Origin: Fimbriiglobus ruber
Lineage (GTDB): Bacteria; Planctomycetota; Planctomycetia; Gemmatales; Gemmataceae
Assembly: GCF_002197845.1 (NCBI RefSeq)
Contig: NZ_NIDE01000008.1
Coordinates: 372,001 to 436,000 of the forward strand
Direction: 5' to 3'
DNA: 64,000 nucleotides
In this document: positions 1 to 64,000 of the stretch, piece after piece
Numbering within the stretch: position 1 is the first letter of the stretch
Layout of the letters: each line of letters opens with the position of its first letter
Position numbers and translations under genes: made by a program
The notes under the pieces: generated by a model
What the model was told of the DNA's origin: nothing
Seen by the model: the letters and a program-made list of their open reading frames with translations, nothing else
Databases searched by the model: none

Positions 1-1329
1 CTCCACCCGACCGACGGGGGCAAGTTCACGGTCTGGGTGACGGACTTCGGGTGGGGTCAGATCGCGGCCGCCCGGTCGATGGAACTCCACCGCGGGGGCA
101 CGCCCCGGGGCGAACAGCAGCGGCTCGCCCTCCGCGGCGCGCACACCCCACTCTACGCCTCCCCGCAGTTGGCCCGGAAGGAAGCCCCCGACCCGCGGGA
201 CGACGTCCACGCCCTCGGGGTGATGTGGTACCAGCTCCTGAAACGCGACCCACACGTCTCCGCGCCGGTCGGGTCCGATTGGGCCGACGAGTTCCGGTCG
301 GCCGGGCTGTCCGACGACCACGCCCGGTTGCTGAGCGCGTGCGTGACGACGCGGGCGGACAAGCGGCCGGCCGACGCCGCGGCCCTCGCCGACGCCATCG
401 CGAAGTGCCCCGCGGGCACGCCCCACCCGGCCCGGGTCGACGACGGCTCCCGCGTCGTCCGCCTCAAGTCCCCGTCCACCCAGTCCGGGGTGATCCCGGT
501 CGCCCGGGGGAAGGCGGCGGGCGCGGTTGCCGCGGTCGCCCCCGCGCCGGCCCGCGGGGCCGCGAACCTGCCCCGGCTGGTGACGAATTCGGTCGGCCTG
601 ACGTTCGCACTGATTCAACCGGGGACGTTTGCCATGGGGGCGCCGGACGACGAGCCGGGCCGGCGGTCGCACGACGGCCCGCTCCGCGACGTCAAGATCA
701 GTCGCCCGTTCTACCTGTCCGTCTTCCCGGTCACCCAGAGTCAGTACGAGCAGGTCTGCCGGGCGAACCCGTCCCATTTCACCGCCGCCCGCGGGGGCGG
801 TCCGGACCACCCCGTCGAGTCCGTTCGGTACCACGACGCCGAACTGTTTTGCACCGCCCTGGAAGGGTTATCGGAGGAAGAACGGTTGGGCCGCGCGTAC
901 CGCCTGCCGACCGAAGCCGAGTGGGAGTACGCGTGCCGGGCCGGGACGAAGGGCCCGTTCTACACCGGCGAGCGGATGTCGCAGAAGGACGCCCACATCG
1001 CGGGGACCGGGCCGGGCGGGAAGGTTATCTCGCCGGAAAAAACCGCCCCGGTCGGGTCGTATTCCCCGAACCCCTGGGGGCTCTACGACATGTGCGGGAA
1101 CGTCCAGGAATGGACCCAGGACTGGTACGACGAGCATTACTACCACGACGCCCCGCGGTGCGACCCGCAGGGGCCCGACCGCGGGAAAGTGAAAACTACC
1201 CGCGGCGGGTGTTGGATGATGACCGCCGGCGACTGCCGGAGCGCGGCACGCCGCCCGCAGGGGCCGGACAACCCGTCGAACGTGGTCGGCTTCCGGGTCA
1301 TCCTCGTCGTCCCGCAGAGCGGGCGGTAA
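1..1329 (+). CDS. Ser/Thr protein kinase-FGE (sulfatase-modifying factor) fusion, 5' end outside window
   Basis: The reading frame is open from base 1, so the gene begins upstream of the window; the GTG at 37 is internal. The visible part starts in the kinase C-lobe with a VTDFGWG segment (DFG motif, about residues 15-17), followed by an APE-like YASPQL and a DDVHALGVMWYQLL stretch typical of eukaryotic-like Ser/Thr kinases. After a Pro/Ala linker (about residues 150-190) comes a formylglycine-generating-enzyme-type domain (about 190-438) with PGTFAMG, PVTQSQYE, RLPTEAEWEYACRAG, GLYDMCGNVQEW and a C-terminal VGFRVI. This fusion is common in planctomycetes, where the FGE-like domain is thought to be a ligand-binding or sensor module; no catalytic claim is made. 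The ATP-binding N-lobe and catalytic HxD loop are not visible. Confidence 0.9.
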   Translation, partial: LHPTDGGKFTVWVTDFGWGQIAAARSMELHRGGTPRGEQQRLALRGAHTPLYASPQLARKEAPDPRDDVHALGVMWYQLLKRDPHVSAPVGSDWADEFRSAGLSDDHARLLSACVTTRADKRPADAAALADAIAKCPAGTPHPARVDDGSRVVRLKSPSTQSGVIPVARGKAAGAVAAVAPAPARGAANLPRLVTNSVGLTFALIQPGTFAMGAPDDEPGRRSHDGPLRDVKISRPFYLSVFPVTQSQYEQVCRANPSHFTAARGGGPDHPVESVRYHDAELFCTALEGLSEEERLGRAYRLPTEAEWEYACRAGTKGPFYTGERMSQKDAHIAGTGPGGKVISPEKTAPVGSYSPNPWGLYDMCGNVQEWTQDWYDEHYYHDAPRCDPQGPDRGKVKTTRGGCWMMTAGDCRSAARRPQGPDNPSNVVGFRVILVVPQSGR

Positions 1330-1917
1330 GCCACACGACCGGCGACCCCCTGATTCATTTCAGGGGCACCAGCGTCACACCGCGATGTTCACCTCGCCGG
1401 CCCCGCCATCCCGGGTAGTGTCCCGTGCGGCGGGAGCCCTACCCCGACAACTCAAGTCGTCGGTTCGCCCGGGACCATCAATCCATTCCGCGAGTCTCGC
1501 TCCCTTTCGACCGCGCCCGCGGGTGACTTGAATTGATCCGCTCTGGGGAGGATTTTTTCGTCCCCCACCCCACCCGACAGTGCGGGCTGGACGGTTTTCC
1601 TCACCCGAACCCGGGCTGGCGGCTGGCGCAGTTGCGCTCCCGGGGACGGTAATCCAAGATGGGCAATTCATTTCCACACCGACTCGGGGCCGGCTTCCGG
1701 CGCCTCCGCCCCCGGCATCGGCTATTCTCTGGGAAAGTTGGGAAGTAACAAAATCCGGTTCGGTTGGTTTACAGCGTACACGGCCGCGCCCGGGGACACT
1801 GATTCGGCCAGAATTACAACGTCGGACGCCGCGACCCCGCCGCCGGGATTGGCTCTCGTTTTGCCGCGGGGCGGGGTCCGCTATTTCGATATCTTTCTTG
1901 TTTGGGTGGGCACCAAG
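1330..1917. other. Intergenic region with no recognised gene
   Basis: These 588 bases lie between the kinase-FGE gene and the giant surface-protein gene. Open frames on both strands show the biased composition of GC-rich shadow frames and no recognisable domain. I see no RNA gene or strong promoter. A short GGGGA/TCCCC stem near 1543-1566 is too weak to call. It probably carries the leader of the downstream gene. Confidence 0.5.
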
Positions 1918-4900
1918 ATGAACCTTTCGCGTTTCCTCCTCTCCCGCCCGATCGCCCCGCGGATCGCCCGCACCGAGCGCGGCCGTACCCCGGTGAAGAT
2001 CCACGTCGAGAGGCTGGAAGACCGGAGTCTCCCGTCCACGAGCATTCCGCTCACCGCCTCAAGTTGGACGCCCCTCGGCCCGTCCCCCACTTATGCCAAC
2101 CAACAGACTGGGACGAACGGCGTCGTGACTGTGGGTACGAACGGAGCGACGACCGCCCCCAACAACCAGCCGACCGCCGGCCAGATCATCGCCACGGCGG
2201 TCAGCCCGATCGACCCGAACACGATCTACGCGGCCACGGCCGACGGCGGGGTCGCCAAATCGATCAACGACGGGCAAACGTGGGCGATGATGACCGATAA
2301 CCTCCCGACCACGACGCCGGTCGACGCCAGCGGGACGTCCCTCGGCACGATCCAACCCGCCCAGCGCAACCTGCACATCGGAGCGATCGCCACCGACCCG
2401 TACGACCCGACCGGGAACACGGTCTTCGCGGGCGAAGGCGTTTACACGAACACCGACGTCTCGTACGCCGGGCAGGGGTTGCTCGAATCGACCGACGGGG
2501 GGAACTCGTGGACCCTGGAAGAAGGGCCGTTGCTCAGCGCGGCGACCGCGAACTCGCCGGCGCAATACGCCTTTGCCGGTGGCTCGATCCGGAAAATCCT
2601 GTTCGTCCAGGATCCGAACAACACGGCTAACAATTACATTTTCGTTCTGACCAATCCCCAGGGGGTTAACAGCACGGGCAGCACCCCGAGCGCCGTCTAC
2701 CGGAGTTCCGACGGGGGAACCACGTGGGTCAGCATCACCGCGAACCTGAAAAACGCGCTCAACAACCCGAACCAGCAGATCAGTCCATTCAGGCAGTACA
2801 CGGACTTCAGCGTCGACCCGACCAACCCGGGCGTCGCGTACGTATCGGTCGGTGATCCGGGCGGGTACAATTACAACGGCGTGTACCGGACGGGCCCGAA
2901 CGCCGGGAGCGGGGGTGCGCTGGACGCGAACGCGGCCAATATTACCTGGACGGTCCTGCTGGGTGGCAACAGCATCCAGGTTCCCGGGAACCAGCTCGGG
3001 CCGATCCTGGCGGCGCCCGTGCCGCAGAACCCCAGTACCGTGTACGCGCTCGTTGAGAACGCCGGTGGCAACCTCCTCGGGCTCTACCGCAGCCGGAACT
3101 CGGGGACGGACGTCGTTCAGATCGCCTTGCCGGCGAACACGCCCGCCATTGACCCGAATTTCTCGGCCCTGTCGATGATCATCGACCCGACCACCGGAAC
3201 GGGTGTCACGCGGATTTACATCTCCGGCTCGAACGGCGTCATGGTCGTGGACGTCCCGGAAACGAACGGGACGGGCGTCATTCCCACGGCGAGCGTACAG
3301 GATCTGAGTACGAGTTCGGACAAGAACAGCCCGTACCCCGTCATCCACAACCTGACGTTCGACCAACCGCTCGCGCCGGCGGCAAGCGGAGCCTTCCAGG
3401 CTTCGTCCGCGAACACGCACGTTATCGCGTCGACCGACACCGGGGTTTACGAGCTGACGACGCCGATTCCGGCCCCCACGCTGGTCAACGGCGTCCTGAC
3501 CAACGACTTCTCCCCGGCCCCGACGGTCACCTGGGCCGCGATCAACGGCGCCCCGACGGCGGCCACGTCCACCACCCCGGGCGGAACCGGGTTAAACGCG
3601 ACGGAGTTCTTCGGCGGCAGTACGGGCGTGCTGAACGACAACGGGTTCATCGGGGGAACCAACCTGACCGGGACTCAGGTGTTCAACGATTCGGGCAACA
3701 CGAGTCCCCCGCCGCCCCCGGCGAGCCTCTACAACTGGCCCGCCACGTCGACCGTGCCGGTCGGCGGGACCGCCGTTTACGACTTCCGCGCGACGAACGC
3801 GAACGGGAATCTCACCACCGCGTACCAGGTCAACGCGAACAGCGCGGCCAACCTCGTCCAGAAGTCGACCGACCTGGGCCAGACCTGGGCGCCGGCCGTC
3901 ACCGGCATCGTCGACCCGGGGGCCACCGGCGACGCCAGCTCCCCATTCACCCCGCCACTCGTCGAAGACCCATCAATTCCCGTCGGACAGGGGGGCACAC
4001 AGAACGTCCGTTTGCTGCTCGGGACCGACGTGGTCAACCAGACGACCGACTCCGCCACGACCTGGTCGGAGTTCGCGCACAACCTGCCTTACGTGACCGG
4101 CACGGGAGGGACAATCGACGCGATCGGCATCAGCCGTTTCGACCCGAACGTCGTCTACGTCGCCGTCACCGCCCGGATCGATTCGAACGGCGCCGACTTC
4201 GGCCCCGGACTGTACCGCGTCAACACCGACATCACGCTTTCACCCGCGGAACCTTACTCGACGTGGCACGACGTCTCGCCCACGCTCGACAACAACGGCA
4301 CCCCGACGAACTTTGTCGGCGGCAGCGGGGACGATGTCGCCGGGTACATCATGCCCCCTTTCACGGGAGCCCCGACGGAGCCTTACACGAATAGCCTCAG
4401 TGGCAACATCACGAGCATCGCCGTCGACCCGACCAACTCGGACATCGTGTACGTCACCGTGGACAGCAGCGACACGGACGCGTCCGGGAACGCGATCAAC
4501 ACAGTCTACAAGACGACCGACGGCGGGGCGACCTGGACCAACATCACCGGTAACCTCCCCTACCGCGCCTACTCGGTGGTGATCGACCCGAACCGCCTGA
4601 ACGGCCAGACGAACGACGACATCTACGTCGGCACCGCGGACGGGGTCTGGAAGACGACCGGCCCGTCTACCGCCAACACCGTCTGGACGCGGGTCGGCGG
4701 GGATCTCGGGACAAGCACCGGCATGCCCGACGTAGCCGTCTTCCAGGTGTCGATCAACACCACGACCGGCGTCCTGGCCGCCGCCACGTTCGGCCGCGGC
4801 GTGTGGGAGTTCCAGATCCGCCCGTACCTGGCCGGAGAGGTCTTCATTGACACCAACGGCGACGGGCTGTTGGACAACACTGAAGTCGGTGTCCCGCCGC

Positions 4901-7698
4901 CCGGCGTCCCCGTGACCGTGACTGACGTCACTAACCCGGCGTCGCCAGTGCAATTCGCGAGTACGGTCTCCGGGGTCGGCGGGACGTTCTCGTTCGTGAG
5001 CCTGCCGAACGCACAGTACCAGCTCGGAATCGTCGGGAGCAGCAACCTCCCGTACGACCCGTCGACCACCTACCAGGTGACCGGGCCGGACACAACATAT
5101 ACGGTCACGAACGTCCCGGTCGCCACGACCACGTCCGGGATCGACGTGCCGGTGTTCGTGCGGGGGACGGTCAGCGGGATCGATTACATTGATTCCAACG
5201 GAGACGGGATCCAGGAATCCGGCGAAGTAGGCAACCCGGGGGTCGTCGTCCAGCTGTTGGACGCCACCACCGGCATCGTCTACGCGAGTACCACGACGGC
5301 TGCCGACGGGTCGTACACGTTCACGGGCGTCGGCGTCCTCCCCTCCTCGGACCCGTGGACCGTACGACAGATTCCGACCAACGGAGTCGTCCAAACCAAT
5401 CCGGCGGGCTCGCTCAACTTCACCTTGACCAGCGGACAACAGATCACGGGTAAGAATATAGGAGTTTTTACCCTCGGCTCGATTAGCGGGACGGTGTTCG
5501 AGGACTTGAACGGGAGCGGGGTTCTGGATCCCGGCGAACCGCCACTCGCCGGGTGGACCGTGAACCTGACTAACACCGGAACGGGCGTGGTCACCACAAC
5601 AACGACCGCCGCGGACGGGACGTACACGTTTAGCGGGCTGAGCTTCGGCACGTACCAAGTGAGCGAAGTCCTCATGCCGGGGTACGTGGCGACCGACCCG
5701 AACCCCCCGCCCGTGTCGACGCAAAGCGGGACGACCGTCGCCGGGACGAACTTCGGGAACTTCCGGCCCGCGACCATCTCCGGCACGATCTACGTCGACA
5801 CGAACGGGGACGGCGTCCAGGAAGCCAACGAGACCACCCCGGTGGCCGGGGCGACCGTCGCCCTCATCGACCCGCGGTCCGGCGCGGTCGTCGCCTCGAC
5901 GACGTCCGCCGCGGACGGGTCGTACTCGTTCGCCGGCCTGGTCCCGCTCGTCCTCCCCGGGAACACGACCCCATACCAGGTCGAGGTGACCGGCCCGGCC
6001 AAGTACGGCCAGACGTCGGCCAACCCGTCGGTCACGCTGACCAGCGGGGCGACGGTCGCCAACCAGAACATCGGGCTGTTCGTCAAGACCACGATCTCCG
6101 GGACCGTGTTCGACGACGCGAACGACAACGGGATCCAGGACCCGGGCGAGATCCGGCTGCCGGGCGTGCCCGTCCTCCTGATCAACACCGCCACCGGGGC
6201 GACGGTTCAGACCGCCACCACCGACGCGAACGGGGCGTTCACCTTCTCCGCCGTGTCGGCCCTGGCGGCCAACGGGGCGACCATCCCGTACGAGGTCGAG
6301 GCCGACCCGAACGGGTACACCACCACCACGCCCGAGACGACCGTCACGCTGACCAGCGGGGTCCCGGTCACCGGGCTGAAGATCGGCGTCTACCAGGACG
6401 TCCTTTTCACCGGCGTCACCTACAACGACGTGAACGGGGACGGCATCCAGGAGGCCAACGAACCGGCCGTCGCCGGGTTCACCGTCCAACTGGTGGACAC
6501 GAACGGGAACGTCGTCGCGACGACCACGTCGAGCGCGACCGGGGCGTACTCCCTGTACGGCGGCCCGGGAACCTTCACCGTCCGCGAGGTGCCCCCGACC
6601 GGGTGGGTCCAGACGACCCCGAACCCGGGCTACACGACGACCACGGACGGCGGCCCGCTCGTGTCCACGAACTTCGGGAACTTCCAGACCATCACCCTGT
6701 CCGGCGTCGTGTACGACGACATCAACGGGAACGCCACCCAGGACGCCGGGGAGCCGCCGCTGGTCGGGTGGACGGTGCAGCTCGTCAACTCCTCGGGGAC
6801 CGTGGTCAACAGCACGACGACGGACGTGAACGGGGCGTTCTCCTTCTCCGGCGTCGGGCCGGGGACGTACTCTCTGCAGGAAGTTCTCCAGCCCGGGTAC
6901 GCCGCGTCGACCCCGTCGAGCTACCCCGTGACCGGGGTCAGCGGGCAGTCCCAGACGTTCGCCTTCGGAGATTACGTCCCGGGGACGGTCTCGGGCACGA
7001 TCTTCGAGGACCTCGGCCGGGACGGGACCTTCGACTCGGGCGACCCCGGGTCGGCCGGGTGGACGGTCGACCTTCTCAACGGGAACGGGACCGTGGTCGC
7101 GTCGGCCACGACGGGTTCCGGTGGCACGTACTCGTTCGGGACACTGGCCCCGGGCTCGTACAGCGTCCAGCTGGTCCCGCGGCCGAGCTGGGTGGTCACC
7201 ACCGCGCTCCCGCCGGCCGTGACCCTGGCCAGCAGCCAGAGCCTGACGTTCGCGAACATCGGCGTCCTGCGGTTCGCGTCCCTGGGCGGGTTCGTGTACA
7301 TCGACGCGAACCGCAACTCGATCAAGGATCCGTCCGAAAGGGGCCTCGCGGGCGGGGTGGTCGGCCTGTTCGACTCGAACGGCAACCAGATCTCCACGAT
7401 CACCACCGGGGCGGACGGGTCGTACTTCTTCGGCGGTCTCGACAACGGGACGTACACGGTCAAACTGATCAGCAACACGGCCGGGTTCTCGCTGAGCGGG
7501 CCGAACCCGACGGCGTCGTTCACGGAGACGCTCACGGTCGGGTCGACGACCGCGAGCAACGACGTCGAGGGGCTGAACTTCGGCCTGGACGCGGACCAGC
7601 GGTACGCGATCGCGGCCGACGGCGGCGGCGGCCCCGGGTCCAGGTGTACGACGCGGTCACCGGCGCCCTGCTCCAGGACTTCTTCGTGTACGAGCTGA
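1918..7698 (+). CDS. Giant secreted surface protein: BNR-like repeats followed by nine SdrD-B-like repeats (frame broken at its 3' end)
   Basis: ATG at 1918 is chosen because MNLSRFLLSR and the VERLEDRSLPS motif follow directly; such LEPR/LEDR motifs open many large exported planctomycete proteins. Residues about 100-970 contain sortilin/BNR-type Asp-box repeats (STDGGNSW, SSDGGTTW, TTDGGATW), which form beta-propellers. From about 970 to 1895 there are nine SdrD-B/Cna-B-like units, each opening with a variant of SGTVFEDLNGSGVLDPGE; the D-x-N-G-D-G core suggests calcium binding. The frame ends at 7698 in a nonsense tail, while FG-GAP-like sequence continues in another frame from about 7638, so one base appears to be missing in the CCCC run at 7633-7636. 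Restored, the protein would be about 2,209 residues (1918-8546). Likely role: cell-surface adhesion or structure; substrate unknown. Confidence 0.85.
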   Translation: MNLSRFLLSRPIAPRIARTERGRTPVKIHVERLEDRSLPSTSIPLTASSWTPLGPSPTYANQQTGTNGVVTVGTNGATTAPNNQPTAGQIIATAVSPIDPNTIYAATADGGVAKSINDGQTWAMMTDNLPTTTPVDASGTSLGTIQPAQRNLHIGAIATDPYDPTGNTVFAGEGVYTNTDVSYAGQGLLESTDGGNSWTLEEGPLLSAATANSPAQYAFAGGSIRKILFVQDPNNTANNYIFVLTNPQGVNSTGSTPSAVYRSSDGGTTWVSITANLKNALNNPNQQISPFRQYTDFSVDPTNPGVAYVSVGDPGGYNYNGVYRTGPNAGSGGALDANAANITWTVLLGGNSIQVPGNQLGPILAAPVPQNPSTVYALVENAGGNLLGLYRSRNSGTDVVQIALPANTPAIDPNFSALSMIIDPTTGTGVTRIYISGSNGVMVVDVPETNGTGVIPTASVQDLSTSSDKNSPYPVIHNLTFDQPLAPAASGAFQASSANTHVIASTDTGVYELTTPIPAPTLVNGVLTNDFSPAPTVTWAAINGAPTAATSTTPGGTGLNATEFFGGSTGVLNDNGFIGGTNLTGTQVFNDSGNTSPPPPPASLYNWPATSTVPVGGTAVYDFRATNANGNLTTAYQVNANSAANLVQKSTDLGQTWAPAVTGIVDPGATGDASSPFTPPLVEDPSIPVGQGGTQNVRLLLGTDVVNQTTDSATTWSEFAHNLPYVTGTGGTIDAIGISRFDPNVVYVAVTARIDSNGADFGPGLYRVNTDITLSPAEPYSTWHDVSPTLDNNGTPTNFVGGSGDDVAGYIMPPFTGAPTEPYTNSLSGNITSIAVDPTNSDIVYVTVDSSDTDASGNAINTVYKTTDGGATWTNITGNLPYRAYSVVIDPNRLNGQTNDDIYVGTADGVWKTTGPSTANTVWTRVGGDLGTSTGMPDVAVFQVSINTTTGVLAAATFGRGVWEFQIRPYLAGEVFIDTNGDGLLDNTEVGVPPPGVPVTVTDVTNPASPVQFASTVSGVGGTFSFVSLPNAQYQLGIVGSSNLPYDPSTTYQVTGPDTTYTVTNVPVATTTSGIDVPVFVRGTVSGIDYIDSNGDGIQESGEVGNPGVVVQLLDATTGIVYASTTTAADGSYTFTGVGVLPSSDPWTVRQIPTNGVVQTNPAGSLNFTLTSGQQITGKNIGVFTLGSISGTVFEDLNGSGVLDPGEPPLAGWTVNLTNTGTGVVTTTTTAADGTYTFSGLSFGTYQVSEVLMPGYVATDPNPPPVSTQSGTTVAGTNFGNFRPATISGTIYVDTNGDGVQEANETTPVAGATVALIDPRSGAVVASTTSAADGSYSFAGLVPLVLPGNTTPYQVEVTGPAKYGQTSANPSVTLTSGATVANQNIGLFVKTTISGTVFDDANDNGIQDPGEIRLPGVPVLLINTATGATVQTATTDANGAFTFSAVSALAANGATIPYEVEADPNGYTTTTPETTVTLTSGVPVTGLKIGVYQDVLFTGVTYNDVNGDGIQEANEPAVAGFTVQLVDTNGNVVATTTSSATGAYSLYGGPGTFTVREVPPTGWVQTTPNPGYTTTTDGGPLVSTNFGNFQTITLSGVVYDDINGNATQDAGEPPLVGWTVQLVNSSGTVVNSTTTDVNGAFSFSGVGPGTYSLQEVLQPGYAASTPSSYPVTGVSGQSQTFAFGDYVPGTVSGTIFEDLGRDGTFDSGDPGSAGWTVDLLNGNGTVVASATTGSGGTYSFGTLAPGSYSVQLVPRPSWVVTTALPPAVTLASSQSLTFANIGVLRFASLGGFVYIDANRNSIKDPSERGLAGGVVGLFDSNGNQISTITTGADGSYFFGGLDNGTYTVKLISNTAGFSLSGPNPTASFTETLTVGSTTASNDVEGLNFGLDADQRYAIAADGGGGPGSRCTTRSPAPCSRTSSCTS

Positions 7699-8546
7699 CG
7701 TTCACCGGCGGGGTCCGGGTGGCCGAAGCGGACGTCAACGGGGACGGGGTGGATGACCTGATCGTCGCCCCCGGCGTCGGCGGCGGCCCGCGGGTCGAGG
7801 TGTTCGACGGGGTCACCGGGAAACTCATTTACAACTTCTTCGCGTACGAGCCGACGTTCACCGGCGGCCTGTTCGTGGCCGGCGGCGACGTGAACGGCGA
7901 CGGGTACGCGGACATCATCATCGGGACCGACCAGGGCGGCGGCCCGCGGGTGACCATCTTCAGCGGGAAGGACGGGTCCGAGCTGGCCGACTACTTCGCC
8001 TACGACCCGAGCCTGCGGAGCGGGGTCCGGGTGGCCGCGGGCGACCTGTACGGGACCGGCGTGGACGAAGTCATCACCGCCCCCGGCGACGGGGCCGCGT
8101 CGGACGTGATCGTCTGGGGCGGCGGGGCGACCGGGTTCCCGCTCACGCAGATGGCGAGTTTCTTCGCGTTCGACCCGTCGTACACCGGCGGAGTGTACGT
8201 CGCCGGGTCGTCGGCCGGGCCGAACGGCCAGGGCGTTATCGTTGTGGGCACCGGGGACGACACGGCCAACTACCCGGGCGACCGGGTCCGGGTGTTCGAC
8301 GGGTTGGGCAACCAGTCGGCGGACATCGAGGCGTTCACCCCGGACGCGAGCGGGAACCCGTTCACCTCCCCGGTCCGGGTGGCGACGTTCGACGCGAACG
8401 GCGACGGCATCCCGGACTACGCGATCGCCTCCGGCCCGGGCAGCCCGCCCCGCGTCCGCATCATCAACGGGCTCAACAACCGCCCGCTCGACGCCGAATT
8501 CCAGCCGTTCGAGTCGACGTTCCTCGGCGGCGTGAACATCGGGTAA
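7638..8546 (+). CDS. C-terminal FG-GAP/VCBS-like repeat part of the giant surface protein, displaced by a frameshift
   Basis: This frame continues the gene that begins at 1918. It encodes repeated units of about 60 residues with V-x-V-Y/F-D, FFAYEPTFTGG and GDVNGDGYADIIIG-type signatures, the FG-GAP/VCBS-like calcium-binding blades of integrin-type beta-propellers. It has no start codon or ribosome-binding site of its own near 7638 and the homology begins exactly where the upstream frame loses sense. An independent gene is therefore unlikely: this is the same protein after a -1 sequence error or a real mutation. The protein ends at 8546, just before a terminator hairpin. Confidence 0.75.
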   Translation, partial: VQVYDAVTGALLQDFFVYELTFTGGVRVAEADVNGDGVDDLIVAPGVGGGPRVEVFDGVTGKLIYNFFAYEPTFTGGLFVAGGDVNGDGYADIIIGTDQGGGPRVTIFSGKDGSELADYFAYDPSLRSGVRVAAGDLYGTGVDEVITAPGDGAASDVIVWGGGATGFPLTQMASFFAFDPSYTGGVYVAGSSAGPNGQGVIVVGTGDDTANYPGDRVRVFDGLGNQSADIEAFTPDASGNPFTSPVRVATFDANGDGIPDYAIASGPGSPPRVRIINGLNNRPLDAEFQPFESTFLGGVNIG

Positions 8547-8574
8547 GACGCCCGCGACGTGTGGGGTGCGCCCT

Positions 8575-8599
8575 GGGGCGGGAGTCTAACTCCCGCCCC
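8575..8599 (+). terminator. Terminator-like hairpin after the giant surface-protein gene
   Basis: GGGGCGGGAGT at 8575-8585 and its exact complement at 8589-8599 form an 11-bp stem with a 3-nt loop, 28 bp after the stop codon. The following AATTTCGTTT is only weakly U-rich. Confidence 0.6.
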
Positions 8600-8610
8600 A
8601 ATTTCGTTTG

Positions 8611-8637
8611 TGGGGGCACGGTTTCCAACGTGCCCGT
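8611..8637. repeat. REP-like palindrome, solitary copy
   Basis: GGGCACG (8614-8620) and CGTGCCC (8629-8635) form a small hairpin around GTTTCCAA. Nearly the same sequence occurs twice more as the arms of the inverted repeat at 42948-43034, which identifies it as a dispersed element rather than a local terminator. Confidence 0.55.
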
Positions 8638-8741
8638 GCTCGCCCGCCCCCAGTCCCCGCCGCTGCCCGCGGAGTTCCCACCCCCCCGCCTCATACAATG
8701 AACAATTCGCCGGAGCCCGCGATCCTTCCACCGAGCCGAGC

Positions 8742-10559
8742 ATGACCGTCCTGTTGAGCGCGCAAGGGTTGACCAAGAGCTACGGTCACCGGCCGCTGTT
8801 CGCCGGCCTGAACTTCGACCTCCGGGCGGGCGAGCGGGTCGGACTCATCGGCCCGAACGGGGCCGGCAAGTCGACGCTCTTGCGGTTACTGGCGGCCCAC
8901 GAGGACGCGGACGCCGGTTCGCGGAGCGTCCGCCGCGGCGCGCGGATCGGGTACCTCGCCCAGGACGACACGTTCGCCCCGGGCCTAACGGTCCGCGAGA
9001 TCCTGCTCGCCGCGCTCGCCGACGACCCGCTCGAAGACCACGAGCGCGAGACCCGCACCGCGATCACACTCACCCAGGTCGGGTTCGCCGACGACGAACA
9101 GCCCGCGGCCGCGCTCTCCGGCGGCTGGCGGAAGCGGCTCGCCCTCGCCCGGGAACTCGTCCGCAAGCCCGACCTGCTCCTGCTCGACGAGCCGACCAAC
9201 CACTTGGACCTCCCCGGCGTCGTCTGGCTCGAACGGCTGCTCCGGGCCGCCCCGTTCGGGTATCTCGTGGCCACGCACGACCGGGCGTTCCTCCGGGCCG
9301 TGGCCGACGAGATCGTCGAAATCAGCCGTGTTTACCCGGGCGGGTCGTTCCGCGCGGCCGGCGGGTACGACGACTTCGCCGACAAGCGGGAAGAGTTCCT
9401 CGAAGCCCAGGCCCGGCAGCAAGCGGCGGTGGCCAACGTCGTCCGCCGGGAGACCGAGTGGCTCGGCCACAAGGCCCGGGCGCGGACGCGGAAAGCCAGC
9501 TCGCGGATCGAGGACGCGGCCAAGCGGCGGGACCAGCTGGACGAGTTGAAGTACCGGACGGCCCAGGCCGGCGCGGCCGGGATCGACTTCGCCAGCACCG
9601 GCCGGCAGACCCGCAAGCTACTCACGGCCACCGGCCTGGCGAAGACGCTCGGTTCGCGGTCGCTCTTCTCGAACCTCGACGTGACCCTGACGCCGGGCAC
9701 GAAGCTCGGGTTGCTCGGCCCGAACGGGAGCGGGAAAAGTACGCTGCTCCGCGTCCTCGCCGGGCAACTCGACTCGGACACCGGGACGGTCGCGCGGGCG
9801 GACGGACTGCGGGCGGTGATGTTCGAGCAAGGGCGGGCGGCCCTCGACCAGACGCAACCGCTACGGAAGGCGCTCTGCCCGAACGGCGACACGGTCGTGT
9901 TCGGCGACCGCTCGCTCCACGTCGCCGCGTGGGCCCAGCGGTTCCTCTTCCGGCCCGAGCAGCTCAACCTGGAAATCAGCGCCCTGTCCGGCGGCGAGCA
10001 GGCGCGGGTGCGGATCGCCCAACTCATGCTCCAGCCGGCCGACCTGCTCCTGCTCGACGAGCCGACGAACGACCTCGACATCCCCGCCCTCGAAGTGCTG
10101 GAAGACAGCCTGTCGGACTTCCCCGGGGCGGTGGTCCTGGTCAGCCACGACCGGGAGCTGATGGACCGCGTCTGCACCGAGGTGATCGGGTTGGACGGCC
10201 GCGGTGGGGCGGCATCCTACGGCAGCGTGGGTCAGTGGCTGACGGCGTGCGAGCGTGTGACGGCGGAAGCGGAAACCGCGGCCCGGGCCGCGGCAACGCC
10301 CGCCAAAAAGGCGCCGACCGCCGCCCCGAAGACGAAGAAGTTGAGTTACAAGGAGCAGCAAGAGTGGGACCGGATGGAGGACGCGATCCTCACCGCGGAA
10401 GCCGAGGTGGCGTCGTGCCAGGCCGACGTGGAGAAGGCCGCGACGGCCGGGCAGTCCGTGTTGGTCGAGGCGTGTCGCGCGCTGGATCACGCCCAACGGG
10501 CGGTCGAGGGACTGTACGCACGGTGGCAGGAACTTGAGGCCAAGCGAAGTGGGTCGTGA
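8742..10559 (+). CDS. uup: ABC-F family ATPase, Uup-like
   Basis: A 605-residue soluble protein with two ABC ATPase domains in tandem and no membrane segments, the ABC-F architecture. Domain 1 has Walker A GPNGAGKST (about 37-45), signature LSGGWRKRLALA, Walker B LLLLDEPTNHLD (about 146) and an ATHDR switch. Domain 2 has GPNGSGKST (about 326), LSGGEQARVRIA, LLLDEPTNDLD (about 436) and VSHDR. A charged Lys/Ala-rich linker and a C-terminal coiled coil (about 520-605) match Uup rather than EttA. Uup-type proteins act at the ribosome and at branched DNA intermediates. The ATG at 8742 starts the conserved MTVLLSAQGLTKSYG; the frame is open further upstream, but that part looks non-coding. Confidence 0.92.
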   Translation: MTVLLSAQGLTKSYGHRPLFAGLNFDLRAGERVGLIGPNGAGKSTLLRLLAAHEDADAGSRSVRRGARIGYLAQDDTFAPGLTVREILLAALADDPLEDHERETRTAITLTQVGFADDEQPAAALSGGWRKRLALARELVRKPDLLLLDEPTNHLDLPGVVWLERLLRAAPFGYLVATHDRAFLRAVADEIVEISRVYPGGSFRAAGGYDDFADKREEFLEAQARQQAAVANVVRRETEWLGHKARARTRKASSRIEDAAKRRDQLDELKYRTAQAGAAGIDFASTGRQTRKLLTATGLAKTLGSRSLFSNLDVTLTPGTKLGLLGPNGSGKSTLLRVLAGQLDSDTGTVARADGLRAVMFEQGRAALDQTQPLRKALCPNGDTVVFGDRSLHVAAWAQRFLFRPEQLNLEISALSGGEQARVRIAQLMLQPADLLLLDEPTNDLDIPALEVLEDSLSDFPGAVVLVSHDRELMDRVCTEVIGLDGRGGAASYGSVGQWLTACERVTAEAETAARAAATPAKKAPTAAPKTKKLSYKEQQEWDRMEDAILTAEAEVASCQADVEKAATAGQSVLVEACRALDHAQRAVEGLYARWQELEAKRSGS

Positions 10560-10620
10560 ACGATTACTGCCCGGTCGCAAATTGAGGTCGGCGGCCCTGG
10601 GACTAGCGGTAGTTCTTGCG

Positions 10621-10629
10621 TGGTATAAT
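10621..10629 (+). promoter_or_regulatory. Extended -10 promoter element, possibly giving a leaderless transcript
   Basis: TGGTATAAT is a perfect -10 hexamer (10624-10629) with the extended TG. No good -35 is seen at 17 bp, which extended -10 promoters do not need. Transcription would start about 10635-10637, essentially at the ATG of the vWA gene at 10637. Confidence 0.55.
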
Positions 10630-10636
10630 CCTGCTC

Positions 10637-11743
10637 ATGATTGATCTTCCGACCTTACAGACTGGATTAACCGCCGTGTGGGCGGACGTGCGGCAGTTTC
10701 TCGCCGGCGTCACCTTCGCGCGGCCCCGGCTACTGTGGCTGTCGCTCGTGCCGGCCGTATTGTCCGTCATCGCGCTGGTGGCGGCTCGGCGGCAGCGGGT
10801 CGTCCTCGGCGTTCTCGGGCGCCCGGCTGCGGTGTACGGCCTGCTCACGCGGCCGGGGCGGCCCTCGCGGATCGGGCGGCTCGCGCTCTTCTTCGCGTGG
10901 GGGTTGCTTGTTTTCGGGGCCGCCGGGCCGCGCTGGGGGACCGGCGGGGCCGATGGGGTGGCCGTCGGGCGGGACGTGGTGATCGTTCTCGACCTGAGCC
11001 GGAGTATGCTGGCGGACGACACGTCCGGCCCGCGGACCCGGGCGGAGCTGGCCATCGCCGCCGCGGGCGACCTGATCGACGCCCTCCAGATCCGTGGCGG
11101 TCACCGGGCGGCCGTCGTCGTGTTCGCCGCCCGAGCCAAGTTGCTCGTCCCGCTGACCACCGATTACAACCACCTCCGGACCAAGCTCGCCGACCTTGAC
11201 CCCGCTAACCCACCCCCCGAGGTCCGGCCGACGGACGATTCAAAATCCGGGACGCGGATCGGGGCCGCGCTCGCGGCCGCCGTCGCGGCCCACGACGCCC
11301 GATTTCCCGGCTACCAGGACATCATCCTCATCAGCGACGGCGACGACCCGGCGGACGATCGCGAGTGGGTGGCCGGGGTGTCGGCGGCGCGGGCGGCGGG
11401 GATTCCGGTTTCCACCGTCGGCGTCGGCGACCCGGACCAGCCGTCGGTCGTGACCGTCCGCGGCCAGCCGTTGGAATTTGAATTGCAGCCGGGTGTTCCC
11501 AGTCCCGTGCAGACGAAGTTGCACGAGGACGTGATGAGAGCGATCGCGGAGGAGAGCCGGGGAGTCTACCTGCCCGCCCGGCGCGACCTCCCGCGGCTCG
11601 GCGAGTTCTTCCGCACGAAGATCGAGCCCAATCCGTCCCGCGACCTGACCGACGACGCCCTGCCCCAGCCCAAGGACCGGTCCGCGTGGTTCCTGGGTAT
11701 AGGGCTGGTGTGCTTGGCGATCGGGTGGCTACGAGAACGGTAG
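10637..11743 (+). CDS. von Willebrand factor A membrane protein, BatA/BatB-like
   Basis: A 368-residue protein with two N-terminal membrane segments (about 30-50 and 83-98), a vWA domain and a C-terminal membrane segment (WFLGIGLVCLAIGWL). The MIDAS metal site is visible as DLSRS at about residue 118, with a second conserved ISDGDDPAD motif. This layout is that of BatA/BatB proteins, which sit in the cytoplasmic membrane with the vWA domain outside and are usually coded with MoxR ATPases; no moxR gene is in the window, so its partner is unknown. An in-frame TTG at 10616 exists, but the ATG at 10637 fits the promoter position better. Confidence 0.85.
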   Translation: MIDLPTLQTGLTAVWADVRQFLAGVTFARPRLLWLSLVPAVLSVIALVAARRQRVVLGVLGRPAAVYGLLTRPGRPSRIGRLALFFAWGLLVFGAAGPRWGTGGADGVAVGRDVVIVLDLSRSMLADDTSGPRTRAELAIAAAGDLIDALQIRGGHRAAVVVFAARAKLLVPLTTDYNHLRTKLADLDPANPPPEVRPTDDSKSGTRIGAALAAAVAAHDARFPGYQDIILISDGDDPADDREWVAGVSAARAAGIPVSTVGVGDPDQPSVVTVRGQPLEFELQPGVPSPVQTKLHEDVMRAIAEESRGVYLPARRDLPRLGEFFRTKIEPNPSRDLTDDALPQPKDRSAWFLGIGLVCLAIGWLRER

Positions 11744-11891
11744 CGCCGATGGGAGAAGCAGGTTCACATTATCCCGGATGAACCTCGCATCAACCCGTCG
11801 AATACAGTCGGGTCAGTTTGCCGAGTGTCGTCCCGACTCTTAACGTAAAGCCAGAGAGACGAAACGCTTCTTTCACGCGAGGTACGCGGCG

Positions 11892-12653
11892 ATGACACCG
11901 GACAAATTCTTCCGCATGGATGGCAAAGTGGCGGTGGTGACCGGGGGCGGGCAGGGGATCGGCGAGGCGATCTGTCGCCGGCTGGCTGGGGCCGGAGCCA
12001 AGGTCGGCGTGTTCGACATGCAGCGGGAACACGCCGATCGCGTCGCCAAAGAAATCGGCGGCATCCCGCTGGTCGGCGACATCACCAAGGAAGACGACGT
12101 CGCCCGGGTGTTCGCCGAGGTCGCGTCTCAGGCCGCCCCGGTGGACGTCCTGGTGAACAACGCCGGCGTCGCCAGCCGCAAGAACCGCGATCTGCCGATC
12201 TGGGAACTCGTCCGCGAGGATTGGGAGTTCGTCCTCAATATTAACGTCGTCGGGCTCGCGCTCTGCTGCAAGGCGGTGCTGCCGGGGATGATCGCCAAGA
12301 AGTACGGCCGGATTGTGAACATCGCGTCGATCGCCGGCAAGGAAGGCAACCCGAAGATGGGCCCCTATTCGGCGAGCAAGGCGGCCGTGATCTGCCTGAC
12401 GAAATCGCTCTCCAAGGAACTGGTCGGCAAGGGCGACATCTGTGTGAACAGCGTCTCCCCGGCCGTGATCCAGACGCCGATCCTGGACCAGCTCAGCCAG
12501 GAGCAGATCAACATGATGTTGTCCAAGATCCCGCTCGGGCGGACCGGCAAGCCGGACGAGGTGGCGGCCCTCGTCCACTTCCTGTCGAGCAGCGAATGCA
12601 GCTTCACGACCGGCCAGTGCTACGACATCAGCGGCGGCCGGGCGACGTACTGA
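11892..12653 (+). CDS. Short-chain dehydrogenase/reductase (FabG-like)
   Basis: A 253-residue classical SDR with all signature elements: nucleotide-binding TGGGQGIG (about 18-25), NNAG, catalytic Ser in NIASIAG, and YSASK containing the Tyr-Lys pair, followed by a C-terminal GQCYDISGG. An acidic FDMQ after strand 2 suggests NAD rather than NADP, by family rule. The substrate is not evident; sugar-acid or 3-oxoacyl dehydrogenases are the closest class. It stands alone, about 150 bp after the vWA gene. Confidence 0.9.
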   Translation: MTPDKFFRMDGKVAVVTGGGQGIGEAICRRLAGAGAKVGVFDMQREHADRVAKEIGGIPLVGDITKEDDVARVFAEVASQAAPVDVLVNNAGVASRKNRDLPIWELVREDWEFVLNINVVGLALCCKAVLPGMIAKKYGRIVNIASIAGKEGNPKMGPYSASKAAVICLTKSLSKELVGKGDICVNSVSPAVIQTPILDQLSQEQINMMLSKIPLGRTGKPDEVAALVHFLSSSECSFTTGQCYDISGGRATY

Positions 12654-12762
12654 GATGGGTCGTTGTGTTGTTGCGGTGGCCGCACCCGGAACTGATCGCC
12701 TGACGGTCGGACAGGCGGTCGGATAAAGTGGTCGCGTCCCTTCTGATGATCCGGGCGGTGAG

Positions 12763-13674
12763 ATGGGCGCCTTCGATCAGGCGGCACGTTTCGCCGCACG
12801 GGCCGACCCCGACGCGGTCACCCGCCGCGCCCTCGTCGGCACGACGGCTGCGCTTCGATTCCAGGACTGGGCCGACACCCGAACCTTGTCCAAACCCGGC
12901 GACTCCGACCGGACGGTCGATCTCGTCGCTTGGCTCGAAGATCCCGCGGCTCCGGACCATCCCTGGCTGCTGGTCTTCGAGTTCCAGGCTCGCCACGATC
13001 CGGAGAAACTGGACGTGACACTGGAAGAGGTCGCCCGCCTCCGGTTGCACGCCCGACACGGCCGAGACCGTCGAGGCAAGTTTTGCGTCCTGACTGGGTT
13101 AATCTACCTCCGGGGACAGTGTCCCGATTCGGCCCTGAACATGACCTTGCCCGAAGGGTTTGGGACTCGCCATATTCCGTTGATCTGGAACGTGGAGAAC
13201 GACGGCGCGGACGCCACACTGACGGGGGTGGCTTCGGGACGAGTGAGTTGGGGGATGTTGTTCTGGGTGCCACTGATGGCGGGCGGCGGGGACGCGACGG
13301 TGCTGGTGCGGTGGAAGGAACTTGCGGCAACGGTCGAGAGCGGACGGCGGCGAGGCGATTTGGGGAAGATGGCTCTGGTGTTTGCGGAACTGGTCGGGCG
13401 GGGTGCTGCGTGGCAACAAAGCCTGGAGGGATTTGACATGACCGAGTCGCAAGTGGTGAACGGGTGGATCAAAGAGGCGATTGACCAGAACCGGCTCGAG
13501 GAGGGACGCGAATACCTCGTTCGGGTTCTGCGGCGGCGATTTCCCGCCGTCCTCACCGAGGACGTTCTCAAAGCCATCAACGCTCAGCCGAGCCTCGATC
13601 TTCTCCATGACTGGTTCGAGGTGGCGCTGTCCGCGTTCACGGCAGAAGAATTTCTCGCGGCCCTCCGTCGCTGA
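12763..13674 (+). CDS. Uncharacterised protein with a putative PD-(D/E)XK nuclease-like core (Rpn/transposase-like family)
   Basis: A 303-residue protein. Residues about 45-75 show a hydrophobic VDLVAW strand followed by WLLVFEFQARHD, resembling the D...E-x-Q core of PD-(D/E)XK nucleases of the Rpn/YhgA-like group. The C-terminal half contains a helical EGREYLVRVLRRRF segment and a final FLAALRR like those in planctomycete members of this family. Such proteins occur in many copies in Gemmataceae; function is unproven. There are no neighbouring transposon ends. Confidence 0.55.
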   Translation: MGAFDQAARFAARADPDAVTRRALVGTTAALRFQDWADTRTLSKPGDSDRTVDLVAWLEDPAAPDHPWLLVFEFQARHDPEKLDVTLEEVARLRLHARHGRDRRGKFCVLTGLIYLRGQCPDSALNMTLPEGFGTRHIPLIWNVENDGADATLTGVASGRVSWGMLFWVPLMAGGGDATVLVRWKELAATVESGRRRGDLGKMALVFAELVGRGAAWQQSLEGFDMTESQVVNGWIKEAIDQNRLEEGREYLVRVLRRRFPAVLTEDVLKAINAQPSLDLLHDWFEVALSAFTAEEFLAALRR

Positions 13675-13794
13675 TGTCGGACGCCCTCGGATGACGCGAT
13701 CCGAACACCGAAGGTCGATCCCAGGGGCAACTGTTCTGAATCCGTTCGGAAAAACACGAGCGGGTGATCTCGATCCCCGCATACACGGCTTCAT

Positions 13795-14478
13795 CTACCC
13801 GCGCACCCGGGCGCGCCAACCGAACCAACCTGCGACGCACATGACGAGGAACACGGCGTATAGGACCGCGGTCAGCGACATCTCGTGGCTCAGATAAAGG
13901 GGGACGTAAATCGCGTCGGTGATGATCCAGACGAGCCAGTTTTCCAACCGCTTGCGGCACATCAAGAATTGAGCGACCAAACTCAACACGGTGGTCAAGG
14001 CGTCCCAGAACGGAGCGGCCCCCTGGACCTCGACGAGTATTTCGCGAAGCCCCCAGGTCGCGAAGGGAACGGCCGCGGCCAGAACGAAAAGTTCAAAACG
14101 GGGAGTGTGCGAAATCGGTAATTCGGCTCGCTGGCGGGCGCCCGGCCGCCATTGCCACCAACCGTAGACGCCGAGGGCAAAATAAACGACTTGTAGGCCG
14201 GCGTCCGCGAACAGCCGTCCCTGCCAAAAGAGGGCGAAGAAAACGACGTTGTTCGCGAGACCGATCGGCCAGGTCCAAAGATGTTCGCGCACGGCCAGCC
14301 AGACGCATACGCCCCCGGTGATGAAGCCGACAACTTCCGCCCACGAAATCGGCCACCACTCCGCGGCCGTTGCTGCGATCATCGCGACCGAGACGAGGAG
14401 CATGGCGGCCACTTCACTGGGGCGTAAATCACTCGCGCGGGGCTGTGCGGTCGGTTCGACCGAAACCGCATCGTTCAT
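13795..14478 (-). CDS. pnuC: PnuC-like nicotinamide riboside transporter
   Basis: A 227-residue membrane protein with about seven hydrophobic segments. Family hallmarks are WPIGLANNVVFF, the YGWWQW motif and ENWLVWIITDAIYVPLYL. PnuC moves nicotinamide riboside (or a related pyridine nucleoside) by facilitated diffusion for NAD salvage; some relatives carry other vitamins, and substrate cannot be told here. It lies 160 bp downstream of the M56-sensor gene on the same strand. I looked for a riboswitch in the gap and saw no convincing TPP or NAD aptamer. Confidence 0.88.
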   Translation of the reverse strand: MNDAVSVEPTAQPRASDLRPSEVAAMLLVSVAMIAATAAEWWPISWAEVVGFITGGVCVWLAVREHLWTWPIGLANNVVFFALFWQGRLFADAGLQVVYFALGVYGWWQWRPGARQRAELPISHTPRFELFVLAAAVPFATWGLREILVEVQGAAPFWDALTTVLSLVAQFLMCRKRLENWLVWIITDAIYVPLYLSHEMSLTAVLYAVFLVMCVAGWFGWRARVRG

Positions 14479-14638
14479 GTCAGTACCGCACCATTGGGCG
14501 GACGGAAATCGCCAGGCTTCTCCTTACAACAAGGTACGCGGTTTTGATCCGGCGTGGGAGGGCGTGGCTCATCCGGAACAAACGACTATAGCTGTGGCGT
14601 TCGCAAACGTGCGTGTCACGGCCGCTCGAGAACTTCCA

Positions 14639-17600
14639 TTACTTCTCCGCTTCTTCGCCGACCGTCAACGTGACGCCCTCAGCCACTTCGCCTTCTTTTA
14701 GCGTCAGTGTCGGAGTCTTGGAGAGTCCGGGTGGCTCCTTGCCGGGCGACCAGAACGGGGCGGCCGACAACTGCTGAGCGGCCGGCCGCACGAACCGCAG
14801 TTCGAAGGTGCCGTCCGCTTTGGTAGTTGTCGTTGGACTGTAATAGTGGCTTTCGCGCCCGTCTGTGGGCTGTGAACAGATTTCCCGACCGGCCACGGGG
14901 CGGCCCTTTGTATCGACCACCCTACCGCGGACGACCGCGGGCCGTGTCAAATTCAAGGTGAGGTCGTTCACCGTCTGGCCGGGGGTCGTCTTGATCGGCG
15001 GAAGGACGCCATTGGCCCACGTCCGCCAGGTTCCATACGGGCCGTCGTGGGCCATGAGGTTGTACTCGGCCGCCCCAGTCGCGGGCAGCAAAAGCGTGAA
15101 AGTCCCGTCTGCAATCGTTTCCGCCCGGAACCGGGTGTCTCCCGTCAGAGTGTTTCCCGAGCCGGGTAACACCGCCGAGACGGTGGCCCCGGCGACCGGC
15201 TTGCCATTCGGGTCGAGGACACGACCGGCGCACCTGACGGCCGGCTCCACGGTGACGGTCACGGGCTGCATGCCCGTCGTCGCGTTGAAGGCCAAGTTGT
15301 CGAAATTCCGGCGAAAGCCGGTTTTCGGGTTCTCGGGTCCGCGGCGTTCGGACAGGGTTATCGTCTGATCGCTCCACCAGCGGGCGTGGGTCGTGGATGC
15401 CACTTTGAAAGAGGCTCTTCCGGGCAGCAGTTCGCCGATCGTGATTTCGCCGTTGTCATCGGAAAGCCCAGCGACTTCAGGTCGTTGCCAGTCGTAGAGT
15501 TTGACGCCGGCCACCGGCTTACCGCTGATCGAATCAACGACCTTGGCCCGGAAGGTGACGCCGGGCATGAGCGTCAAATCGAGCGTACGCTTTTGACCGT
15601 GGCCGATCACCGTTGCGGGCAACTGGACGATCCCGGTCCCGGCGGCCCGGACCTGGATCGTGTACTCGTTGGGCTGGACATAGAGCCGGTATCGCCCCTG
15701 GGGGTCGGCTCGCGTTTCGGTCCAGAGCGCGGACCTCGTGTATCGAATGTTACCCTCCGTCAAACCTTCGTCGGCTCGCACGACGGCCCCTCCCACCGGC
15801 TTGCCGTCCGGCCCGCGAACGACGCCTTCAAAATACGTCTCCCGGTCGAGTGCAATGACCAGTCCCTTGACGCCGACCTGTTGCTGTCGGACCGTCACTG
15901 GGGAATAACCTTCCTTGCTGAACCGGACCAGCACGCGGCCATTACCGCCGTCGTCCGAAATGCGGAACCGTCCGTCCAGTCCCGTGAGGACGATGTTGCG
16001 TGGGCTGTCGGCCCAGGGTCGGAGGTGAACCTTGACTCCGGCGAGTGGTTGGCCCGTTCCATCGACCACGACACCGGCTAGTTCAAGAGGCTTCACGTCT
16101 TCCGGGCCGTTGACGCCGAGGTGGGTCGGTACGCGGACTTCGGTGACGCCGTCCGGTGGGACGAGCGCATTCACTTCAAACGCCCGTCCGGCGGCGGTCA
16201 CGACGGACAGCGGCGCGAGCAATCCCGGTTGGAGCAGACTGGTCGGCGAATATTGGCAGGTGAATTCTCCGGCGGCGTTCGTGACCGGATCGGGGATCGT
16301 GTTGTCGTGGGCACCGGTCCATTGCGTTTTAACCGTGGCGTTCGCTATCGCTTTACCGGAAGCGTCGACGACCCGCCCGGTGTAACGGTCCCGCACGCGG
16401 ACCATCTCGAACGGCTCGCTGATGGCGAACGTCTTGGCGTCAGACGGGATTACGATTCTTCGCTCCCCCAACCCTTGCGGGAGGAGGCCGTAACCGGGCG
16501 GCGGTGTTATCAGCCCGAAGTTTGCCGGACCGGACGGAAGGGAAACGCGAAACTCGCCGGCCGCGTCGGTGAAGACGGGCGGGTATTGCTGGACCTCCCC
16601 CGGCCCGCCGACGCGGTATGTAAGGACAGCGCGGTTGACCGGTTGACCCGCACCCGATATGCGGACGGTTCCAGTGACTTCGACCCCCTCAATGATTTCG
16701 AGTTTCGTGTCCAGCGATTCCCCCGCCTTGACGGTGACGGTCGTCGCGCGGGCGGTGGCTCGGGTGCCGGTCGGGAAGACGAGATAGATGTTAAACGACC
16801 CGGCCGGAAGATTTTTGAATGTGAACCGTCCTTCGGCATCGAGAGGCGCAATCCGATCGAACAATAAATGCTCCTTGAACTCTCCCAAGGTCGCCCACAC
16901 GGTCTTGAAGCCGAATCCCGGTAGCCGTGAAATGACCTGCCCGCGGATCGTAGCTTCTGGTTCCAACTTCAGGCTGACGGGCGTGGGATCCCGCCCCGCG
17001 CCGGGATCACGTTTTGGCGCTCCGGCGGTTACTTCCGCGAACCCCGGCGCCCTGGCGCGCAAAAACAATGCCTCTCCGGCAGGCGCGGAGGTCGACCGAA
17101 ACACTCCCTGCTCGTTAGTTGTTGCGTAGAAAAGCTGTTCCAACGGGGTGCCCCGCACCACTTCCGGCCGGAAGAGAAGCATGCGCTGGGAGGAAAAGCA
17201 AAAAACTTCGGCCCCTCTCACCGGCTTGCCGTTCGGGTCCTTCACGGTGCCCGTACATTCGGCGGTCGGCGAGAGGACGAGTCGTATGTCCTCGCGTGAC
17301 GACGTAACATAATGACCCGCGACAGGTGCGAACCCCGACTTTCCGGCTGAAAAGAAAATGACGGCCCAATTCTTCCGGTCGGGCGTCAGGTCAAAGGTAA
17401 ATCGCCCGTCGGCGGCCGAAGTGGTAATCATTCGGCCGCCGTCCAGGCCGGGATTGAACGCATCGACCACAACGGTCGCCCCCATGACCGGTTTGCCGCC
17501 CGCGTCAACAATCCGTCCGCGGACCGTGGATGTGGTGTTCCGACCAACGACGGCCGGCGCCCCGGCCAAAGCCGGATCGGCAGTCGTTACCGTGATCTTT

Positions 17601-19300
17601 TGCCGCAGCTTGACGATCAATTTCTCGTACTCCCCCGCGCCGGGATAATTCGTCAGATAGTCATTGATATAAATACGTACCATCTCATTCCGAGCGAGTT
17701 GTCGTTCAAAGCTTTCAATGGTAATGCCTTGCTTGGCGAGCGAGGCGACGAAAACCGCTTTCGACTGGTTTCCGTTCTTCTTTCGCAGGGCCAAGATCTG
17801 GCGAGCTGCCGTCCTGTTAGTCTCTTCGGTCACTTCCTCCAGAACACGAGGTTTCTGTTTCTTGATCCTCGTAAGGAAATCAGAAACGATTAGCTCCCGC
17901 TCGATCAACTTCTTCAGTTCCTCACGGTAAAGTTCCTTCTCGCGGGCCTTTCGCGCGGCTTCGGTTGCCGCTTCGGAATCGGGCACTCGCTGGCGGACCA
18001 TTTGCCACACCTCTCCGTCGGTGATGACTGCGTCCGTTCCGACCCTGGCGACCTCCCGGGTGGGCGATGTGTCGCGGCCCGGAATCGGGTCGCCGGCAGG
18101 AGCCGCAACTGGTTCGGCCGGCGGCGGGGCTGGTTCGGGGGCCGCCGTTGCCCACCCGAGTCCTCCGAGGCCCGCGCAAAGGGCAAGAACCACAACCAGT
18201 GCCAGGGTGGCACGCCTTGCCGTGAGCGGCTGACACCAACGATCCATGTCGGCCTCCAAAAGTTGATGTATGCGTTTGGGCACTGAGTTACGGTGGAAGA
18301 TGGGGATCGCTGCCGGAGCCAGCGCGGAGCGGCCCGGACCCAAACTCTTCGCTCCTTCGAATAACACGCGGGCCAAGTCTCGCGGCGGAATGCCGCGCCG
18401 CACGGCCGCCGCGTCGCAATAGGATTCGCGGTCCGCGCTCAACCGATTGAGGAGCCAGTGAACGAGCGGGTGGAAAAAGAAGACCGCCCGCACGAGTTCT
18501 TCCACGAGCCTTGCCCAGTCGTCGCGGCAGGCGACGTGAGTCAACTCGTGAAGGAGAGTGGCCCGGCGGTCCGTTGCGGGGTGAGACGCGAAGTGTGGTG
18601 GCACGACGACCGCGGGCCGCCTCCCGCCGAGCAATACCGGCCCCGCCACAGCCGGGGAGGTCAAGAACACCACCGGCCGACGAACGCCCAGTTCGTTCTG
18701 GATCGTTTGCATTTCCAGCAGCAATTCTCCCGCGACTGGTTCGGCACGTCGGCGAACGCGAACCAACCACCACCAGCCGAGAGCCAAACGTGCGAACGTG
18801 TAGCCGCAGCCGACCAACCATCCGCAGACCAGAACCACGGGCCACTCGACGGCGAACGATTCGGCCGGGCGTGGCTCCTGATTCTTCGATTCCGCGATCG
18901 GAGCTTCGATCACAGCCGGTGCCGGTCTCGGAACCCCGGGCGGAAGAGGTTCGATCCCGCCATCTCCCTCCACGGCCCGGGCCGCAAACGGGGGAACGAA
19001 CGGCGGCGGTTGCTCGGCCGGCCGTTCCGGGAATGGGAGTTCGCCAGCGGCGGGCAAAGTCGGGGGTGGCGGGGCCGCGACGGACGCCCGTTCCGCCCGC
19101 GGCCAGGCGATACTCCACCAATGCGGGAAGAGCGGCATCGCCAACCCGCCGGCCAGGACCAACCGCCCCAGCCACAATCGCACCGCCACCGACCGCGGCG
19201 GGCGGACGGCGAACAACACGATCAATCCGGCGATCAGCACGCCCCATCGCATCGACCAATCCGCGAACAGGCCCAGCCAGGTCGTGGCGAATTCGCTCAT
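14639..19300 (-). CDS. BlaR1/M56-family membrane metallopeptidase sensor fused to a SurA-like segment and about ten carboxypeptidase-regulatory-like repeats
   Basis: A 1,553-residue protein. The N-terminal part has membrane segments (about 18-33, 45-60, 160-185) and an M56 peptidase domain with zinc motif HELTH at 251-255 and downstream RESYCDAAAVRRG. A further membrane segment follows at about 375-395. Residues about 425-570 are helical and charged (REVARVGTDAVITDGEVW...), like the N-terminal chaperone part of SurA/parvulin-type proteins but without a PPIase domain. From about 590 to the end there are roughly ten Ig-like CarboxypepD-reg units (VRGRIVDAGGKPVMGATV and variants). In BlaR1-type systems the outer sensor triggers the M56 domain to remove the BlaI repressor; here the usual penicillin-binding sensor is replaced by a very long repeat region. 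The start ATG overlaps the blaI stop (19297-19300), so the two genes form an operon. Confidence 0.88.
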   Translation of the reverse strand: MSEFATTWLGLFADWSMRWGVLIAGLIVLFAVRPPRSVAVRLWLGRLVLAGGLAMPLFPHWWSIAWPRAERASVAAPPPPTLPAAGELPFPERPAEQPPPFVPPFAARAVEGDGGIEPLPPGVPRPAPAVIEAPIAESKNQEPRPAESFAVEWPVVLVCGWLVGCGYTFARLALGWWWLVRVRRRAEPVAGELLLEMQTIQNELGVRRPVVFLTSPAVAGPVLLGGRRPAVVVPPHFASHPATDRRATLLHELTHVACRDDWARLVEELVRAVFFFHPLVHWLLNRLSADRESYCDAAAVRRGIPPRDLARVLFEGAKSLGPGRSALAPAAIPIFHRNSVPKRIHQLLEADMDRWCQPLTARRATLALVVVLALCAGLGGLGWATAAPEPAPPPAEPVAAPAGDPIPGRDTSPTREVARVGTDAVITDGEVWQMVRQRVPDSEAATEAARKAREKELYREELKKLIERELIVSDFLTRIKKQKPRVLEEVTEETNRTAARQILALRKKNGNQSKAVFVASLAKQGITIESFERQLARNEMVRIYINDYLTNYPGAGEYEKLIVKLRQKITVTTADPALAGAPAVVGRNTTSTVRGRIVDAGGKPVMGATVVVDAFNPGLDGGRMITTSAADGRFTFDLTPDRKNWAVIFFSAGKSGFAPVAGHYVTSSREDIRLVLSPTAECTGTVKDPNGKPVRGAEVFCFSSQRMLLFRPEVVRGTPLEQLFYATTNEQGVFRSTSAPAGEALFLRARAPGFAEVTAGAPKRDPGAGRDPTPVSLKLEPEATIRGQVISRLPGFGFKTVWATLGEFKEHLLFDRIAPLDAEGRFTFKNLPAGSFNIYLVFPTGTRATARATTVTVKAGESLDTKLEIIEGVEVTGTVRISGAGQPVNRAVLTYRVGGPGEVQQYPPVFTDAAGEFRVSLPSGPANFGLITPPPGYGLLPQGLGERRIVIPSDAKTFAISEPFEMVRVRDRYTGRVVDASGKAIANATVKTQWTGAHDNTIPDPVTNAAGEFTCQYSPTSLLQPGLLAPLSVVTAAGRAFEVNALVPPDGVTEVRVPTHLGVNGPEDVKPLELAGVVVDGTGQPLAGVKVHLRPWADSPRNIVLTGLDGRFRISDDGGNGRVLVRFSKEGYSPVTVRQQQVGVKGLVIALDRETYFEGVVRGPDGKPVGGAVVRADEGLTEGNIRYTRSALWTETRADPQGRYRLYVQPNEYTIQVRAAGTGIVQLPATVIGHGQKRTLDLTLMPGVTFRAKVVDSISGKPVAGVKLYDWQRPEVAGLSDDNGEITIGELLPGRASFKVASTTHARWWSDQTITLSERRGPENPKTGFRRNFDNLAFNATTGMQPVTVTVEPAVRCAGRVLDPNGKPVAGATVSAVLPGSGNTLTGDTRFRAETIADGTFTLLLPATGAAEYNLMAHDGPYGTWRTWANGVLPPIKTTPGQTVNDLTLNLTRPAVVRGRVVDTKGRPVAGREICSQPTDGRESHYYSPTTTTKADGTFELRFVRPAAQQLSAAPFWSPGKEPPGLSKTPTLTLKEGEVAEGVTLTVGEEAEK

Positions 19301-19713
19301 GGCTTTTTCCTCCGTACCGGCTCGGGTTTCGCCGGTTCGGTGGGTTGCTTCAATCGCTCCTCGATCGCCTTGAGTTCTTCGGCGGTGAGGTGTTTCGCGT
19401 CCACGAGGCCCAACACGAGGCGCTCGGCCGAACCGCGGAAGAACCGGCGCACGAAATCGCCCAGAAGCGTCCCCGTGGCCTCGGCCCGAGTCAACAAGGG
19501 GCTGTAACGGTGAGCGGGTTGATCGTCACCGTGTGCGACCAACCCCGCCTTCTCCATGCCTTGCAACAAGCCCAACACGGTCGTGTACGGCATCTCCGAG
19601 CCCTCGGCCAAGTGCCCGAGAACTTCGCGAACGGTCAGCGGACCGTGTTCCCACAACAGATCCAGCACCGCGTACTGCCGCTCTGTAATCGCGAGTTGTT
19701 TTTTCCCTGCCAT
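19297..19713 (-). CDS. blaI: BlaI/MecI/CopY-family transcriptional repressor
   Basis: A 138-residue protein with the BlaI-type winged helix at the N-terminus (ITERQYAVLDLLWEHGPLTVREV, then MPYTTVLGLLQGMEKAGLV as recognition helix and wing) and a C-terminal dimerisation helix region. BlaI repressors bind dyad operators as dimers and are cleaved through the partner M56 sensor, whose gene follows with a 4-base overlap. A strong promoter and a dyad lie directly upstream, so autoregulation is expected. The signal sensed need not be a beta-lactam; no beta-lactamase gene is in the window. Confidence 0.92.
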   Translation of the reverse strand: MAGKKQLAITERQYAVLDLLWEHGPLTVREVLGHLAEGSEMPYTTVLGLLQGMEKAGLVAHGDDQPAHRYSPLLTRAEATGTLLGDFVRRFFRGSAERLVLGLVDAKHLTAEELKAIEERLKQPTEPAKPEPVRRKKP

Positions 19714-19729
19714 GATCGCCCTGGGGCAA

Positions 19730-19763
19730 AATACGGTTTAATAAGTACGCATTATTAAGTATT
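19730..19763 (-). promoter_or_regulatory. Putative BlaI operator dyad
   Basis: TAATAA (19739-19744) and TTATTA (19752-19757) are exact inverted arms around 7 bp. An outer pair AATAC (19730-19734) and GTATT (19759-19763) extends the symmetry, with unequal gaps. It lies 17-50 bp upstream of the blaI start and covers the -10 element, the position expected for a repressor site. Confidence 0.65.
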
Positions 19764-19779
19764 GCCAGCCGCGTGTCAA
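19751..19779 (-). promoter_or_regulatory. Sigma-70-type promoter of the blaI-M56 sensor operon
   Basis: On the minus strand a perfect -35 TTGACA (19774-19779) is separated by exactly 17 bp from AATAAT (19751-19756; five of six matches to TATAAT). The -10 lies within the right arm of the dyad. Confidence 0.7.
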
Positions 19780-19884
19780 CTCCTGTGTGCGGGATATCGA
19801 ATGCGATAACGGGGGGGCTAATTTTGGCAGATCATGAGACGGCAGAAGTGCGAGGGGTGCCATTTCGACGGAATGTGTACTCCC

Positions 19885-20013
19885 GCGCTGGGTGCGGGTC
19901 TCCGACCCCGCCCGACGCACGCCGCACGAGACACCGACCGGAGGGGCACGCGCCGTGGCACGGGAGACCTGCGGTCGGGCCGAACGACGGGGTCGGAGAC
20001 CCGCGCCGAGCGC
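19885..20013. repeat. Long inverted repeat, MITE/REP-like element
   Basis: The arms 19885-19910 and 19988-20013 are inverted complements at 24 of 26 positions and enclose a 77-bp GC-rich loop. The element occupies the middle of the otherwise empty 19780-20199 gap between blaI and pdxH. No coding sequence is seen in the gap. Confidence 0.6.
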
Positions 20014-20199
20014 GAGCGCCCAGGCAGAGGGCGATTGCGGCGGGATGGTTACGCTCTTCCACCTCTGCCCACTCATGAGCCAAGAATGTTTGTCAGGCAC
20101 ACCGTTGCGGAACCCCACTTCGTGCCATCCGCTGGCAACATCCACGCCGGCCGCCTATTACTTCTTCTGTGTACATCAAACACAGTCCGCGGGCCCGCG

Positions 20200-20838
20200 A
20201 TGAAATCGATCGCCGATTTGCGCCAAGAGTACACCCTGGGCGGTCTGACCGAGACGGACGCGGGCGACGACCCGATCGCGCTGTTCCGGAGCTGGTTCGA
20301 GGCCGCCCTGCGGGAGGATCTGCCCGACCCGAACGCCATGACGCTCGCGACGGCCACGCCGGACGGCAAGCCGGCGGCCCGGGTCGTACTCCTCAAAGCC
20401 CTCGACGACCACGGGTTCACGTTCTTCACCAACTACGACGGCCGCAAGGGGCGGGAACTGGACGCGAACCCGAACGCCGCACTGATGTTTTTCTGGCAGC
20501 CGTTCGAGCGGCAGGTACGTGTCGAGGGGGTCGTGGAGCGAGTGTCGGCGGCCGAGTCGGACGACTACTTTGCCCACCGGCCGCTCGGCAGCCGGCTCGG
20601 GGCCTGGGTGTCCGACCAGAGTTCGGTCATCCCGGACCGGGCCTACCTCGAACGCCAGCACGCCGAACTCGCGGCCAAATACCCGGACGGTGCCGTACCT
20701 CGACCGCCGCACTGGGGAGGCTACCGGGTCAAGCCCGAGGTGATCGAGTTCTGGCAGGGGCGGCCGAACCGCCTCCACGACCGCATCCGGTTCCGCCAGA
20801 CCGGGGCCGGGTGGGTAAAAGAGCGGCTAGCCCCGTGA
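20200..20838 (+). CDS. pdxH: Pyridoxamine 5'-phosphate oxidase
   Basis: A 212-residue protein that matches PdxH in length and throughout. FMN-contacting stretches [19 protein letters not shown] and KGRELDANP are present, as is the family signature [13 protein letters not shown] near the C-terminus. It oxidises pyridoxamine or pyridoxine 5'-phosphate to pyridoxal 5'-phosphate with FMN and oxygen, in the cytoplasm. The ATG at 20200 opens the conserved [11 protein letters not shown]; upstream sequence in the same frame looks non-coding. It stands alone after the repeat-bearing gap. Confidence 0.95.
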
Positions 20839-20934
20839 CCGCGGGCGCGCGAGTGGGTAGGATCGTGCGGGGACGGAATAAGGAACCGAGTTCGAAGGTA
20901 TCACGAAGTGCCGGTTCACACCCAGGAGTGTTCA

Positions 20935-21519
20935 ATGAAAAGTGTTCTGACCGTTTGCGTGGCGGCCATCGCGTTCGCCGCGATCCCCTGTTCGGCTGCC
21001 GACAAAGGCAAAGAGGACGGCAAAATGAGCGGGCCGCTCGGGTACACGATGAAAGGGATCGACGGGAAAGACGTCGACCTCGGCAAGTACAAGGGCAAGG
21101 TCGTGCTGCTGGTGAACGTCGCCAGCAAGTGCGGGTACACCCCGCAATACAAGGGCCTGGAAGAGCTGTACGAGAAGTACGGCAAGGACGGCCTGGTCGT
21201 CATCGGCGTCCCGGCCAACGAGTTCGGGAAGCAGGAGCCCGGTACGGACGATGACATTCAGCAGTTCTGTTCGACGAACTACAAAGTCACGTTCCCCATG
21301 CTCTCCAAGGTCGTCGTGAAGGGCCCCGGCAAAACGCCGCTGTACGAATACCTGACCAGCAAGGAAACGAACCCGAAATTCGCCGGCGAGATCGGCTGGA
21401 ACTTCGAGAAGTTCCTGATCGGCCGGAACGGCGAAGTCGTCGGCCGGTTCAAGTCCAGCGTCGAGCCGACGAGCGAACAACTCGTCGCCGCGGTCAAGAA
21501 GGAACTCGACGCGAAGTAA
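20935..21519 (+). CDS. Secreted glutathione peroxidase-family thiol peroxidase
   Basis: A 194-residue protein with an N-terminal signal peptide (MKSVLTVCVAAIAFAAIPCSAA) and a complete GPx domain. The peroxidatic Cys is in VNVASKCGYT; the other catalytic elements are the Gln in the ANEFGKQEPG region and Trp-Asn in IGWNFEKFLI. A Cys in QQFCSTNY could be the resolving Cys, which would make it thioredoxin-dependent as in most bacterial GPx homologues (inference). AGGAG lies seven bases before the ATG at 20935. Likely role: peroxide reduction in the periplasm. Confidence 0.92.
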   Translation: MKSVLTVCVAAIAFAAIPCSAADKGKEDGKMSGPLGYTMKGIDGKDVDLGKYKGKVVLLVNVASKCGYTPQYKGLEELYEKYGKDGLVVIGVPANEFGKQEPGTDDDIQQFCSTNYKVTFPMLSKVVVKGPGKTPLYEYLTSKETNPKFAGEIGWNFEKFLIGRNGEVVGRFKSSVEPTSEQLVAAVKKELDAK

Positions 21520-21540
21520 CATCACAGTCTGACTACTCAA

Positions 21541-21575
21541 GGCGTCGGCGGGCCGAAACTCGGCCCGCCGACGCC
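21541..21575 (+). terminator. Strong hairpin terminator after the glutathione peroxidase gene
   Basis: A perfect 16-bp stem (21541-21556 with 21560-21575) and a 3-nt loop lie 21 bp past the stop. Only short T runs follow, so termination strength is uncertain. Confidence 0.7.
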
Positions 21576-21732
21576 TTCGGCGTTTCGCGTGGTTCACGAT
21601 TCGCACTTCGAACGTGTTGCGACATCGGTTGATCGTGGCATGATCCGAACCCGGTTACACGACTGGCACGGAGAGAAAAACGTGGCGAGGAGGGATGTTG
21701 GCCGACGGCTTCTTTATGTTATCTTATATTGC

Positions 21733-22002
21733 ATGGGAACAGAACTCACGAACGGACCGACACCGCACACGATTGATGTGACCGGGCTTCCGGAGCAGAC
21801 CGTACGTCAAGTCTTGCAGATCGTCCGGGAGGCTCGCGAGAAGCAAGCCCTCGTAGTCCCCACTGCCTCAACCATTCGCCCCCCGCTCCGCGGCCGGTTT
21901 GAATACCTGGGGTATTCCGTCCCTAAGGAAGTCATCGACGAAGCCCAGCGCGAAGCTTGGGCCAACTTTCCGCGTGACTTTCCGACACCGGATGAGTCAT
22001 GA
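21733..22002 (+). CDS. Putative antitoxin of a VapBC-type pair
   Basis: An 89-residue small acidic protein (from MGTELTNG) containing PEQTVRQVLQIVREAREKQ and ending in ANFPRDFPTPDES. No DNA-binding fold is certain from sequence. The gene overlaps the PIN-domain toxin gene through ATGA (stop 22000-22002, next start 21999), the normal arrangement of antitoxin before toxin. The frame is open upstream to 21589, but ATG at 21733 follows an AT-rich TTATATTGC stretch and starts the coherent part. Confidence 0.7.
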   Translation: MGTELTNGPTPHTIDVTGLPEQTVRQVLQIVREAREKQALVVPTASTIRPPLRGRFEYLGYSVPKEVIDEAQREAWANFPRDFPTPDES

Positions 22003-22415
22003 GTGATGTCGTCGCTGATACTCACTCCATCGTCTGGTTTCTGTTCGATACCCCCAGACTCTCGCCGGCAGCGGACGCGGCTTTGACCGCCGCGATTTCG
22101 TCGGGGCGGCGCTACATTTCAGCCATAACACTCGTCGAATTGAACTACCTGACTGGCAAAGCAAGTTTCCCATACCCGGGGATATTGCGGCACCTGCTCT
22201 CGCTCATCGCCGACACGGGGGAGCCAGTCGATGTCTTACCCGTCACACTCGAAATTGCGCGTGCGTTGGATCAGGTTCCACGGTCCGAAGTGCCCGCTAT
22301 GCCGGACCGCATCATTGCCGCAACGGCCGTAGCTCACAAATTGCCCCTGGTGAGTACCGACTCCGACATTCAGGGCTCAGCCAGTCTCAAAGCGCTTGTC
22401 CCGGTCATTTGGTAA
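21999..22415 (+). CDS. vapC: PIN-domain ribonuclease toxin, VapC-like
   Basis: A 138-residue PIN protein. The four acidic active-site positions are visible: Asp in VVADTHSIVW (near residue 7), Glu in ITLVELNYL, Asp in MPDRIIAATA and Asp in LVSTDSDI. PIN toxins cleave RNA with Mg2+ and are neutralised by the protein coded immediately upstream. The two-gene unit is isolated between a terminator and the glycosyltransferase cluster, as usual for mobile toxin-antitoxin modules. Confidence 0.88.
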   Translation: MSDVVADTHSIVWFLFDTPRLSPAADAALTAAISSGRRYISAITLVELNYLTGKASFPYPGILRHLLSLIADTGEPVDVLPVTLEIARALDQVPRSEVPAMPDRIIAATAVAHKLPLVSTDSDIQGSASLKALVPVIW

Positions 22416-22567
22416 TCAGCTCACACCTCGGGTCCGTCGAACTCAGCACCTAACTCCTCTGCCGGTTGAGTAGGCGGCTTGTTTAAGGCTCATTTCCCAA
22501 AATTTTGCTACATTTGATACGATCCGGATATCTGGAATAACCTGTCGTAACCGATACAACCCAACTT

Positions 22568-23803
22568 GTGATTACGCGCTCTCGCCCACGACTGGTTTAT
22601 TACACCTCCGGCCTCTGGCCGTGCGGCGTGGCCTCGTACCAGCGCAACCTCGCGACGGCGACGGCCGAGTTCGCGGAGGTCGAGACGGTCAGATTGCCGA
22701 CCGAGCGGGTATTCGGCAACAATCTTGTCGCCCTACTGGCTCAACGCCGCGTCTACCGGCAACTGGCAGCTCGCTCGGCCGGCGCGGATGGGGTTGTCCT
22801 CGATTACACGGACACGTTTTGGAATGGCTCTCGGCTCGGAGAGAACCTGTTCCCTTCGTTCGCCCGCAGGCTCCGTGCGCCCACCGTCTTGATCCTTCAC
22901 GAAGGACCGGGCCGAACCGACCCGGCCGACATCTCGGGGCCGTTTCCGGTCAAAGCCGGCAAGCGCCTCGTCCATCTCGCCCTCGCGGCCCGGGACGCCC
23001 ACTCGCGCTACTACGACGACTTCGTCCGCGAGAAGCTGTTCTCCTTCGCGGCACATATGGTCACGCACTCGCGACCGCTGGCCCAGTCGCGGTCGAAAGA
23101 CCTGCCTGTTGCCCGCGTCCACGTTCTGCCCACGCCGACGTATACGCTTCCCGCCTCCGCGTGGTCGACGACCGAAATCGAGAGCCGGTTCGGGCTGAGC
23201 GGCAAACGGGTGGCCGTGCTGCTCGGCTTCCCACAGCCGTCGAAAGGATTCGACCGGGCTGTGACCTGTTTGCCGCATTTGCCCGCGGACGTCGTCTTTC
23301 TCCAGGTCGGTACTAGCGACCGGTCCCGTGCCCAGTGTGAGGCACTCACGGCTCACGCCGCCGCGCTGGGGGCGGGCGATCGGTTCATTCGCGCCGGTTA
23401 CTTAACCGACCCCGAGTTGGCCGCGGTCCTGCGGCGGGCGGACGTGGCGGTCGCGCCGTTCCGCGCCGTTCACCATTCGAGCAGCCTGGGGCACCTGATC
23501 GCGTTCGGCATACCTATCGTCGCGGCGGACATCCCGAGTACCCGGGAACTCGCGGCCGACGGCGCGGGGCTCGTGTTCGCCGACTGCGACGATCCGAAGG
23601 CTCTGGCCGACGTCGTGACTGCCGTTGTTTCCGACCGCGCGTTTGCGGAGGAACTACGGACCCTGAACGATACCTACACGCGGGCTCACGGTTTTCGCTC
23701 GGTCGCGCGGTTCGTTTGTGGATTGTTTGGTCCGACGACTCCCGTCTTGGGACGAGCGGAGAGCGGGGTCGAGGTTCCCGTGGCGAGCGGGAGCGTTTCG
23801 TGA
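22568..23803 (+). CDS. Glycosyltransferase family 4-like
   Basis: A 411-residue GT-B-type protein. The N-terminal half has LVYYTSGLWPCGVASYQRNL, the glycine-rich acceptor loop of GT4 enzymes; the C-terminal half has a VLLGFPQPSKGFDRAV segment, ADVAVAPFRAVHHSSSLGHLIAFGIPIVAAD and PSTRELAADGAGLVF, the nucleotide-sugar site region. The start is GTG at 22568. Its stop overlaps the next glycosyltransferase start (GTGA at 23800-23803), so it heads an operon for surface-glycan assembly. Donor and acceptor are unknown. Confidence 0.88.
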   Translation: MITRSRPRLVYYTSGLWPCGVASYQRNLATATAEFAEVETVRLPTERVFGNNLVALLAQRRVYRQLAARSAGADGVVLDYTDTFWNGSRLGENLFPSFARRLRAPTVLILHEGPGRTDPADISGPFPVKAGKRLVHLALAARDAHSRYYDDFVREKLFSFAAHMVTHSRPLAQSRSKDLPVARVHVLPTPTYTLPASAWSTTEIESRFGLSGKRVAVLLGFPQPSKGFDRAVTCLPHLPADVVFLQVGTSDRSRAQCEALTAHAAALGAGDRFIRAGYLTDPELAAVLRRADVAVAPFRAVHHSSSLGHLIAFGIPIVAADIPSTRELAADGAGLVFADCDDPKALADVVTAVVSDRAFAEELRTLNDTYTRAHGFRSVARFVCGLFGPTTPVLGRAESGVEVPVASGSVS

Positions 23804-24945
23804 CGGTCCGGCCCTTCACAGTCGCGGTCGACGGGCGGGTGGTCCACGACGAAGTCCGCCGGGGCATTGCCAAGACCACGATCGCCGTTTACCGCGCGCT
23901 GGCGGTCGCCCGGCCGATGTGGCAATTTCGCGTGTTTCACAGATCGCCCGCGACGGATGATCCGTTCGTGGGTTTTCCGAACGTGCAGTCGATTCGCATA
24001 AACATCCGCGGCGACCGGTTCGACCTCTGGTCGAAGCTACGGCTTCCGCTGGCGACGGGGGCGTCCAGGGCGGACGTGTTCCACGCCCCCGCTGGGCTCG
24101 CGCCGCGTTTTCCGCTCGCCCCGCTCGTGACCACGATCCACGATCTCATCCCGCTCGACACCCGCCCGAACGATCCGGACGTTCAGGTGTGGGCCGGTAA
24201 CGTCCGACGGGCCGCCCGCCGTGCGCGGCGCATTCTGACCGTGAGCCAGCATGCCAGGAGCCGGATTGTCGACTTGCTGGGCGTCGATCCGGCAAAAATC
24301 TCGGTCGTCCAGTGGGGCACGAATTTCATTTCGGAACAGTCTGACTCAATTGACGGGAATCCGATTCGTGAACGGTATGGGATTCCGCCGGCCGTCGACT
24401 ACGTTTTACACTTCGGCATGGCCGACCCACGGAAAAACACCGCCCGGGTTCTCGACGCCTGGGCTGCGTTGCCGGCGGCCGTCCGCGAAGCGGCGTTGCT
24501 GGTCGTGGTCGGTCTTCAGGGAGCCGCGCGCGATCAGTTCACCGAGGCCGCGCGGCGGCTTGGGATTGTTGATCGAGTTCGCCTCCACGGGTACGCGCCG
24601 GAGGAAGACGTTCGCGGTCTCCTCGCCGGCGCGACCGTTCTCTGCTATCCCACTCTGTATGAAGGCTTCGGCCTCCCGGTCCTGGACGGCTTTGCGGCCG
24701 GTGTTCCGGTTCTCACGGGGAATCTGACCAGCCTTCCTGAAGTAGCCGGGGACGCGGCGCTCGTGGTCGATCCGACGGATACAGCGGCCATAACTGCCGG
24801 GCTCGCCCGCCTGCTCACCGACGCCGACCTCCGGGCGGTCCTGGTCGAGCGGGGGCGGCGGCGGGTCCGAGCGTTTACGTGGGCCGCGGCCGCGGACGAG
24901 ATCGCGGCCGTGTTCGAGGCGGCTGCCGGACGGAGAACGTCATGA
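23800..24945 (+). CDS. Glycosyltransferase family 4 (mannosyltransferase-like)
   Basis: A 381-residue GT4 protein starting at GTG 23800 (MTVRPFTVAVDGRVV). It has IRRGIAKTTI-like N-terminal loop sequence (EVRRGIAKTTIAVYRAL), TTIHDLIPLD, LTVSQHARSRIVDLL, FGMADPRKNTARVLDAW and the donor-site YEGFGLPVLDGFAAGVPVLTG with its E-x7-E pattern. It is about as long as, and clearly paralogous to, the next gene (24995-26134). Translational coupling to the previous gene is expected from the 4-base overlap. Confidence 0.9.
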   Translation: MTVRPFTVAVDGRVVHDEVRRGIAKTTIAVYRALAVARPMWQFRVFHRSPATDDPFVGFPNVQSIRINIRGDRFDLWSKLRLPLATGASRADVFHAPAGLAPRFPLAPLVTTIHDLIPLDTRPNDPDVQVWAGNVRRAARRARRILTVSQHARSRIVDLLGVDPAKISVVQWGTNFISEQSDSIDGNPIRERYGIPPAVDYVLHFGMADPRKNTARVLDAWAALPAAVREAALLVVVGLQGAARDQFTEAARRLGIVDRVRLHGYAPEEDVRGLLAGATVLCYPTLYEGFGLPVLDGFAAGVPVLTGNLTSLPEVAGDAALVVDPTDTAAITAGLARLLTDADLRAVLVERGRRRVRAFTWAAAADEIAAVFEAAAGRRTS

Positions 24946-24994
24946 ACGACCGTCGACACGGAAGCCGACCCTGCAGCGAATCGGGGGCTCCACG

Positions 24995-26134
24995 ATGCGC
25001 GTCGCAGTAGACGCCCGACAGGTTTACCGCACCCAACGTCGCGGGATCGGCAAAACGTTAATCGACCTGTACGCGACCTTGGCCGCCCGCCGACCGGCGT
25101 GGCGCTTCATCCTGTTCCACCAGGCCGGCAACCGCCCCGATCGCCTGTCGGGGTTGCAGAACGTCGTCCAGTCGCGGCTGGACTTTTTCGGGGCCGACCG
25201 CCTGAACGCCTGGGAACAAGCCGTCTTGCCCGCGGCCTCGATGGCGGCCGGGGCGGACGTGATCCACTCCCCGGCGAACACGGCCCCGCGGTACGCTGCG
25301 GCGCCGGTCGTGGTCAACATTCACGACCTGATCCCCGTCGAAATGGCCCCGAACGACCCGGCCGCGCGGGCGTGGCTCGCCAAAGTTCGGGACACCGGCC
25401 GTCGGGCCAGCCGGGTGATTACCGGGACCGAACACAGCAAAGGGCGGATCATCGAGTGGCTCGGCCTCCCGGCCGAAAAGATCACGGTCTGCCCCTGGGC
25501 TCCCGACCGGAACTCTCGCCGGATCGACGACCCGGCCGAACTCAACCGGGTCCGGGCGATCCACGGCTTGTGCCCGAACGAGCCCTACGTGTTCGGGTTC
25601 GGTGCCGCCGACCCGCGGAAGAACACGCGCCGGGTGCTGGAGGCTTACGCCGGGCTCCCCGCCGAAACGCGGGCCACGTTTCGTTTGCTCCTGGTCGGGA
25701 TTCAGGAGCCGGCGCTGTCCGAACTCCGGACTGCCGCGGGTGAGATGGGGATTGCCGGTCGTGCCGCCCTCCGCGGGTTCACGGACGAGAGCGACCTGCC
25801 CGCGCTGATGAGTGGGGCGGTGGCGATGTGTTACCTTTCTCAATACGAAGGCTTCGGGCTGCCGGTTCTGGACGCATTCGCCTGTGGCACGCCGGTTCTG
25901 GCCGGGAACAAGACGAGTCTGCCCGAGGTCGCCGGCGACGCCGCCTTGTTAGTCGAGCCGGGAGACACGGACGCGATTCGGGAGGGGCTGCTAAGAATCC
26001 TGACCGACTCGGCTTTGCGGGACGATTTGCGGAACCGTGGGACCGAACGGGTCCGAAAGTTCACCTGGGTGCGAACGGCGGAGATTGTCGCGGGCGTGTT
26101 TGAAGCAGCAATGACGGGCGGTAAAGTCCACTGA
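24995..26134 (+). CDS. Glycosyltransferase family 4, paralogue of the preceding gene
   Basis: A 379-residue GT4 protein with the same landmarks as its neighbour: RRGIGKTLIDLYATL, NIHDLIPVEMAPND, GTEHSKGRIIEWLGL, FGAADPRKNTRRVLEAY and YEGFGLPVLDAFACGTPVLAG. The two probably arose by tandem duplication and may add successive residues of one glycan (inference). Spacing to the previous gene is 49 bp. Confidence 0.9.
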   Translation: MRVAVDARQVYRTQRRGIGKTLIDLYATLAARRPAWRFILFHQAGNRPDRLSGLQNVVQSRLDFFGADRLNAWEQAVLPAASMAAGADVIHSPANTAPRYAAAPVVVNIHDLIPVEMAPNDPAARAWLAKVRDTGRRASRVITGTEHSKGRIIEWLGLPAEKITVCPWAPDRNSRRIDDPAELNRVRAIHGLCPNEPYVFGFGAADPRKNTRRVLEAYAGLPAETRATFRLLLVGIQEPALSELRTAAGEMGIAGRAALRGFTDESDLPALMSGAVAMCYLSQYEGFGLPVLDAFACGTPVLAGNKTSLPEVAGDAALLVEPGDTDAIREGLLRILTDSALRDDLRNRGTERVRKFTWVRTAEIVAGVFEAAMTGGKVH

Positions 26135-26204
26135 GTGGTCATCGTGGAGTGGATTTCATGGATTCGGCCGGGTCACGAGATCTTAGCGCGTTCGGGGACG
26201 ACTG

Positions 26205-27242
26205 ATGCCCGGTAGCCCGACCGACAATCTGTGGGTCATTCTCGTCGACTTCAACGGAATAGACGACACCCGGAAGTGCCTCGACTCGCTCGCCGGCCAG
26301 CCGACCCCGCCGCGGACGGTGGTCGTCGACAATGCGTCGCGCACGGACGTGGCGGCGGCCCTGGCGGCGGAGTTCCCCTGGGCGTCATTCGTTCGCTCCT
26401 CGGTGAACGGCGGGTGGGCGGGGGGTAACAACCTGGGGATGAAGTTCGCGCTCGAGCGGGGGGCGGACCTCATGATCCTGCTCAACAACGACACGACGGT
26501 CGCCCCCGATTTCGTCGACCGGCTGCGGGCCGCCGCCGCGTCACACCCCGACTATGGCGTCCTCGGCCCCGTCATCCGGTACATGGCGCCGCCGTGCGAG
26601 GTGCAGACCGACGGCGTCCGCTTCAACCACCCGAGCGAGCCGGGGTTCTTTCAGCGTCACCCCGTCGCCCTCGACCGCCGCGACCCGCCGGTCGTGGCCG
26701 AGGTCGACATTGTGAACGGGTGTTGCCTGATGGTGCGGCGGGGGGTGGTCGAAAAGATCGGGTACGTGGACGAACAATTCTTCCTGATTCACGAGGAGTC
26801 CGACTTTTGCCTCCGGACCCAGCGGGCCGGGTTTCGAAACGGGGTCGTCGCCGAGGCACTGGTGTGGCATAAAGGGTCGAGTACGTTCAAGCGTGAAGGG
26901 AAAGGGTTCCAGCGGTACTTCGACGCGCGGAACCTCGTCCGCCTGCTGAAGCGACACGGCCGCCGCCGCGGGTCGCGCGGGCTCATCCCGTCGTTCGCCC
27001 ACTACCTGCGGTATGCCTATCACCGCTTCGCGACCGAACGGGAGAGCGGCTTCGATGCGTCCGCGACCGCGGTACTCGAAGGGTTCTACGACGCATTACT
27101 CGGCCGATACGGCCCGCACTCCGAAGCTTCCCGGCCCGGCTTGGGCGTCTTGCGGTGGGTTTTTTCGACCGCGTGGAAATGGGGCGGGGGCAGGGTCACA
27201 GCGACCAGTTCGGGCCCGGTCCGAACTACGCCCCCTGGATGA
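26205..27242 (+). CDS. Glycosyltransferase family 2 (rhamnosyltransferase-like)
   Basis: A 345-residue GT-A-type enzyme. It has the GT2 opening WVILVDFNGIDDTRKCLDSL, VVVDNAS, GGWAGGNNLGMKFAL, the metal-binding LLNNDTTV, and IVNGCCLMVRR followed by EQFFLIHEESDFCLR, the pattern of WbbL-type rhamnosyltransferases. A C-terminal basic helical region (about 245-300) may contact the membrane. It lies 70 bp after the GT4 pair on the same strand. Confidence 0.9.
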   Translation: MPGSPTDNLWVILVDFNGIDDTRKCLDSLAGQPTPPRTVVVDNASRTDVAAALAAEFPWASFVRSSVNGGWAGGNNLGMKFALERGADLMILLNNDTTVAPDFVDRLRAAAASHPDYGVLGPVIRYMAPPCEVQTDGVRFNHPSEPGFFQRHPVALDRRDPPVVAEVDIVNGCCLMVRRGVVEKIGYVDEQFFLIHEESDFCLRTQRAGFRNGVVAEALVWHKGSSTFKREGKGFQRYFDARNLVRLLKRHGRRRGSRGLIPSFAHYLRYAYHRFATERESGFDASATAVLEGFYDALLGRYGPHSEASRPGLGVLRWVFSTAWKWGGGRVTATSSGPVRTTPPG

Positions 27243-27294
27243 AGGTAAACGGGGTGGCGACCCCGAGGTCTTGTGACACGGAAAGGAATTCCTC

Positions 27295-28239
27295 ATGGCC
27301 AGCGAACCCGTCGACCTGTCGCGCGTCCGCACCATTCCACTCACCGTCCGCCCGAACAAAGTGTCGCAGACCAAGTTCGCGGTCCCGCCGCGGAAGGGGC
27401 AGTCCGCGGCGGAGTTCCTGGCCGGCCTGCCGCACATTCTGGCGGGCGACGATTTCCGGGCGGTCGTGGGGGCCGTCGTAGCCGCCCGTCGCGCGGGGCG
27501 GCCGGTGATCGTCGGGTTTGGCGCGCACGTCATCAAGTGCGGCTTGTCGCCCGTGCTGATCGATTTGATGCGCCGCGGGATCGTGACCGCGTTGGCCACC
27601 AACGGGTCGGGCGCGATTCACGACTTCGAACTGTCACTGATCGGTGAGACCTCCGAGGACGTTGCCGCGGGGTTGAAAGACGGAACGTTCGGGATGGTCA
27701 AGGAGACCGGGGAGTTGATGCACGCGGCCATCAACCGCGCGCTCACACGGGTGGATGCGGGGTTGGGCGCGCTGTTCGGCGAATACCTCGAAGAGATCAC
27801 CGCCCCCAACCGCGACGTCGGCTTGGCTGTCGCTGCCCACCGGGCCGGCATACCGTTTACCGTCCACGTCGCGATCGGGACGGACATCATCCACATGCAC
27901 CCCGGGGCCGACGGGGCCGCGATGGGCCGGGCGAGTTTCAACGACTTCAAACTCTTCTGCGGGGCTGTATCGGATCTTTCCGGCGGTGTGTACTTGAACA
28001 TCGGGTCGGCGGTGGTGATGCCGGAGGTGTTCTTGAAGGCGTTCACCGTGGCCCAGAATCTGGGCGCGAATCTGACCGGTTACACGACGGTGAACATGGA
28101 CATGATCGCCCACTACCGGTCGGGCGAGAACGTCGTCCGCCGACCGGCCGGGGTCGCGGGGAAAGGGTACACGCTAATCGGGCGGCACGAGATCATGGTG
28201 CCACTGCTGGCCCAGGCCGTGGTCGAGGAGTTGGGGTGA
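27295..28239 (+). CDS. Uncharacterised protein, possibly deoxyhypusine-synthase-like
   Basis: A 314-residue cytoplasmic protein I do not recognise with certainty. It has a Rossmann-like PVIVGFGAHVIKCGLSPVLIDLMRRG, then LATNGSGAIHDFELSLIGETSEDV, which recalls the NG-x-x-x-IHD-x-E core of deoxyhypusine-synthase-like proteins, and later VHVAIGTDIIHMHPGADG and GGVYLNIGSAVVMPEVFLKA. Bacteria lack eIF5A hypusination, and homologues of that fold have other roles in polyamine chemistry. GGAA lies just before the ATG. Position 52 bp after four glycosyltransferases suggests an unknown role in glycan precursor supply, but could be coincidence. Confidence 0.45.
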   Translation: MASEPVDLSRVRTIPLTVRPNKVSQTKFAVPPRKGQSAAEFLAGLPHILAGDDFRAVVGAVVAARRAGRPVIVGFGAHVIKCGLSPVLIDLMRRGIVTALATNGSGAIHDFELSLIGETSEDVAAGLKDGTFGMVKETGELMHAAINRALTRVDAGLGALFGEYLEEITAPNRDVGLAVAAHRAGIPFTVHVAIGTDIIHMHPGADGAAMGRASFNDFKLFCGAVSDLSGGVYLNIGSAVVMPEVFLKAFTVAQNLGANLTGYTTVNMDMIAHYRSGENVVRRPAGVAGKGYTLIGRHEIMVPLLAQAVVEELG

Positions 28240-28284
28240 CCGCGCGGGCGGAGAGAAGGGTACTCGCGCGGTCGATGAGCGGCC

Positions 28285-29043
28285 TTACGGATTCGCCGGC
28301 TTGGTGCCCACGAGCGGCTTGATATCCCGAATCCAGATGTTGCGGAAGCGGACCGGGTTACCGTGGAATTGCAGCGTGATCGGTTGTTTCTCGGGGTGTT
28401 TGGAGTAAGCGGCCGGGCGGTCGTAGTAGGTGCCGCCGATCAGCTCGAAGTGGTTCTGCACGGCGACGCCGTTGTGGAACACGGTCACGGCCGCCGGCTT
28501 CGTCACCTTGTCTTCTTCGCCGAACCGCGGAGCTTCAAAGAGGATGTCGTACACCTGCCACTCGCCCGGTTTGCGGCTCGCGTTCACCATCGGCGGGGTT
28601 TGTTTGTAAATCGACGCGCACTGGCCGTCGAAATACGTCGGGTTGTTGAACGAGTCGAGGATTTGCACCTCGTACCGGCCCATGAAGTAAATCCCGCTGT
28701 TACCCCGCCCCTGGCCGCTCCCACTGACCTTTTCCGGCGTGGCGAACTCCAGGTGAAACTGGCAGTCGCCGAACGAGTCCTTGGTCTGAATGTCGGACTT
28801 GGCCGAAGTCGCGATCCCGTCCGCAATGACCCAGTTGTCGCCCTTGTTCCACTTCGAGAGGTCTTTGCCGTCGAACAGAACCACGGCGTCCGACGGCGGC
28901 GCCCCCGGCGTTTCGCCCGGGGTCACGACGGCCGGCTCCGGCCAAACGATCCCACTCTTGTACTCACCGGCCGCGAACAAGACGTTTGCGACCACCCCGA
29001 CGCCGACCACGCCCGCAACAGATAGAGCCCGACGAACCCACAT
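28285..29043 (-). CDS. Secreted DUF1080 (3-keto-disaccharide hydrolase-type) protein
   Basis: A 252-residue protein with an N-terminal signal or anchor segment (RRALSVAGVVGVGVVANVLFAAG) and one DUF1080 domain: VVLFDGKDLSKWN, a FHLEFATPE strand, GRGNSGIYFMGRYEVQILDSF, YDILFEAPRF and PITLQFHGNPVRFRNIWIRDI. This concanavalin-like fold is very abundant in planctomycetes; some members are 3-keto-glycoside hydrolases. It probably acts outside the cytoplasm on glycans. It follows the acyltransferase-like membrane gene by about 60 bp on the minus strand. Confidence 0.9.
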   Translation of the reverse strand: MWVRRALSVAGVVGVGVVANVLFAAGEYKSGIVWPEPAVVTPGETPGAPPSDAVVLFDGKDLSKWNKGDNWVIADGIATSAKSDIQTKDSFGDCQFHLEFATPEKVSGSGQGRGNSGIYFMGRYEVQILDSFNNPTYFDGQCASIYKQTPPMVNASRKPGEWQVYDILFEAPRFGEEDKVTKPAAVTVFHNGVAVQNHFELIGGTYYDRPAAYSKHPEKQPITLQFHGNPVRFRNIWIRDIKPLVGTKPANP

Positions 29044-29104
29044 CGTAAAATCTCCATTCTCAGGGGAAAGGTACGCGCGTCACCCGATGGGACGGGGGCG
29101 CGGC

Positions 29105-30316
29105 TCAGATCTTCAAAAACAGCTTCCGGCGGTACATCCAGAACAAGACCAACCACTCGATGGCGACGACTCCGCAGCCGATCACGAACGGCTCGTATTC
29201 GGGGCCGAAATACCGAAACGGCGTCGACCCGAGGTGGCGGAGCAAGGCGGTCGTCGCGAAGGGGGTGACGAACCACTCCATGCAGTAGGCGGCGATCGAG
29301 TTCGCCCCGACGACGGCGAGCGGGAACGCCCACGTCCGACAACCGGCGCCATCGACGATTCCGTAATACAGACCGAGGGCAATCAAGCAGATCCCCCCGC
29401 TGAACAGCACCCAGCTGGGCGTCCAAATCCGCTTTACGACCGGGCAGATCCCGAATTCGCCCAGAGCCCACCCGGCCGCCAACGCGACCACCCCGGCGAC
29501 CACGAGCCACAGCACCTTACCCACGCCCGAGCGGGCCGAGCGGAGGACGTCGCCCGCGATCAGGCCGAGGATCATGGTGCCGAGCGTCGGGATGAAACTG
29601 AGGGTCGCGTACCCGCCCGAGTTGTGCAGGAACGGCTCTTTGCGTGGGAAGAGGTTCAAAAACCACTGGTCGAACGCCCAGGCCGCGTTAGTGTTTTTGT
29701 TCCAGTGGGCGGCGAACCCGCTCAGGTGGTGCGACCAATCGGCCGCGACGCCGGCGGCCTTCCAATCGAAATCGGGGCCGGGAAGTGGATACGCGGCGAA
29801 TGCCGCCCAATACCCGACCAGGATCACCGCGAGCGCGATCCACCGCGCCGGAGTGGGAGCCAGACCTAACAGGAAAAGAAACCCGTACCCGAGACCGATT
29901 TGCGTGAGCGTGTCTTCGAACGTGTAGTTGGTCTGCGGCTTGCCCATCGAGCGGAGGAAGATCCCGAGCGCGACGAGGATCAGTGCCCGCCAGAAGGCGT
30001 GCAAGGTCATCCACAAGCGCGATTGCCCGCGGGCCGTTCGTGCCGCGATCGAGAACGGCAGGGCGACGCCGACGAGGAACGAGAACGACGGCTGAATCAT
30101 GTCGTGCAGCGCGCACCCGACCCACTCGACGTGCGACTGATGATACGCGAGGAACTTCCACAGCCCGCTTTCGGGCAGCGCTTTCGCCACCGCGGCCAGG
30201 CGCAGCGCCTCGGCCAACAACAAGAACATGACGGTGCCGCGGTAGGCGTCGATGGAGACCAAACGGGCCGGCGTCGACTGTCCAGAGTGTGAAGCGTGCG
30301 AATGGGGTTCGGTCAT
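29105..30316 (-). CDS. DUF5009/HGSNAT-like membrane acyltransferase homologue
   Basis: A 403-residue protein with about ten membrane segments. The N-terminal RLVSIDAYRGTVMFLLLAEAL is the signature of the heparan-alpha-glucosaminide N-acetyltransferase-like family, with the conserved Asp-x-x-Arg-Gly and, further on, WVGCALHDMIQPSFSFLVGVALPFS. These proteins are thought to move acetyl groups to sugars across the membrane. ATG at 30316 (MTEPHSHASHS) is preferred over a 72-codon upstream extension that lacks family similarity. It precedes the DUF1080 gene in the same direction. Confidence 0.85.
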   Translation of the reverse strand: MTEPHSHASHSGQSTPARLVSIDAYRGTVMFLLLAEALRLAAVAKALPESGLWKFLAYHQSHVEWVGCALHDMIQPSFSFLVGVALPFSIAARTARGQSRLWMTLHAFWRALILVALGIFLRSMGKPQTNYTFEDTLTQIGLGYGFLFLLGLAPTPARWIALAVILVGYWAAFAAYPLPGPDFDWKAAGVAADWSHHLSGFAAHWNKNTNAAWAFDQWFLNLFPRKEPFLHNSGGYATLSFIPTLGTMILGLIAGDVLRSARSGVGKVLWLVVAGVVALAAGWALGEFGICPVVKRIWTPSWVLFSGGICLIALGLYYGIVDGAGCRTWAFPLAVVGANSIAAYCMEWFVTPFATTALLRHLGSTPFRYFGPEYEPFVIGCGVVAIEWLVLFWMYRRKLFLKI

Positions 30317-30638
30317 CACGGGGTCCGGTCGGATCGGCGAGGGCGTGTCGGAGTGATAGCTTGACACACCGACTGCACGAGAGCCAGCAGTAAAATCGGG
30401 CGGCCGATATTTGGATATTTGTCGAGAGGCAAGGTGGGGAGCGGAGGCAGAGGATAACCTGTTCGCGGACAGCCTTTGGGAGGAAGGGTTTGTGCCGAAG
30501 TGGAGGTGATTGCCGTCGCCCAGTAATTTCACTTCGTTCGATGCATTCGACCGTCCTGCTGATCGTCGCCTCGATATTGAAGAGACACCCGCGGGGGCTC
30601 GGGATGGGCGAGTCCGGCCCGGTATGCCTCGGCTCCCG
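30317..30638. other. Intergenic region, nothing recognised
   Basis: This 322-bp gap lies between the acyltransferase-like gene and the TPR operon, both on the minus strand. I found no convincing gene, hairpin terminator or RNA. A TTGACA at 30361-30366 has no -10 at proper spacing. Confidence 0.45.
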
Positions 30639-31697
30639 CTACCGCATACCCCGCTTGGCGGCTAACCGCTCCTCTTCCAACTTGTCGAGTTCCTGATATC
30701 GCTGCTCGTGGACCTTCGACTCGTCGAGTTTACCGACCGAACGCAGCGCCTGGGCCAGATTGAGGTGGGCCTGACGGTTATTGGGGTCCGCGGCCAGTAC
30801 CTTTTTGAGGAGGGGAATGGCCGCGTCGTACTGCTGGCGGCGCAAGCTGAGGGCGGCCTGCTCCTGAACGACGAGCAAGGAATCTTTTTCCAATCCGGCG
30901 GCCCGGCGGAGCAACTCCTCGGCACCGGCCAGGTCGTCTCGCTCGACGGCGCACTTGGCCAACCCCACCACCGGCTCGGCGAGTTCGGGCCGCATCCGCT
31001 GGCAGGTCTTCAGTTCCGGCTCGGCTTCGGCCATCCTCGCGTCACCAAGAAGGCTTTGGGCGAGGTAGAGCCGGGCCTGGAAGTTGTCGGGATTCTTGGC
31101 CAGCACGGCGCGGAAATCCTCGACCGCGGTCCCGTAATACATCGCGCGCATCCGCGCGGTCCCACGCTCGAACAGGATGTCGGGCTGGTTCGGGTCAAGG
31201 ACCAAAAGGCGGGTGAACAAGATCTCGGCATCGAGCCATCGGCTTTTCGCGAAGTACGCCCGCGACACGGCGCGAAGGACTTCGGGATCGTCCGGGCAAT
31301 CGCGGACAACCCGTTGAATGATCCCTTCGGCTTTCGGCGGGTAATCTTGCGCGGCCAGAAGCAGGGCGGCTTCCCGCCGCCCCTCCGCCTCCGGCACGCC
31401 GGCCGCGACCGCCCGCCCCAATGCGGCTTCCGCGTCTTTTAGTCGACCCTGCCGGCGAAAGATCTGGGACAACACGAGTAGCGTCGGCGGATTGCCGGGG
31501 CGGGCGGTGAGGTCCGCGCGGGCGGCCTCGACGGCGCTCTCGTAGTCGCCCGCAGCCAGCGCTCGGCGGGCGTCATCGAGGTGCTGATCCGGTCCCGGCG
31601 GGGGGAGCGATGGCCCCGGCCGAAACGCCCACCAGCCGCCGGCCGCGAGCAGCACCACGGCGACAACGCCGACCAGGAGCCGGGTGCGGGCGGTCAT
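30639..31697 (-). CDS. Membrane-anchored TPR protein
   Basis: A 352-residue protein with one N-terminal membrane segment (TRLLVGVVAVVLLAAGGWWAF) and about eight tetratricopeptide repeats covering residues 40-340 (for example DARRALAAGDYESAVEAARA and AHLNLAQALRSVGKLDES). The C-terminus is a charged coiled coil (QRYQELDKLEEERLAAKR). TPR arrays mediate protein assembly; no enzyme domain is present. Its start overlaps by 4 bases the end of the upstream TPR gene, so both are one transcription unit. Confidence 0.85.
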   Translation of the reverse strand: MTARTRLLVGVVAVVLLAAGGWWAFRPGPSLPPPGPDQHLDDARRALAAGDYESAVEAARADLTARPGNPPTLLVLSQIFRRQGRLKDAEAALGRAVAAGVPEAEGRREAALLLAAQDYPPKAEGIIQRVVRDCPDDPEVLRAVSRAYFAKSRWLDAEILFTRLLVLDPNQPDILFERGTARMRAMYYGTAVEDFRAVLAKNPDNFQARLYLAQSLLGDARMAEAEPELKTCQRMRPELAEPVVGLAKCAVERDDLAGAEELLRRAAGLEKDSLLVVQEQAALSLRRQQYDAAIPLLKKVLAADPNNRQAHLNLAQALRSVGKLDESKVHEQRYQELDKLEEERLAAKRGMR

Positions 31698-32747
31698 CGT
31701 GGCTCCTCTTTGATGGGCTCGGCTGGGGGAACGGCGGCGGCTTCCTTGATCAACCGCCCCTGAAGATCCCGGTACTTGGCCTCGTACTCGGCGGCCCGCT
31801 CGTTCTGTCCCGTTACGCGCAGTAGTTTCGCGAGCCGGTAGAGCGTTTCCAGGCGGTTCGGGTCGCCCGCCGCGGCCTGCTCCAGGTCGGCCAAAGCGGC
31901 TTTGGCATCACCCTGCTGCTCGCGGACCTGGGCGATGGCGAGCAGCGTTTCGACGTGCCCCGGGCGGCGGACGAGTACGGCTTTGTAAAACGTCTCGGCC
32001 TCGGCCCACTGGCCCAGAAACCCGGCCGCCCGCCCGGAACCGAAAAGCGCGTAAACGTCGTCCGGATCGTCGGCGAGGGCGGCGCGGAACAGGTCGGCCG
32101 CGGGGGGAAGTCGCCGAGGTCGAGGAGGCAGATGGCGAGAGCCTGTCGGGCCTTGGGGTAGTCGAGGGCGTTTGGTCCCGCCGCAACGGCGGCTTCGAGG
32201 TCGGCCCGCGCCAGGTCGAGCCGGCGGCCCTCCTGCCACGCGATGCCGCGGAGGAAAAGCGCGGCCGGATCGTTCGGCGACGTGGCGAGAACGCGGCCCG
32301 CAAGCTCACTGGCGCGGCTGTTCGCGCCTTGCTTTTGAAAGCCGGCAGCCAGCGCGAGCAATAAATCCGGTCGTCCGGTGCGGCAGCAAGACGGGTTTCG
32401 AGTTCCGGCCGGGCGCGGGGAAAGTCGGCCGCGGCCCGAACCAGAAGACGCTCGCGGTCGATCTCGCCGGCCGGCCACCCGAGCCCCTCGGCCTTGTCTA
32501 GGGCGGACCGCGCGTCGTCGAGCCGCCCTTCCAGACGGGCCTGTCGGTCGACCAGCACAAAGGCTTCGGCGCGGCTGGGGTAGGCGCGGGCGAGTTGATC
32601 GAAGGTCGCCGCGGCCCCACGCGTTCCGACCCGCCCGCGCGCCTCCGCGAACCGCGCCGCGGTTTCGCGCGACCGGTTCCAGAAGACCGCCCCGGCGACG
32701 AGCAGCGGAACGAGTAGCACGCCGATGGTGATGAGTAAGCGCCGCAT
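31694..32747 (-). pseudogene. TPR protein gene interrupted by two frameshifts (possibly sequence errors)
   Basis: Sense sequence runs through three frames: MRRLLITIGVLLVPLLVAGAVFW to LETRLAAAPDD in the first, DLLLALAAGFQKQGANSRAS to AICLLDLGDF in the second, AADLFRAALADDPDD to the stop in the third. The breaks lie near 32360-32375 and in the G6 run at 32102-32107. Each is repaired by adding one base. Restored, the product would be about 352 residues, an N-terminally anchored TPR protein like its downstream neighbour, with AEYEAKYRDLQGR at the C-terminus. Because no residues are lost and the sense frames join cleanly, an intact gene with sequencing errors is more likely than a decayed gene. 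Confidence 0.7.
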
Positions 32748-32759
32748 CCGCCCACCATG

Positions 32760-33163
32760 TCAGACTTGTGAGGCTGCCACGTCCGTCATTTTTCCGCGAT
32801 CCGACCGCGTATACCAATAGGCCCACGCGATCAAAACGCCCTGGATCGGGAGCCGCGCCCACAGGAACGCGGGATCGATGTCGGGAAACAGGTCCGAGTG
32901 GACCGCCATGTGGATGTTCGCCGGGAACACCGCGACCAGGAGCGCGATCAACCCCAGGCCGCCGTGACAGTATACCGCGGGACCACCAACAGAACGCCCA
33001 AGGCGATCTCGAACAGCCCACTCAGATAGACGAGTTCCGCGTGCCAGGGCAGGTACGGCGGCATGATGCGGATGTAAAACTCCGGCCGGGCGAGGTGGTT
33101 GACCCCGGCCGCGACGTACAACGCCGCACACAGCCACCGCGTCGCCGATTTGAAGGTTCGCAT
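32760..33163 (-). pseudogene. DoxX-like small membrane protein gene with one frameshift (possibly a sequence error)
   Basis: The first frame gives MRTFKSATRWLCAALYVAAG, NHLARPEFYIRIMPPYLPWH and LVVPRYTVTAAWG; the second continues with LIALLVAVFPANIHMAV, DIDPAFLWARLPIQ and GVLIAWAYWYTRS. The junction is the CCCC run at about 32951-32954 (plus strand); one extra base restores a 134-residue protein with four membrane segments. The NHL and PPYLPW motifs are typical of DoxX/MauE-like proteins. It heads the TPR operon, 12 bp before the next start. Confidence 0.7.
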
Positions 33164-33457
33164 CCGCTCAACTTATCAACGCCGCGCCGCCACACCCGGT
33201 TCCCCCGTTCGATTGCCATCTCTCGGGTCAGGAATGGACACGATTCGGCCGATGGCTTCGATCAGATCAACGGCGCGCTGCTGTTCTCCGGTCCGCCGGA
33301 CGCGCTGGCGCACCCGGTGGGCTGGATCGGCTATTTTACACGCAGAAGTAGTCATTGGACCCCGACGCGACTCGGCTCCTGCGTTCGATCAACGGATCAG
33401 GCACCATCCACGCGGGCGGCGATCGCCTCGCCCCATTCCCCTCTTGGCGATCCGGGG

Positions 33458-34528
33458 CTACTCGGCCCGGAGGCGGGCGTCCTGGTCGAGTACCCAGGTC
33501 TTGCCGCCGGCCGCCGCCGGAGCCTTGAGGGAGGCGGTGAACGCACGCGGGGTCGCCTCCAGAGTCGGCACACCAGACGGATCGGGCCGGAGTTTTAGCA
33601 GATCGGCAGCGGCGGTGTACCCGCCGGTGCGAGCGCGATAGGCATGCTGGGCGTAATAGGCGTCGTGCAGGCGGTCCTTGACGGCTCGGGCCGGGTCCGG
33701 TCGGAAGGCCACCGGCCCGGCGGCCTTGGTGCTGAACTGGACCTCTCCCCACCGCTCCGGGCGGTGCATGTCGATCACCCCTTGCGGGGACCAGACCCAG
33801 TTATGTTCCGGCCGGTTGGGCACCTTCACGACCTTTCCGGCCTTCACATCCACGTCCCACTCGACGCGAGAGAAGTTGATCCGGTAATGGTCGCCGTCCG
33901 CCGGCGGGACGGCGGCGGCGGTCAACTCCTTCAACCCCGCCCACGGCCAGGCGATCTCGACGGTCCAGCCCCGGTCGGTGTCTCGTGGGTCGTTCAGAGT
34001 GCCGTCCACGGCCACGGCCGTCTTGAGGCCGCGGATTTCCCAGGCGTTCACGGCCGTGCCCCCGTCCTTGTAAGGCTTGGTCAGGAGAAGGTCCCAGGTC
34101 ATATTGCGGGCGTTCAACTCCAACTCGGCGTACATGTGATTGTCGCCGTCCGGGTCCAAGAAGACCTCGAAGTCCGGATCGTGGAAGATGACGGCGTCGT
34201 GTTCGGTGATGGTCGCCCAGACGTTCGGCTCGACCAACTCGGCGGCGATGTAGAGCGCGCGGTCATCCCAGAGCATCTTCATCCGCGTCCGGTATTTCGG
34301 AGCCGGCTTGTCGAATCCTTCAATGTCCGCGAAGTCCTCACTCCACGGCGCGGCCGCCCAGACGGCGTCGTCGAGTTTGCCGTCGATCGTGGGCGGGGTC
34401 GTTGCCTTGAAGGCGACATAGCCCCGAGGCACTGGGGGGTTGACCGGAGCCGTCGGCGGGGCGGCCATCAAGAGCGGAAGGGCGAACACCAACGCCGCCA
34501 CTCCCAACTGATAAAACCGGGGCGTCAT
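33458..34528 (-). CDS. Secreted protein with a family 9-like carbohydrate-binding domain
   Basis: A 356-residue protein with a signal peptide (LGVAALVFALPLLMAAPP). Residues about 35-250 form a CBM9-like domain: ATTPPTIDGKLDDAVWAAAPW, FADIEGF, TRMKMLWDDRALYIAAEL, DPDFEVFLDPDGDNHMYAELELN and a second half ending MHRPERWGEVQFS. Such domains bind sugars, usually outside the cell. The start at 34528 is supported by GAGGAG just upstream. It follows the esterase gene by 7 bp, so it belongs to the same operon. Confidence 0.85.
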   Translation of the reverse strand: MTPRFYQLGVAALVFALPLLMAAPPTAPVNPPVPRGYVAFKATTPPTIDGKLDDAVWAAAPWSEDFADIEGFDKPAPKYRTRMKMLWDDRALYIAAELVEPNVWATITEHDAVIFHDPDFEVFLDPDGDNHMYAELELNARNMTWDLLLTKPYKDGGTAVNAWEIRGLKTAVAVDGTLNDPRDTDRGWTVEIAWPWAGLKELTAAAVPPADGDHYRINFSRVEWDVDVKAGKVVKVPNRPEHNWVWSPQGVIDMHRPERWGEVQFSTKAAGPVAFRPDPARAVKDRLHDAYYAQHAYRARTGGYTAAADLLKLRPDPSGVPTLEATPRAFTASLKAPAAAGGKTWVLDQDARLRAE

Positions 34529-34535
34529 ACACTCC

Positions 34536-35809
34536 TCACGGGCGGGACGATTGGGCGGGCAGAACAATCTCACTCGGCAGGTCGACCTTCACCTCGGCGT
34601 CGAACATGAGCTTGGGATCGCCGTACCCGACCAGGGTGCGAATCAGCGTGCCGGCCGTCCTGGGCGGCACGCCCGTGTACAGCGACTTCCCGGCGCGGGT
34701 GATCGTCACGGGTTTGTCGAGGTCGGCGGTGCGCGCGTCGAATCTAACGAGTAGAGTCGATACTCCCTCCGCTTTGGAAACGTCGACCGATTGGCCGTTC
34801 TTCTCGGCCACGACAAGTGTGTCGAGCTTGGCCGTACCGGGCGGGACGGCCAGCCAGTACGAGCGCTCGTGTGGGGTGCCGGTCTGCTTCCACACCACGC
34901 GGGCGGGGATCGGGTCGCGTGTGAACTTGGCCATCCACGGTAGTGCTGCTTTGTCCTCCAGGTCCATCCAGTGGCCTTTCCCTTCATGCACCTTGACGAA
35001 GTGCGTGTAGCCCTTCGGGTCGTCCTTTTGGAGTTCGTCAAGTTTCTTGCCATACTCGGCCGCGACTTTATTGCGATCGTAGGCGGCGTCGTTGCCCCCG
35101 ACCTGGAGGGCGAACGGGACGTTGCGGAGCGACAGGGGCGACACGCCGTTCGGGTGGCCGGCCATCATGGCCGCCCCGGCCCACCGGTCTGCCATCCGCG
35201 GGGCTATTTGGTAGACCCCGTCACCGCCGGCGGAGTAGCCCAGAACGTAGACGCGATCCGGGTCGACATCCTCCAGCACGATCAGATCTTCAATGAGCCG
35301 GCCGAAGAGTCGGTCGATGTGCGCCGTGTGCCACAGATCCCAGGTGTTCGTCGGAGCGCGGGGGGCGAGGTACAACCCCTCCGGCACTGTGTAGAGTTTC
35401 TTTTGGTTCTCCCACTGTTGGTCATTCACCCGGGCCGGGGCGCCACCGCCGCCGTGAAGCGAGATCCACAAACTGCGGCCGGTTTTGGGCTTCTCACCGA
35501 ACGTCTTGAAGGCGAACGGCATCGACAGTTTGCCGTCCGCCAGCTTCCGATCCTTGAGTTCACCGGCGCGGTCCCGGCGGACGGCCTCGGCGTGGGCCTT
35601 CCAGATTAGCTCGCGGGCCGTCGCGGCGTCGGCCTTGGTCAGTAGCACCCGCGCAAAGTCCTTGTCCTCCAGTTCCGCGAGGGATGCGGGCGAGGCACCA
35701 AGTGCTACCCGTAAGGCTTCGACAGCCGCGGACGAGGCGGCCGCCGTTGGGGTGTCAGCCGCGGCCCGACGGCAGGTAGCAGGAGGATAAGTGTGACCGT
35801 CAGGCGCAT
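34536..35809 (-). CDS. Secreted alpha/beta-hydrolase (esterase/poly-hydroxybutyrate-depolymerase-like), one frameshift near its start
   Basis: The main frame (34536-35648 and upstream to about 35765) encodes an alpha/beta hydrolase with RSLWISLHGGGG as oxyanion region, nucleophile elbow VLGYSAGGDGVY (Gly-Tyr-Ser-Ala-Gly) and GKGHWMDLED with the likely catalytic His. Its natural start lies in another frame: ATG at 35809 gives MRLTVTLILLLPAV, a signal peptide that loses sense at the CCC at 35765-35767. One added base joins it to AADTPTAAASSAAVEALRVA and yields about 424 residues with a normal signal-peptide site. Likely function: periplasmic or extracellular ester hydrolysis. Neighbours are a transglutaminase-like protein 34 bp upstream and a CBM9-like protein 7 bp downstream. 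Confidence 0.8.
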
Positions 35810-35843
35810 GGGAGTCGTCCGGTTGCCGGGGTACAAGATGGAG

Positions 35844-36998
35844 TCACTTCCGCGGGAGCGAGATGTCAACGATTTGTTGTCTACCGGCGGCGTCGGTAGT
35901 GACGGCCTTCTCGACCTGACCGACACGAATCACAACCTCACACCTGGCTGGTAGGTCAAAGCCGAGGATGTCGTTGGTGTCGGCCTTCTCGTCGCGGGCG
36001 GTGCCGGTCAGAGGAACCGCCTTGTCTCCCGCCGGCATGACCGCTACCGGGACGGCCACCCGGATCCCGTCGGCGTCGCGAACGCGGACGAGGAGGCGGA
36101 CCGTATTGGCCGCAGCCGGGGCCGGTTTGGTGTACCGAGCTGTGACGTTCTCGGCCGGAACTGTTTTGTTCTCTGTCGCCCAAATGAGGGGGAAGTGGAT
36201 GGCAGTTCGTTTGAAGCTCGCGGCGTAGATAGCGTGTTCCGGGACGTCGGCTTTGGCCCGGGCAGCGTCGCCCACGAACCACCCCCGATCGAGCCCCTTC
36301 GGGTCCGCCTCACACGCCCCGGTGAAGTGCCAGCCGTTGTCCCAGATTTCCACCCAGGTGTGGTTGCCCCGCTTGTCCGCCCACATCGGCGTGCCCACCA
36401 ACCGCGCGGGCACACCGACGGCCCGGCAGGCGTCGGCCAGCACGATCGACAATCCGCTGCAAGACGCCAGCCCGCTGGCGATGGTCTCCTTCGGTCCCTG
36501 GTTCGCGGCCCGCCGCCTGGTCGAGTACTTGACCTTGAGTTTGGTAAAGAGTTCCGAGTTCAGCTTCATGGCCGCCTCGGTCGGTGTCTTGCAGTCCTTC
36601 ACGAGCGGTAAGCCGAGTTCAAAGAACTCCGCCCGCCATTCGTCCCGCGGTTCGTCGAGGTTGGCGTAAGGGAGGACGTCGTTGAGGAACACGTCTTCGG
36701 GTACGGTCTTCCCCCACTTCACCTCGTTCCGTACTCGGTATGCCAGGGCGGTGTTGGTCAGGAGGTAATCCGCCTTGAGCCGGCGCAGGTCGGCGTCCGG
36801 CATGTTGGCGATGAGGAATGCCATCCCGGTCCGCTGGTCGGCTGGCGCCGTGGCCAGTGCCTTTTCCAACTCCGTGCGGTTGCTCCCCGCCCGATCGAGT
36901 GCCGCGGTCAAGCCTTGGTCCCACTTGGGCGGGTCCGCCGCACGGGCCGAAGTCATGGTAAGGGAGAGCGTAACGATCACGGTGACGCGGTTTATCAC
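35844..36998 (-). CDS. Secreted transglutaminase-like protein
   Basis: A 384-residue protein starting at GTG 36998 (MINRVTVIVTLSLT...), chosen because a signal peptide ending ARAAD follows and CAGGA precedes it; the frame is open to 37106. The transglutaminase-like core is in the middle: ETIASGLASCSGLSIVLADACRAVG (nucleophile Cys), then NHTWVEIWDNGWHFTGACE (His and Asp). The C-terminus (about 300-384) is a beta-rich domain. Such secreted Cys-His-Asp enzymes often act as proteases or amidases on peptides rather than crosslinkers. It is the first gene of a three-gene minus-strand unit with the esterase and CBM9-like genes. Confidence 0.85.
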   Translation of the reverse strand: MINRVTVIVTLSLTMTSARAADPPKWDQGLTAALDRAGSNRTELEKALATAPADQRTGMAFLIANMPDADLRRLKADYLLTNTALAYRVRNEVKWGKTVPEDVFLNDVLPYANLDEPRDEWRAEFFELGLPLVKDCKTPTEAAMKLNSELFTKLKVKYSTRRRAANQGPKETIASGLASCSGLSIVLADACRAVGVPARLVGTPMWADKRGNHTWVEIWDNGWHFTGACEADPKGLDRGWFVGDAARAKADVPEHAIYAASFKRTAIHFPLIWATENKTVPAENVTARYTKPAPAAANTVRLLVRVRDADGIRVAVPVAVMPAGDKAVPLTGTARDEKADTNDILGFDLPARCEVVIRVGQVEKAVTTDAAGRQQIVDISLPRK

Positions 36999-37178
36999 GA
37001 AGCGATCCTGTAAGAACGAATACGGCTTTGATCCTGCTGTGGGGGAGAAACAGCACCCGCTAAAAGTGTAGCGGATTGCCGCCGCCACGTGCTCCAAATT
37101 CGTCAACCGTCAACCGTGTCTTCGCCCCATCGCTGCTCTACGACCCCGTCATCTCGCCGTTCTGCGTGACGGGCGGAA

Positions 37179-37187
37179 CCAGTCGCC
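37179..37187. repeat. Target-site duplication, left copy
   Basis: CCAGTCGCC is repeated exactly at 38705-38713, on the other side of the insertion sequence. Confidence 0.75.
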
Positions 37188-38704
37188 GGGTGTGTTCAAA
37201 GTTTGTCGGTAGGTTTTTACGCGGCCAACGTTTTGGGGGTTGCCGCCGGTCGTGTCCTCGGGTGGGTGGCCCAGAACCCGTCCCAGAACGCGGGGCCACT
37301 TTGGTAGATGGCCCGCAACGCGGCGACGGCCGCGGCCCCGTTCACCGTCCACCGCATCCCGGCGCCCTTCAACCGGGCTCCGACGACTTTACACCCGGCT
37401 TCCGTCGGTCCACTCCCGAGGTCGTACCCGGCCGCACGGTACGCCGAGTAATCGGTCCGGTGAAGGGTTCCGTCGAAGTACCCGAGGAGTAATCGCCGGG
37501 CCTCGTCGGCCGCGTCCCCCGACGGCAACGGCTGGTCCCGAATCCACGCCACGAACCCGGCCCCACCGCGGTCGTACAACGTGCCCTTGGCCCGGTCCAC
37601 CCACGACTCCCGCGTGGCCTCGTCGGCCCACACCGCCCGGGCATACGTGTGGAGGTGTTCGACCGCGTGATACCAGTCCAGGATGCACAACAACCCGTCG
37701 TCGAAATGCCGCCGTAATCCGGCTTCCAACCCGTTCCCGGCGTCCGACACCGCGATCACCCGGTCGACGCGGCCGAACCCGCGGGCAATGGCCCGCTGAC
37801 GCAACCCCGCACACACCTGGTCGAGGTTCCAATCCGTCACGTACTCGGTCCCCGTCTTGTCCGGCGTGTACACCAGCCCGATGTACAGCATCCGGCTGTC
37901 CGCCTGCGTTCCGTCCGGGTGTTGGATCGGGACGCGGAACGCATCCAACCCGAGATACCCGATCGTCGTCGTCTGGTCCGGGGCGGTGAAATCCCAGGCC
38001 GGTTGGGGCGGGGACGGGACCACCACGCTCCCCGCCCGGGTCCGGGCGATCCACTCCTGGCCGGCCCGCTCGGTCGCCCGCCAGACGGTCCCGGCCGACA
38101 CCCGCCGACCGGCGAATCGGCGGAGCAAGTCGTCGGCCCCGTCGGCGAACGAGGCCAGCACTCCGGCCAAGGTGACCAACGGCCGGAACCCCGGGCTGAG
38201 GGCGTCGGCTTGCAGCCCCAGGGTGGCGTCGGCCGGACACGTCCCGGTCTGACACGCCCGGCAGTGGTAGTACGCTCGGGACACGTCGACATCCCCGGTC
38301 AAGGTCACGATCCGGCGGGACCGCCAGGCGTGGAACCGGGCGTCCGCCCGGCACTCCGGGCACACGATGCTCGACCCCTGGTACCCCCTTTTTTCCGGGC
38401 CTCGAGCCCGGTCTGGTGGGCCGTCGTGGCCAGGTCATGGGCGGCGTCCCGGAGCCGATACTCGATGTCCCCGAACAGTTCGGTGTCCGGGCGATCGACC
38501 AACTGCTCGGCCATCCGCCGGAGAGCGTCCTCGGCCGCCGGGCGGAGTTGGGTCAGAAGAGCCTCGATACGGGCGTGGCGGTCGGGAGTCGGAGACATGG
38601 TGCCCATCCTGGTCGGAATGTCCGGCCCGGTCACGAGTTCGGGCCGCTTCCCCGAACGTACCCGACACCCATCCATTTTGCACCCACTAACTTGGAACAC
38701 CCCC
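37188..38704 (-). mobile_element. ISKra4-family insertion sequence (1,517 bp)
   Basis: The ends are imperfect terminal inverted repeats: 37188-37206 against the reverse complement of 38686-38704, matching at 16 of 19 positions. A 9-bp direct repeat (CCAGTCGCC) flanks the element, so it entered by transposition and both ends are intact. One transposase gene fills it. It sits between the transglutaminase-like gene and the large amidohydrolase, which are divergent, and lies 92 bp before the amidohydrolase start, so it may affect that promoter. Confidence 0.85.
37217..38607 (-). CDS. ISKra4-like transposase, two overlapping frames joined at an A6G5 run
   Basis: The N-terminal frame runs from ATG 38607 (MGTMSPTPDRHARIEALL) and the main frame from about 38390 to 37217. 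The main part has a CPEC...CRAC zinc motif, catalytic-core strands IGYLGLDAF and VIAVSDAGNG, LDWYHAVEHL, and GSGPTEAGCKVVGARLKG with the catalytic Glu, typical of ISKra4. The frames meet at the plus-strand run C5T6 (38384-38394), A6G5 in the mRNA. A -1 slip there gives one protein of about 463 residues. This may be programmed frameshifting, as in several IS families, or another missing base. Confidence 0.8.
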
Positions 38705-38713
38705 CCAGTCGCC
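38705..38713. repeat. Target-site duplication, right copy
   Basis: Exact copy of CCAGTCGCC at 37179-37187; the match continues GG on both sides, which leaves the exact boundary uncertain by two bases. Confidence 0.75.
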
Positions 38714-38795
38714 GGAACTGGCGATTTCCGCTCTCTTGTTCGGTCGGTGGTGTGGTACAACGGAGCCACCTCCCCACACCACACCGGACATCATC

Positions 38796-41700
38796 ATGAA
38801 TATCAGGCTCTTTCGTTGCGCGATCTTCTTCGTCGTAACATCAACCGCTTCCACTTACGCCCAAAATGGGGCGGACCTCCGACCCGCCGCATACGCGGTC
38901 CGAGACGCCCGAGTCGTTGTCGAACCTGGGACGGTCTTACCCACAGCCACGGTCGTTGTCCGCGACGGGTTGATCGTCGCGGTCGGCCCGGAGGTCGCCG
39001 TCCCACCTGATGCCGCCGTCACCGAAGGCAAGGGACTGACCGTGTACGCCGGGTTCCTGGATGCCGGCAGCCCCCGCGGATTCGACCCGGCTCTCCGCCG
39101 GTCCCAGACCGGCGCGCCCGCCGTCGAAGACATGGCAGCCGACCCGCTCGCCGCGACCAAGCCCGACAATCGCAAGGGGCTTACTCCCGAGTTCGCCGTC
39201 CAGACCGCCTTGAAATTGGACGAGGATGCCATCTCGCCGTGGCGGCGGGTCGGTTTTACAGCCCATCTGGTGGTCCCCGAAGGGGGCTATTTGTCGGGCA
39301 CCAGCGCCCTGCTCAGCCTCAATGGGGCCGTCCCCCGGGACGCCGTCCTGCGTGGCCCAGTCGCCCTGCACGCTCGGTTCGGTCGGGTAATCGGGGCGGA
39401 ATACCCGGTCTCTTTGATGGGCGTCGTGGCACACAACCGGCAGACGATGCTCGATGCCGGCTGGCTCAAGCGGCGGTGGACGGCGTTTGAAACCCACGGC
39501 CGAATCGGCAAACGGCCGCCGTCCGACCCGTGCCTCGAAGCCCTGTGGCCGGCCCTCGACGGCAAACTCCCGGTCGCGTTCGAGGCCGACACCGCCGACC
39601 AGATCCACAGGGCTCTCGATTTCGCCGCCGAGTTCAAACTCACCCCGGTCATCGTCGGCGGCCGCCACGCTTTCAAGGTCGTCCAGCGCCTCAAGGCCGA
39701 GAAAGTGCCGGTCGTTCTCCGGCTCGATTTCCCGACCGCCGGCGACCGCGAGGCCGGCTTGCCCGTCCGGGCGCGCGAGGACCAGGAGCGGTTGCGGCAG
39801 GAGGAAATCGGCTGTGCCGCGGCGTTGCATAAGGCCGGAGTGAAGTTCGCGTTCATGACCCAGAACCTCGGCGGCGCCAGGGCGACCGACACGTTTCGCG
39901 AGAACGTGCGGAAGGCGATTGCGGCCGGCTTGCCCGCCGACGCCGCGCTGGCGGCCTTGACCAGTGACGCCGCGGACATCCTCGGAGTCGCCCCGCAGGT
40001 CGGACAGGTGACGGTCGGCCGCGCGGCCCACCTCGTCGTCTGCGACGGAAATTTCCACGCCGGGAGTACGAAATACAAGTTCGCGTTTTCGGACGGCGTG
40101 CGGTTCGATCTGGAGGCGAAGACCGCCCCGTCGCCGGGCGATGCCACCGCGGCCGCGGGGTCGGAGACAGTGGGTGGTCCCGGGCGAAGGGGCGGCCGAC
40201 CGCGCGGGCCCGCCGCCGACCTAAACTCGACACCGGCTCCCAGCACGCCTGCCGGTCCGATGGGCATCGCTGGCGGCCCTGGCGCGGCCCGCCGGGCGCC
40301 AGACCGCGCGTCGCCCCCGTTCAACGGGAATGCCTTCCGCGCCCTGATTCCGATGCTCGATGCGGCCGAGACTTCTGTCACCGAGATCGAGGCCGACCGT
40401 GTGCCGAAGCTGAAGACCCGGGGGAATGTGCTCATTCGCGGGGCAACGGTTTTGACGCTCGCGGGGAAGACCCTTCCTCGGGCCGATGTGCTGGTCGCGG
40501 GCGGGAAGATCAAGGCCATCGGCCCCGACCTCCAGGCCGAACCGGGGACGACGACGATCGATGCGACCGGCTTGTTCGTGATGCCGGGGATTATTGACAC
40601 GCACTCTCACATCGCGATCAGCGGCGGCGTGAATGAGTCCTCACTGTCCGTCGTCCCGGAGGTCCGGGTTCGCGACGTGATCGATTCCGAAGACGTGCAG
40701 GTTTATCGGGCCCTCGGTGGCGGTGTGACCACCATCCGACTCCTGCACGGCAGCGCGGACGTGATCGGCGGGCAAGACGCCGTGGTCAAGACAAAGTACG
40801 GCCGGCCGGCCCGGGAGATGCTCGTTGACTCCCCGCGGGGCGTGAAGTTCGCCCTCGGGGAAAACGTCAAGCGGTCCGACGGGCGGTTCCCCAACAGTCG
40901 GCTCGGGGTCGAGGCGGTTCTGGTCCGGGCCTTCACCGAGGCCAGAACCTACCGCAAGACCTGGGACGACTACGAACAAAGTAAGGGGAGCGCCGAACCG
41001 CTCCCGGAGCCCCGCCGAGACCTCCGACTCGAAGCGCTCAACGATGTCCTGGCTGGCGAACTGCGCGTCCATTCGCACTGCTACCGGTCGGACGAAATCC
41101 TGATGCTCCTGCGGGTCGCGGACCGTTTCGGCATCAAGGTCAAGTCGCTCCAACACGTACTCGAAGGCTACAAGGTCGCCCCGGAGATTGCCGCCCACGG
41201 GGCGAGCGTGAGTTTGTTCAGCGATTGGTGGGCCTACAAGATCGAGGCGTTTGACGCGATCCCGTATGGGGCCCGACTGCTCCGGGATGCCGGTGCGAGT
41301 GTCTGTCTGAAGTCCGACGACAGTGAGCTGATGCGGCACTTGAACGCGGAGGCGGCGAAACTCGTTAAGTATTGCGAGTTCGGGCCGGACGAGGCCCTGC
41401 AGACGATCACCCTGAACCCGGCCCGGCAACTCGGGATCGACAGCCGCGTCGGGACGATCGAGGTCGGGAAGGACGCCGATCTCGCGTTGTTCAGCGGGCA
41501 CCCGCTGAATACCTACAGCCGGTGCGAGATGACGCTGATCGAGGGCGAAGTCTTCTTTCAGCGGTCCGACCGAATAACCGCCAACCCGGCCGCGAAGGCC
41601 GGCCCGTCGAACCCGGCGGCCATGTACCCCGCGCTCCCCGAACTCCCGAAAGGGACGTACGTCCTCCGCGGGGCCACGATCCACCAACCCGGTCGCCCGG

Positions 41701-42899
41701 TATTCGTCGGGACGGTGGTGGTCGCGACGTCGACCGGGCGGATCTCGCAGGTCGTCCCGGCCGGGAAAGAAGTGGAGGCGCCTGCCGACGCCAAGACGGT
41801 CGACGTGGCCGGGTTGCACATCTATCCGGGTCTCATCGATTCGGGGACGGTTCTCGGACTGGTCGAGATCGACTCGGCCCGGGAGACCGCCGACTTCCGC
41901 GACGGCGGCGACTTCCAGCCCGACCTCCGCGCGAGTGTCGGCATCAACCCGGACTCGGAATTGATCCCGGTCACCCGGGCGAACGGGGTGACGACCGTGG
42001 TGACGCGGCCGACCGGGTCGCTGGTCCCGGGCCAGGCGGCGCTAATCAACCTGGCCGGGTGGGTGCCGGCGGAAATGGTGGTGGTCGACCCGATCGCGCT
42101 GCACATCGAGTACCCCGGCCAGCCGTCCGGGCGAGGCGGCCTTAACCCGAACTGGCCCGACGCGCCCGGCGAGGACGTGTCGGGGCGGTTCCGGCGCGAC
42201 GAAAAGCTGGCCAAGTTGAAGGATCTGTTCGAAACGGCCCGGCGGTACGATGCCACGAAGAAAGCCGGGTTGACCCCGCCAGTCAGCCCGCGACTGGAGT
42301 CGCTGTTGCCGTACGCGCGGGGCGAGAAGCCGGTGATCATGACGGCCGACCGGCGGGCGGACATTCAGGCCGCGCTAAAACTGGCCGACGAACTCAAGGT
42401 CAAGGTAATCCTCAGCGGCGGGATTGAGGCCTGGAAGTTGGCGCCCGAGTTGAAGCGGCGGGACGTGCCGGTGATCCTGGGGCCGGTGATGGCGGTCCCG
42501 CGGGAATCCGGCGATCGGTACGATGCGGCCTATGCCGCCGCTGCCAAGTTGCACGCGGCGGGGGTGCGGTTCTGCATCCGGTCGGCCGGGTCGAACAATA
42601 CCCGGAACCTCCCTTACGAGGCGGCGATGGCGGTGGCATACGGGCTGCCGCCGGAGGAAGGTTTGAAGGCAGTCACGCTCTACCCGGCGGAGATCCTGGG
42701 TGTGGCCGATCAACTCGGGACGGTCGAAGCCGGGAAGCGGGCGAACCTGGTGATCGCCGACGGGGACGTCCTCCAGGCGACGACCCGAGTCCTCGGGGTG
42801 TTCGTGGACGGCCGGCCGTATGACACGACGAACAAACAGACCCGCCTGTACGACAAGTATCGGAAGCGACTCTCCGAGGCCAAGCCGGCGATGCGATAA
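38796..42899 (+). CDS. Very large secreted amidohydrolase with three imidazolonepropionase-like modules
   Basis: A 1,367-residue protein starting at ATG 38796 with a signal peptide (MNIRLFRCAIFFVVTSTASTYA). The N-terminal and C-terminal thirds look like amidohydrolase folds that lack the metal-binding HxH (YAGFLDAGSPRG and YPGLIDSGTVLG stand in its place). The middle module (about 545-930) is complete: GIIDTHSHIAISGG, VHSHCYRSDEI, LKSDDSELMRHLN and GTIEVGKDADLALF. A Gly/Pro/Arg-rich linker (about 460-510) joins modules one and two. Usual members are 400-450 residues long; the substrate is unknown. A hairpin terminator follows at 42903-42939. Confidence 0.87.
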   Translation: MNIRLFRCAIFFVVTSTASTYAQNGADLRPAAYAVRDARVVVEPGTVLPTATVVVRDGLIVAVGPEVAVPPDAAVTEGKGLTVYAGFLDAGSPRGFDPALRRSQTGAPAVEDMAADPLAATKPDNRKGLTPEFAVQTALKLDEDAISPWRRVGFTAHLVVPEGGYLSGTSALLSLNGAVPRDAVLRGPVALHARFGRVIGAEYPVSLMGVVAHNRQTMLDAGWLKRRWTAFETHGRIGKRPPSDPCLEALWPALDGKLPVAFEADTADQIHRALDFAAEFKLTPVIVGGRHAFKVVQRLKAEKVPVVLRLDFPTAGDREAGLPVRAREDQERLRQEEIGCAAALHKAGVKFAFMTQNLGGARATDTFRENVRKAIAAGLPADAALAALTSDAADILGVAPQVGQVTVGRAAHLVVCDGNFHAGSTKYKFAFSDGVRFDLEAKTAPSPGDATAAAGSETVGGPGRRGGRPRGPAADLNSTPAPSTPAGPMGIAGGPGAARRAPDRASPPFNGNAFRALIPMLDAAETSVTEIEADRVPKLKTRGNVLIRGATVLTLAGKTLPRADVLVAGGKIKAIGPDLQAEPGTTTIDATGLFVMPGIIDTHSHIAISGGVNESSLSVVPEVRVRDVIDSEDVQVYRALGGGVTTIRLLHGSADVIGGQDAVVKTKYGRPAREMLVDSPRGVKFALGENVKRSDGRFPNSRLGVEAVLVRAFTEARTYRKTWDDYEQSKGSAEPLPEPRRDLRLEALNDVLAGELRVHSHCYRSDEILMLLRVADRFGIKVKSLQHVLEGYKVAPEIAAHGASVSLFSDWWAYKIEAFDAIPYGARLLRDAGASVCLKSDDSELMRHLNAEAAKLVKYCEFGPDEALQTITLNPARQLGIDSRVGTIEVGKDADLALFSGHPLNTYSRCEMTLIEGEVFFQRSDRITANPAAKAGPSNPAAMYPALPELPKGTYVLRGATIHQPGRPVFVGTVVVATSTGRISQVVPAGKEVEAPADAKTVDVAGLHIYPGLIDSGTVLGLVEIDSARETADFRDGGDFQPDLRASVGINPDSELIPVTRANGVTTVVTRPTGSLVPGQAALINLAGWVPAEMVVVDPIALHIEYPGQPSGRGGLNPNWPDAPGEDVSGRFRRDEKLAKLKDLFETARRYDATKKAGLTPPVSPRLESLLPYARGEKPVIMTADRRADIQAALKLADELKVKVILSGGIEAWKLAPELKRRDVPVILGPVMAVPRESGDRYDAAYAAAAKLHAAGVRFCIRSAGSNNTRNLPYEAAMAVAYGLPPEEGLKAVTLYPAEILGVADQLGTVEAGKRANLVIADGDVLQATTRVLGVFVDGRPYDTTNKQTRLYDKYRKRLSEAKPAMR

Positions 42900-42902
42900 C
42901 GG

Positions 42903-42939
42903 GCATCCCGGCTGCGTTCGGCTCCGCAAGGCGGGATGC
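42903..42939 (+). terminator. Hairpin after the amidohydrolase gene
   Basis: GCATCCCG (42903-42910) pairs with CGGGATGC (42932-42939) just after the stop; the 21-nt loop and absence of a T run make it a weak candidate. Confidence 0.4.
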
Positions 42940-42947
42940 TCCCAAAG

Positions 42948-43034
42948 GTTGTGGGGGCACGTTTCCAACGTGCCCATCCAACACCCCTACCCATCCAACA
43001 CCCCTCGGGCACGTTGGAAACGTGCCCCCACAAC
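42948..43034. repeat. Palindromic repeat pair (REP/MITE-like)
   Basis: Two 28-bp arms (42948-42975 and 43007-43034) are perfect inverted copies, and each arm is itself a hairpin with a 9-bp GGGCACGTT stem. The 31-bp loop holds a 16-bp tandem duplication beginning CCATCCAACACCCCT. A third related hairpin stands at 8611-8637. It separates the convergent amidohydrolase and kinase genes and could act as a bidirectional terminator. Confidence 0.7.
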
Positions 43035-43075
43035 GGATCAGCAGGGTAAGCCTCCGGCTGGAAATGAACAGGCCG

Positions 43076-45181
43076 CTAATCCACGTACGCCCCAAAAATC
43101 CTCACGTTCATTTGGTTTAAACCGGTGTAATTCATTCCATTTGCGGTCACATCGCAGGTATCCACAAACAACCCGCCCTCAGGCTTGGGCCATTTCAAGA
43201 CGAGTTTACCGCCCGGCGATAGGGCCCACGTGGATTCGCCATCTTCTGTGTTGATCTTTCCGTTGGAATAAAATGAACTTACTCCGAATGGTCCGTTACC
43301 CGCCCGGTGTCTCCACCGTGCGACGATCTTCACCGTGCTCGTGCTGTTCAACTCGGCCCGCATGTTGCCCGCGCTCGGCTCGTCTTTCGAATTCGCCTTG
43401 TCGGCCAGGGCGTCGAACGCCGCTTTCAGCTTCGCATCGGCAGCGTTAATCTCGAAGAGGTAATCCTGCGTGTGCGGTCGCATGAGCTGGGACCACGGCA
43501 CCAAGCCTTTCTCGTTGAACCTCTTGCGTTCTACTTTGACTGTTTCGAGCACGGAGCCAGCAAGGGTGCGGGTCTCCTTATCGAAGCTCTGGGTCATCTT
43601 CGTCTCGGCGGCCTTGACTTCCTTCGCGTGGGTGGCACGTGCCGCTTGCCACGGGGATTTGTGTTCGACCGGGACCGGGGGCATCACTTTCGATATCGGG
43701 GCCGCCGGGCCGCGCGTTTGAAACACCCCGGCCGCCCAGAGGGCGAGTCCCCCGAAGAGCGGTACCACGGCGGCCATGCCCGCCCAGAGCCAGAGCAGCG
43801 AACTTCCCTCGGGCTTCTTGCCCCGTCCCTTTCGCCGGACCTCGTGGTCCGACACATCCGGGGCGCCGGCATCGCTCCATTGTGCGTCGAATTCTTTTGC
43901 GGGGGACGCCAAGACCTGCGTGGTGTCGGGGGCGACCGGCGTCGCCGTTGAAGTCGGTCTGACGAATTCCCCGGGGTAATGGACCGGTACGGGCGAACCG
44001 TTCAAGTTAACGGGCGTTGCTGCGGGAAGCGGGTAACCGTTCAAGTTAACAGGCGTTGCCGCGGGAAGCGGGTAACCGTACCCCACGACGTTCGGGACCA
44101 CCACCGGCGTCCCGCTCGGAGCCACGGGCGTCGTCGTCACCGGCGTCGGGGACGCATGACCGACCGTAGCTCCGTTGACTGCCTCGACGTTGATGTCTTC
44201 CTCGTCGGGAACGGGCACGCGGGCTACCGCTACCGGATCGGGTTTCGGCTCGGGCACGGGAACCGAAAAGGTGGTCGGGGTAAGCACGTCGGACAGCAGG
44301 CGGACATCTTCCAGCCGGCCGCGACTCGCGTCCGCCAAGGCCCCGCACAGGCGGCGCAAGGTTTCGTCTTTGGACCGGCTCAGCTCCTCGATGAGCGGCG
44401 ACCGGCCCGGGTCGGCGAAGTCTTTTTGCTGGAATAAGACGTTCACGGAGTTGTCGTACCGCTTCCAAATCTCGTCGCCGTATACCACCATCCCGCGCAG
44501 TCCGGTCGCGATGGCAAGTAGGGAAAACCGGTCGGCCGCGGGGCCGTAGTAGCCGCTCGTCACGCGCTCCGGGTGCTGGTAATCGGGGTGACCGAATTCC
44601 TGCGGCGGATCCTTGTCCAGCGCGGGCACCCACATGCCGTCGTAGTCGACCAGCCGCACCGACAGTTTGCGGCCGTCGTTGTTGGGGATCAGCAGGATGT
44701 TGCCGTGCTGCAAGTCGCAGTGCCCGACGCTGCTGGCGTCCAGGCGGTCGCCCATTTTCGCCAGGATCTGAATCAGGTTCTGCAGCACGTCCGGCCGCGC
44801 GGTCATCGAACGGGCGAACTCGTTCAGGCGGATGCCGTCGACCCACTGCATCCGCACCAGCGGGTACCACTCGTCGTTCAGCCAGATGCCCTGTGATTGG
44901 TAGGCGAAATCGACCGTGAACGGCAGCTGGAGTTCGCTGAGGACGTCGTGGACCGCTTGATACCGCGGCTCCAGGTGGGCGATCGGCCGGGTAAAGCACT
45001 TGACGGCCGCTTTCTCCGTCCCGCAGGTAAAGCAATAGACGTCGGCGTTGGAGCCGGAGCGGGCGAGCGGGACGCCCTGGGAATCCGTCTCGGGCCGGCC
45101 GGCGGACAGGTCGGGATCGCGGAGACTGAATTGCGGGTTCTGGACCGCCTCGTTGATCTCCGCCGGCGTCGGCCAACTCAT
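43076..45181 (-). CDS. Membrane-anchored protein kinase of a TerY-P-like triad
   Basis: A 701-residue protein. Residues about 40-330 form an atypical protein kinase: SGSNADVYCF in place of the Gly-rich loop, Lys in AAVKCF, catalytic loop HCDLQHGNIL (His-x-Asp...Asn) and DYDG for DFG. A Pro/Val-rich linker with two copies of a 13-residue repeat (NGYPLPAATPVNL) leads to a membrane segment (LWLWAGMAAVVPLFGGLALWA, about 475-500). The outer C-terminal part has a helical region then a beta-rich end (STWALSPGGKLVLKWP). The gene follows PP2C and vWA genes (gap 19 bp; AGGAG before its ATG), the set known as the TerY-P triad, though known triad kinases are mostly soluble. Probable role: phosphorylation signalling with the phosphatase. 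Confidence 0.82.
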   Translation of the reverse strand: MSWPTPAEINEAVQNPQFSLRDPDLSAGRPETDSQGVPLARSGSNADVYCFTCGTEKAAVKCFTRPIAHLEPRYQAVHDVLSELQLPFTVDFAYQSQGIWLNDEWYPLVRMQWVDGIRLNEFARSMTARPDVLQNLIQILAKMGDRLDASSVGHCDLQHGNILLIPNNDGRKLSVRLVDYDGMWVPALDKDPPQEFGHPDYQHPERVTSGYYGPAADRFSLLAIATGLRGMVVYGDEIWKRYDNSVNVLFQQKDFADPGRSPLIEELSRSKDETLRRLCGALADASRGRLEDVRLLSDVLTPTTFSVPVPEPKPDPVAVARVPVPDEEDINVEAVNGATVGHASPTPVTTTPVAPSGTPVVVPNVVGYGYPLPAATPVNLNGYPLPAATPVNLNGSPVPVHYPGEFVRPTSTATPVAPDTTQVLASPAKEFDAQWSDAGAPDVSDHEVRRKGRGKKPEGSSLLWLWAGMAAVVPLFGGLALWAAGVFQTRGPAAPISKVMPPVPVEHKSPWQAARATHAKEVKAAETKMTQSFDKETRTLAGSVLETVKVERKRFNEKGLVPWSQLMRPHTQDYLFEINAADAKLKAAFDALADKANSKDEPSAGNMRAELNSTSTVKIVARWRHRAGNGPFGVSSFYSNGKINTEDGESTWALSPGGKLVLKWPKPEGGLFVDTCDVTANGMNYTGLNQMNVRIFGAYVD

Positions 45182-45200
45182 TCCCAGACTCCTTGGGCGT

Positions 45201-45953
45201 TCAGACGCGGATGGCCATCAGCGTCGTGTCGTCGTCTTTCAATTCGCCGGAAGCCCGCAGGTTCAACACGGCCCTGGCGTATTGCTCTTCGGCGCGGGGA
45301 GACTCGATCAGGCTCAGTAACCATTGACACGGGTTCTCGGCCGCTTCGAGCCGGGCGAGGAACCAGCACGCGAGCGCGTCGGTCATCAGAAAAAGGTGAT
45401 CCCCGGACCGCCAGTCGCCCGTGACCGCGCCCGTGGCACTCGCGCAGTCCCCGCCCCGCGAACCGAGCAGGGCGGGCGTATTGTTGAACTGGGAGGAGTG
45501 CGTGAGGGGCCACGCGGTCCGCAACCGCCCGCCGCGCATTTTGAACACGCAGACGTCGCCGGTCCCGACGGCGAACCAGTGCCCATTCTTCCGGTCGTCG
45601 ATCGACAGCGAGAGGCCGAGGAAGGCGGCGAACGCGCCTTGTTCGCGGCGCTCGGAGACGAACCACGGCACGTCCACCCCGTCGACGGCGGCGGACCAGT
45701 CGGCGCGGCGGACGGCCAGCCAGTCGGCGGTCAGTTTGGCCGCCCCCGCGTGTCCCGCGTGCGCGTAGCCTTCGACCAGCAGCCGCGCCCACAGGCCGGC
45801 GAACGCGCTTTGCGTCGCGCCGTCGGCCACGGCGAAACGGCCCTGGTCGGGGTTCGCCGCGACCGCGTCTTCGTTTTCGTCCGGCGCCGCCTCCGATTTG
45901 GGCGCCGTCAGGGTGCGCCAGAAGGGCGGCGTCCACGCACTTCGCGTACTCAC
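45201..45953 (-). CDS. PP2C-family protein phosphatase of the TerY-P-like triad
   Basis: A 250-residue PP2C-type phosphatase starting at GTG 45953, which overlaps the vWA stop (GTGA, 45950-45953). Metal-ligand motifs are recognisable: Glu/Asp in DENEDAVAAN, VADGATQSAF, a GDVCVFKMRGG core strand, LFLMTDALACW and DDDTTLMAIRV at the end. The motif-I Asp-Gly and late Asp-Asp agree with a metal-dependent Ser/Thr phosphatase. It is about the size of the stand-alone triad phosphatases and would oppose the kinase coded immediately downstream. Confidence 0.85.
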   Translation of the reverse strand: MSTRSAWTPPFWRTLTAPKSEAAPDENEDAVAANPDQGRFAVADGATQSAFAGLWARLLVEGYAHAGHAGAAKLTADWLAVRRADWSAAVDGVDVPWFVSERREQGAFAAFLGLSLSIDDRKNGHWFAVGTGDVCVFKMRGGRLRTAWPLTHSSQFNNTPALLGSRGGDCASATGAVTGDWRSGDHLFLMTDALACWFLARLEAAENPCQWLLSLIESPRAEEQYARAVLNLRASGELKDDDTTLMAIRV

Positions 45954-46795
45954 GGTTTCGGTCCGACCTGGGTCTGGGTACCGATGTCGAGAAACTGCAC
46001 GACGCCGGACAGGTCGGCATTGTAGCCGAAGCCCCGCGACCCCGCCGTGACGGGGAGCAGCAGCTGGCGGGCGAACGCGAGCATGGTCTCGGGCAGCGGG
46101 CTCGACATCCGGAACAACAGGCGGGCGAATTTGTCCCACGCCTCGTCCTCGACGGCCGGGTACTGAATCGTGCCCGTCGACTCGGCACTGATGTGCAAGT
46201 TGAATAGCAGCGTTTCGCCGTCGGACGACGCGACCTGGCAAAGTCGTTTCGCGTAGGGCCGCGGGTCGCCGTCGTTCGGGATGCCGTCGGTGATGTTCAG
46301 GACGATCGGCGGGTAGCAGTCCGGGTATTCGTTGACGAACATCCGGGCCATCCCTTCGGCCAACCGCAGGGCGGCGCACATGGGCGTCTTGCCGTCCGCG
46401 ACCGGGTCGACCCAGACGGGCCACTTGATCCGCCGCTCGACGAGTTGGCCGGTGGGGGCTTTCACCTGATCCACCGTCTCGACCATCCGCAAGGGGTGGG
46501 CGTTTAGCTCGGACACGCCGACCAGTGGTTTGCCGACCAGCGGGCCGGCGAGGGCCGGCCCGGCGTCCTGGCCGTACCGGACCATGCCGACGTAAAAGCG
46601 ATCCTTGAGGTTCCTGTTCGCGCTGACGGACTTCAGGCAGATGTTCCGCAGGACGCGGTTGACGGCGTCGGCCACGCCTTCCGCGAGCGTCTTCCCGGTC
46701 CCGTTCGGCGGCACCTTGCTCATCGAGCCGGACTGGTCCAGCAGGAAGATGAAGCAGGCGGGGGTGGTACTGGTGATCCGAACCGAGTAAGGCAT
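45950..46795 (-). CDS. von Willebrand factor A protein, TerY-like
   Basis: A 281-residue protein starting at ATG 46795 (GGGAG six bases before it). It is a single vWA domain with a full MIDAS site: FLLDQSGSMS near residue 20, Thr in GKTPMCAAL and Asp in LNITDGIPNDGD. No signal peptide or membrane segment is seen, so it should be cytoplasmic, as TerY is. First gene of the three-gene unit vWA-PP2C-kinase, with 4-base overlap to the phosphatase. TerY proteins are linked by genome context to tellurite-type stress systems; no terZABCD genes are in this window. Confidence 0.85.
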   Translation of the reverse strand: MPYSVRITSTTPACFIFLLDQSGSMSKVPPNGTGKTLAEGVADAVNRVLRNICLKSVSANRNLKDRFYVGMVRYGQDAGPALAGPLVGKPLVGVSELNAHPLRMVETVDQVKAPTGQLVERRIKWPVWVDPVADGKTPMCAALRLAEGMARMFVNEYPDCYPPIVLNITDGIPNDGDPRPYAKRLCQVASSDGETLLFNLHISAESTGTIQYPAVEDEAWDKFARLLFRMSSPLPETMLAFARQLLLPVTAGSRGFGYNADLSGVVQFLDIGTQTQVGPKP

Positions 46796-46898
46796 GGGCG
46801 GCTCCCGAACGATCGACACGGCCACGTTTTCAAACAGTTGGTACGAAATCCGATAACACATCTACACCGGATGGTCGGACACCGGGCGGACCGACGGA

Positions 46899-46973
46899 CT
46901 ACTTCCGGGCGAAGCCCGGGGACGCCGATAACGCGCCCGTCAAAATGGCGAGAACCGGCCAAATACGCAGCAT
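46899..46973 (-). CDS. Putative 24-residue signal-peptide-like small ORF
   Basis: ATG at 46973 is preceded by GGAG with a 7-base spacing and, further upstream, by TATACT at 47005-47010 on the minus strand. The product, MLRIWPVLAILTGALSASPG plus FARK, looks like a bare hydrophobic leader. It ends 104 bp before the triad start. It may be a leader peptide or chance. Confidence 0.3.
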   Translation of the reverse strand: MLRIWPVLAILTGALSASPGFARK

Positions 46974-47268
46974 GAAAGCACTCCGGGCTGAAGGGGAGAC
47001 CCGCAGTATAACGGAACCCGCGGCCAGTTTTGACAAAGAAAAATAGCGGGCGGGCGTTCGTGGGCTGCTCCGAATTTTTGTTATCTCACCGGGCCGCCCG
47101 TTCCAACTGACCCGCGGTTGTCTCCCATGTTCATACTGGGATTTTTGGAGATCACCGAAAAGTGGGGCCACAAAATCCGATGAAAAATTGATCCGGGCAA
47201 GGAGGGTAGTGACGGTCGGTTCCCGAAAGGGTACCATCGTTTCCGTCTCACTCCTGAGAGAGTTGCCC
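46974..47268. other. Divergent intergenic region between the triad and the giant kinase
   Basis: This gap must hold two divergent promoters. On the minus strand TATACT (47005-47010) is a good -10, but the nearest -35-like TTGTCA is 20 bp away. On the plus strand TTGACA (47030-47035) lacks a -10 at 17 bp. The kinase frame is open from 47188, but the sense part starts at 47269. Confidence 0.4.
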
Positions 47269-50200
47269 ATGTCCGCCCCGGACCCTCTTGAATCGCGCCC
47301 CACCGCCTCCTGGCCCGACCGCGTACCGGACCGGGTGATCGTGCCCGTCCCAGGGCCCGGACCGGCGCAAGTAGGCGCCGACGTTGATGAGAACCGCGAC
47401 ACGATCGGCATGCCGGTCGATCCCGACCCCGTCACCCGGACCCACAACGAGAATGACGCCCCGGCGGGCGATCCGGCCACCCGCACGAATTCCTTTCCGG
47501 CGACCAGCTCGTCCGTTCCCGACGGCGTGCCGGACATTCCTGGTTACGCGGTCGAGGCTGAGATTGCCCGGGGTGGGATGGGGGTGGTTTACCGGGCCCG
47601 GGACCAGCGTCTCAACCGCCCGGTCGCGATCAAGATGATCCTGGGCGGGAAGTACCACGACCCAGCCGCCCGGGTCCGGTTTCTGATCGAGGCCGAGGCG
47701 ATCGCCCAGCTCGACCACCCGAACGTGGTGAGCGTCTACGAATTCGGAACACACGACGATCTTCCCTTCTTCGCCCTGGAATACGTCGGCGGTGGAACCC
47801 TCGCGAGCAAACTGGCCCAGGACGGAAAGCCAGCACCACTAGCCGCGGCGGAACTGCTGGTGAAGTTGACCGACGGGATTCGGGAAGCACATGCCAAGGG
47901 GATTGTTCACCGGGACTTGAAGCCGTCGAACGTGCTACTGACCGCGACCGGAGAGCCCAAGATCGCGGATTTCGGCATCGCGAAGGTCGGGCAGTCGGAC
48001 ATGACGGCGACCGGGGCGGTCATGGGCACCCCGAGCTACATGAGCCCCGAGCAGGCAGGCGGGCGGACGCGGGAGGTCGGGACGCCGACCGACGTTTATG
48101 CACTCGGGGCCATTCTTTATGAAATGCTGACGGGCCGGCCGCCATTTCTGGGCGAATCGTCGATGGCGACGATCCAGCAGGTTCTGAACCAGGAACCAGC
48201 CCGGCCGCGGACCATCAACCCCGAGGTCTCCCGCGACCTCGAAACCATCTGCCTCAAATGTCTGGCGAAAGACCCCAAACAACGGTACGGATCGGCGTCG
48301 GAACTCGCTGCGGATCTGAAGGCGTTCGTGGCCGGGAAGCCCATTGCGGCCCGTCCGGTGGGCATCGTGGAACGCGCCTGGAAGTGGACCCGACGGCACC
48401 CAGCCAGAGCGATCGGGATGGCGGCCGGGATCTGCCTGGCGATTGGACTCGCGGTAGCGGGGTACGAAGTCCACAAGCAACGCGAAGCTGACCGGCAAGA
48501 AGTCAACGAACGGATGAACCGGAATGATGAGGCTGTGACCGCACTACTTGACCAGTGCGAGGCGGCGCTAAAGGACGGAGATGCAAGCCGAGCCAGCGTT
48601 GCCGTCGATGCAGCCGAGAGGCGGGCGGTCGAAGGAGGTGTGGACCACCTATCGGAGAGAATCGACGTACTCCGAGCCAATGTCGCTTTGTTAAAAGATT
48701 TGGATGCGGTAGACCGGTTTCGGTCAACCAGAAAAGGTCTGTTTGAAGAATCGAATAAAATCGTCGCAAGATATCGAGAAGCGCTAAAAAAATTCGGCGC
48801 CGATCCAAATGATGTCGCGCCCGAAGCGGCGTCGACAAAAGTGTCTGAGACCAAAGTCAAAGATCGGCTGGTGGTTGTCTTTGACTATCTTCTAGGCGAG
48901 GAAAAGAATAGCGAGGTTCTCGCGACATTAAAATTGATCGATCCTGACGCATTTCGCGATGCCGTTCGAGATGCGGTGCAGCAAGGAAACTCCCAAAAAA
49001 TTGATGAGTTGGCGAATCGTCCAGCCGCCCTCGATCAATCACCGGGCTTTACAATTTTTATGATCGAACGCATGTCTTCGGGCGAAGAGCGTCGGCGAGA
49101 ATTGTTTGAAGCAGTAGCTTGTAAGCGGCCGCGAGATTTAGGATTATTAATTGCCTCTGGTAGTGTAAATTTAGATGACGATGAATATTCGCCAGATGAG
49201 CAGCTGCGATGGTATCAGGCTGCGGCTTCTATAGTGCCTGAGAGTTCTCTAGCACATAAAATGTTGGCAGAAATACTCACACGAAAAGGCGATCGGAATG
49301 GCGCTATTATTCAGTTTCGAGAAGCAATTCGACTTGATCCACAAGATTGGACTAATCATTCCTCATTGTCAGAGCTTTTAAAAAGCAGTGGCGATGTGGC
49401 GGCATCAGAAACTGAGCGCAAAATGTCTAAAAAACTGGAAATGGATCAATATGGAAATAAGACGATATTAAAATTGTCAGATATTTATATGGATTATAGA
49501 CCTTGGGATATTGATAATGAGTATCTAGATGGTGTTATTAAAAATTTACATAAATTAATACACGACAATCCAGACAATGCAGTCGCTCAGAAAAATATGG
49601 GCAGAATAATGCATGCACTAGAAAATCAAGATGCTGCAATTGCTTCTTTCCATGCTGCAATAAAATCGGCGCCGAACGATGTAATTACGCGGGTTATGTT
49701 AGCTAGGGCACTTTCAAAAAAAGGATCACGAATCGAGGCGATTGCAGAATACGACGCTGCCATTTCCCTTGAACAAAAAGAGCTTTCACTCCGCATCGAA
49801 CTCGTAAAAGAATTGATGGCTTCTGCCAATAATTTGCGGGCCGTGATTGAGTTGCAAAAAATGGTCAAACTTGACCCGAAAGACGAAGGAGTACTAGAGA
49901 AGATCTTGGAAGTTGGAGGGGATTTAAGTTGGGCAACAAGTGCGTACCAAGAAGCCATACGATTAAATCCTAGTGAGCATTTGTGCCATCTACATTTGGC
50001 GACGATATTCGCCAAAAAGAATGATTACAAATCGGCTATTGCTGAATATCGAGAGGCAAATCGGCTTGGGCCGAGCAATGCTGATATTTGCATACAATTT
50101 GGGCAATCGCTTGAAAAGGGTGGCGATCGGCAAAGTGCGATTGCTCAGTATCGCAAGGCCGTTCAGCTAAATCCAGCTTTTTCGAAAATTCCAGAATTGA

Positions 50201-52155
50201 TGAAGAACAACAAAAGCAACTTAAATTGGATTATTGAAGAATACCAGAAAGCAATTTACGCGTCTCCAAGAAAAATAAAAATCCGATCAACATACGCGGA
50301 GATCCTTGAAGCCCAAGGAGAACTTGACCTTGCAATTAAAGAATATCAACAGATTGTCTCTTTTAACGTCTGGAATTCAACAATTAGGCTTAGACTAGCA
50401 AGCCTCTTATTAAAAAAGGGCGAGCTTGTTTGGGCAATCGCAGAATGCCGCGAGGCATATCGGTTGGATCCGGATGGAATATATCCACACACGGTCCGAT
50501 CCAGTATATATGATGCAATTATATCTAAGGCGGGCGAGCTAAACAAAAACGGCCACCGCAATGATGCAATAGTATTATATCGAGAGGCGATTCGGCTTGA
50601 TCCTACAATGTTCTTGCAAGAAGATTTGGTAAAAATTACAGAAAAACGAGATTGGGCTATTGAAGAATTCCGTAGATTAGTTCATGACCGCCTGTTGAAC
50701 ACTGATCTCGCATGGATAAATTTGGCTGGAGCATTGGAAGCAAACAATGAGCCGGATGGCGCTATTGCTGCGTATCGTGAAGCCATTCGACTACACCCGA
50801 ATGAAAGTTCAACACACAGTTTGCTTGCAAACTGCTTGAGTATTAAGGGCGATCAAGATAGGGCAATCGCCGAATATCGTGAAGCGATGCGACTTGATCC
50901 CAGAAATCGAAACTTTGGCCTAAGAGAGACTCTGGCTGAGTTGTTGAGGTCTAAAGGAGACAATTTGAAGTCACAAGGAGACAGAGGTGTGGCAATCGTA
51001 TATTATCGTGAAGCTATTCGACTTGATCCTTCTCGTTTTCTGCTAGATATCGATGAACACAAAGGCGATCTGAATTGGGCTGTCGAGGAATATCGCGAGC
51101 TCGTTCGCATCACACCAGACGACCATCGATCACGCATTAACTTCGCCATCATTTTGGCCGCCAAGGATGACCAAGCTGGAGCTATTGTTGAATACAAGCA
51201 GGCTATCCGGGTTGCTCCGAATGAAGGCTTCACTCACTATGAGTTCGCAAAATTCTTGGAGACAAAAGGTGATCAAGAAGGAGCGATTACCGAATGCCGG
51301 GAGGCTATTCGACTTAGTTCAAACGAGATTAAAGCCGATTTCTCCCGAACCCTGCTTTGCCGATTATTGAAGTCCAAGGGAGACAAATTGACGTCTGACG
51401 GCGACCTAAACAGCGTAATCGCCCTTTATCGAGAAGCCGTCAGAGTGGATGGCAAGGACAATTTAACCCACCAGAAATTGACACAACACTTGGAATCAAC
51501 AAGGGACTGGGGCGCGCTCCTAATTGTGTACCAAGAGACTATTCGACTGAATCCAAATGATATGGAGGCTAAAACCCAACTTACTCGTGCAGAGAAACTG
51601 CATCGCTTACAGAATAATCTCCCTGAGCTCTTGGCCGGTCACCAGAAATTAGCCACAGCGGCCGAGGCGTTAGAGTTCGCCCGACTATGTTCTCGAAGTT
51701 TTCCGCAACGGTATTCTGCTGCGTCGCGCTTTTACGAGCTTGCGTTTGTACGAGACCGCTCTCTTATGGCCGATCTTATCGCGGGCTATCGTTATGATGC
51801 GGCGCGATATGCAATGCTAGCCGCTAGCGGCGAGGGCTTTGATGCGCCATTCGGATCGTTCGACCAAAGAGCTTTGCGGGCCAAGGCACTAGCATGGCTC
51901 AAGGAAGACCTAGAAATTCTGAAGTTTAAAGCCGCCTCGTCCAACAAATCAGATAGACATCTGGCCGTCGCACAACTCACTCACTGGCTCGGGAACACTG
52001 ACCTGAATGAAACACGCCCTGGGATCAGGCGGGTGAAAATGACAATCGTAGAACGTCACTCCTGGGATACGCTGTGGAACGATGTCCGGGCTACTTTAAC
52101 AGTGGCGAAACAAGCACCGCCCTTGGAGGTCGCTCCTCAGCCGCGGGTGAAGTGA
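47269..52155 (+). CDS. Giant Ser/Thr protein kinase with C-terminal TPR array
   Basis: A 1,628-residue protein from ATG 47269 (MSAPDPLESR). Residues about 90-355 are a Hanks-type kinase: ARGGMGVVYRARD, AIKMIL, HRDLKPSNVLL, ADFGIAKVG, GTPSYMSPEQAGG and DVYALGAILYEML. A membrane segment (IGMAAGICLAIGLAVAGY, about 383-402) follows, so the kinase is inside and the rest outside. The remaining 1,200 residues carry roughly 20 TPR-like units of the AIAEYREAIRLDP type. Base composition changes abruptly: the kinase part is very GC-rich, while from about 48700 the DNA is AT-rich (only 14 G or C in 49441-49500). The reading frame stays open and the repeat motifs are intact, so the gene seems functional. 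Confidence 0.88.
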   Translation: MSAPDPLESRPTASWPDRVPDRVIVPVPGPGPAQVGADVDENRDTIGMPVDPDPVTRTHNENDAPAGDPATRTNSFPATSSSVPDGVPDIPGYAVEAEIARGGMGVVYRARDQRLNRPVAIKMILGGKYHDPAARVRFLIEAEAIAQLDHPNVVSVYEFGTHDDLPFFALEYVGGGTLASKLAQDGKPAPLAAAELLVKLTDGIREAHAKGIVHRDLKPSNVLLTATGEPKIADFGIAKVGQSDMTATGAVMGTPSYMSPEQAGGRTREVGTPTDVYALGAILYEMLTGRPPFLGESSMATIQQVLNQEPARPRTINPEVSRDLETICLKCLAKDPKQRYGSASELAADLKAFVAGKPIAARPVGIVERAWKWTRRHPARAIGMAAGICLAIGLAVAGYEVHKQREADRQEVNERMNRNDEAVTALLDQCEAALKDGDASRASVAVDAAERRAVEGGVDHLSERIDVLRANVALLKDLDAVDRFRSTRKGLFEESNKIVARYREALKKFGADPNDVAPEAASTKVSETKVKDRLVVVFDYLLGEEKNSEVLATLKLIDPDAFRDAVRDAVQQGNSQKIDELANRPAALDQSPGFTIFMIERMSSGEERRRELFEAVACKRPRDLGLLIASGSVNLDDDEYSPDEQLRWYQAAASIVPESSLAHKMLAEILTRKGDRNGAIIQFREAIRLDPQDWTNHSSLSELLKSSGDVAASETERKMSKKLEMDQYGNKTILKLSDIYMDYRPWDIDNEYLDGVIKNLHKLIHDNPDNAVAQKNMGRIMHALENQDAAIASFHAAIKSAPNDVITRVMLARALSKKGSRIEAIAEYDAAISLEQKELSLRIELVKELMASANNLRAVIELQKMVKLDPKDEGVLEKILEVGGDLSWATSAYQEAIRLNPSEHLCHLHLATIFAKKNDYKSAIAEYREANRLGPSNADICIQFGQSLEKGGDRQSAIAQYRKAVQLNPAFSKIPELMKNNKSNLNWIIEEYQKAIYASPRKIKIRSTYAEILEAQGELDLAIKEYQQIVSFNVWNSTIRLRLASLLLKKGELVWAIAECREAYRLDPDGIYPHTVRSSIYDAIISKAGELNKNGHRNDAIVLYREAIRLDPTMFLQEDLVKITEKRDWAIEEFRRLVHDRLLNTDLAWINLAGALEANNEPDGAIAAYREAIRLHPNESSTHSLLANCLSIKGDQDRAIAEYREAMRLDPRNRNFGLRETLAELLRSKGDNLKSQGDRGVAIVYYREAIRLDPSRFLLDIDEHKGDLNWAVEEYRELVRITPDDHRSRINFAIILAAKDDQAGAIVEYKQAIRVAPNEGFTHYEFAKFLETKGDQEGAITECREAIRLSSNEIKADFSRTLLCRLLKSKGDKLTSDGDLNSVIALYREAVRVDGKDNLTHQKLTQHLESTRDWGALLIVYQETIRLNPNDMEAKTQLTRAEKLHRLQNNLPELLAGHQKLATAAEALEFARLCSRSFPQRYSAASRFYELAFVRDRSLMADLIAGYRYDAARYAMLAASGEGFDAPFGSFDQRALRAKALAWLKEDLEILKFKAASSNKSDRHLAVAQLTHWLGNTDLNETRPGIRRVKMTIVERHSWDTLWNDVRATLTVAKQAPPLEVAPQPRVK

Positions 52156-52514
52156 ACGGCGTGTCTTTACGCGGCCAAGACTGAGGCTATCACAAGTGCC
52201 TTTTTACGTCCCGATTTTCGCCGTCCACGCCGTCCCACACTCGTGTCCTTGTTCATGTTCTTTGCGGAAACACGATGCAAGGTGCGAAAAGCGCAGAAAT
52301 TCACCCCAGCACTCTCACGGTCCGAAGACTGCGCATTGGAGCTTGAAACTGGTGGTCTCGATCGAGCACAGACCCGATTCACTCGTCGGTTAATCTTTAG
52401 TCAAGGAGCAATTCTTTTGAGCCGTATACGGTGTGTCTGTTCGCTCGAGTCTTCTGCTATGAAATGAGACTTCATGCGGTCGCTTTGCGAAACAAGGCAG
52501 GCAAAGGTGGGTAT
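52156..52514. other. AT-richer intergenic region, no recognised gene
   Basis: This 359-bp stretch follows the kinase-TPR gene. A minus-strand frame (52167-52382) encodes a basic peptide with no known domain. Short TTACGCGGCCAA sequence at 52166-52177 also occurs at the 3' end of the transposase (37216-37227), but no further similarity extends from it. No RNA gene seen here. Confidence 0.4.
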
Positions 52515-52588
52515 AAAAAATTAGAGCGGACAGATCCGGCTGAAACGCTTGCTATAACAAGCTTTCGAGCCGATTCTGTCCGCTCTAA
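52515..52588 (-). terminator. Intrinsic terminator downstream of tRNA-Glu
   Basis: On the minus strand the inverted arms 52521-52541 and 52568-52588 (14-bp perfect base, then imperfect) form a long stem with a further inner stem, followed directly by six T. It lies 24 bp past the tRNA 3' end. Confidence 0.75.
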
Positions 52589-52611
52589 CTGCGCCCTGAA
52601 CCGACGCTCAA

Positions 52612-52684
52612 TGACCCTGCGGGGATTCGAACCCCGGTCCCTACCTTGAAAGGGTAGTGTCCTAGGCCTCTAGACGACAGGGCC
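52612..52684 (-). tRNA. tRNA-Glu (anticodon TTC)
   Basis: A 73-nt cloverleaf. The acceptor stem GGCCCTG pairs with CAGGGTC (one G-U), the D-arm contains TCTAGAGGCCTAGGA, the anticodon stem is CTACC/GGTAG with loop CTTTCAA (TTC anticodon), and the T-arm is CCGGGGTTCGAATCCCCG. The discriminator is A and CCA is not encoded. Confidence 0.93.
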
Positions 52685-53019
52685 ATTGCGATTGCCCGGC
52701 AACCACACGCTAGGACTCCGTATTTGTAAGGGGCACCCCCGCCACCGTCAACCCGGGATGGCGAAGGTTTGCGTCAAATCGGCGCGGGGAGGCCACGATC
52801 GCGCCACCGCGGAACGCGAACGGCAGCCACCGGATAGGCGATTCGACCGCTATCGCCCGAAGACCGGCGCCGGGGTGCGATCGACGACGACTGATTTGCG
52901 AAAAAGATGAATCCCTTTTCCGGGTAGCTCCTTCTAACCACCAGTCGTAGTTGTCGGTGACACCGAACGCGTCTTGCGTACAATAAAACGAAGTCGCGTC
53001 CGATCCGAAGGAGAAACAG
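52685..53019. other. Gap between tRNA-Glu and thioredoxin gene
   Basis: This 335-bp stretch holds the promoters of the divergent tRNA-Glu and trxA genes, but I cannot place them firmly. A TACAAT at 52978-52983 could be a -10 for trxA, without a matching -35 at 16-18 bp. No other gene seen. Confidence 0.4.
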
Positions 53020-53349
53020 ATGGCCAGTCCGAATGTCCTCGAACTCACCACGGACAATTTCGAGCAAGAAGTGAACAGCGGGACGCTCGTCGTCGCGGAC
53101 TTCTGGGCGCCGTGGTGCGGCCCGTGCCGCCAATTGTCCCCGGTCATCGACCGGCTCGCGGACCAGTTCGCCGGTAAGGTCAAGGTCGGCAAAGTGAACG
53201 TGGACGAGAATAGCGACCTCGCGATCAAGTACGACGTGGCCACGATCCCCCGCGTTCTGATGTTCAAGGGCGGGGATCAACCCGTGTTCCAACACGTCGG
53301 CACGATCTCGGACGCCGAACTGTCGCAGGTCATCAACCAACACCTGTAA
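53020..53349 (+). CDS. trxA: Thioredoxin
   Basis: A 109-residue single-domain thioredoxin, the usual length. It has VVADFWAPWCGPCRQLSPVIDRLA with the WCGPC redox site (about residues 31-35), VNVDENSDLAIKYDV and the cis-Pro loop ATIPRVLMFKGG. It is a cytoplasmic disulfide reductase and a likely electron donor for peroxidases and ribonucleotide reductase. AAGGAG lies nine bases before the ATG. It is the only gene between tRNA-Glu and a long palindrome. Confidence 0.96.
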   Translation: MASPNVLELTTDNFEQEVNSGTLVVADFWAPWCGPCRQLSPVIDRLADQFAGKVKVGKVNVDENSDLAIKYDVATIPRVLMFKGGDQPVFQHVGTISDAELSQVINQHL

Positions 53350-53365
53350 GCCGATTGTCGGGCGC

Positions 53366-53452
53366 CAAATTTGGAGTGCGGCGCTTTACCGCCGCTTTTG
53401 CCTTTTAAAAAGCCAAGGCAAAGCGGCGGTAAAGCGCCGCACTCCAAATTTG
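53366..53452. repeat. Long perfect palindrome (MITE/REP-like) after trxA
   Basis: Two 33-bp arms (53366-53398 and 53420-53452) are perfect inverted copies around a 21-bp loop. The RNA would fold into a very stable hairpin and could terminate trxA transcription. The length and perfection suggest a mobile repeat. Confidence 0.75.
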
Positions 53453-53606
53453 CGCACTCTACCGGGGCAAAGTTTCTTTTGCCGCCCCAGACTCCCTTCC
53501 TTGACCAGTTTGCCGCGTCTGCCCGTCAACTTGAGCTGATCTCAATTCTTTCGATTTCCCGGCCGATAAAGAATGCGGGTTGTTCCGTTCGGGCGGGGAG
53601 CGCGCC

Positions 53607-55817
53607 ATGTCCGAAGTTGCTGCACAAATGGTCGACGGCGAATTGATTGTCCAAAACGGGAAGCACGCGGGGACTAAAGTCCCGCTCGTCGCCCCCGTTA
53701 TGGTGATCGGCCAGGCCGAGCAGTGCGACGCGCGACTCATGGGCCAGGGCGTCGGCCCGGTCCACTGCTTCGTGACCCTGACCCCCGACGGCCCGGCTCT
53801 GCGGTCCTGGTATCCGGACGAAACTCTCGTCAACGGCACGCCGACCGCGGCCGCCCTGCTCAAGAACGGCGACGACCTCAAGGTCGGCCCGTGCGTCTTC
53901 CGCGTGGCCTGGTACGCCGACGCGCTGGTCTCGCTCGTTCCCGTCCCGCCGCCCGCACCACCCGTCGTCCAACAGCCCTTGGAGACCGGTCCTGCCACAT
54001 ACGATTTAAGCGAGCGGGTTGGCCCGTCGTCGGAAGAAGTCGCGAAACTCGCCGCTTTACTAGCTTCCCGCCGGCAGCACGTCGCCACTTTGTTCGAGGA
54101 GCTCGCCGCCCAGCGAGAAGAACTCCGCCAGCACCGGGCCAAGGAGAAAGCGGCCACGGCGGCTGACCGGGCCGAGGCCAAGCAGATGCGGATCCAGCTG
54201 GACCGCATGCGGCACGCCGCCCGTGCCCAGCGGATTCGCGCCAAAAAGGTGTATGCCCGCTTCCTCCGCCGGCTCAAAGCCCGCTGGGCCACCGAGCGCC
54301 TGGCCGTCGCCGCGGAACGCGAGGGCGTGGACGCGGTCCGCCGCCGACTGACCGACGAGATGGCCCGCTTCGAGGCGGACCGAGAGCAAGTCGCCGCCAC
54401 CGCCGGCTCTTACCGCGAGCAGCTGCAATCCGCCTGGGAGATGGTCACAAAAGGGCGGACCCAACTCGCACAAGAACGCAGCGAAACGATGGCCGCTCTG
54501 GAAAGTGAGCGGGAGCGTCTGACCGCGCAGGCGGCCGATCTTGCCGCACGCGAGGAGAACCTCGAAGTCATCCGGTTGGAAGTCACAACGCGGTCCGAGC
54601 GAATCCTTGGAGAAATCACGAGACTGGAAACCCGGGCCGCGAACGCCCGAGCCGTCGTCCGGCAACTGGAAACCGAGCGGGAAGCCCTCGAAGCCGGGGG
54701 TGTTGCGGCTACAGTCACTCAGGGCGTTTCTCTTCTTCCTGTGGAAGCCGAGCGGGTTCCGCTCACCGGACCGATGACCCGTGGGACGGACGAGTTCCTG
54801 ACCGATTTGATGACGCAACAGCGCGATCTCGACCGCGAACGGCACGGCTTCGCCCGCGTCCGCCAGGAACTCGAACGCCGGGCCGCCGACCTGCACGACC
54901 AGCGGATGGTGGTCGCCGAACAAATGGCCGCGATCGCCGTCGCCCGGCAGCTGTGGCAGACGGCCGAGTACCGCGCCGTCGACGAACTCGAAACCCTGGC
55001 TCGCGGGCTCGACGTCCGGGAGCGGGATCTGAACGCCCAGTCCGGCGAACTCGCACGGACGGACGCGACCCGCCAGCGCCGGGAGAAAGAACTCCAGGAG
55101 CTTCGCGAAAAACTCGAAACGTGGCAGACCGAGCTGACCGACCGCGTCCAACAAGCCATCGCCGACCGGGAACTGCAACGTGTCGAACTCGCGACCAAGC
55201 GGGAACACTTGACGAAGTGGGAAGCCTCGCTCGATAAACTGTGTCGCAAGTGGTCCGCGGCCCGCGAACAGGAAGCCGTGTTGTTGCAGGGCGAGCTTTC
55301 GCAATGGTTTGCCACGCGGGCCCGGTCTCAGGCCCGGCTCGCGGAACTCGATCAGACCCGCGACCAACTCCTCGCCGACGCCACGCGGGTCGCCGCCCAG
55401 TCGATCGCGGTCGAGCAAGTTCAGCAGGAGATGTCTACCGGCTCGCGCGGCCCGCTGGCAGTCCGGCGGCTCCGGGTGCTGCGGAAGCACTGGGAAAAAC
55501 AGTTCACGCGAGCCCGCCGCGATATCGACGCCCGCCGGGCCGCGCTCGCGAATGAGTTGTCGGCCGCGGAAGTTCGGTATCGCGATTTGACCCGCGTGTT
55601 GACGGAAGCGGTCACGCAGCGGGCCGCGGTGGCAGAGGCCGAGCAGTTCGCCGAAGCCGCGCGGGCGGTGAAGGAGCGGGAACTCGAAGACCGCGCGGTG
55701 ATCTTGTCGCTGGAAGCCGAGCGAGCCCGGCGGGCGGGCGAGCCGGTGATGCTCCGCCTGGTGAAGCCGGAAGACAGCGGCATCGCGGGCGTGATCGAAC
55801 TCCGCCGGGCCGGGTGA
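53607..55817 (+). CDS. FHA-domain protein with a long coiled coil
   Basis: A 736-residue protein from ATG 53607 (GGGGAG just upstream). The N-terminus is a forkhead-associated domain (about residues 15-110: VPLVAPVMVIGQAEQCDARL, GVGPVHCFVTLTPDGPAL, LVNGTPTAAALLKNGDDLKVG). FHA domains bind phosphothreonine peptides, although the usual Ser-x-x-His is here GPVHC. After a Pro-rich linker, residues about 145-720 are continuous Glu/Arg/Ala/Gln-rich coiled coil, with no membrane segment. It is a candidate scaffold reading phosphorylation by kinases such as those at 43-52 kb (inference). Confidence 0.82.
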   Translation: MSEVAAQMVDGELIVQNGKHAGTKVPLVAPVMVIGQAEQCDARLMGQGVGPVHCFVTLTPDGPALRSWYPDETLVNGTPTAAALLKNGDDLKVGPCVFRVAWYADALVSLVPVPPPAPPVVQQPLETGPATYDLSERVGPSSEEVAKLAALLASRRQHVATLFEELAAQREELRQHRAKEKAATAADRAEAKQMRIQLDRMRHAARAQRIRAKKVYARFLRRLKARWATERLAVAAEREGVDAVRRRLTDEMARFEADREQVAATAGSYREQLQSAWEMVTKGRTQLAQERSETMAALESERERLTAQAADLAAREENLEVIRLEVTTRSERILGEITRLETRAANARAVVRQLETEREALEAGGVAATVTQGVSLLPVEAERVPLTGPMTRGTDEFLTDLMTQQRDLDRERHGFARVRQELERRAADLHDQRMVVAEQMAAIAVARQLWQTAEYRAVDELETLARGLDVRERDLNAQSGELARTDATRQRREKELQELREKLETWQTELTDRVQQAIADRELQRVELATKREHLTKWEASLDKLCRKWSAAREQEAVLLQGELSQWFATRARSQARLAELDQTRDQLLADATRVAAQSIAVEQVQQEMSTGSRGPLAVRRLRVLRKHWEKQFTRARRDIDARRAALANELSAAEVRYRDLTRVLTEAVTQRAAVAEAEQFAEAARAVKERELEDRAVILSLEAERARRAGEPVMLRLVKPEDSGIAGVIELRRAG

Positions 55818-56421
55818 GGAAGCAATTGCGGAAGCACGTCGAGACATCTTGCTCGGCGTGATCGGCGGAGCGTGGGTTGGGAATCACGGGGCAGCGGGAT
55901 ACTGCTGCCCCTCCCTGACAGCAGCCCGGCCGGTCGCGAACATGGCCAGCCAGTCCGCCTGCTCAAATTGTAAGCACAGGAGACGTGCTGTTGGGTTTGG
56001 GAGATGGGAAATGCGCGCCTGTAGCTGAAGTCTGATTCTTGTGTCCGTAAAAGTCTTGACAGCCATTTCCCTGTATTTCGGGGCTCGGATGAGTCCAGTC
56101 CTTTGTCGATCTGAAATTCTGCAATAAATCTTGTCGACATGCTTTTTCAGACTCTGGTCTGAAAAATGGCCAAAAACCATCCCGTCCGATGGCAAATATT
56201 TTCTCGCGAACGCAATTCTTTCAGGTCTCACATACCGCAAATCGTCTCCGATTGTTCTAACGCATAAAATTCATACGGTTTTTCGTTGACACCTCATACG
56301 GACGAACTACGTCCTTCATGTGCTTACAACCGCGGCAGGTCTCTCGTTGTGGACCAGCGAGTGCGGCAAAGTGGCATGCTGACCGTGACCTGATTGCGTT
56401 GACAGAAGGAGATTGCGAGAC
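55818..56421. other. 604-bp intergenic region, AT-richer, with a perfect hairpin
   Basis: No gene is supported. TTTTTCAGAC (56143-56152) and its complement (56157-56166) form a 10-bp hairpin with loop TCTG; the T run precedes the stem on either strand, so it is not a normal terminator. TTGACA at 56286-56291 has no -10 at 17 bp. AAGGAG at 56407-56412 is the ribosome-binding site of the next gene. Confidence 0.45.
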
Positions 56422-57456
56422 ATGAGTTCGTCCCGTGCCAGGAATCGGCGGGCGTTTACGTTGATTGAATTGCTGGTCGTGATCGCGATCATCGCGGTTC
56501 TCATCGGCTTGTTGTTGCCCGCGGTCCAGAAGGTCCGGGAGGCCGCCGCCCGCACGACGTGTGCGAACAATCTCAAGCAAATCGCGCTCGCGGCTCACGG
56601 GTACGAAAGCGCTAACGGGGCGTTGCCGCCGGGATACTTCGGGAACTCGACCGACCGGAATTACGGCGAAACCGGGTATTCGAGTACGAACGCGACTTAT
56701 GTGGGTACACTCGCCGTCATCCTGCCGCACCTCGAACAAAGCGCTTTGTATTCCCAGATCCCGTCCATTTTGTTCACGGACGGGACTTACCCTTCCGGCG
56801 GATTACCCGGTTGGTGGTCGCTCGCTCAGTCGTGGGCCGCGGCACAGGTGTCCGTCAAAACGTATCTCTGCCCGTCCGATCCGCAGTCCCGGCCGCAGGC
56901 CACGTTCGCGTACTGGTTGTTTGCCCAGTCCGACGCCACGGGTGCCGCCAGCGTGGGCTTCGCGTCCTGGCCGACGGACTACAACATGGCCAAGACCAAT
57001 TACGCGCCGGTCGGCGGGGCTTGCGGTAATCGGGCCAGCACCTCGTCTGCGTCGTTCGGGCCGAACGCCAACCTGGCGAAATACGCGGGCATCTTCTACG
57101 ACCGGAGCAAGACGACGTTCACCAGCATCACCGACGGCACCAGCAACACCCTGATGTTCGGCGAGGGGATGGCCGGTCCCGGGGCGGCCCCGACCTACCA
57201 GTGGCAATGGATGAGCCAGGGGCCGATCCCGACGCTGCTCGGTTTGAGCAACAACCAGTTAAGTACCAACGTGATGTATCGGTTCGGGAGCCGGCACACG
57301 GGAGTCTCGCAATTCTGCCTGGCTGATGGTTCTGTTCGGGCTCTAACGTCCGGCACGTCCAACCCGGCTCCGCCCGCGCCGACCGACTGGTGGACGTTCC
57401 AACAAATGGCGGGACGGGCGGACGGCGACGTTTTGTCGTCTTCGCTCATCAACTGA
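56422..57456 (+). CDS. DUF1559 pseudopilin-like protein
   Basis: A 344-residue protein. The N-terminus is a type IV pilin-like leader, RRAFTLIELLVVIAIIAVLI (cleavable before Phe with Glu at +5), followed by the planctomycete-specific LLPAVQKVREAAAR. The DUF1559 domain includes NNLKQIALAAHGYESANGALPPGY, LPHLEQ, a CPSD motif and, near the end, DGTSNTLMFGE and FCLADGSVRAL. These proteins are numerous in planctomycetes and are presumably handled by prepilin peptidase and exported. ATG at 56422 is chosen over TTG 56413 by spacing from AAGGAG. Confidence 0.93.
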   Translation: MSSSRARNRRAFTLIELLVVIAIIAVLIGLLLPAVQKVREAAARTTCANNLKQIALAAHGYESANGALPPGYFGNSTDRNYGETGYSSTNATYVGTLAVILPHLEQSALYSQIPSILFTDGTYPSGGLPGWWSLAQSWAAAQVSVKTYLCPSDPQSRPQATFAYWLFAQSDATGAASVGFASWPTDYNMAKTNYAPVGGACGNRASTSSASFGPNANLAKYAGIFYDRSKTTFTSITDGTSNTLMFGEGMAGPGAAPTYQWQWMSQGPIPTLLGLSNNQLSTNVMYRFGSRHTGVSQFCLADGSVRALTSGTSNPAPPAPTDWWTFQQMAGRADGDVLSSSLIN

Positions 57457-57512
57457 CCAGCAATCGACGTTGCTCCACCCATCCAAGTGAATGATTTAAC
57501 GTGAGGCTTCGA

Positions 57513-57749
57513 ATGACGATGTTCCGGCGAGTAATCCAAACGACTGTAGCTCCCGTTGTGGCGGTATTGCTCGCGATCGGTTCGACCGGGTGTGGTGCGC
57601 GGTCCAAATCCGGGGTCGCTGACGTTACTCCGCAACCGCCCGAACTCACGGTTGTCGCGCCGGTGGCACCAGGCAAACCCGGGTCGAAAACCAACGTCGA
57701 TAAGGCGCCCGGCACGCAGATGTCGAACGCCAAGACCGGCGACTACTGA
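57513..57749 (+). CDS. Small putative lipoprotein
   Basis: A 78-residue protein from ATG 57513 (GAGG upstream; GTG 57501 and ATG 57519 are alternatives). It has a hydrophobic signal segment (TTVAPVVAVLLAIG) ending in STGC, a likely lipid-attached Cys, then a Pro/Val/Lys-rich tail. It follows the DUF1559 gene by 56 bp, and a similar lipoprotein gene follows the second DUF1559 gene. Confidence 0.65.
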   Translation: MTMFRRVIQTTVAPVVAVLLAIGSTGCGARSKSGVADVTPQPPELTVVAPVAPGKPGSKTNVDKAPGTQMSNAKTGDY

Positions 57750-57760
57750 GGACGTGATCG

Positions 57761-58975
57761 CTATTTCCGCACGGCCCCGCCGTTGATGCGGATCGTTTGC
57801 CCGGTGATGTACGCCGCGGCTGGCGACGCGAGCCATACGGCGGTCGCCGCGACATCTTCTGGCAGCCCCCAGACGCGGAGCGGCGTTTCCCGCCGGACGC
57901 GCTCCTGCCAGCCCAGCGGCGCGGTTTCGCCCCACGCGGTACGGACCCAGCCCGGGGCGAGACAATTCACCCGCACTTCGGGGGCGAGGCTCAGTGCCAG
58001 GCTCCGCGTGAAGGCCATCACCGCGCCTTTGACTGCCGCGAATAGTTCGCCACTATCTCCTTCCATTCCCGTCTCGGCCTGATCCCAGCCCACAGTCAAA
58101 ATGACGCCCCGGCCGCGGGTTTTCATCCGCGAACCGATCGCCCGTGCCAGCCGCATCGTGGCTTTCAAATCGACCGCCAGGAGTTCATCGAGTTTCTTCT
58201 CGAACGGCCATCTCGCGGCTTCGCCCGTCAACGTGTCCGCGCCCGCGTTGCAAACAAGAATATCGAGGCCATCGGCCCAGGATTCCGTTGCCAGGCGGTC
58301 GACTTCGGCCGGGTCGCGTAGGTCGGCCGCGACATACGCCGAGCCCCACTCGGGTCGTGGCCACCGGCCGTGTCGAACGACATCTGCCCCATTCAAAGTG
58401 AACGCAGCCGCAATGGCGGCGCCGATACCGCTTGTCGATCCGGTCACCAGCGTTCGCATCCCGGCGAGCAGCGTCGATGTCGCTTCCGCAGATACTTTTG
58501 TCACGGAAACCGTTGGGTCAGACAGCGCGGCCAACAATTCTCTTACCGTCTTTCCCAGACCCAGATGAAGTGCATCCGGCGCGATTTCCGCGAGGGGAAT
58601 GAGTACGAACGCCCGCTCGTGCAACCGCGGGTGTGGAACTACTAGCGTCGGGGAATCGATGACGTGATCGGTGTATAAGAGCAGATCGAGATCGAGTGTG
58701 CGAGGGCCGTCGCGTACTACCCGCACGCGGCCGAATTGATGTTCGATCACGTGCAGAAAAGCGAGAAGATCCTGGGGGTTCAGATCTGTCTCGATCGTGG
58801 CAGCAGCGTTGAGATAGGCTCCCTGCCCGGACGGACCGCCGACAGGTTCGGTCTCGTAATAAGACGAGACGGCTAATACCCGCGTTCCCGGCTCGGACCG
58901 CAACCGACGGACGGCCGCGTCCAGAGTCGCGCGGCGGTCGCCGAGATTCGCCCCAAGAGCAATGTGCGCAATCAT
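57761..58975 (-). CDS. folK: Fused HPPK (folate pathway) and short-chain dehydrogenase-like protein
   Basis: A 404-residue fusion. Residues 1-165 are a complete 6-hydroxymethyl-dihydropterin pyrophosphokinase: IALGANLGDR, SSYYETEPVGG, and the signature RDGPRTLDLDLLLY. It makes the diphosphate needed for dihydropteroate synthesis. Residues about 173-404 form an SDR: LVTGSTSGIGAAIAAAF, VCNAGAD, ...NCLAPGWVRTAW and ITGQTIRINGG. At the catalytic site, however, the usual Tyr-x-x-x-Lys is Phe-Ala-Ala-Val-Lys, so reductase activity is doubtful. SDRs of the PTR1/FolM class reduce pterins, which may explain the fusion (inference). A terminator separates it from the gene upstream. Confidence 0.88.
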   Translation of the reverse strand: MIAHIALGANLGDRRATLDAAVRRLRSEPGTRVLAVSSYYETEPVGGPSGQGAYLNAAATIETDLNPQDLLAFLHVIEHQFGRVRVVRDGPRTLDLDLLLYTDHVIDSPTLVVPHPRLHERAFVLIPLAEIAPDALHLGLGKTVRELLAALSDPTVSVTKVSAEATSTLLAGMRTLVTGSTSGIGAAIAAAFTLNGADVVRHGRWPRPEWGSAYVAADLRDPAEVDRLATESWADGLDILVCNAGADTLTGEAARWPFEKKLDELLAVDLKATMRLARAIGSRMKTRGRGVILTVGWDQAETGMEGDSGELFAAVKGAVMAFTRSLALSLAPEVRVNCLAPGWVRTAWGETAPLGWQERVRRETPLRVWGLPEDVAATAVWLASPAAAYITGQTIRINGGAVRK

Positions 58976-58985
58976 GATGAAAATG

Positions 58986-59025
58986 AAAAAGGAAAACCAA
59001 CAATCTGTTTGGTTTTCCCTTTTTT
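58986..59025 (-). terminator. Intrinsic terminator of the small basic protein gene
   Basis: AAAAAGGAAAACCAA (58986-59000) pairs with TTGGTTTTCCC and the T run at 59009-59025; on the minus strand the stem ends in TTTTT. It lies between the small basic protein stop and the folK start. Confidence 0.65.
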
Positions 59026-59048
59026 AATTTTTAACTTTTAATTTTTAA

Positions 59049-59279
59049 CTACTTCTTGCCGCCCTTGGTCTCGGTAGCCGCGGCATCGCCTTCGGCCGCC
59101 TTCTCTTTCTTCTTCTTCAACACGACTTTCACGACGCGGGTCTTGGGCAGGCCGAACGGGCTCCGCTCGTTGCCCCACTTGCCGTCTTCCATCATCTTCA
59201 GAATGCGTTCGGACCGCTTCATGACGCAGCGGGTCCGGGTCATCCCGCCCTTGCGCTTTAGGCTCTTGTCGATGGACAT
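59049..59279 (-). CDS. Small basic protein (PVC-group family)
   Basis: A 76-residue, very basic protein from ATG 59279 (MSIDKSLKRKGGMTRTRCVM). It matches a short family conserved in Chlamydiae, Verrucomicrobia and Planctomycetes: KGGMTRTR, KRSERI, and SPFGLPKTRVVKV. The C-terminus is a Lys/Glu/Ala tail (KKKKEKAAEGDAAATETKGG). Function is unknown; basic charge and conservation suggest ribosome or RNA association. Confidence 0.8.
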   Translation of the reverse strand: MSIDKSLKRKGGMTRTRCVMKRSERILKMMEDGKWGNERSPFGLPKTRVVKVVLKKKKEKAAEGDAAATETKGGKK

Positions 59280-59437
59280 TTCAAAACCGGGGTCAGGAGG
59301 TTCGGGGTCAGGGGTCGGCACCTCTTCGCCCCCGACGTTCGTAAGATGTGATACTATAGCGGCCCCGGCCCCGCGGCAAGAACCGCCGTTCCGCGGTCTG
59401 AGTATTATCCCCGATCCTTTGACCCCCCGATCCCTCC

Positions 59438-60718
59438 ATGCGCGTGACGCTCGATTACGGCAAAACCGGCCTCGAAGTTTCCCTCCCGGACGACCGGCTT
59501 ATCGCGCCGCCGCTCGCCATCCGGGATGCCGCCCCGATGGCCGACCCGGCCGCCGCACTCGAAGCCGCCCTGGCAATCCCCGTCGGCACCAAACCGCTCG
59601 CGGAACTGGCGAAGGGCAAGAAGACGGCGTGTATCGTCATTTGCGACATCACCCGGCCCGTCCCGAACAAGATGATCCTGCCGCCGCTGTTGCGGACGAT
59701 CGAGGCCGCCGGCGTGCCGCGTGACGGGATCACCATCCTGATCGCCACCGGCCTGCACCGCCCGAACGAGGGCGAGGAACTGGTCGAACTCGTCGGCGAA
59801 GAGATTGCCCGGACCTACCGCTGCGTCAACCACCACGGGAAGGTGAACGAGGAACACGATTACCTCGGCACCACGGACAACGGCGTCCCCATCTGGATCG
59901 ACAACCGATACACCCGCGCCGAGTTAAAGATCACAACCGGCCTGATCGAACCGCACCTGATGGCCGGCTACAGCGGCGGCCGCAAACTGATCTGCCCGGG
60001 GATCGCCGGGTTGGAAACCGTAAAGGTGTGGCACGGGCCGAAGTTCCTCGAACACCCCAAGGCCGACTGCGGCATTCTTGAGGGGAACCCCGTCCACGAA
60101 GAAAACACGCTCATTGCTCTCAAGACCGGCTGCGACTTCATCGTGAACGTCTGCATCGACGGCAAACGTCGGGTGACCTGGCTCGGCGCCGGGGACATGC
60201 TCAAGGCGTGGGAGCAGGGCGTGAACTTCTGCCGGGAGGTCGTGAAGGCCGGCGTTCCCCAGGCGTGCGATGTAGTGGTCACGAGCTGCGCCGGCTACCC
60301 GCTCGACACGACCTGGTATCAGGCGGTAAAGGGCCTGACCGGGGCGTTACCCATCGTCAAGCAGGGGGGCACGATCGTCCTGGCCGCGAGCCTGACCGAG
60401 GGGCTCGGCAGCCCCGAGTTCCAGACGCTCCTTGCCGACAATCCGGACCTCAACGAGTTCAAACGGCGGATTATGGGGTCGGACTACTTCGTCATGGACC
60501 AGTGGCAGCTCGAAGAGCTTTGCAAGGTCGTGGCAAAGTGCAAGGTGAAGGTCGTTACCCACGGACTCTCGGCCGACACCCTGAAGACGTGCCACGTCGA
60601 GCCGGCACCGAGCGTTGAGCAGGCCGTTGCCGATTCGCTGGCCGAATACGGCTCGGCCGCGAAGGTCGCGGTCATTCCCAAGGGGCCGTACGTGCTGCCT
60701 TACGTGGTCGGGGCGTAG
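59438..60718 (+). CDS. larA: LarA-type (nickel-pincer) racemase or epimerase
   Basis: A 426-residue protein of the LarA family, of full length. It shows [25 protein letters not shown] (catalytic His), [18 protein letters not shown] (second catalytic His and the Lys that binds the pincer cofactor), and VWHG with a nickel-ligand His. These correspond to His108, His174, Lys184 and His200 of Lactiplantibacillus LarA by family alignment. LarA isomerises lactate; homologues racemise other 2-hydroxy acids, so the substrate is open. The larB, larC and larE genes needed for the cofactor are not in the window. Confidence 0.9.
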
Positions 60719-60740
60719 CGATTAGATCGTCACTTGAGCT

Positions 60741-60782
60741 GGGCGCCGCACAATCTTGTTTGAGACTATGTGGTCGGCGCCC
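60741..60782 (+). terminator. Hairpin after the larA gene
   Basis: GGGCGCCG (60741-60748) and CGGCGCCC (60775-60782) pair, extended by CACA/TGTG with a small bulge. No T run follows. Confidence 0.4.
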
Positions 60783-60884
60783 GGCATCAAAGTTGAGCGT
60801 CGGTTCGGTTAGTGAGATTTGCTGAACATTTCGGGCTCAGCACATATCGATCGCATCGACTTCTGCACAATTCTGGATTCGTGA

Positions 60885-60913
60885 TTGACAGATCAAGACA
60901 AAAAGGCTTAAAT
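60885..60913 (+). promoter_or_regulatory. Sigma-70-like promoter of the second DUF1559 gene
   Basis: A perfect -35 TTGACA (60885-60890), an exact 17-bp spacer and TTAAAT (60908-60913, four of six matches) lie 53 bp before the ATG at 60966. Confidence 0.5.
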
Positions 60914-60965
60914 CGAATTTCGCCCGCTTCTTATTTAGTTCTCTCTTTTTCGTCGGAGTCCCTCC

Positions 60966-62018
60966 ATGCTTCTCCAATCTCGAACGGGGCCCGCGAGACC
61001 CCGGCGCGACGGCTTCACGCTAATCGAATTGCTGGTGGTGATCGCGATCATCGCGATTCTGATCGGGCTCCTTTTGCCCGCCGTGCAGAAGGTCCGCGAG
61101 GCCGCCGCGCGGGCGAAGTGCTCGAACAATTTGAAGCAAATCGGCCTCGCCCTCCAGGCCTATCACGACGTCTACGGGAAGTTCATGCCGGGCGGCGCGC
61201 AAGACGAGCGGCCGTTCGGGACGGACACCCAGGCCACCGGCGCGTCTTGGGGTAGCAGTTGGATGGTTTACATGCTCCCGTACATCGAACAGAACGCGCT
61301 CTACCAACAGTGGCAATTCGTCGGTAGCTCGGGTGCTTTTAACAACACGAACAACGCGGCGGCGAGCGGCGTTCAAATTCAGACTTACTTCTGCCCTTCC
61401 TCGCCCCTGCCGAAGTTCCCGGCCCAGAACCAGCCGACCGCCGCCACAGCCAACTACGTGGGGATTTCCGGCGCGGCCCCCGGTTTGATCACCGGATACA
61501 CGGAAACCCGCGTTAACACCCTCCCTTGCGGCGGCCTGATTTCGGCCGGCGGGATCCTCATCCCCAACGGCCAGCTGAACATGTCCTCCGTCACCGACGG
61601 CACGAGCAACACGATCACGTTCAGCGAGCAAGGGAACTACCTGACCGACACCAACAAGGTGAAGCAGGAATGGCGCGCGAGCCAGCCGTGGGGGTGGTAC
61701 TTGGGTGTGAAGAGTACGGGCATCCCGCCGAACTTCGATAACAACGGCGGCGACAACCGCGAGCCGAACCTGACGACCATCCGGTACCAGCTCGATTACA
61801 CGCCGCCCGCCGGCTGGGCCAACGACGTCGCGAACACCGGCGTCGGACAGACCGGCAACTGCGTGGGGGCGAACACACCGCTCAATTCGACGCATACCGG
61901 CGGGGTCAACGCGGCGTGGTGCGACGGTTCGGTCCGGTTCATCACCGATTCCACCACGCTCATGGTCCTCGCCCAAATCGCGACCCGCGACGACGGCATC
62001 CCCGTGACCCTTCCTTAA
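60966..62018 (+). CDS. DUF1559 pseudopilin-like protein (second)
   Basis: A 350-residue paralogue of the protein at 56422. The pilin-like leader is RRDGFTLIELLVVIAIIAIL, followed by LLPAVQKVREAAARAKCSNN. The DUF1559 part has HDVYGKFMPGG, LPYIEQNALYQQW, a CPSS motif, DGTSNTITFSEQG, and a C-terminal HTGGVNAAWCDGSVRFI. It is expected at the cell surface or in a pseudopilus. A strong terminator follows at 62053-62094. Confidence 0.93.
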   Translation: MLLQSRTGPARPRRDGFTLIELLVVIAIIAILIGLLLPAVQKVREAAARAKCSNNLKQIGLALQAYHDVYGKFMPGGAQDERPFGTDTQATGASWGSSWMVYMLPYIEQNALYQQWQFVGSSGAFNNTNNAAASGVQIQTYFCPSSPLPKFPAQNQPTAATANYVGISGAAPGLITGYTETRVNTLPCGGLISAGGILIPNGQLNMSSVTDGTSNTITFSEQGNYLTDTNKVKQEWRASQPWGWYLGVKSTGIPPNFDNNGGDNREPNLTTIRYQLDYTPPAGWANDVANTGVGQTGNCVGANTPLNSTHTGGVNAAWCDGSVRFITDSTTLMVLAQIATRDDGIPVTLP

Positions 62019-62052
62019 TTCGCAAATCCGCGTTCAACGCGCGGACATTTTA

Positions 62053-62094
62053 ACCCGGTCGGGGCGCGGACAGTCGTCCGCGCCCCGACCGGGT
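62053..62094 (+). terminator. Strong hairpin terminator after the second DUF1559 gene
   Basis: A perfect 19-bp stem (62053-62071 with 62076-62094) and a 4-nt loop, 35 bp after the stop codon, followed by ATTTCG. Confidence 0.7.
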
Positions 62095-62124
62095 ATTTCG
62101 ACCCAACAACTCTCCGGGGGGCGC

Positions 62125-62529
62125 ATGATACCGATTCGTGGGTTGGGTAGGTGTGCTTGTTTTGTGCTGATTCTGGGCGGCTTTGTTGGGTGCGGCGGCG
62201 GCCAAACAGTTAAAACCTTCCCCGTTGAGGGCACGGTGACTCTGGACAAGAAGCCGCTGGAAAAGGGTACGATCTATTTCAAGACCGTCGAGACCGGTGC
62301 GCTCGACACACTCGACATACGCGACGGGAAGTTCCACGGTCAGGCCAGCGAGGGCCAGCGCCGCGTGGAAATCGTGTCGTACGAGACGAAGATAATGGGC
62401 ACGGGTGCGATGAAAGGGGAGGTTCAATTCAACCTGATCCCGCCGAAGTACAATTCGGAGAGCAAACTGACCGAGACGGTCAAGCCCGGCGGCCCCAACC
62501 AGTTCACGTTTGACCTCGCCTCGAAGTGA
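62125..62529 (+). CDS. Small transthyretin/carboxypeptidase-regulatory-like lipoprotein
   Basis: A 134-residue protein with a lipoprotein signal ([13 protein letters not shown]), predicted to be lipid-modified at the Cys. The mature part is a short beta-sandwich: [19 protein letters not shown] and [22 protein letters not shown]. This planctomycete lipoprotein type often sits next to DUF1559 genes, as here, 106 bp after the stop of one, but across a terminator. A separate promoter is therefore likely. Confidence 0.8.
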
Positions 62530-62668
62530 CATCCCGGCCGGCGACCTCGCGATGGCGGCAACACCATCGCGGGGCCGACATTTCGTTACGCACCTCGCCC
62601 CCTTCGCGCCGCTGCCGATACAATTGTCTAGTAGGGCGACCGACCGCGGGGCACGGTGGGAGGGAGCG

Positions 62669-64000
62669 ATGTCTTCCAAGTTTCAACTCGTCAGCGAATA
62701 CGAACCTGCCGGAGATCAACCCAAGGCAATCGCACAACTCCGCGAGGGCTTTGACGCTGGTAAGAAGATGCAGGTTTTGCTCGGGGCTACCGGAACCGGG
62801 AAGACGTTCACCGCCTCGAACATCATCGCCTCGGTGAACAAGCCGACCCTCGTCCTCGCGCACAATAAGACCCTGGCAGCCCAGCTCTACAAGGAGTTCA
62901 AGAACTTCTTCCCGCACAACGCGGTCAGTTACTTCGTCAGCTATTACGACTACTACCAGCCGGAAGCGTACATCCCGCAGCGCGACATCTACATCGAAAA
63001 AGATTCGAGCATCAACGAGAACATCGACCGCCTCCGCCTCGCGGCCACGTCCGCCCTCGTCAGCCGGGAGGACGTCATCATTGTGGCGTCCGTGTCGTGC
63101 ATTTACGGCCTCGGCTCGCCGAGCGACTACAAGCGGATGGTGATCCGGCTCGTCAAGGGCGAGATCATCGACCGCGATAACCTGCTCCTCCGCCTCGTGG
63201 ACGTCCAGTACCAGCGGAACGACGTTACCTTCGAGCGGGGCAAGTTCCGCGTCCGTGGGGACACGATCGAGATCTGGCCGTCCACCGAGGAAGTCGGGTA
63301 CCGGGTCGAGTTATTCGGCGACGAGATCGACGCGCTCTCGATCATCCACCCAGTCAGCGGCGAGACCATCAAGACGCTGGAGGAAGTCTACATCTACCCG
63401 GCCAAGCACTTCGTCACCTCCGAGGAGCGGGTGCGGGAGGCGGTGAAGGGGATCGAAGAGGAACTCGGCCAACGGCTCGAACAGTTCAAGACCGAGGGGA
63501 AGCTACTCGAAGCCGAGCGGCTGAAAGCCCGCTGCCGGTACGACCTCGACATGCTCCGCGAGGTCGGCTATTGCTCGGGGATCGAGAACTATTCGCGCTG
63601 GTTCACAGGCCGCAAGCCGGGTGAGCCGCCGTACACGCTGCTCGACTTCTTCCCGGACGATTATCTGCTCGTGGTGGACGAGTCGCACGTCTCGCTGCCG
63701 CAGGTCCGCGGTATGTACCACGGCGACGCGGCCCGGAAGGCCACGCTCGTCGAACATGGCTTCCGCCTGCCGAGCGCGATGGACAACCGCCCGCTCAAGT
63801 TCGACGAGTTCGAGAAGCGGCTCACCCGCTGTCTCTGCCTCTCCGCGACTCCCGGGCCTTACGAACTGGAGAAGACCGGGGGCGAGGTGGTCGAGCAGGT
63901 CATCCGCCCGACGGGCCTAGTCGACCCGATCATTCACCTGAAGCCGGCCCGCGGTCAGGTGCAAGATCTCATCAAGGAAATCGAGAAGCGAACGGTCAAG
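62669..64000 (+). CDS. uvrB: Excinuclease ABC subunit UvrB, 3' end outside window
   Basis: The first 444 codons of uvrB. The start ATG 62669 has AGGGAG upstream. The sequence has Walker [31 protein letters not shown], the beta-hairpin region [29 protein letters not shown] and [16 protein letters not shown] (Walker B). UvrB loads on damaged DNA with UvrA and is then cut by UvrC in nucleotide excision repair. The gene runs out of the window; typical length is about 670 residues. Confidence 0.97.

What the first reader, a model, noticed from the sequence alone, without database searches (positions are those of the whole stretch)
31694..35809. Cluster of -1 frameshifts, mostly at G/C runs
Four breaks (about 32102-32107, 32360-32375, 32951-32954, 35765-35767) hit three genes, all repaired by adding one base, mostly in G/C runs. 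With the 7.6-kb case they form a systematic pattern more consistent with sequencing error than decay. Genes marked as broken here should be treated as probably intact.
Basis: partly seen in the sequence, partly recalled or inferred. Interest (0 to 1): 0.5.

Follow-up and report, generated by a model that had tools for sequence, protein, structure and literature searches.

The report
Frameshifts from assembly base-dropping errors
Three neighbouring genes in this bacterium look broken, but the breaks fit single bases dropped by the sequencing or assembly, often in runs of G or C, so the genes are probably intact; this is an ordinary artefact.

Summary
The four frame breaks exist. The TPR gene breaks twice and the DoxX-like gene once against single open frames in relatives; the esterase break parts a signal-peptide frame from the mature frame (weaker). 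All are one base short. Two of four lie in G/C runs of 4 or more.

Error is much likelier than decay. A frame-aware HMM kept 33 one-base-short and 11 one-base-long breaks in 1.6 Mb of this genome, against 0 and 1 (0.4 Mb) and 1 and 2 (0.8 Mb) in two relatives. The short ones favour G/C runs (19 of 33; background 22%). Stop-type lesions are not in excess. Near-identical repeat copies differ at 15 one-base sites, 13 in G/C runs; the odd copy is shorter in 6 of 6 decidable sites.

Corrections: genome-wide the breaks are not all losses; the clustering is not shown to exceed chance; and the break at 38384 is a repeated, probably programmed -1 frameshift of an ISKra4-family transposase, not an error. 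No reads were available. Low interest.

The parts
31694..32747 (-). TPR-repeat protein gene, read in three frames
   Evidence: one open frame of 356 aa in relative G012 (L066) covers all three pieces in order; TPR families on the second and third pieces, none on the first
32367..32370 (-). first break of the TPR gene, one base short; no G/C run above 2 within 15 bases
   Evidence: blastx bracket; HMM call at 32361; run check
32096..32106 (-). second break of the TPR gene, one base short, at a run of six G/C
   Evidence: blastx bracket; HMM call at 32105; run check
32760..33163 (-). DoxX-like membrane protein gene, read in two frames, break at 32951-32954 in a run of four, one base short
   Evidence: L061, L062 and L063 each cover both pieces in one frame; first piece weakly DoxX, DoxX_2 and MauE, each below its Pfam cut-off, second piece no family
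33458..34573 (-). CBM9-domain protein gene between the broken genes, intact
   Evidence: Pfam CBM9_1; same-genus relative G002 in one frame without stops
34536..35809 (-). esterase (PHB-depolymerase-like alpha/beta hydrolase) gene; ATG-led signal peptide in another frame than the mature part, break near 35742-35777
   Evidence: main frame homologous up to 35777; N-termini compared; no Pfam family; TIGR01840 below its cut-off
7628..7645 (+). the 7.6-kb break, one base short, in a long gene with SdrD_B and FG-GAP domains
   Evidence: HMM call at all four settings tried; families on the two pieces differ
37217..38784 (-). contrast, not an error: ISKra4-family transposase in two frames with the junction near 38384 at six A followed by G
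   Evidence: NF033572 positions 58-420 from residue 2 of the downstream frame, 185.9 bits against a cut-off of 205; junction motif exact in 31 places

Best explanation
The breaks are consensus errors of the assembly. Long or flow-based reads under-call the length of short G/C runs, and incomplete short-read correction left what I estimate as a few hundred single-base losses, and fewer gains, in this GC-rich 12.4-Mb genome. Each such error inside a gene shifts the frame. The TPR, DoxX-like and esterase genes are then whole in the living cell. Shown: the breaks, their excess over two relatives, their direction and run bias, and the same signature between repeat copies. Inferred: the technology, the missing correction, and the total.
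For: Kept breaks (both flanks 200 bases or more, single copy) at penalty 18: 33 short and 11 long in 1.6 Mb, against 0 and 1 in 0.4 Mb (G003) and 1 and 2 in 0.8 Mb (G012); at penalty 22: 24 and 7 against 0 and 0 in both. At penalty 18 the caller found single-base losses and gains alike (78 and 73 of 156 each), at 22 rather fewer losses (46 and 56), so the bias is not its own. G/C run of 4 or more within 15 bases: 19 of 33 (background 22.2%, P 1.2e-5); of 6 or more: 6 of 33 (0.8%, P 1.9e-7). Local GC higher than background (0.677 against 0.657, P 0.0007). Stop-type lesions without a nearby start: 10 in 1.6 Mb against 6 in 0.4 and 5 in 0.8 Mb, so no excess. Repeat copies at least 99% identical: 13 of 15 one-base sites lie in G/C runs of 4 or more, and the minority copy is shorter in 6 of 6 decidable sites. 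The three TPR pieces are 47, 53 and 59% identical to L066 from first to last, so no fading after the breaks. Published: long-read assemblies can keep hundreds of residual errors, mostly homopolymer indels (PMC8812927, passages); deletion errors are commonest after runs of four to five (PMC12007338, passages).
Against: No reads or coverage could be seen, and the sequencing method of this genome was not found. Eleven of 44 kept breaks are one base long. Two of the four breaks of the finding are not clearly in runs of 4 or more. Only 6 of 29 break pairs searched show one Pfam family on both sides, two of those in transposases. PMC12007338 (passages) found more A/T-run than G/C-run errors in its own case. 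The repeat-copy test uses repeated DNA, where correction is hardest.
Confidence: 0.88

Rival explanations
1. The genes are real pseudogenes: the frameshifts are mutations fixed by drift in genes no longer needed.
For: The genome is large and rich in near-identical repeats (57 pairs in the sample); some kept breaks fall in transposase and phage-type genes.
Against: Decay should bring stop codons as well, yet stop-type lesions are not in excess; codon signal and homology continue after the TPR and DoxX-like breaks; a phosphate transporter and an RND-type transporter are also hit.
Confidence: 0.07
2. The sites are programmed or tolerated ribosomal or transcriptional frameshifts, or phase-variable tracts.
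For: A programmed-type junction exists nearby at 38384, so the genome seems to use the device in mobile elements.
Against: Relatives hold the TPR, DoxX-like and esterase genes in one frame; the runs at the four sites are short and differ; I saw no shared slippery motif at the four sites, by eye only; phase variation should give gains and losses, yet the odd repeat copy is shorter in 6 of 6 decidable sites.
Confidence: 0.03
3. The breaks are natural slippage in G/C runs in a mutator lineage, true in the sequenced culture only.
For: Run bias and direction would also fit a contraction-biased repair defect.
Against: A mutator would be expected to change A/T runs too; runs of 4 or more are not enriched (3 of 33, P 0.34), though runs of 5 or more are weakly (3 of 33, P 0.015).
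Confidence: 0.02

Closest known systems
Homopolymer-length indel errors of long-read bacterial assemblies (PMC8812927, PMC8011154, PMC12007338; passages seen)
   Same: single-base indels, here mostly losses, in short runs; gene-fragmenting; hard to correct in repeats
   Different: here mainly G/C runs, in a GC-rich genome; PMC12007338 reports more A/T-run errors in its own case; read type unknown here
ISMich2-group ISs of the p-MULT 4 transposases (ISAzba1, ISMich2, ISKra4) with a -1 frameshift (PMC3942029, passages seen)
   Same: for 38384 only: transposase in two frames, -1 shift, junction repeated between copies
   Different: not what the four breaks of the finding are; lineage placement not tested

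Membership tests
Long-read homopolymer consensus error | excess of single-base indels over well-assembled relatives | tested here: met
   44 kept breaks in 1.6 Mb against 1 in 0.4 Mb and 3 in 0.8 Mb at penalty 18; assembly methods of the relatives unknown
Long-read homopolymer consensus error | bias to losses in homopolymer runs | tested here: met
   33 short to 11 long, P 0.0013; 19 of 33 at G/C runs of 4 or more; minority copy shorter in 6 of 6 decidable sites of 15
Long-read homopolymer consensus error | each of the four sites lies in a homopolymer of 4 or more | tested here: not met
   two of four; a third has a run of three at the named place and a run of four elsewhere in its bracket; one has none
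Long-read homopolymer consensus error | reads disagree with the consensus | not testable with these tools
   no reads held
Pseudogene | nonsense as well as frameshift lesions in excess | tested here: not met
   stop-type lesions 10 in 1.6 Mb, controls 6 in 0.4 and 5 in 0.8 Mb
ISMich2-group programmed frameshift (38384 only) | transposase in two frames joined by a -1 shift | tested here: met
   HMM call at 38384, one-base-short sense; NF033572 positions 58-420 in the downstream frame, below its cut-off; no Pfam family on the upstream piece
ISMich2-group programmed frameshift (38384 only) | junction conserved between elements | tested here: met
   31 exact places, beside downstream frames about 40% alike in protein; copies with another run length would not be found by that pattern; in the 80 stretches 5 of 5 have six A; two further relatives, C17:237195 and C7:91137, have no place in the list
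ISMich2-group programmed frameshift (38384 only) | placement in the ISMich2 lineage | not tested
   no tree made

The most novel reading that the evidence does not exclude
The genome is as written: hundreds of genes carry true contractions of short G/C runs, read through by unusually tolerant frameshifting or born of a contraction-biased mutator state.
Probability: 0.03. Interest if true: 0.7.

Novelty: not a real feature. Interest (0 to 1): 0.1.

Why it matters
It matters for users of this genome: genes that look split or broken here, and by my estimate several hundred elsewhere in it, should be checked before anyone claims gene loss or counts genes. It also shows that correction must spare the true frame junctions of insertion sequences.

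Tried and rejected
A homology-only count of breaks (blastx of stretches against stop-to-stop frames of other loci) had too little overlap: 7 events in the first 0.8 Mb of G000, three of them the finding's own sites, for which references had been fetched on purpose; 1 in G003; 0 in the first 0.4 Mb of G012. It was not used for rates.

The loosest HMM setting (penalty 14) kept 55 short and 18 long in G000 (34.4 and 11.2 per Mb), 8 and 4 in G003 (20.0 and 10.0) and 21 and 12 in G012 (26.2 and 15.0); this is little above the controls, I think because overlapping neighbour genes are miscalled. Only the stricter settings separate the genomes. A first caller without gene overlaps was replaced.

Cluster as a sign of a local coverage hole: pairs of kept breaks within 1 kb 3 against 1.12 expected, reached in 196 of 2000 shuffles; within 2 kb 5 against 2.35 (172 of 2000); within 4 kb 5 against 4.30 (818 of 2000). 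Not supported, though only two of the finding's four breaks are in the kept set, so this does not test the group of four directly. With 620 breaks per genome, an estimate of mine, a group of four in 3.67 kb occurs in 39% of simulated genomes and 3.2 breaks are expected per 64 kb (five were seen); with 400 it occurs in 8.5%, with 900 in 88.7%.

HMM calls in the window at 19315, 23784, 31703, 34537 and 45963 were taken as gene overlaps, and those at 24924, 43320 and 48478 as caller artefacts (all); these readings are mine and were not tested further.

The genome paper that I recall for the likely species (size match only; Fimbriiglobus ruber SP5, recalled) is not held, so the sequencing method is unknown to me.

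Full report
What was checked. The window is contig C8, 372001-436000, of an unnamed 12,363,577-base genome in 20 contigs. Its size matches what I recall of Fimbriiglobus ruber SP5; no call confirms the name. The cited region holds, on the minus strand, an esterase gene, a CBM9-domain gene, a DoxX-like gene and a TPR gene.

The breaks. Blastx against relatives places three of the four cleanly. The TPR gene aligns in three frames to one 356-aa open frame of relative G012 (L066), with breaks at 32367-32370 and 32096-32106. The DoxX-like gene aligns in two frames to single frames in L061, L062 and L063, with the break at 32951-32954. The esterase has homology in its main frame up to 35777, no usual start codon in that open frame above 35648, and an ATG-led signal peptide in another frame that resembles the start of L052; this break is likely but loosely placed. 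All four are one base short. Two lie at G/C runs of 4 or more, the one at 32367-32370 has no G/C run above 2 nearby, and the last is named at a run of three with a run of four elsewhere in its bracket.

Genome-wide test. I trained a three-periodic HMM on each of three genomes and let it change frame at a price. With both flanks at least 200 bases and repeated DNA left out, G000 has 33 short and 11 long breaks in 1.6 Mb, G003 0 and 1 in 0.4 Mb, G012 1 and 2 in 0.8 Mb at penalty 18; at penalty 22 the counts are 24 and 7, 0 and 0, 0 and 0; at penalty 14 the genomes barely differ. Before these filters the totals at penalty 18 were 98, 6 and 8. The G000 sample holds the window's own stretches L075-L077 with neighbours on C8, and 13 stretches lay elsewhere, most of them at hits of earlier searches; the others were spread over contigs by hand. 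In a control on G012 the caller found, with both flanks long enough, 78 of 156 single-base losses and 73 of 156 gains at penalty 18, and 46 and 56 at 22, so it does not favour losses. My estimate from these numbers is about 620 breaks in the genome.

Signature. Of the 33 short breaks, 19 have a G/C run of 4 or more within 15 bases (background 22.2%), 9 a run of 5 or more (4.8%) and 6 a run of 6 or more (0.8%); A/T runs of 4 or more are not enriched, those of 5 or more weakly (3 of 33, P 0.015). Long breaks show little run bias (4 of 11 at G/C runs of 4 or more; 3 of 11 at 5 or more, P 0.013; none at 6). Local GC is higher than background for the short ones (P 0.0007) and not clearly for the long ones (P 0.058). 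Stop-type lesions, meaning same-frame continuation within 30 bases of a stop without a nearby start, number 10 in 1.6 Mb, against 6 in 0.4 Mb and 5 in 0.8 Mb in the relatives. Decay should raise both classes; only frameshifts are raised.

Gene-independent test. Within the 80 stretches, 50 overlapping pairs of repeat copies at least 99% identical over 500 bases or more (59,273 aligned bases, 79 substitutions) differ at 15 distinct one-base sites (two gap calls at alignment edges dropped, one multi-base gap set aside). Thirteen lie in G/C runs of 4 or more. Six sites had enough copies to say which is odd; the odd copy was shorter in all six, and nine were undecided. The control genomes offer little: no such pair in G012 and one in G003, with 7 substitutions and 2 one-base gaps, neither in a run of 4 or more (threshold 97%).

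Protein families across strong breaks. Of the 31 strongest, 29 were searched piece by piece in Pfam; the two of the TPR gene went into in window coordinates. In 6 of 29 the same family lies on both pieces in order: TPR, ACR_tran, TMP_3, DDE_Tnp_ISAZ013 twice, and PHO4. One more is a histidine kinase whose ATPase domain begins at profile position 36 just after the break. The other 22 give no such evidence.

The breaks are not uniformly losses genome-wide. Clustering beyond chance is not shown. A further break in the window, at 38384, is no error: the downstream frame matches the ISKra4 transposase profile NF033572 from position 58 (below its cut-off), and the junction, six A followed by five G, stands exactly in 31 places, beside downstream frames that fall into groups about 40% alike in protein. 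The pattern would not find copies with another run length; in the 80 stretches, where the number of A was left free, 5 of 5 have six. Two related downstream frames (C17:237195 and C7:91137) have no such place. PMC3942029 (passages) describes a conserved -1 frameshift in the ISMich2 group of these transposases as likely programmed. A blanket repair of frame breaks would damage such elements.

Literature. Residual homopolymer indels in long-read assemblies are well documented (PMC8812927, PMC8011154, PMC12007338; passages seen). Papers naming the likely species were searched; I found no statement of its sequencing method in what I saw: listings, and passages of PMC11279305, whose method passages describe another strain.

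Verdict. An ordinary assembly artefact, at high confidence as a pattern and lower for each single site. Reads are needed for proof.

Noticed in passing
window 37217-38784, junction near 38384: ISKra4-family transposase in two frames with an A6-G junction motif that stands exactly in 31 places of the genome; probably programmed -1 frameshifting and not an error.
   Followed up: yes
L090:3979-5155 and L096, L103, L166, L175, L189: IS630-like element (named by eye), 99.8-100% identical between the six copies, with a frame change at a TTTTTTAAAA stretch in the one-base-long sense.
   Followed up: partly
L106:13908-15289 and L174, L176, L183: Another repeated element, four copies, whose frame changes near a GGGGGGAAAAA stretch close to its end.
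   Followed up: partly
L053 (G002), open frame 211-2577: In a same-genus relative the esterase and the transglutaminase-like gene (named by eye) upstream of it (window 35844-37106) lie in one open frame; in the window one stop separates them in the same frame. Fusion, or a lost stop in that assembly.
   Followed up: no
L156:18885-19990: Tape-measure-like protein (TMP_3, one piece above and one below the cut-off), split by a one-base-short break; suggests a prophage in this genome.
   Followed up: no
window 48001-52000: GC falls to 0.46-0.50 in a window mostly at 0.60-0.70, across the ORF 47188-52155 (1655 aa); may be foreign.
   Followed up: no

What the first reader, a model, noticed from the sequence alone, without database searches (positions are those of the whole stretch)
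43076..46795. TerY-P-like triad with a membrane-anchored kinase and outer domain
vWA, PP2C and kinase genes follow in that order with 4-base overlap and a 19-bp gap, the arrangement published for TerY-P triads. The kinase has a membrane segment near residue 485 and a 200-residue outer C-terminal region, not a usual feature of that family. With no ter genes nearby, this may be a transmembrane stress-signalling variant specific to planctomycetes.
Basis: partly seen in the sequence, partly recalled or inferred. Interest (0 to 1): 0.6.

Follow-up and report, generated by a model that had tools for sequence, protein, structure and literature searches.

The report
Membrane-anchored kinase version of TerY-P triad
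This is a three-gene kinase, phosphatase and metal-binding-protein switch of a type already tied to phage defence, but here the kinase is threaded through the membrane with a small domain on the outside, and related bacteria carry the same kinase with quite different outside parts.

Summary
vWA (45950-46795), PP2C (45201-45953) and kinase (43076-45181) lie head to tail on the minus strand, with a 4-nt overlap and a 19-nt gap. All three match the PADLOC TerY-P models (TerY 6.9e-75, PP2C 5.6e-34, STK_OB 2.7e-66). The kinase matches only the catalytic half of STK_OB. Its C-terminal OB domain is replaced by a Pro-rich linker, a basic stretch, a membrane segment (461-487) and a 214-residue tail. 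The tail models well (pLDDT 89) as helices plus a small beta barrel; its relatives are secreted planctomycete proteins, so it is probably extracytoplasmic.

A hydrophobic segment after the kinase is common in the relatives sampled: 45 of 47 planctomycete and 32 of 42 other kinases. The planctomycete branch is marked by mostly single-span, C-out kinases with exchangeable ectodomains (WD40, FGE-sulfatase, LamG/PA14, abhydrolase-like, this barrel); kinases 62-69% identical can carry unrelated ones. Planctomycete kinases in general are mostly membrane proteins of this design (PMC11032199). Verdict: a TerY-P triad recast as a receptor-kinase module, a new variant of a known kind. Ligand, substrate and any phage role are untested.

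The parts
45950..46795 (-). TerY-like vWA protein, 281 aa, first gene
   Evidence: PADLOC TerY 6.9e-75 over 1-275; MIDAS residues intact; 35-45% identical to vWA proteins of other triads
45201..45953 (-). PP2C phosphatase, 250 aa, GTG start overlapping the vWA stop by 4 nt
   Evidence: Pfam PP2C_2 2.5e-6 above cut-off, PADLOC PP2C 5.6e-34, metal-binding motifs present
43076..45181 (-). Ser/Thr kinase, 701 aa, third gene
   Evidence: PADLOC STK_OB 2.7e-66 over profile positions 1-295 of 562 only; start preceded by AAGGAG
44270..45181 (-). Cytoplasmic kinase domain (residues 1-304)
   Evidence: AlphaFold2 pLDDT 93.5; Foldseek best PDB matches all protein kinases, E 6.7e-9; catalytic K61, D156, N161, D179
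43816..44269 (-). Pro/Thr-rich linker with a repeated GYPLPAATPVNLN unit, ending in the basic stretch RRKGRGKK (449-456)
   Evidence: direct reading of translation
43721..43801 (-). Membrane segment, residues 461-487
   Evidence: hydropathy 1.94, six Arg/Lys in the 15 residues before and two after
43079..43681 (-). Predicted extracytoplasmic domain (residues 501-701): four helices plus a seven- to eight-stranded beta barrel
   Evidence: AlphaFold2 pLDDT 89.2; homologues are secreted planctomycete proteins

Best explanation
It is a stand-alone TerY-P triad built as a single-pass receptor kinase. Shown by sequence: a vWA with an intact metal site, a PP2C and a kinase with intact active sites, co-encoded; the kinase domain is followed by a linker, basic stretch, membrane segment and a folded domain whose relatives are secreted. 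Inferred: the kinase domain sits in the cytoplasm and the helical plus beta-barrel domain in the periplasm; a ligand or envelope change there (for example damage, or phage adsorption or entry) alters kinase clustering and activity; the kinase phosphorylates itself and/or the vWA protein, which acts as metal-dependent scaffold or output; PP2C resets the switch. Relatives tune the input by swapping the outer domain on a conserved kinase.
For: PADLOC matches to all three TerY-P proteins. Conserved order in 43 of 70 relatives, no other order. Reciprocally, most vWA relatives in related genomes lie within 10 kb of such a kinase. Membrane segment in 45 of 47 planctomycete relatives, positive charges mainly on the kinase side (28 vs 5, p 1e-4). 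The tail's homologues carry signal peptides (by eye) or are fused to secreted-type hydrolases. Same kinase type with unrelated ectodomains: L038 vs L063 kinases 69% identical, LamG/PA14 vs FGE-sulfatase tails with no similarity; also 62-64% pairs. Periplasmic location of WD40 and sulfatase-modifying domains in planctomycete kinases is predicted in PMC11032199.
Against: The window segment is only moderately hydrophobic (400 of 10,000 shuffles). No dedicated topology predictor was available. Ligand, substrate and phosphotransfer are unknown. 13 of 34 planctomycete kinases with upstream sequence have neither partner nearby, so some work outside triads. No defence island was recognised around the window triad.
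Confidence: 0.62

Rival explanations
1. It is an anti-phage TerY-P defence module like the tested ones, and the membrane tail merely places it at the envelope, where phage injection is sensed.
For: Same three families as the defence system (PMC7699616, PMC10889362). Patchy distribution: vWA in 10 of 41 Gemmatales-centred relatives and 3 of 246 genomes across the phylum, absent from both same-genus genomes at hand. In G003 the orthologous amidohydrolase locus lacks the triad, which lies elsewhere.
Against: The OB or zinc-ribbon domain of the defence-linked kinases is missing. No other defence genes recognised around the triad; the PADLOC matches of the 47188 kinase reflect generic kinase models. 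Ectodomain variety fits sensing of many cues at least as well. The same-genus genomes are 86-87% complete.
Confidence: 0.35
2. It is a general planctomycete-style membrane Ser/Thr kinase for housekeeping or environmental sensing, and the vWA/PP2C are its ordinary regulators; no link to defence.
For: 70-80% of planctomycete kinases are membrane proteins with periplasmic accessory domains (PMC11032199).
Against: Its kinase groups with the TerY-P kinase family and not with ordinary Hanks kinases: STK_OB 222.6 bits versus Pfam Pkinase 26.8, under the Pfam cut-off. Distribution is patchy.
Confidence: 0.3
3. The hydrophobic stretch is not a membrane span and the tail is a cytoplasmic ligand-binding barrel (Cap15, a cyclic-dinucleotide receptor barrel, is among weak fold matches).
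For: Moderate hydropathy and 4% shuffle rate; Cap15 Z 7.5.
Against: Z 7.5 is in the range of common arrangements; basic residues precede the segment; homologues of the tail look secreted.
Confidence: 0.1

Closest known systems
TerY-P anti-phage system (Gao et al. 2020; PADLOC TerY, PP2C, STK_OB)
   Same: All three proteins match the PADLOC models; same gene set (PMC7699616, PMC11090510)
   Different: The kinase lacks the C-terminal OB half of the STK_OB model and has a membrane segment plus outer domain instead; no phage test exists
TerY-P triads of Type II and III-A CoCoNuTs (PMC11090510)
   Same: vWA, PP2C, kinase set
   Different: Those kinases end in a zinc ribbon and sit with McrBC-type nucleases; none recognised here
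Planctomycete membrane Ser/Thr kinases with periplasmic WD40, TPR or FGE-sulfatase domains (PMC11032199)
   Same: Cytoplasmic kinase, single span, varied periplasmic domain
   Different: This kinase belongs to the TerY-P kinase family, scores under the Pfam Pkinase cut-off (26.8 vs 31.7), and comes with vWA and PP2C

Membership tests
TerY-P triad | TerY-like vWA protein | tested here: met
   PADLOC TerY 6.9e-75 over nearly the full length
TerY-P triad | PP2C phosphatase of the triad | tested here: met
   PADLOC PP2C 5.6e-34; Pfam PP2C_2 above cut-off
TerY-P triad | Kinase of the TerY-P family with intact active site | tested here: met
   STK_OB 2.7e-66 on the kinase half; catalytic residues conserved; kinase fold
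TerY-P triad | Three genes adjacent and co-directional | tested here: met
   4-nt overlap and 19-nt gap
TerY-P defence system, STK-OB form | C-terminal OB fold on the kinase | tested here: not met
   STK_OB profile matched only 1-295 of 562. The tail model is four helices plus a small barrel related to secreted proteins; fold search gave no clear relative, so no claim is made on fold absence
TerY-P defence system | Protection against phage | not testable with these tools
   needs experiment
Single-pass receptor kinase | One membrane span with cytoplasmic kinase and external domain | tested here: inconclusive
   Hydropathy, positive-inside charges and secreted homologues agree; no topology predictor or experiment

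The most novel reading that the evidence does not exclude
Planctomycetes have turned the TerY-P switch into a repertoire of receptor kinases in which the same kinase, phosphatase and vWA core is fitted with interchangeable outer sensors, giving a surface-facing, rapidly retooled alarm for phage or envelope attack.
Probability: 0.25. Interest if true: 0.7.

Novelty: new variant of a known kind. Interest (0 to 1): 0.42.

Why it matters
How TerY-P modules sense infection or stress is unknown. A form whose sensor is a separable outer domain would make the question testable: swap or delete the ectodomain and see what activates the kinase. Family surveys based on Pfam's Pkinase cut-off would miss this kinase, and annotation as 'STK_OB' would assign it a domain it does not have.

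Tried and rejected
Planctomycete-only membrane anchoring: rejected as stated, since hydrophobic segments also occur in Paenibacillus, Pseudanabaena, Salinibacter/Rhodothermus, Verrucomicrobia and others. Conserved extra partner gene: all-against-all of neighbours found none except ordinary kinases and shadow ORFs. Identifying the tail by Pfam: nothing. Fold search of the tail: Foldseek no match at E 0.001; the second look gave Z 10.6 to the C-terminal barrel of a GH43 arabinanase over 79 residues and many de novo barrels, read as a common small-barrel arrangement. Plasmid search with the vWA found only two cyanobacterial plasmids. Single-linkage clustering of ectodomains was chained together by WD40 and Pro-rich parts and was not used. 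The kinase tree places the window kinase on a long branch within the planctomycete group (support 90, open fork), so its exact sister is unknown. The 2012 and 2020 founding papers are not held, so statements about them rest on PMC11090510, PMC7699616 and PMC4978471.

Full report
Observation. The minus strand of the window carries vWA (45950-46795), PP2C (45201-45953, GTG start) and kinase (43076-45181), with a 4-nt overlap (GTGA) and a 19-nt gap, exactly as reported. The kinase start has an AAGGAG in front of it.

Identity. Pfam recognises PP2C_2 above its cut-off, but the kinase (26.8 bits, cut-off 31.7) and the vWA (17 bits, cut-off 27) fall below theirs. PADLOC recognises all three: TerY 6.9e-75, PP2C 5.6e-34, STK_OB 2.7e-66. 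These are the three proteins of the TerY-P system, which is reported to protect against T7-like phages (PMC7699616) and against Autographiviridae in Pseudomonas (PMC10889362). The STK_OB match covers only profile positions 1-295 of 562. Published kinases of such triads end in an OB fold or a zinc ribbon (PMC11090510); this one does not match the OB half.

Active sites. Kinase K61, D156 and N161 (HCDLQHGN) and D179 (DYDG) are conserved through 16 relatives; the kinase domain is modelled at pLDDT 93.5 and its best PDB matches are protein kinases. The vWA MIDAS residues and the PP2C metal motifs are present. The three proteins are therefore predicted to be active; nothing was assayed.

Membrane segment and tail. 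Residues 461-487 are hydrophobic (maximum 1.94 over 19 residues) and follow RRKGRGKK. In isolation this is only moderate: 4% of shuffles of the tail reach the value. Comparison makes it stronger: 45 of 47 planctomycete kinases of the family have a segment at 1.8 or more, and among the 39 with more than 60 residues beyond it the Arg/Lys excess lies on the kinase side in 28 and on the other side in 5 (p about 1e-4), as expected for a cytoplasmic kinase. The 201-residue tail is modelled at pLDDT 89.2 as four helices followed by a small beta barrel. Its relatives in other planctomycetes are about 240-residue proteins that begin with what look by eye like signal peptides, or barrel copies at the end of secreted-type hydrolases or after a membrane segment. 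This is the best evidence that the tail is outside. No topology program was available.

Gene neighbourhood. Of 70 family kinases with at least 2.5 kb upstream, 43 have both PP2C and vWA upstream in the order vWA-PP2C-kinase and none has another order; 18 have neither. In the related genomes, 13 of 16 vWA matches lie within 10 kb of a matching kinase, and two of the other three are on a different contig from any matched kinase. The window genome has three such sets. No additional conserved partner was found.

Distribution. The vWA is found in 10 of 41 genomes centred on the window's relatives and in 3 of 246 drawn across the phylum; the kinase in 2 of 246 at E 1e-20. It is not found in two genomes of the same genus that are 86-87% complete. 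In G003 the gene orthologous to the adjacent amidohydrolase has no triad beside it, and the G003 triad lies some 460 kb away. A high-copy transposase gene lies 5 kb from the triad. This is the pattern of an accessory module, but mobility was not shown.

Exchangeable ectodomains. In planctomycete relatives the part beyond the membrane segment differs: WD40-type propellers (about 16 of 37 scanned match a propeller model), FGE-sulfatase, LamG/PA14, an abhydrolase-like domain, and in the window the helical-barrel domain. Kinases that are 69% (L038/L063), 64% (L059/L064), 63% (L067/L062) and 62% (L065/L060) identical have tails with no detectable similarity, whereas L044/L070 (96%) share theirs. 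This supports ectodomain replacement on a conserved kinase. Some short tails may reflect frameshifts or assembly errors.

Is it planctomycete-specific? Not in the simple sense. Of 42 non-planctomycete relatives, 32 have a hydrophobic segment after the kinase, in Paenibacillus, Pseudanabaena, Salinibacter and relatives, Verrucomicrobia and others. There the segments are often double, and charges lie more often on the far side (19 vs 8), which would fit a hairpin with a cytoplasmic C-terminus. The single-span, outward form is mainly planctomycete in this sample, with single-segment cases also in Pseudanabaena and Verrucomicrobia. The sample was the best 80 matches to the window kinase, so it is biased.

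Mechanism. Most likely a receptor-kinase switch: outer domain senses, kinase acts, vWA serves as metal-dependent partner or output, PP2C resets. Steps beyond anatomy are inferred. Whether the cue is phage, envelope damage or a nutrient is open.

Place among known things. Planctomycete kinases are mostly membrane proteins with periplasmic WD40, TPR or sulfatase-modifying domains (PMC11032199), so the design is familiar in this phylum. What is added is that the TerY-P family has adopted it, together with its vWA and PP2C. I found no description of this in the held literature, which is not complete. New variant of a known kind; moderate interest.

Noticed in passing
L036 3362-17345 (G000:C20, about 408861-422844): A third triad-type set in the same genome, spread over about 11 kb: vWA, PP2C, a 920-aa kinase without membrane segment, a GAP1-N2/GAP1-M protein and a weak Double-GTPase2 match. 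It looks like a GTPase/GAP1 conflict system with an embedded TerY-P set; L053 (G018) has a similar kinase.
   Followed up: partly
window 37217-38365 (-): Transposase-like gene with about a dozen near-identical copies and 96 matches in all in this genome; no Pfam match at 1e-5.
   Followed up: partly
window 47188-52155 (+): 1655-aa Hanks-type kinase with a long TPR-like repeat region; the stretch 48001-52000 is 48% GC against about 65% around it.
   Followed up: no
L139, L141, L057, L056, L140: The beta-barrel half of the window kinase tail recurs in planctomycete proteins, including at the C-terminus of esterase-like hydrolases; an undescribed small extracytoplasmic domain with no Pfam model matched.
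   Followed up: partly
L067 7-9.2 kb: Kinase tail with two lipocalin-like repeats followed by ricin-like repeats (by eye), suggesting carbohydrate-binding ectodomains in this family.
   Followed up: no
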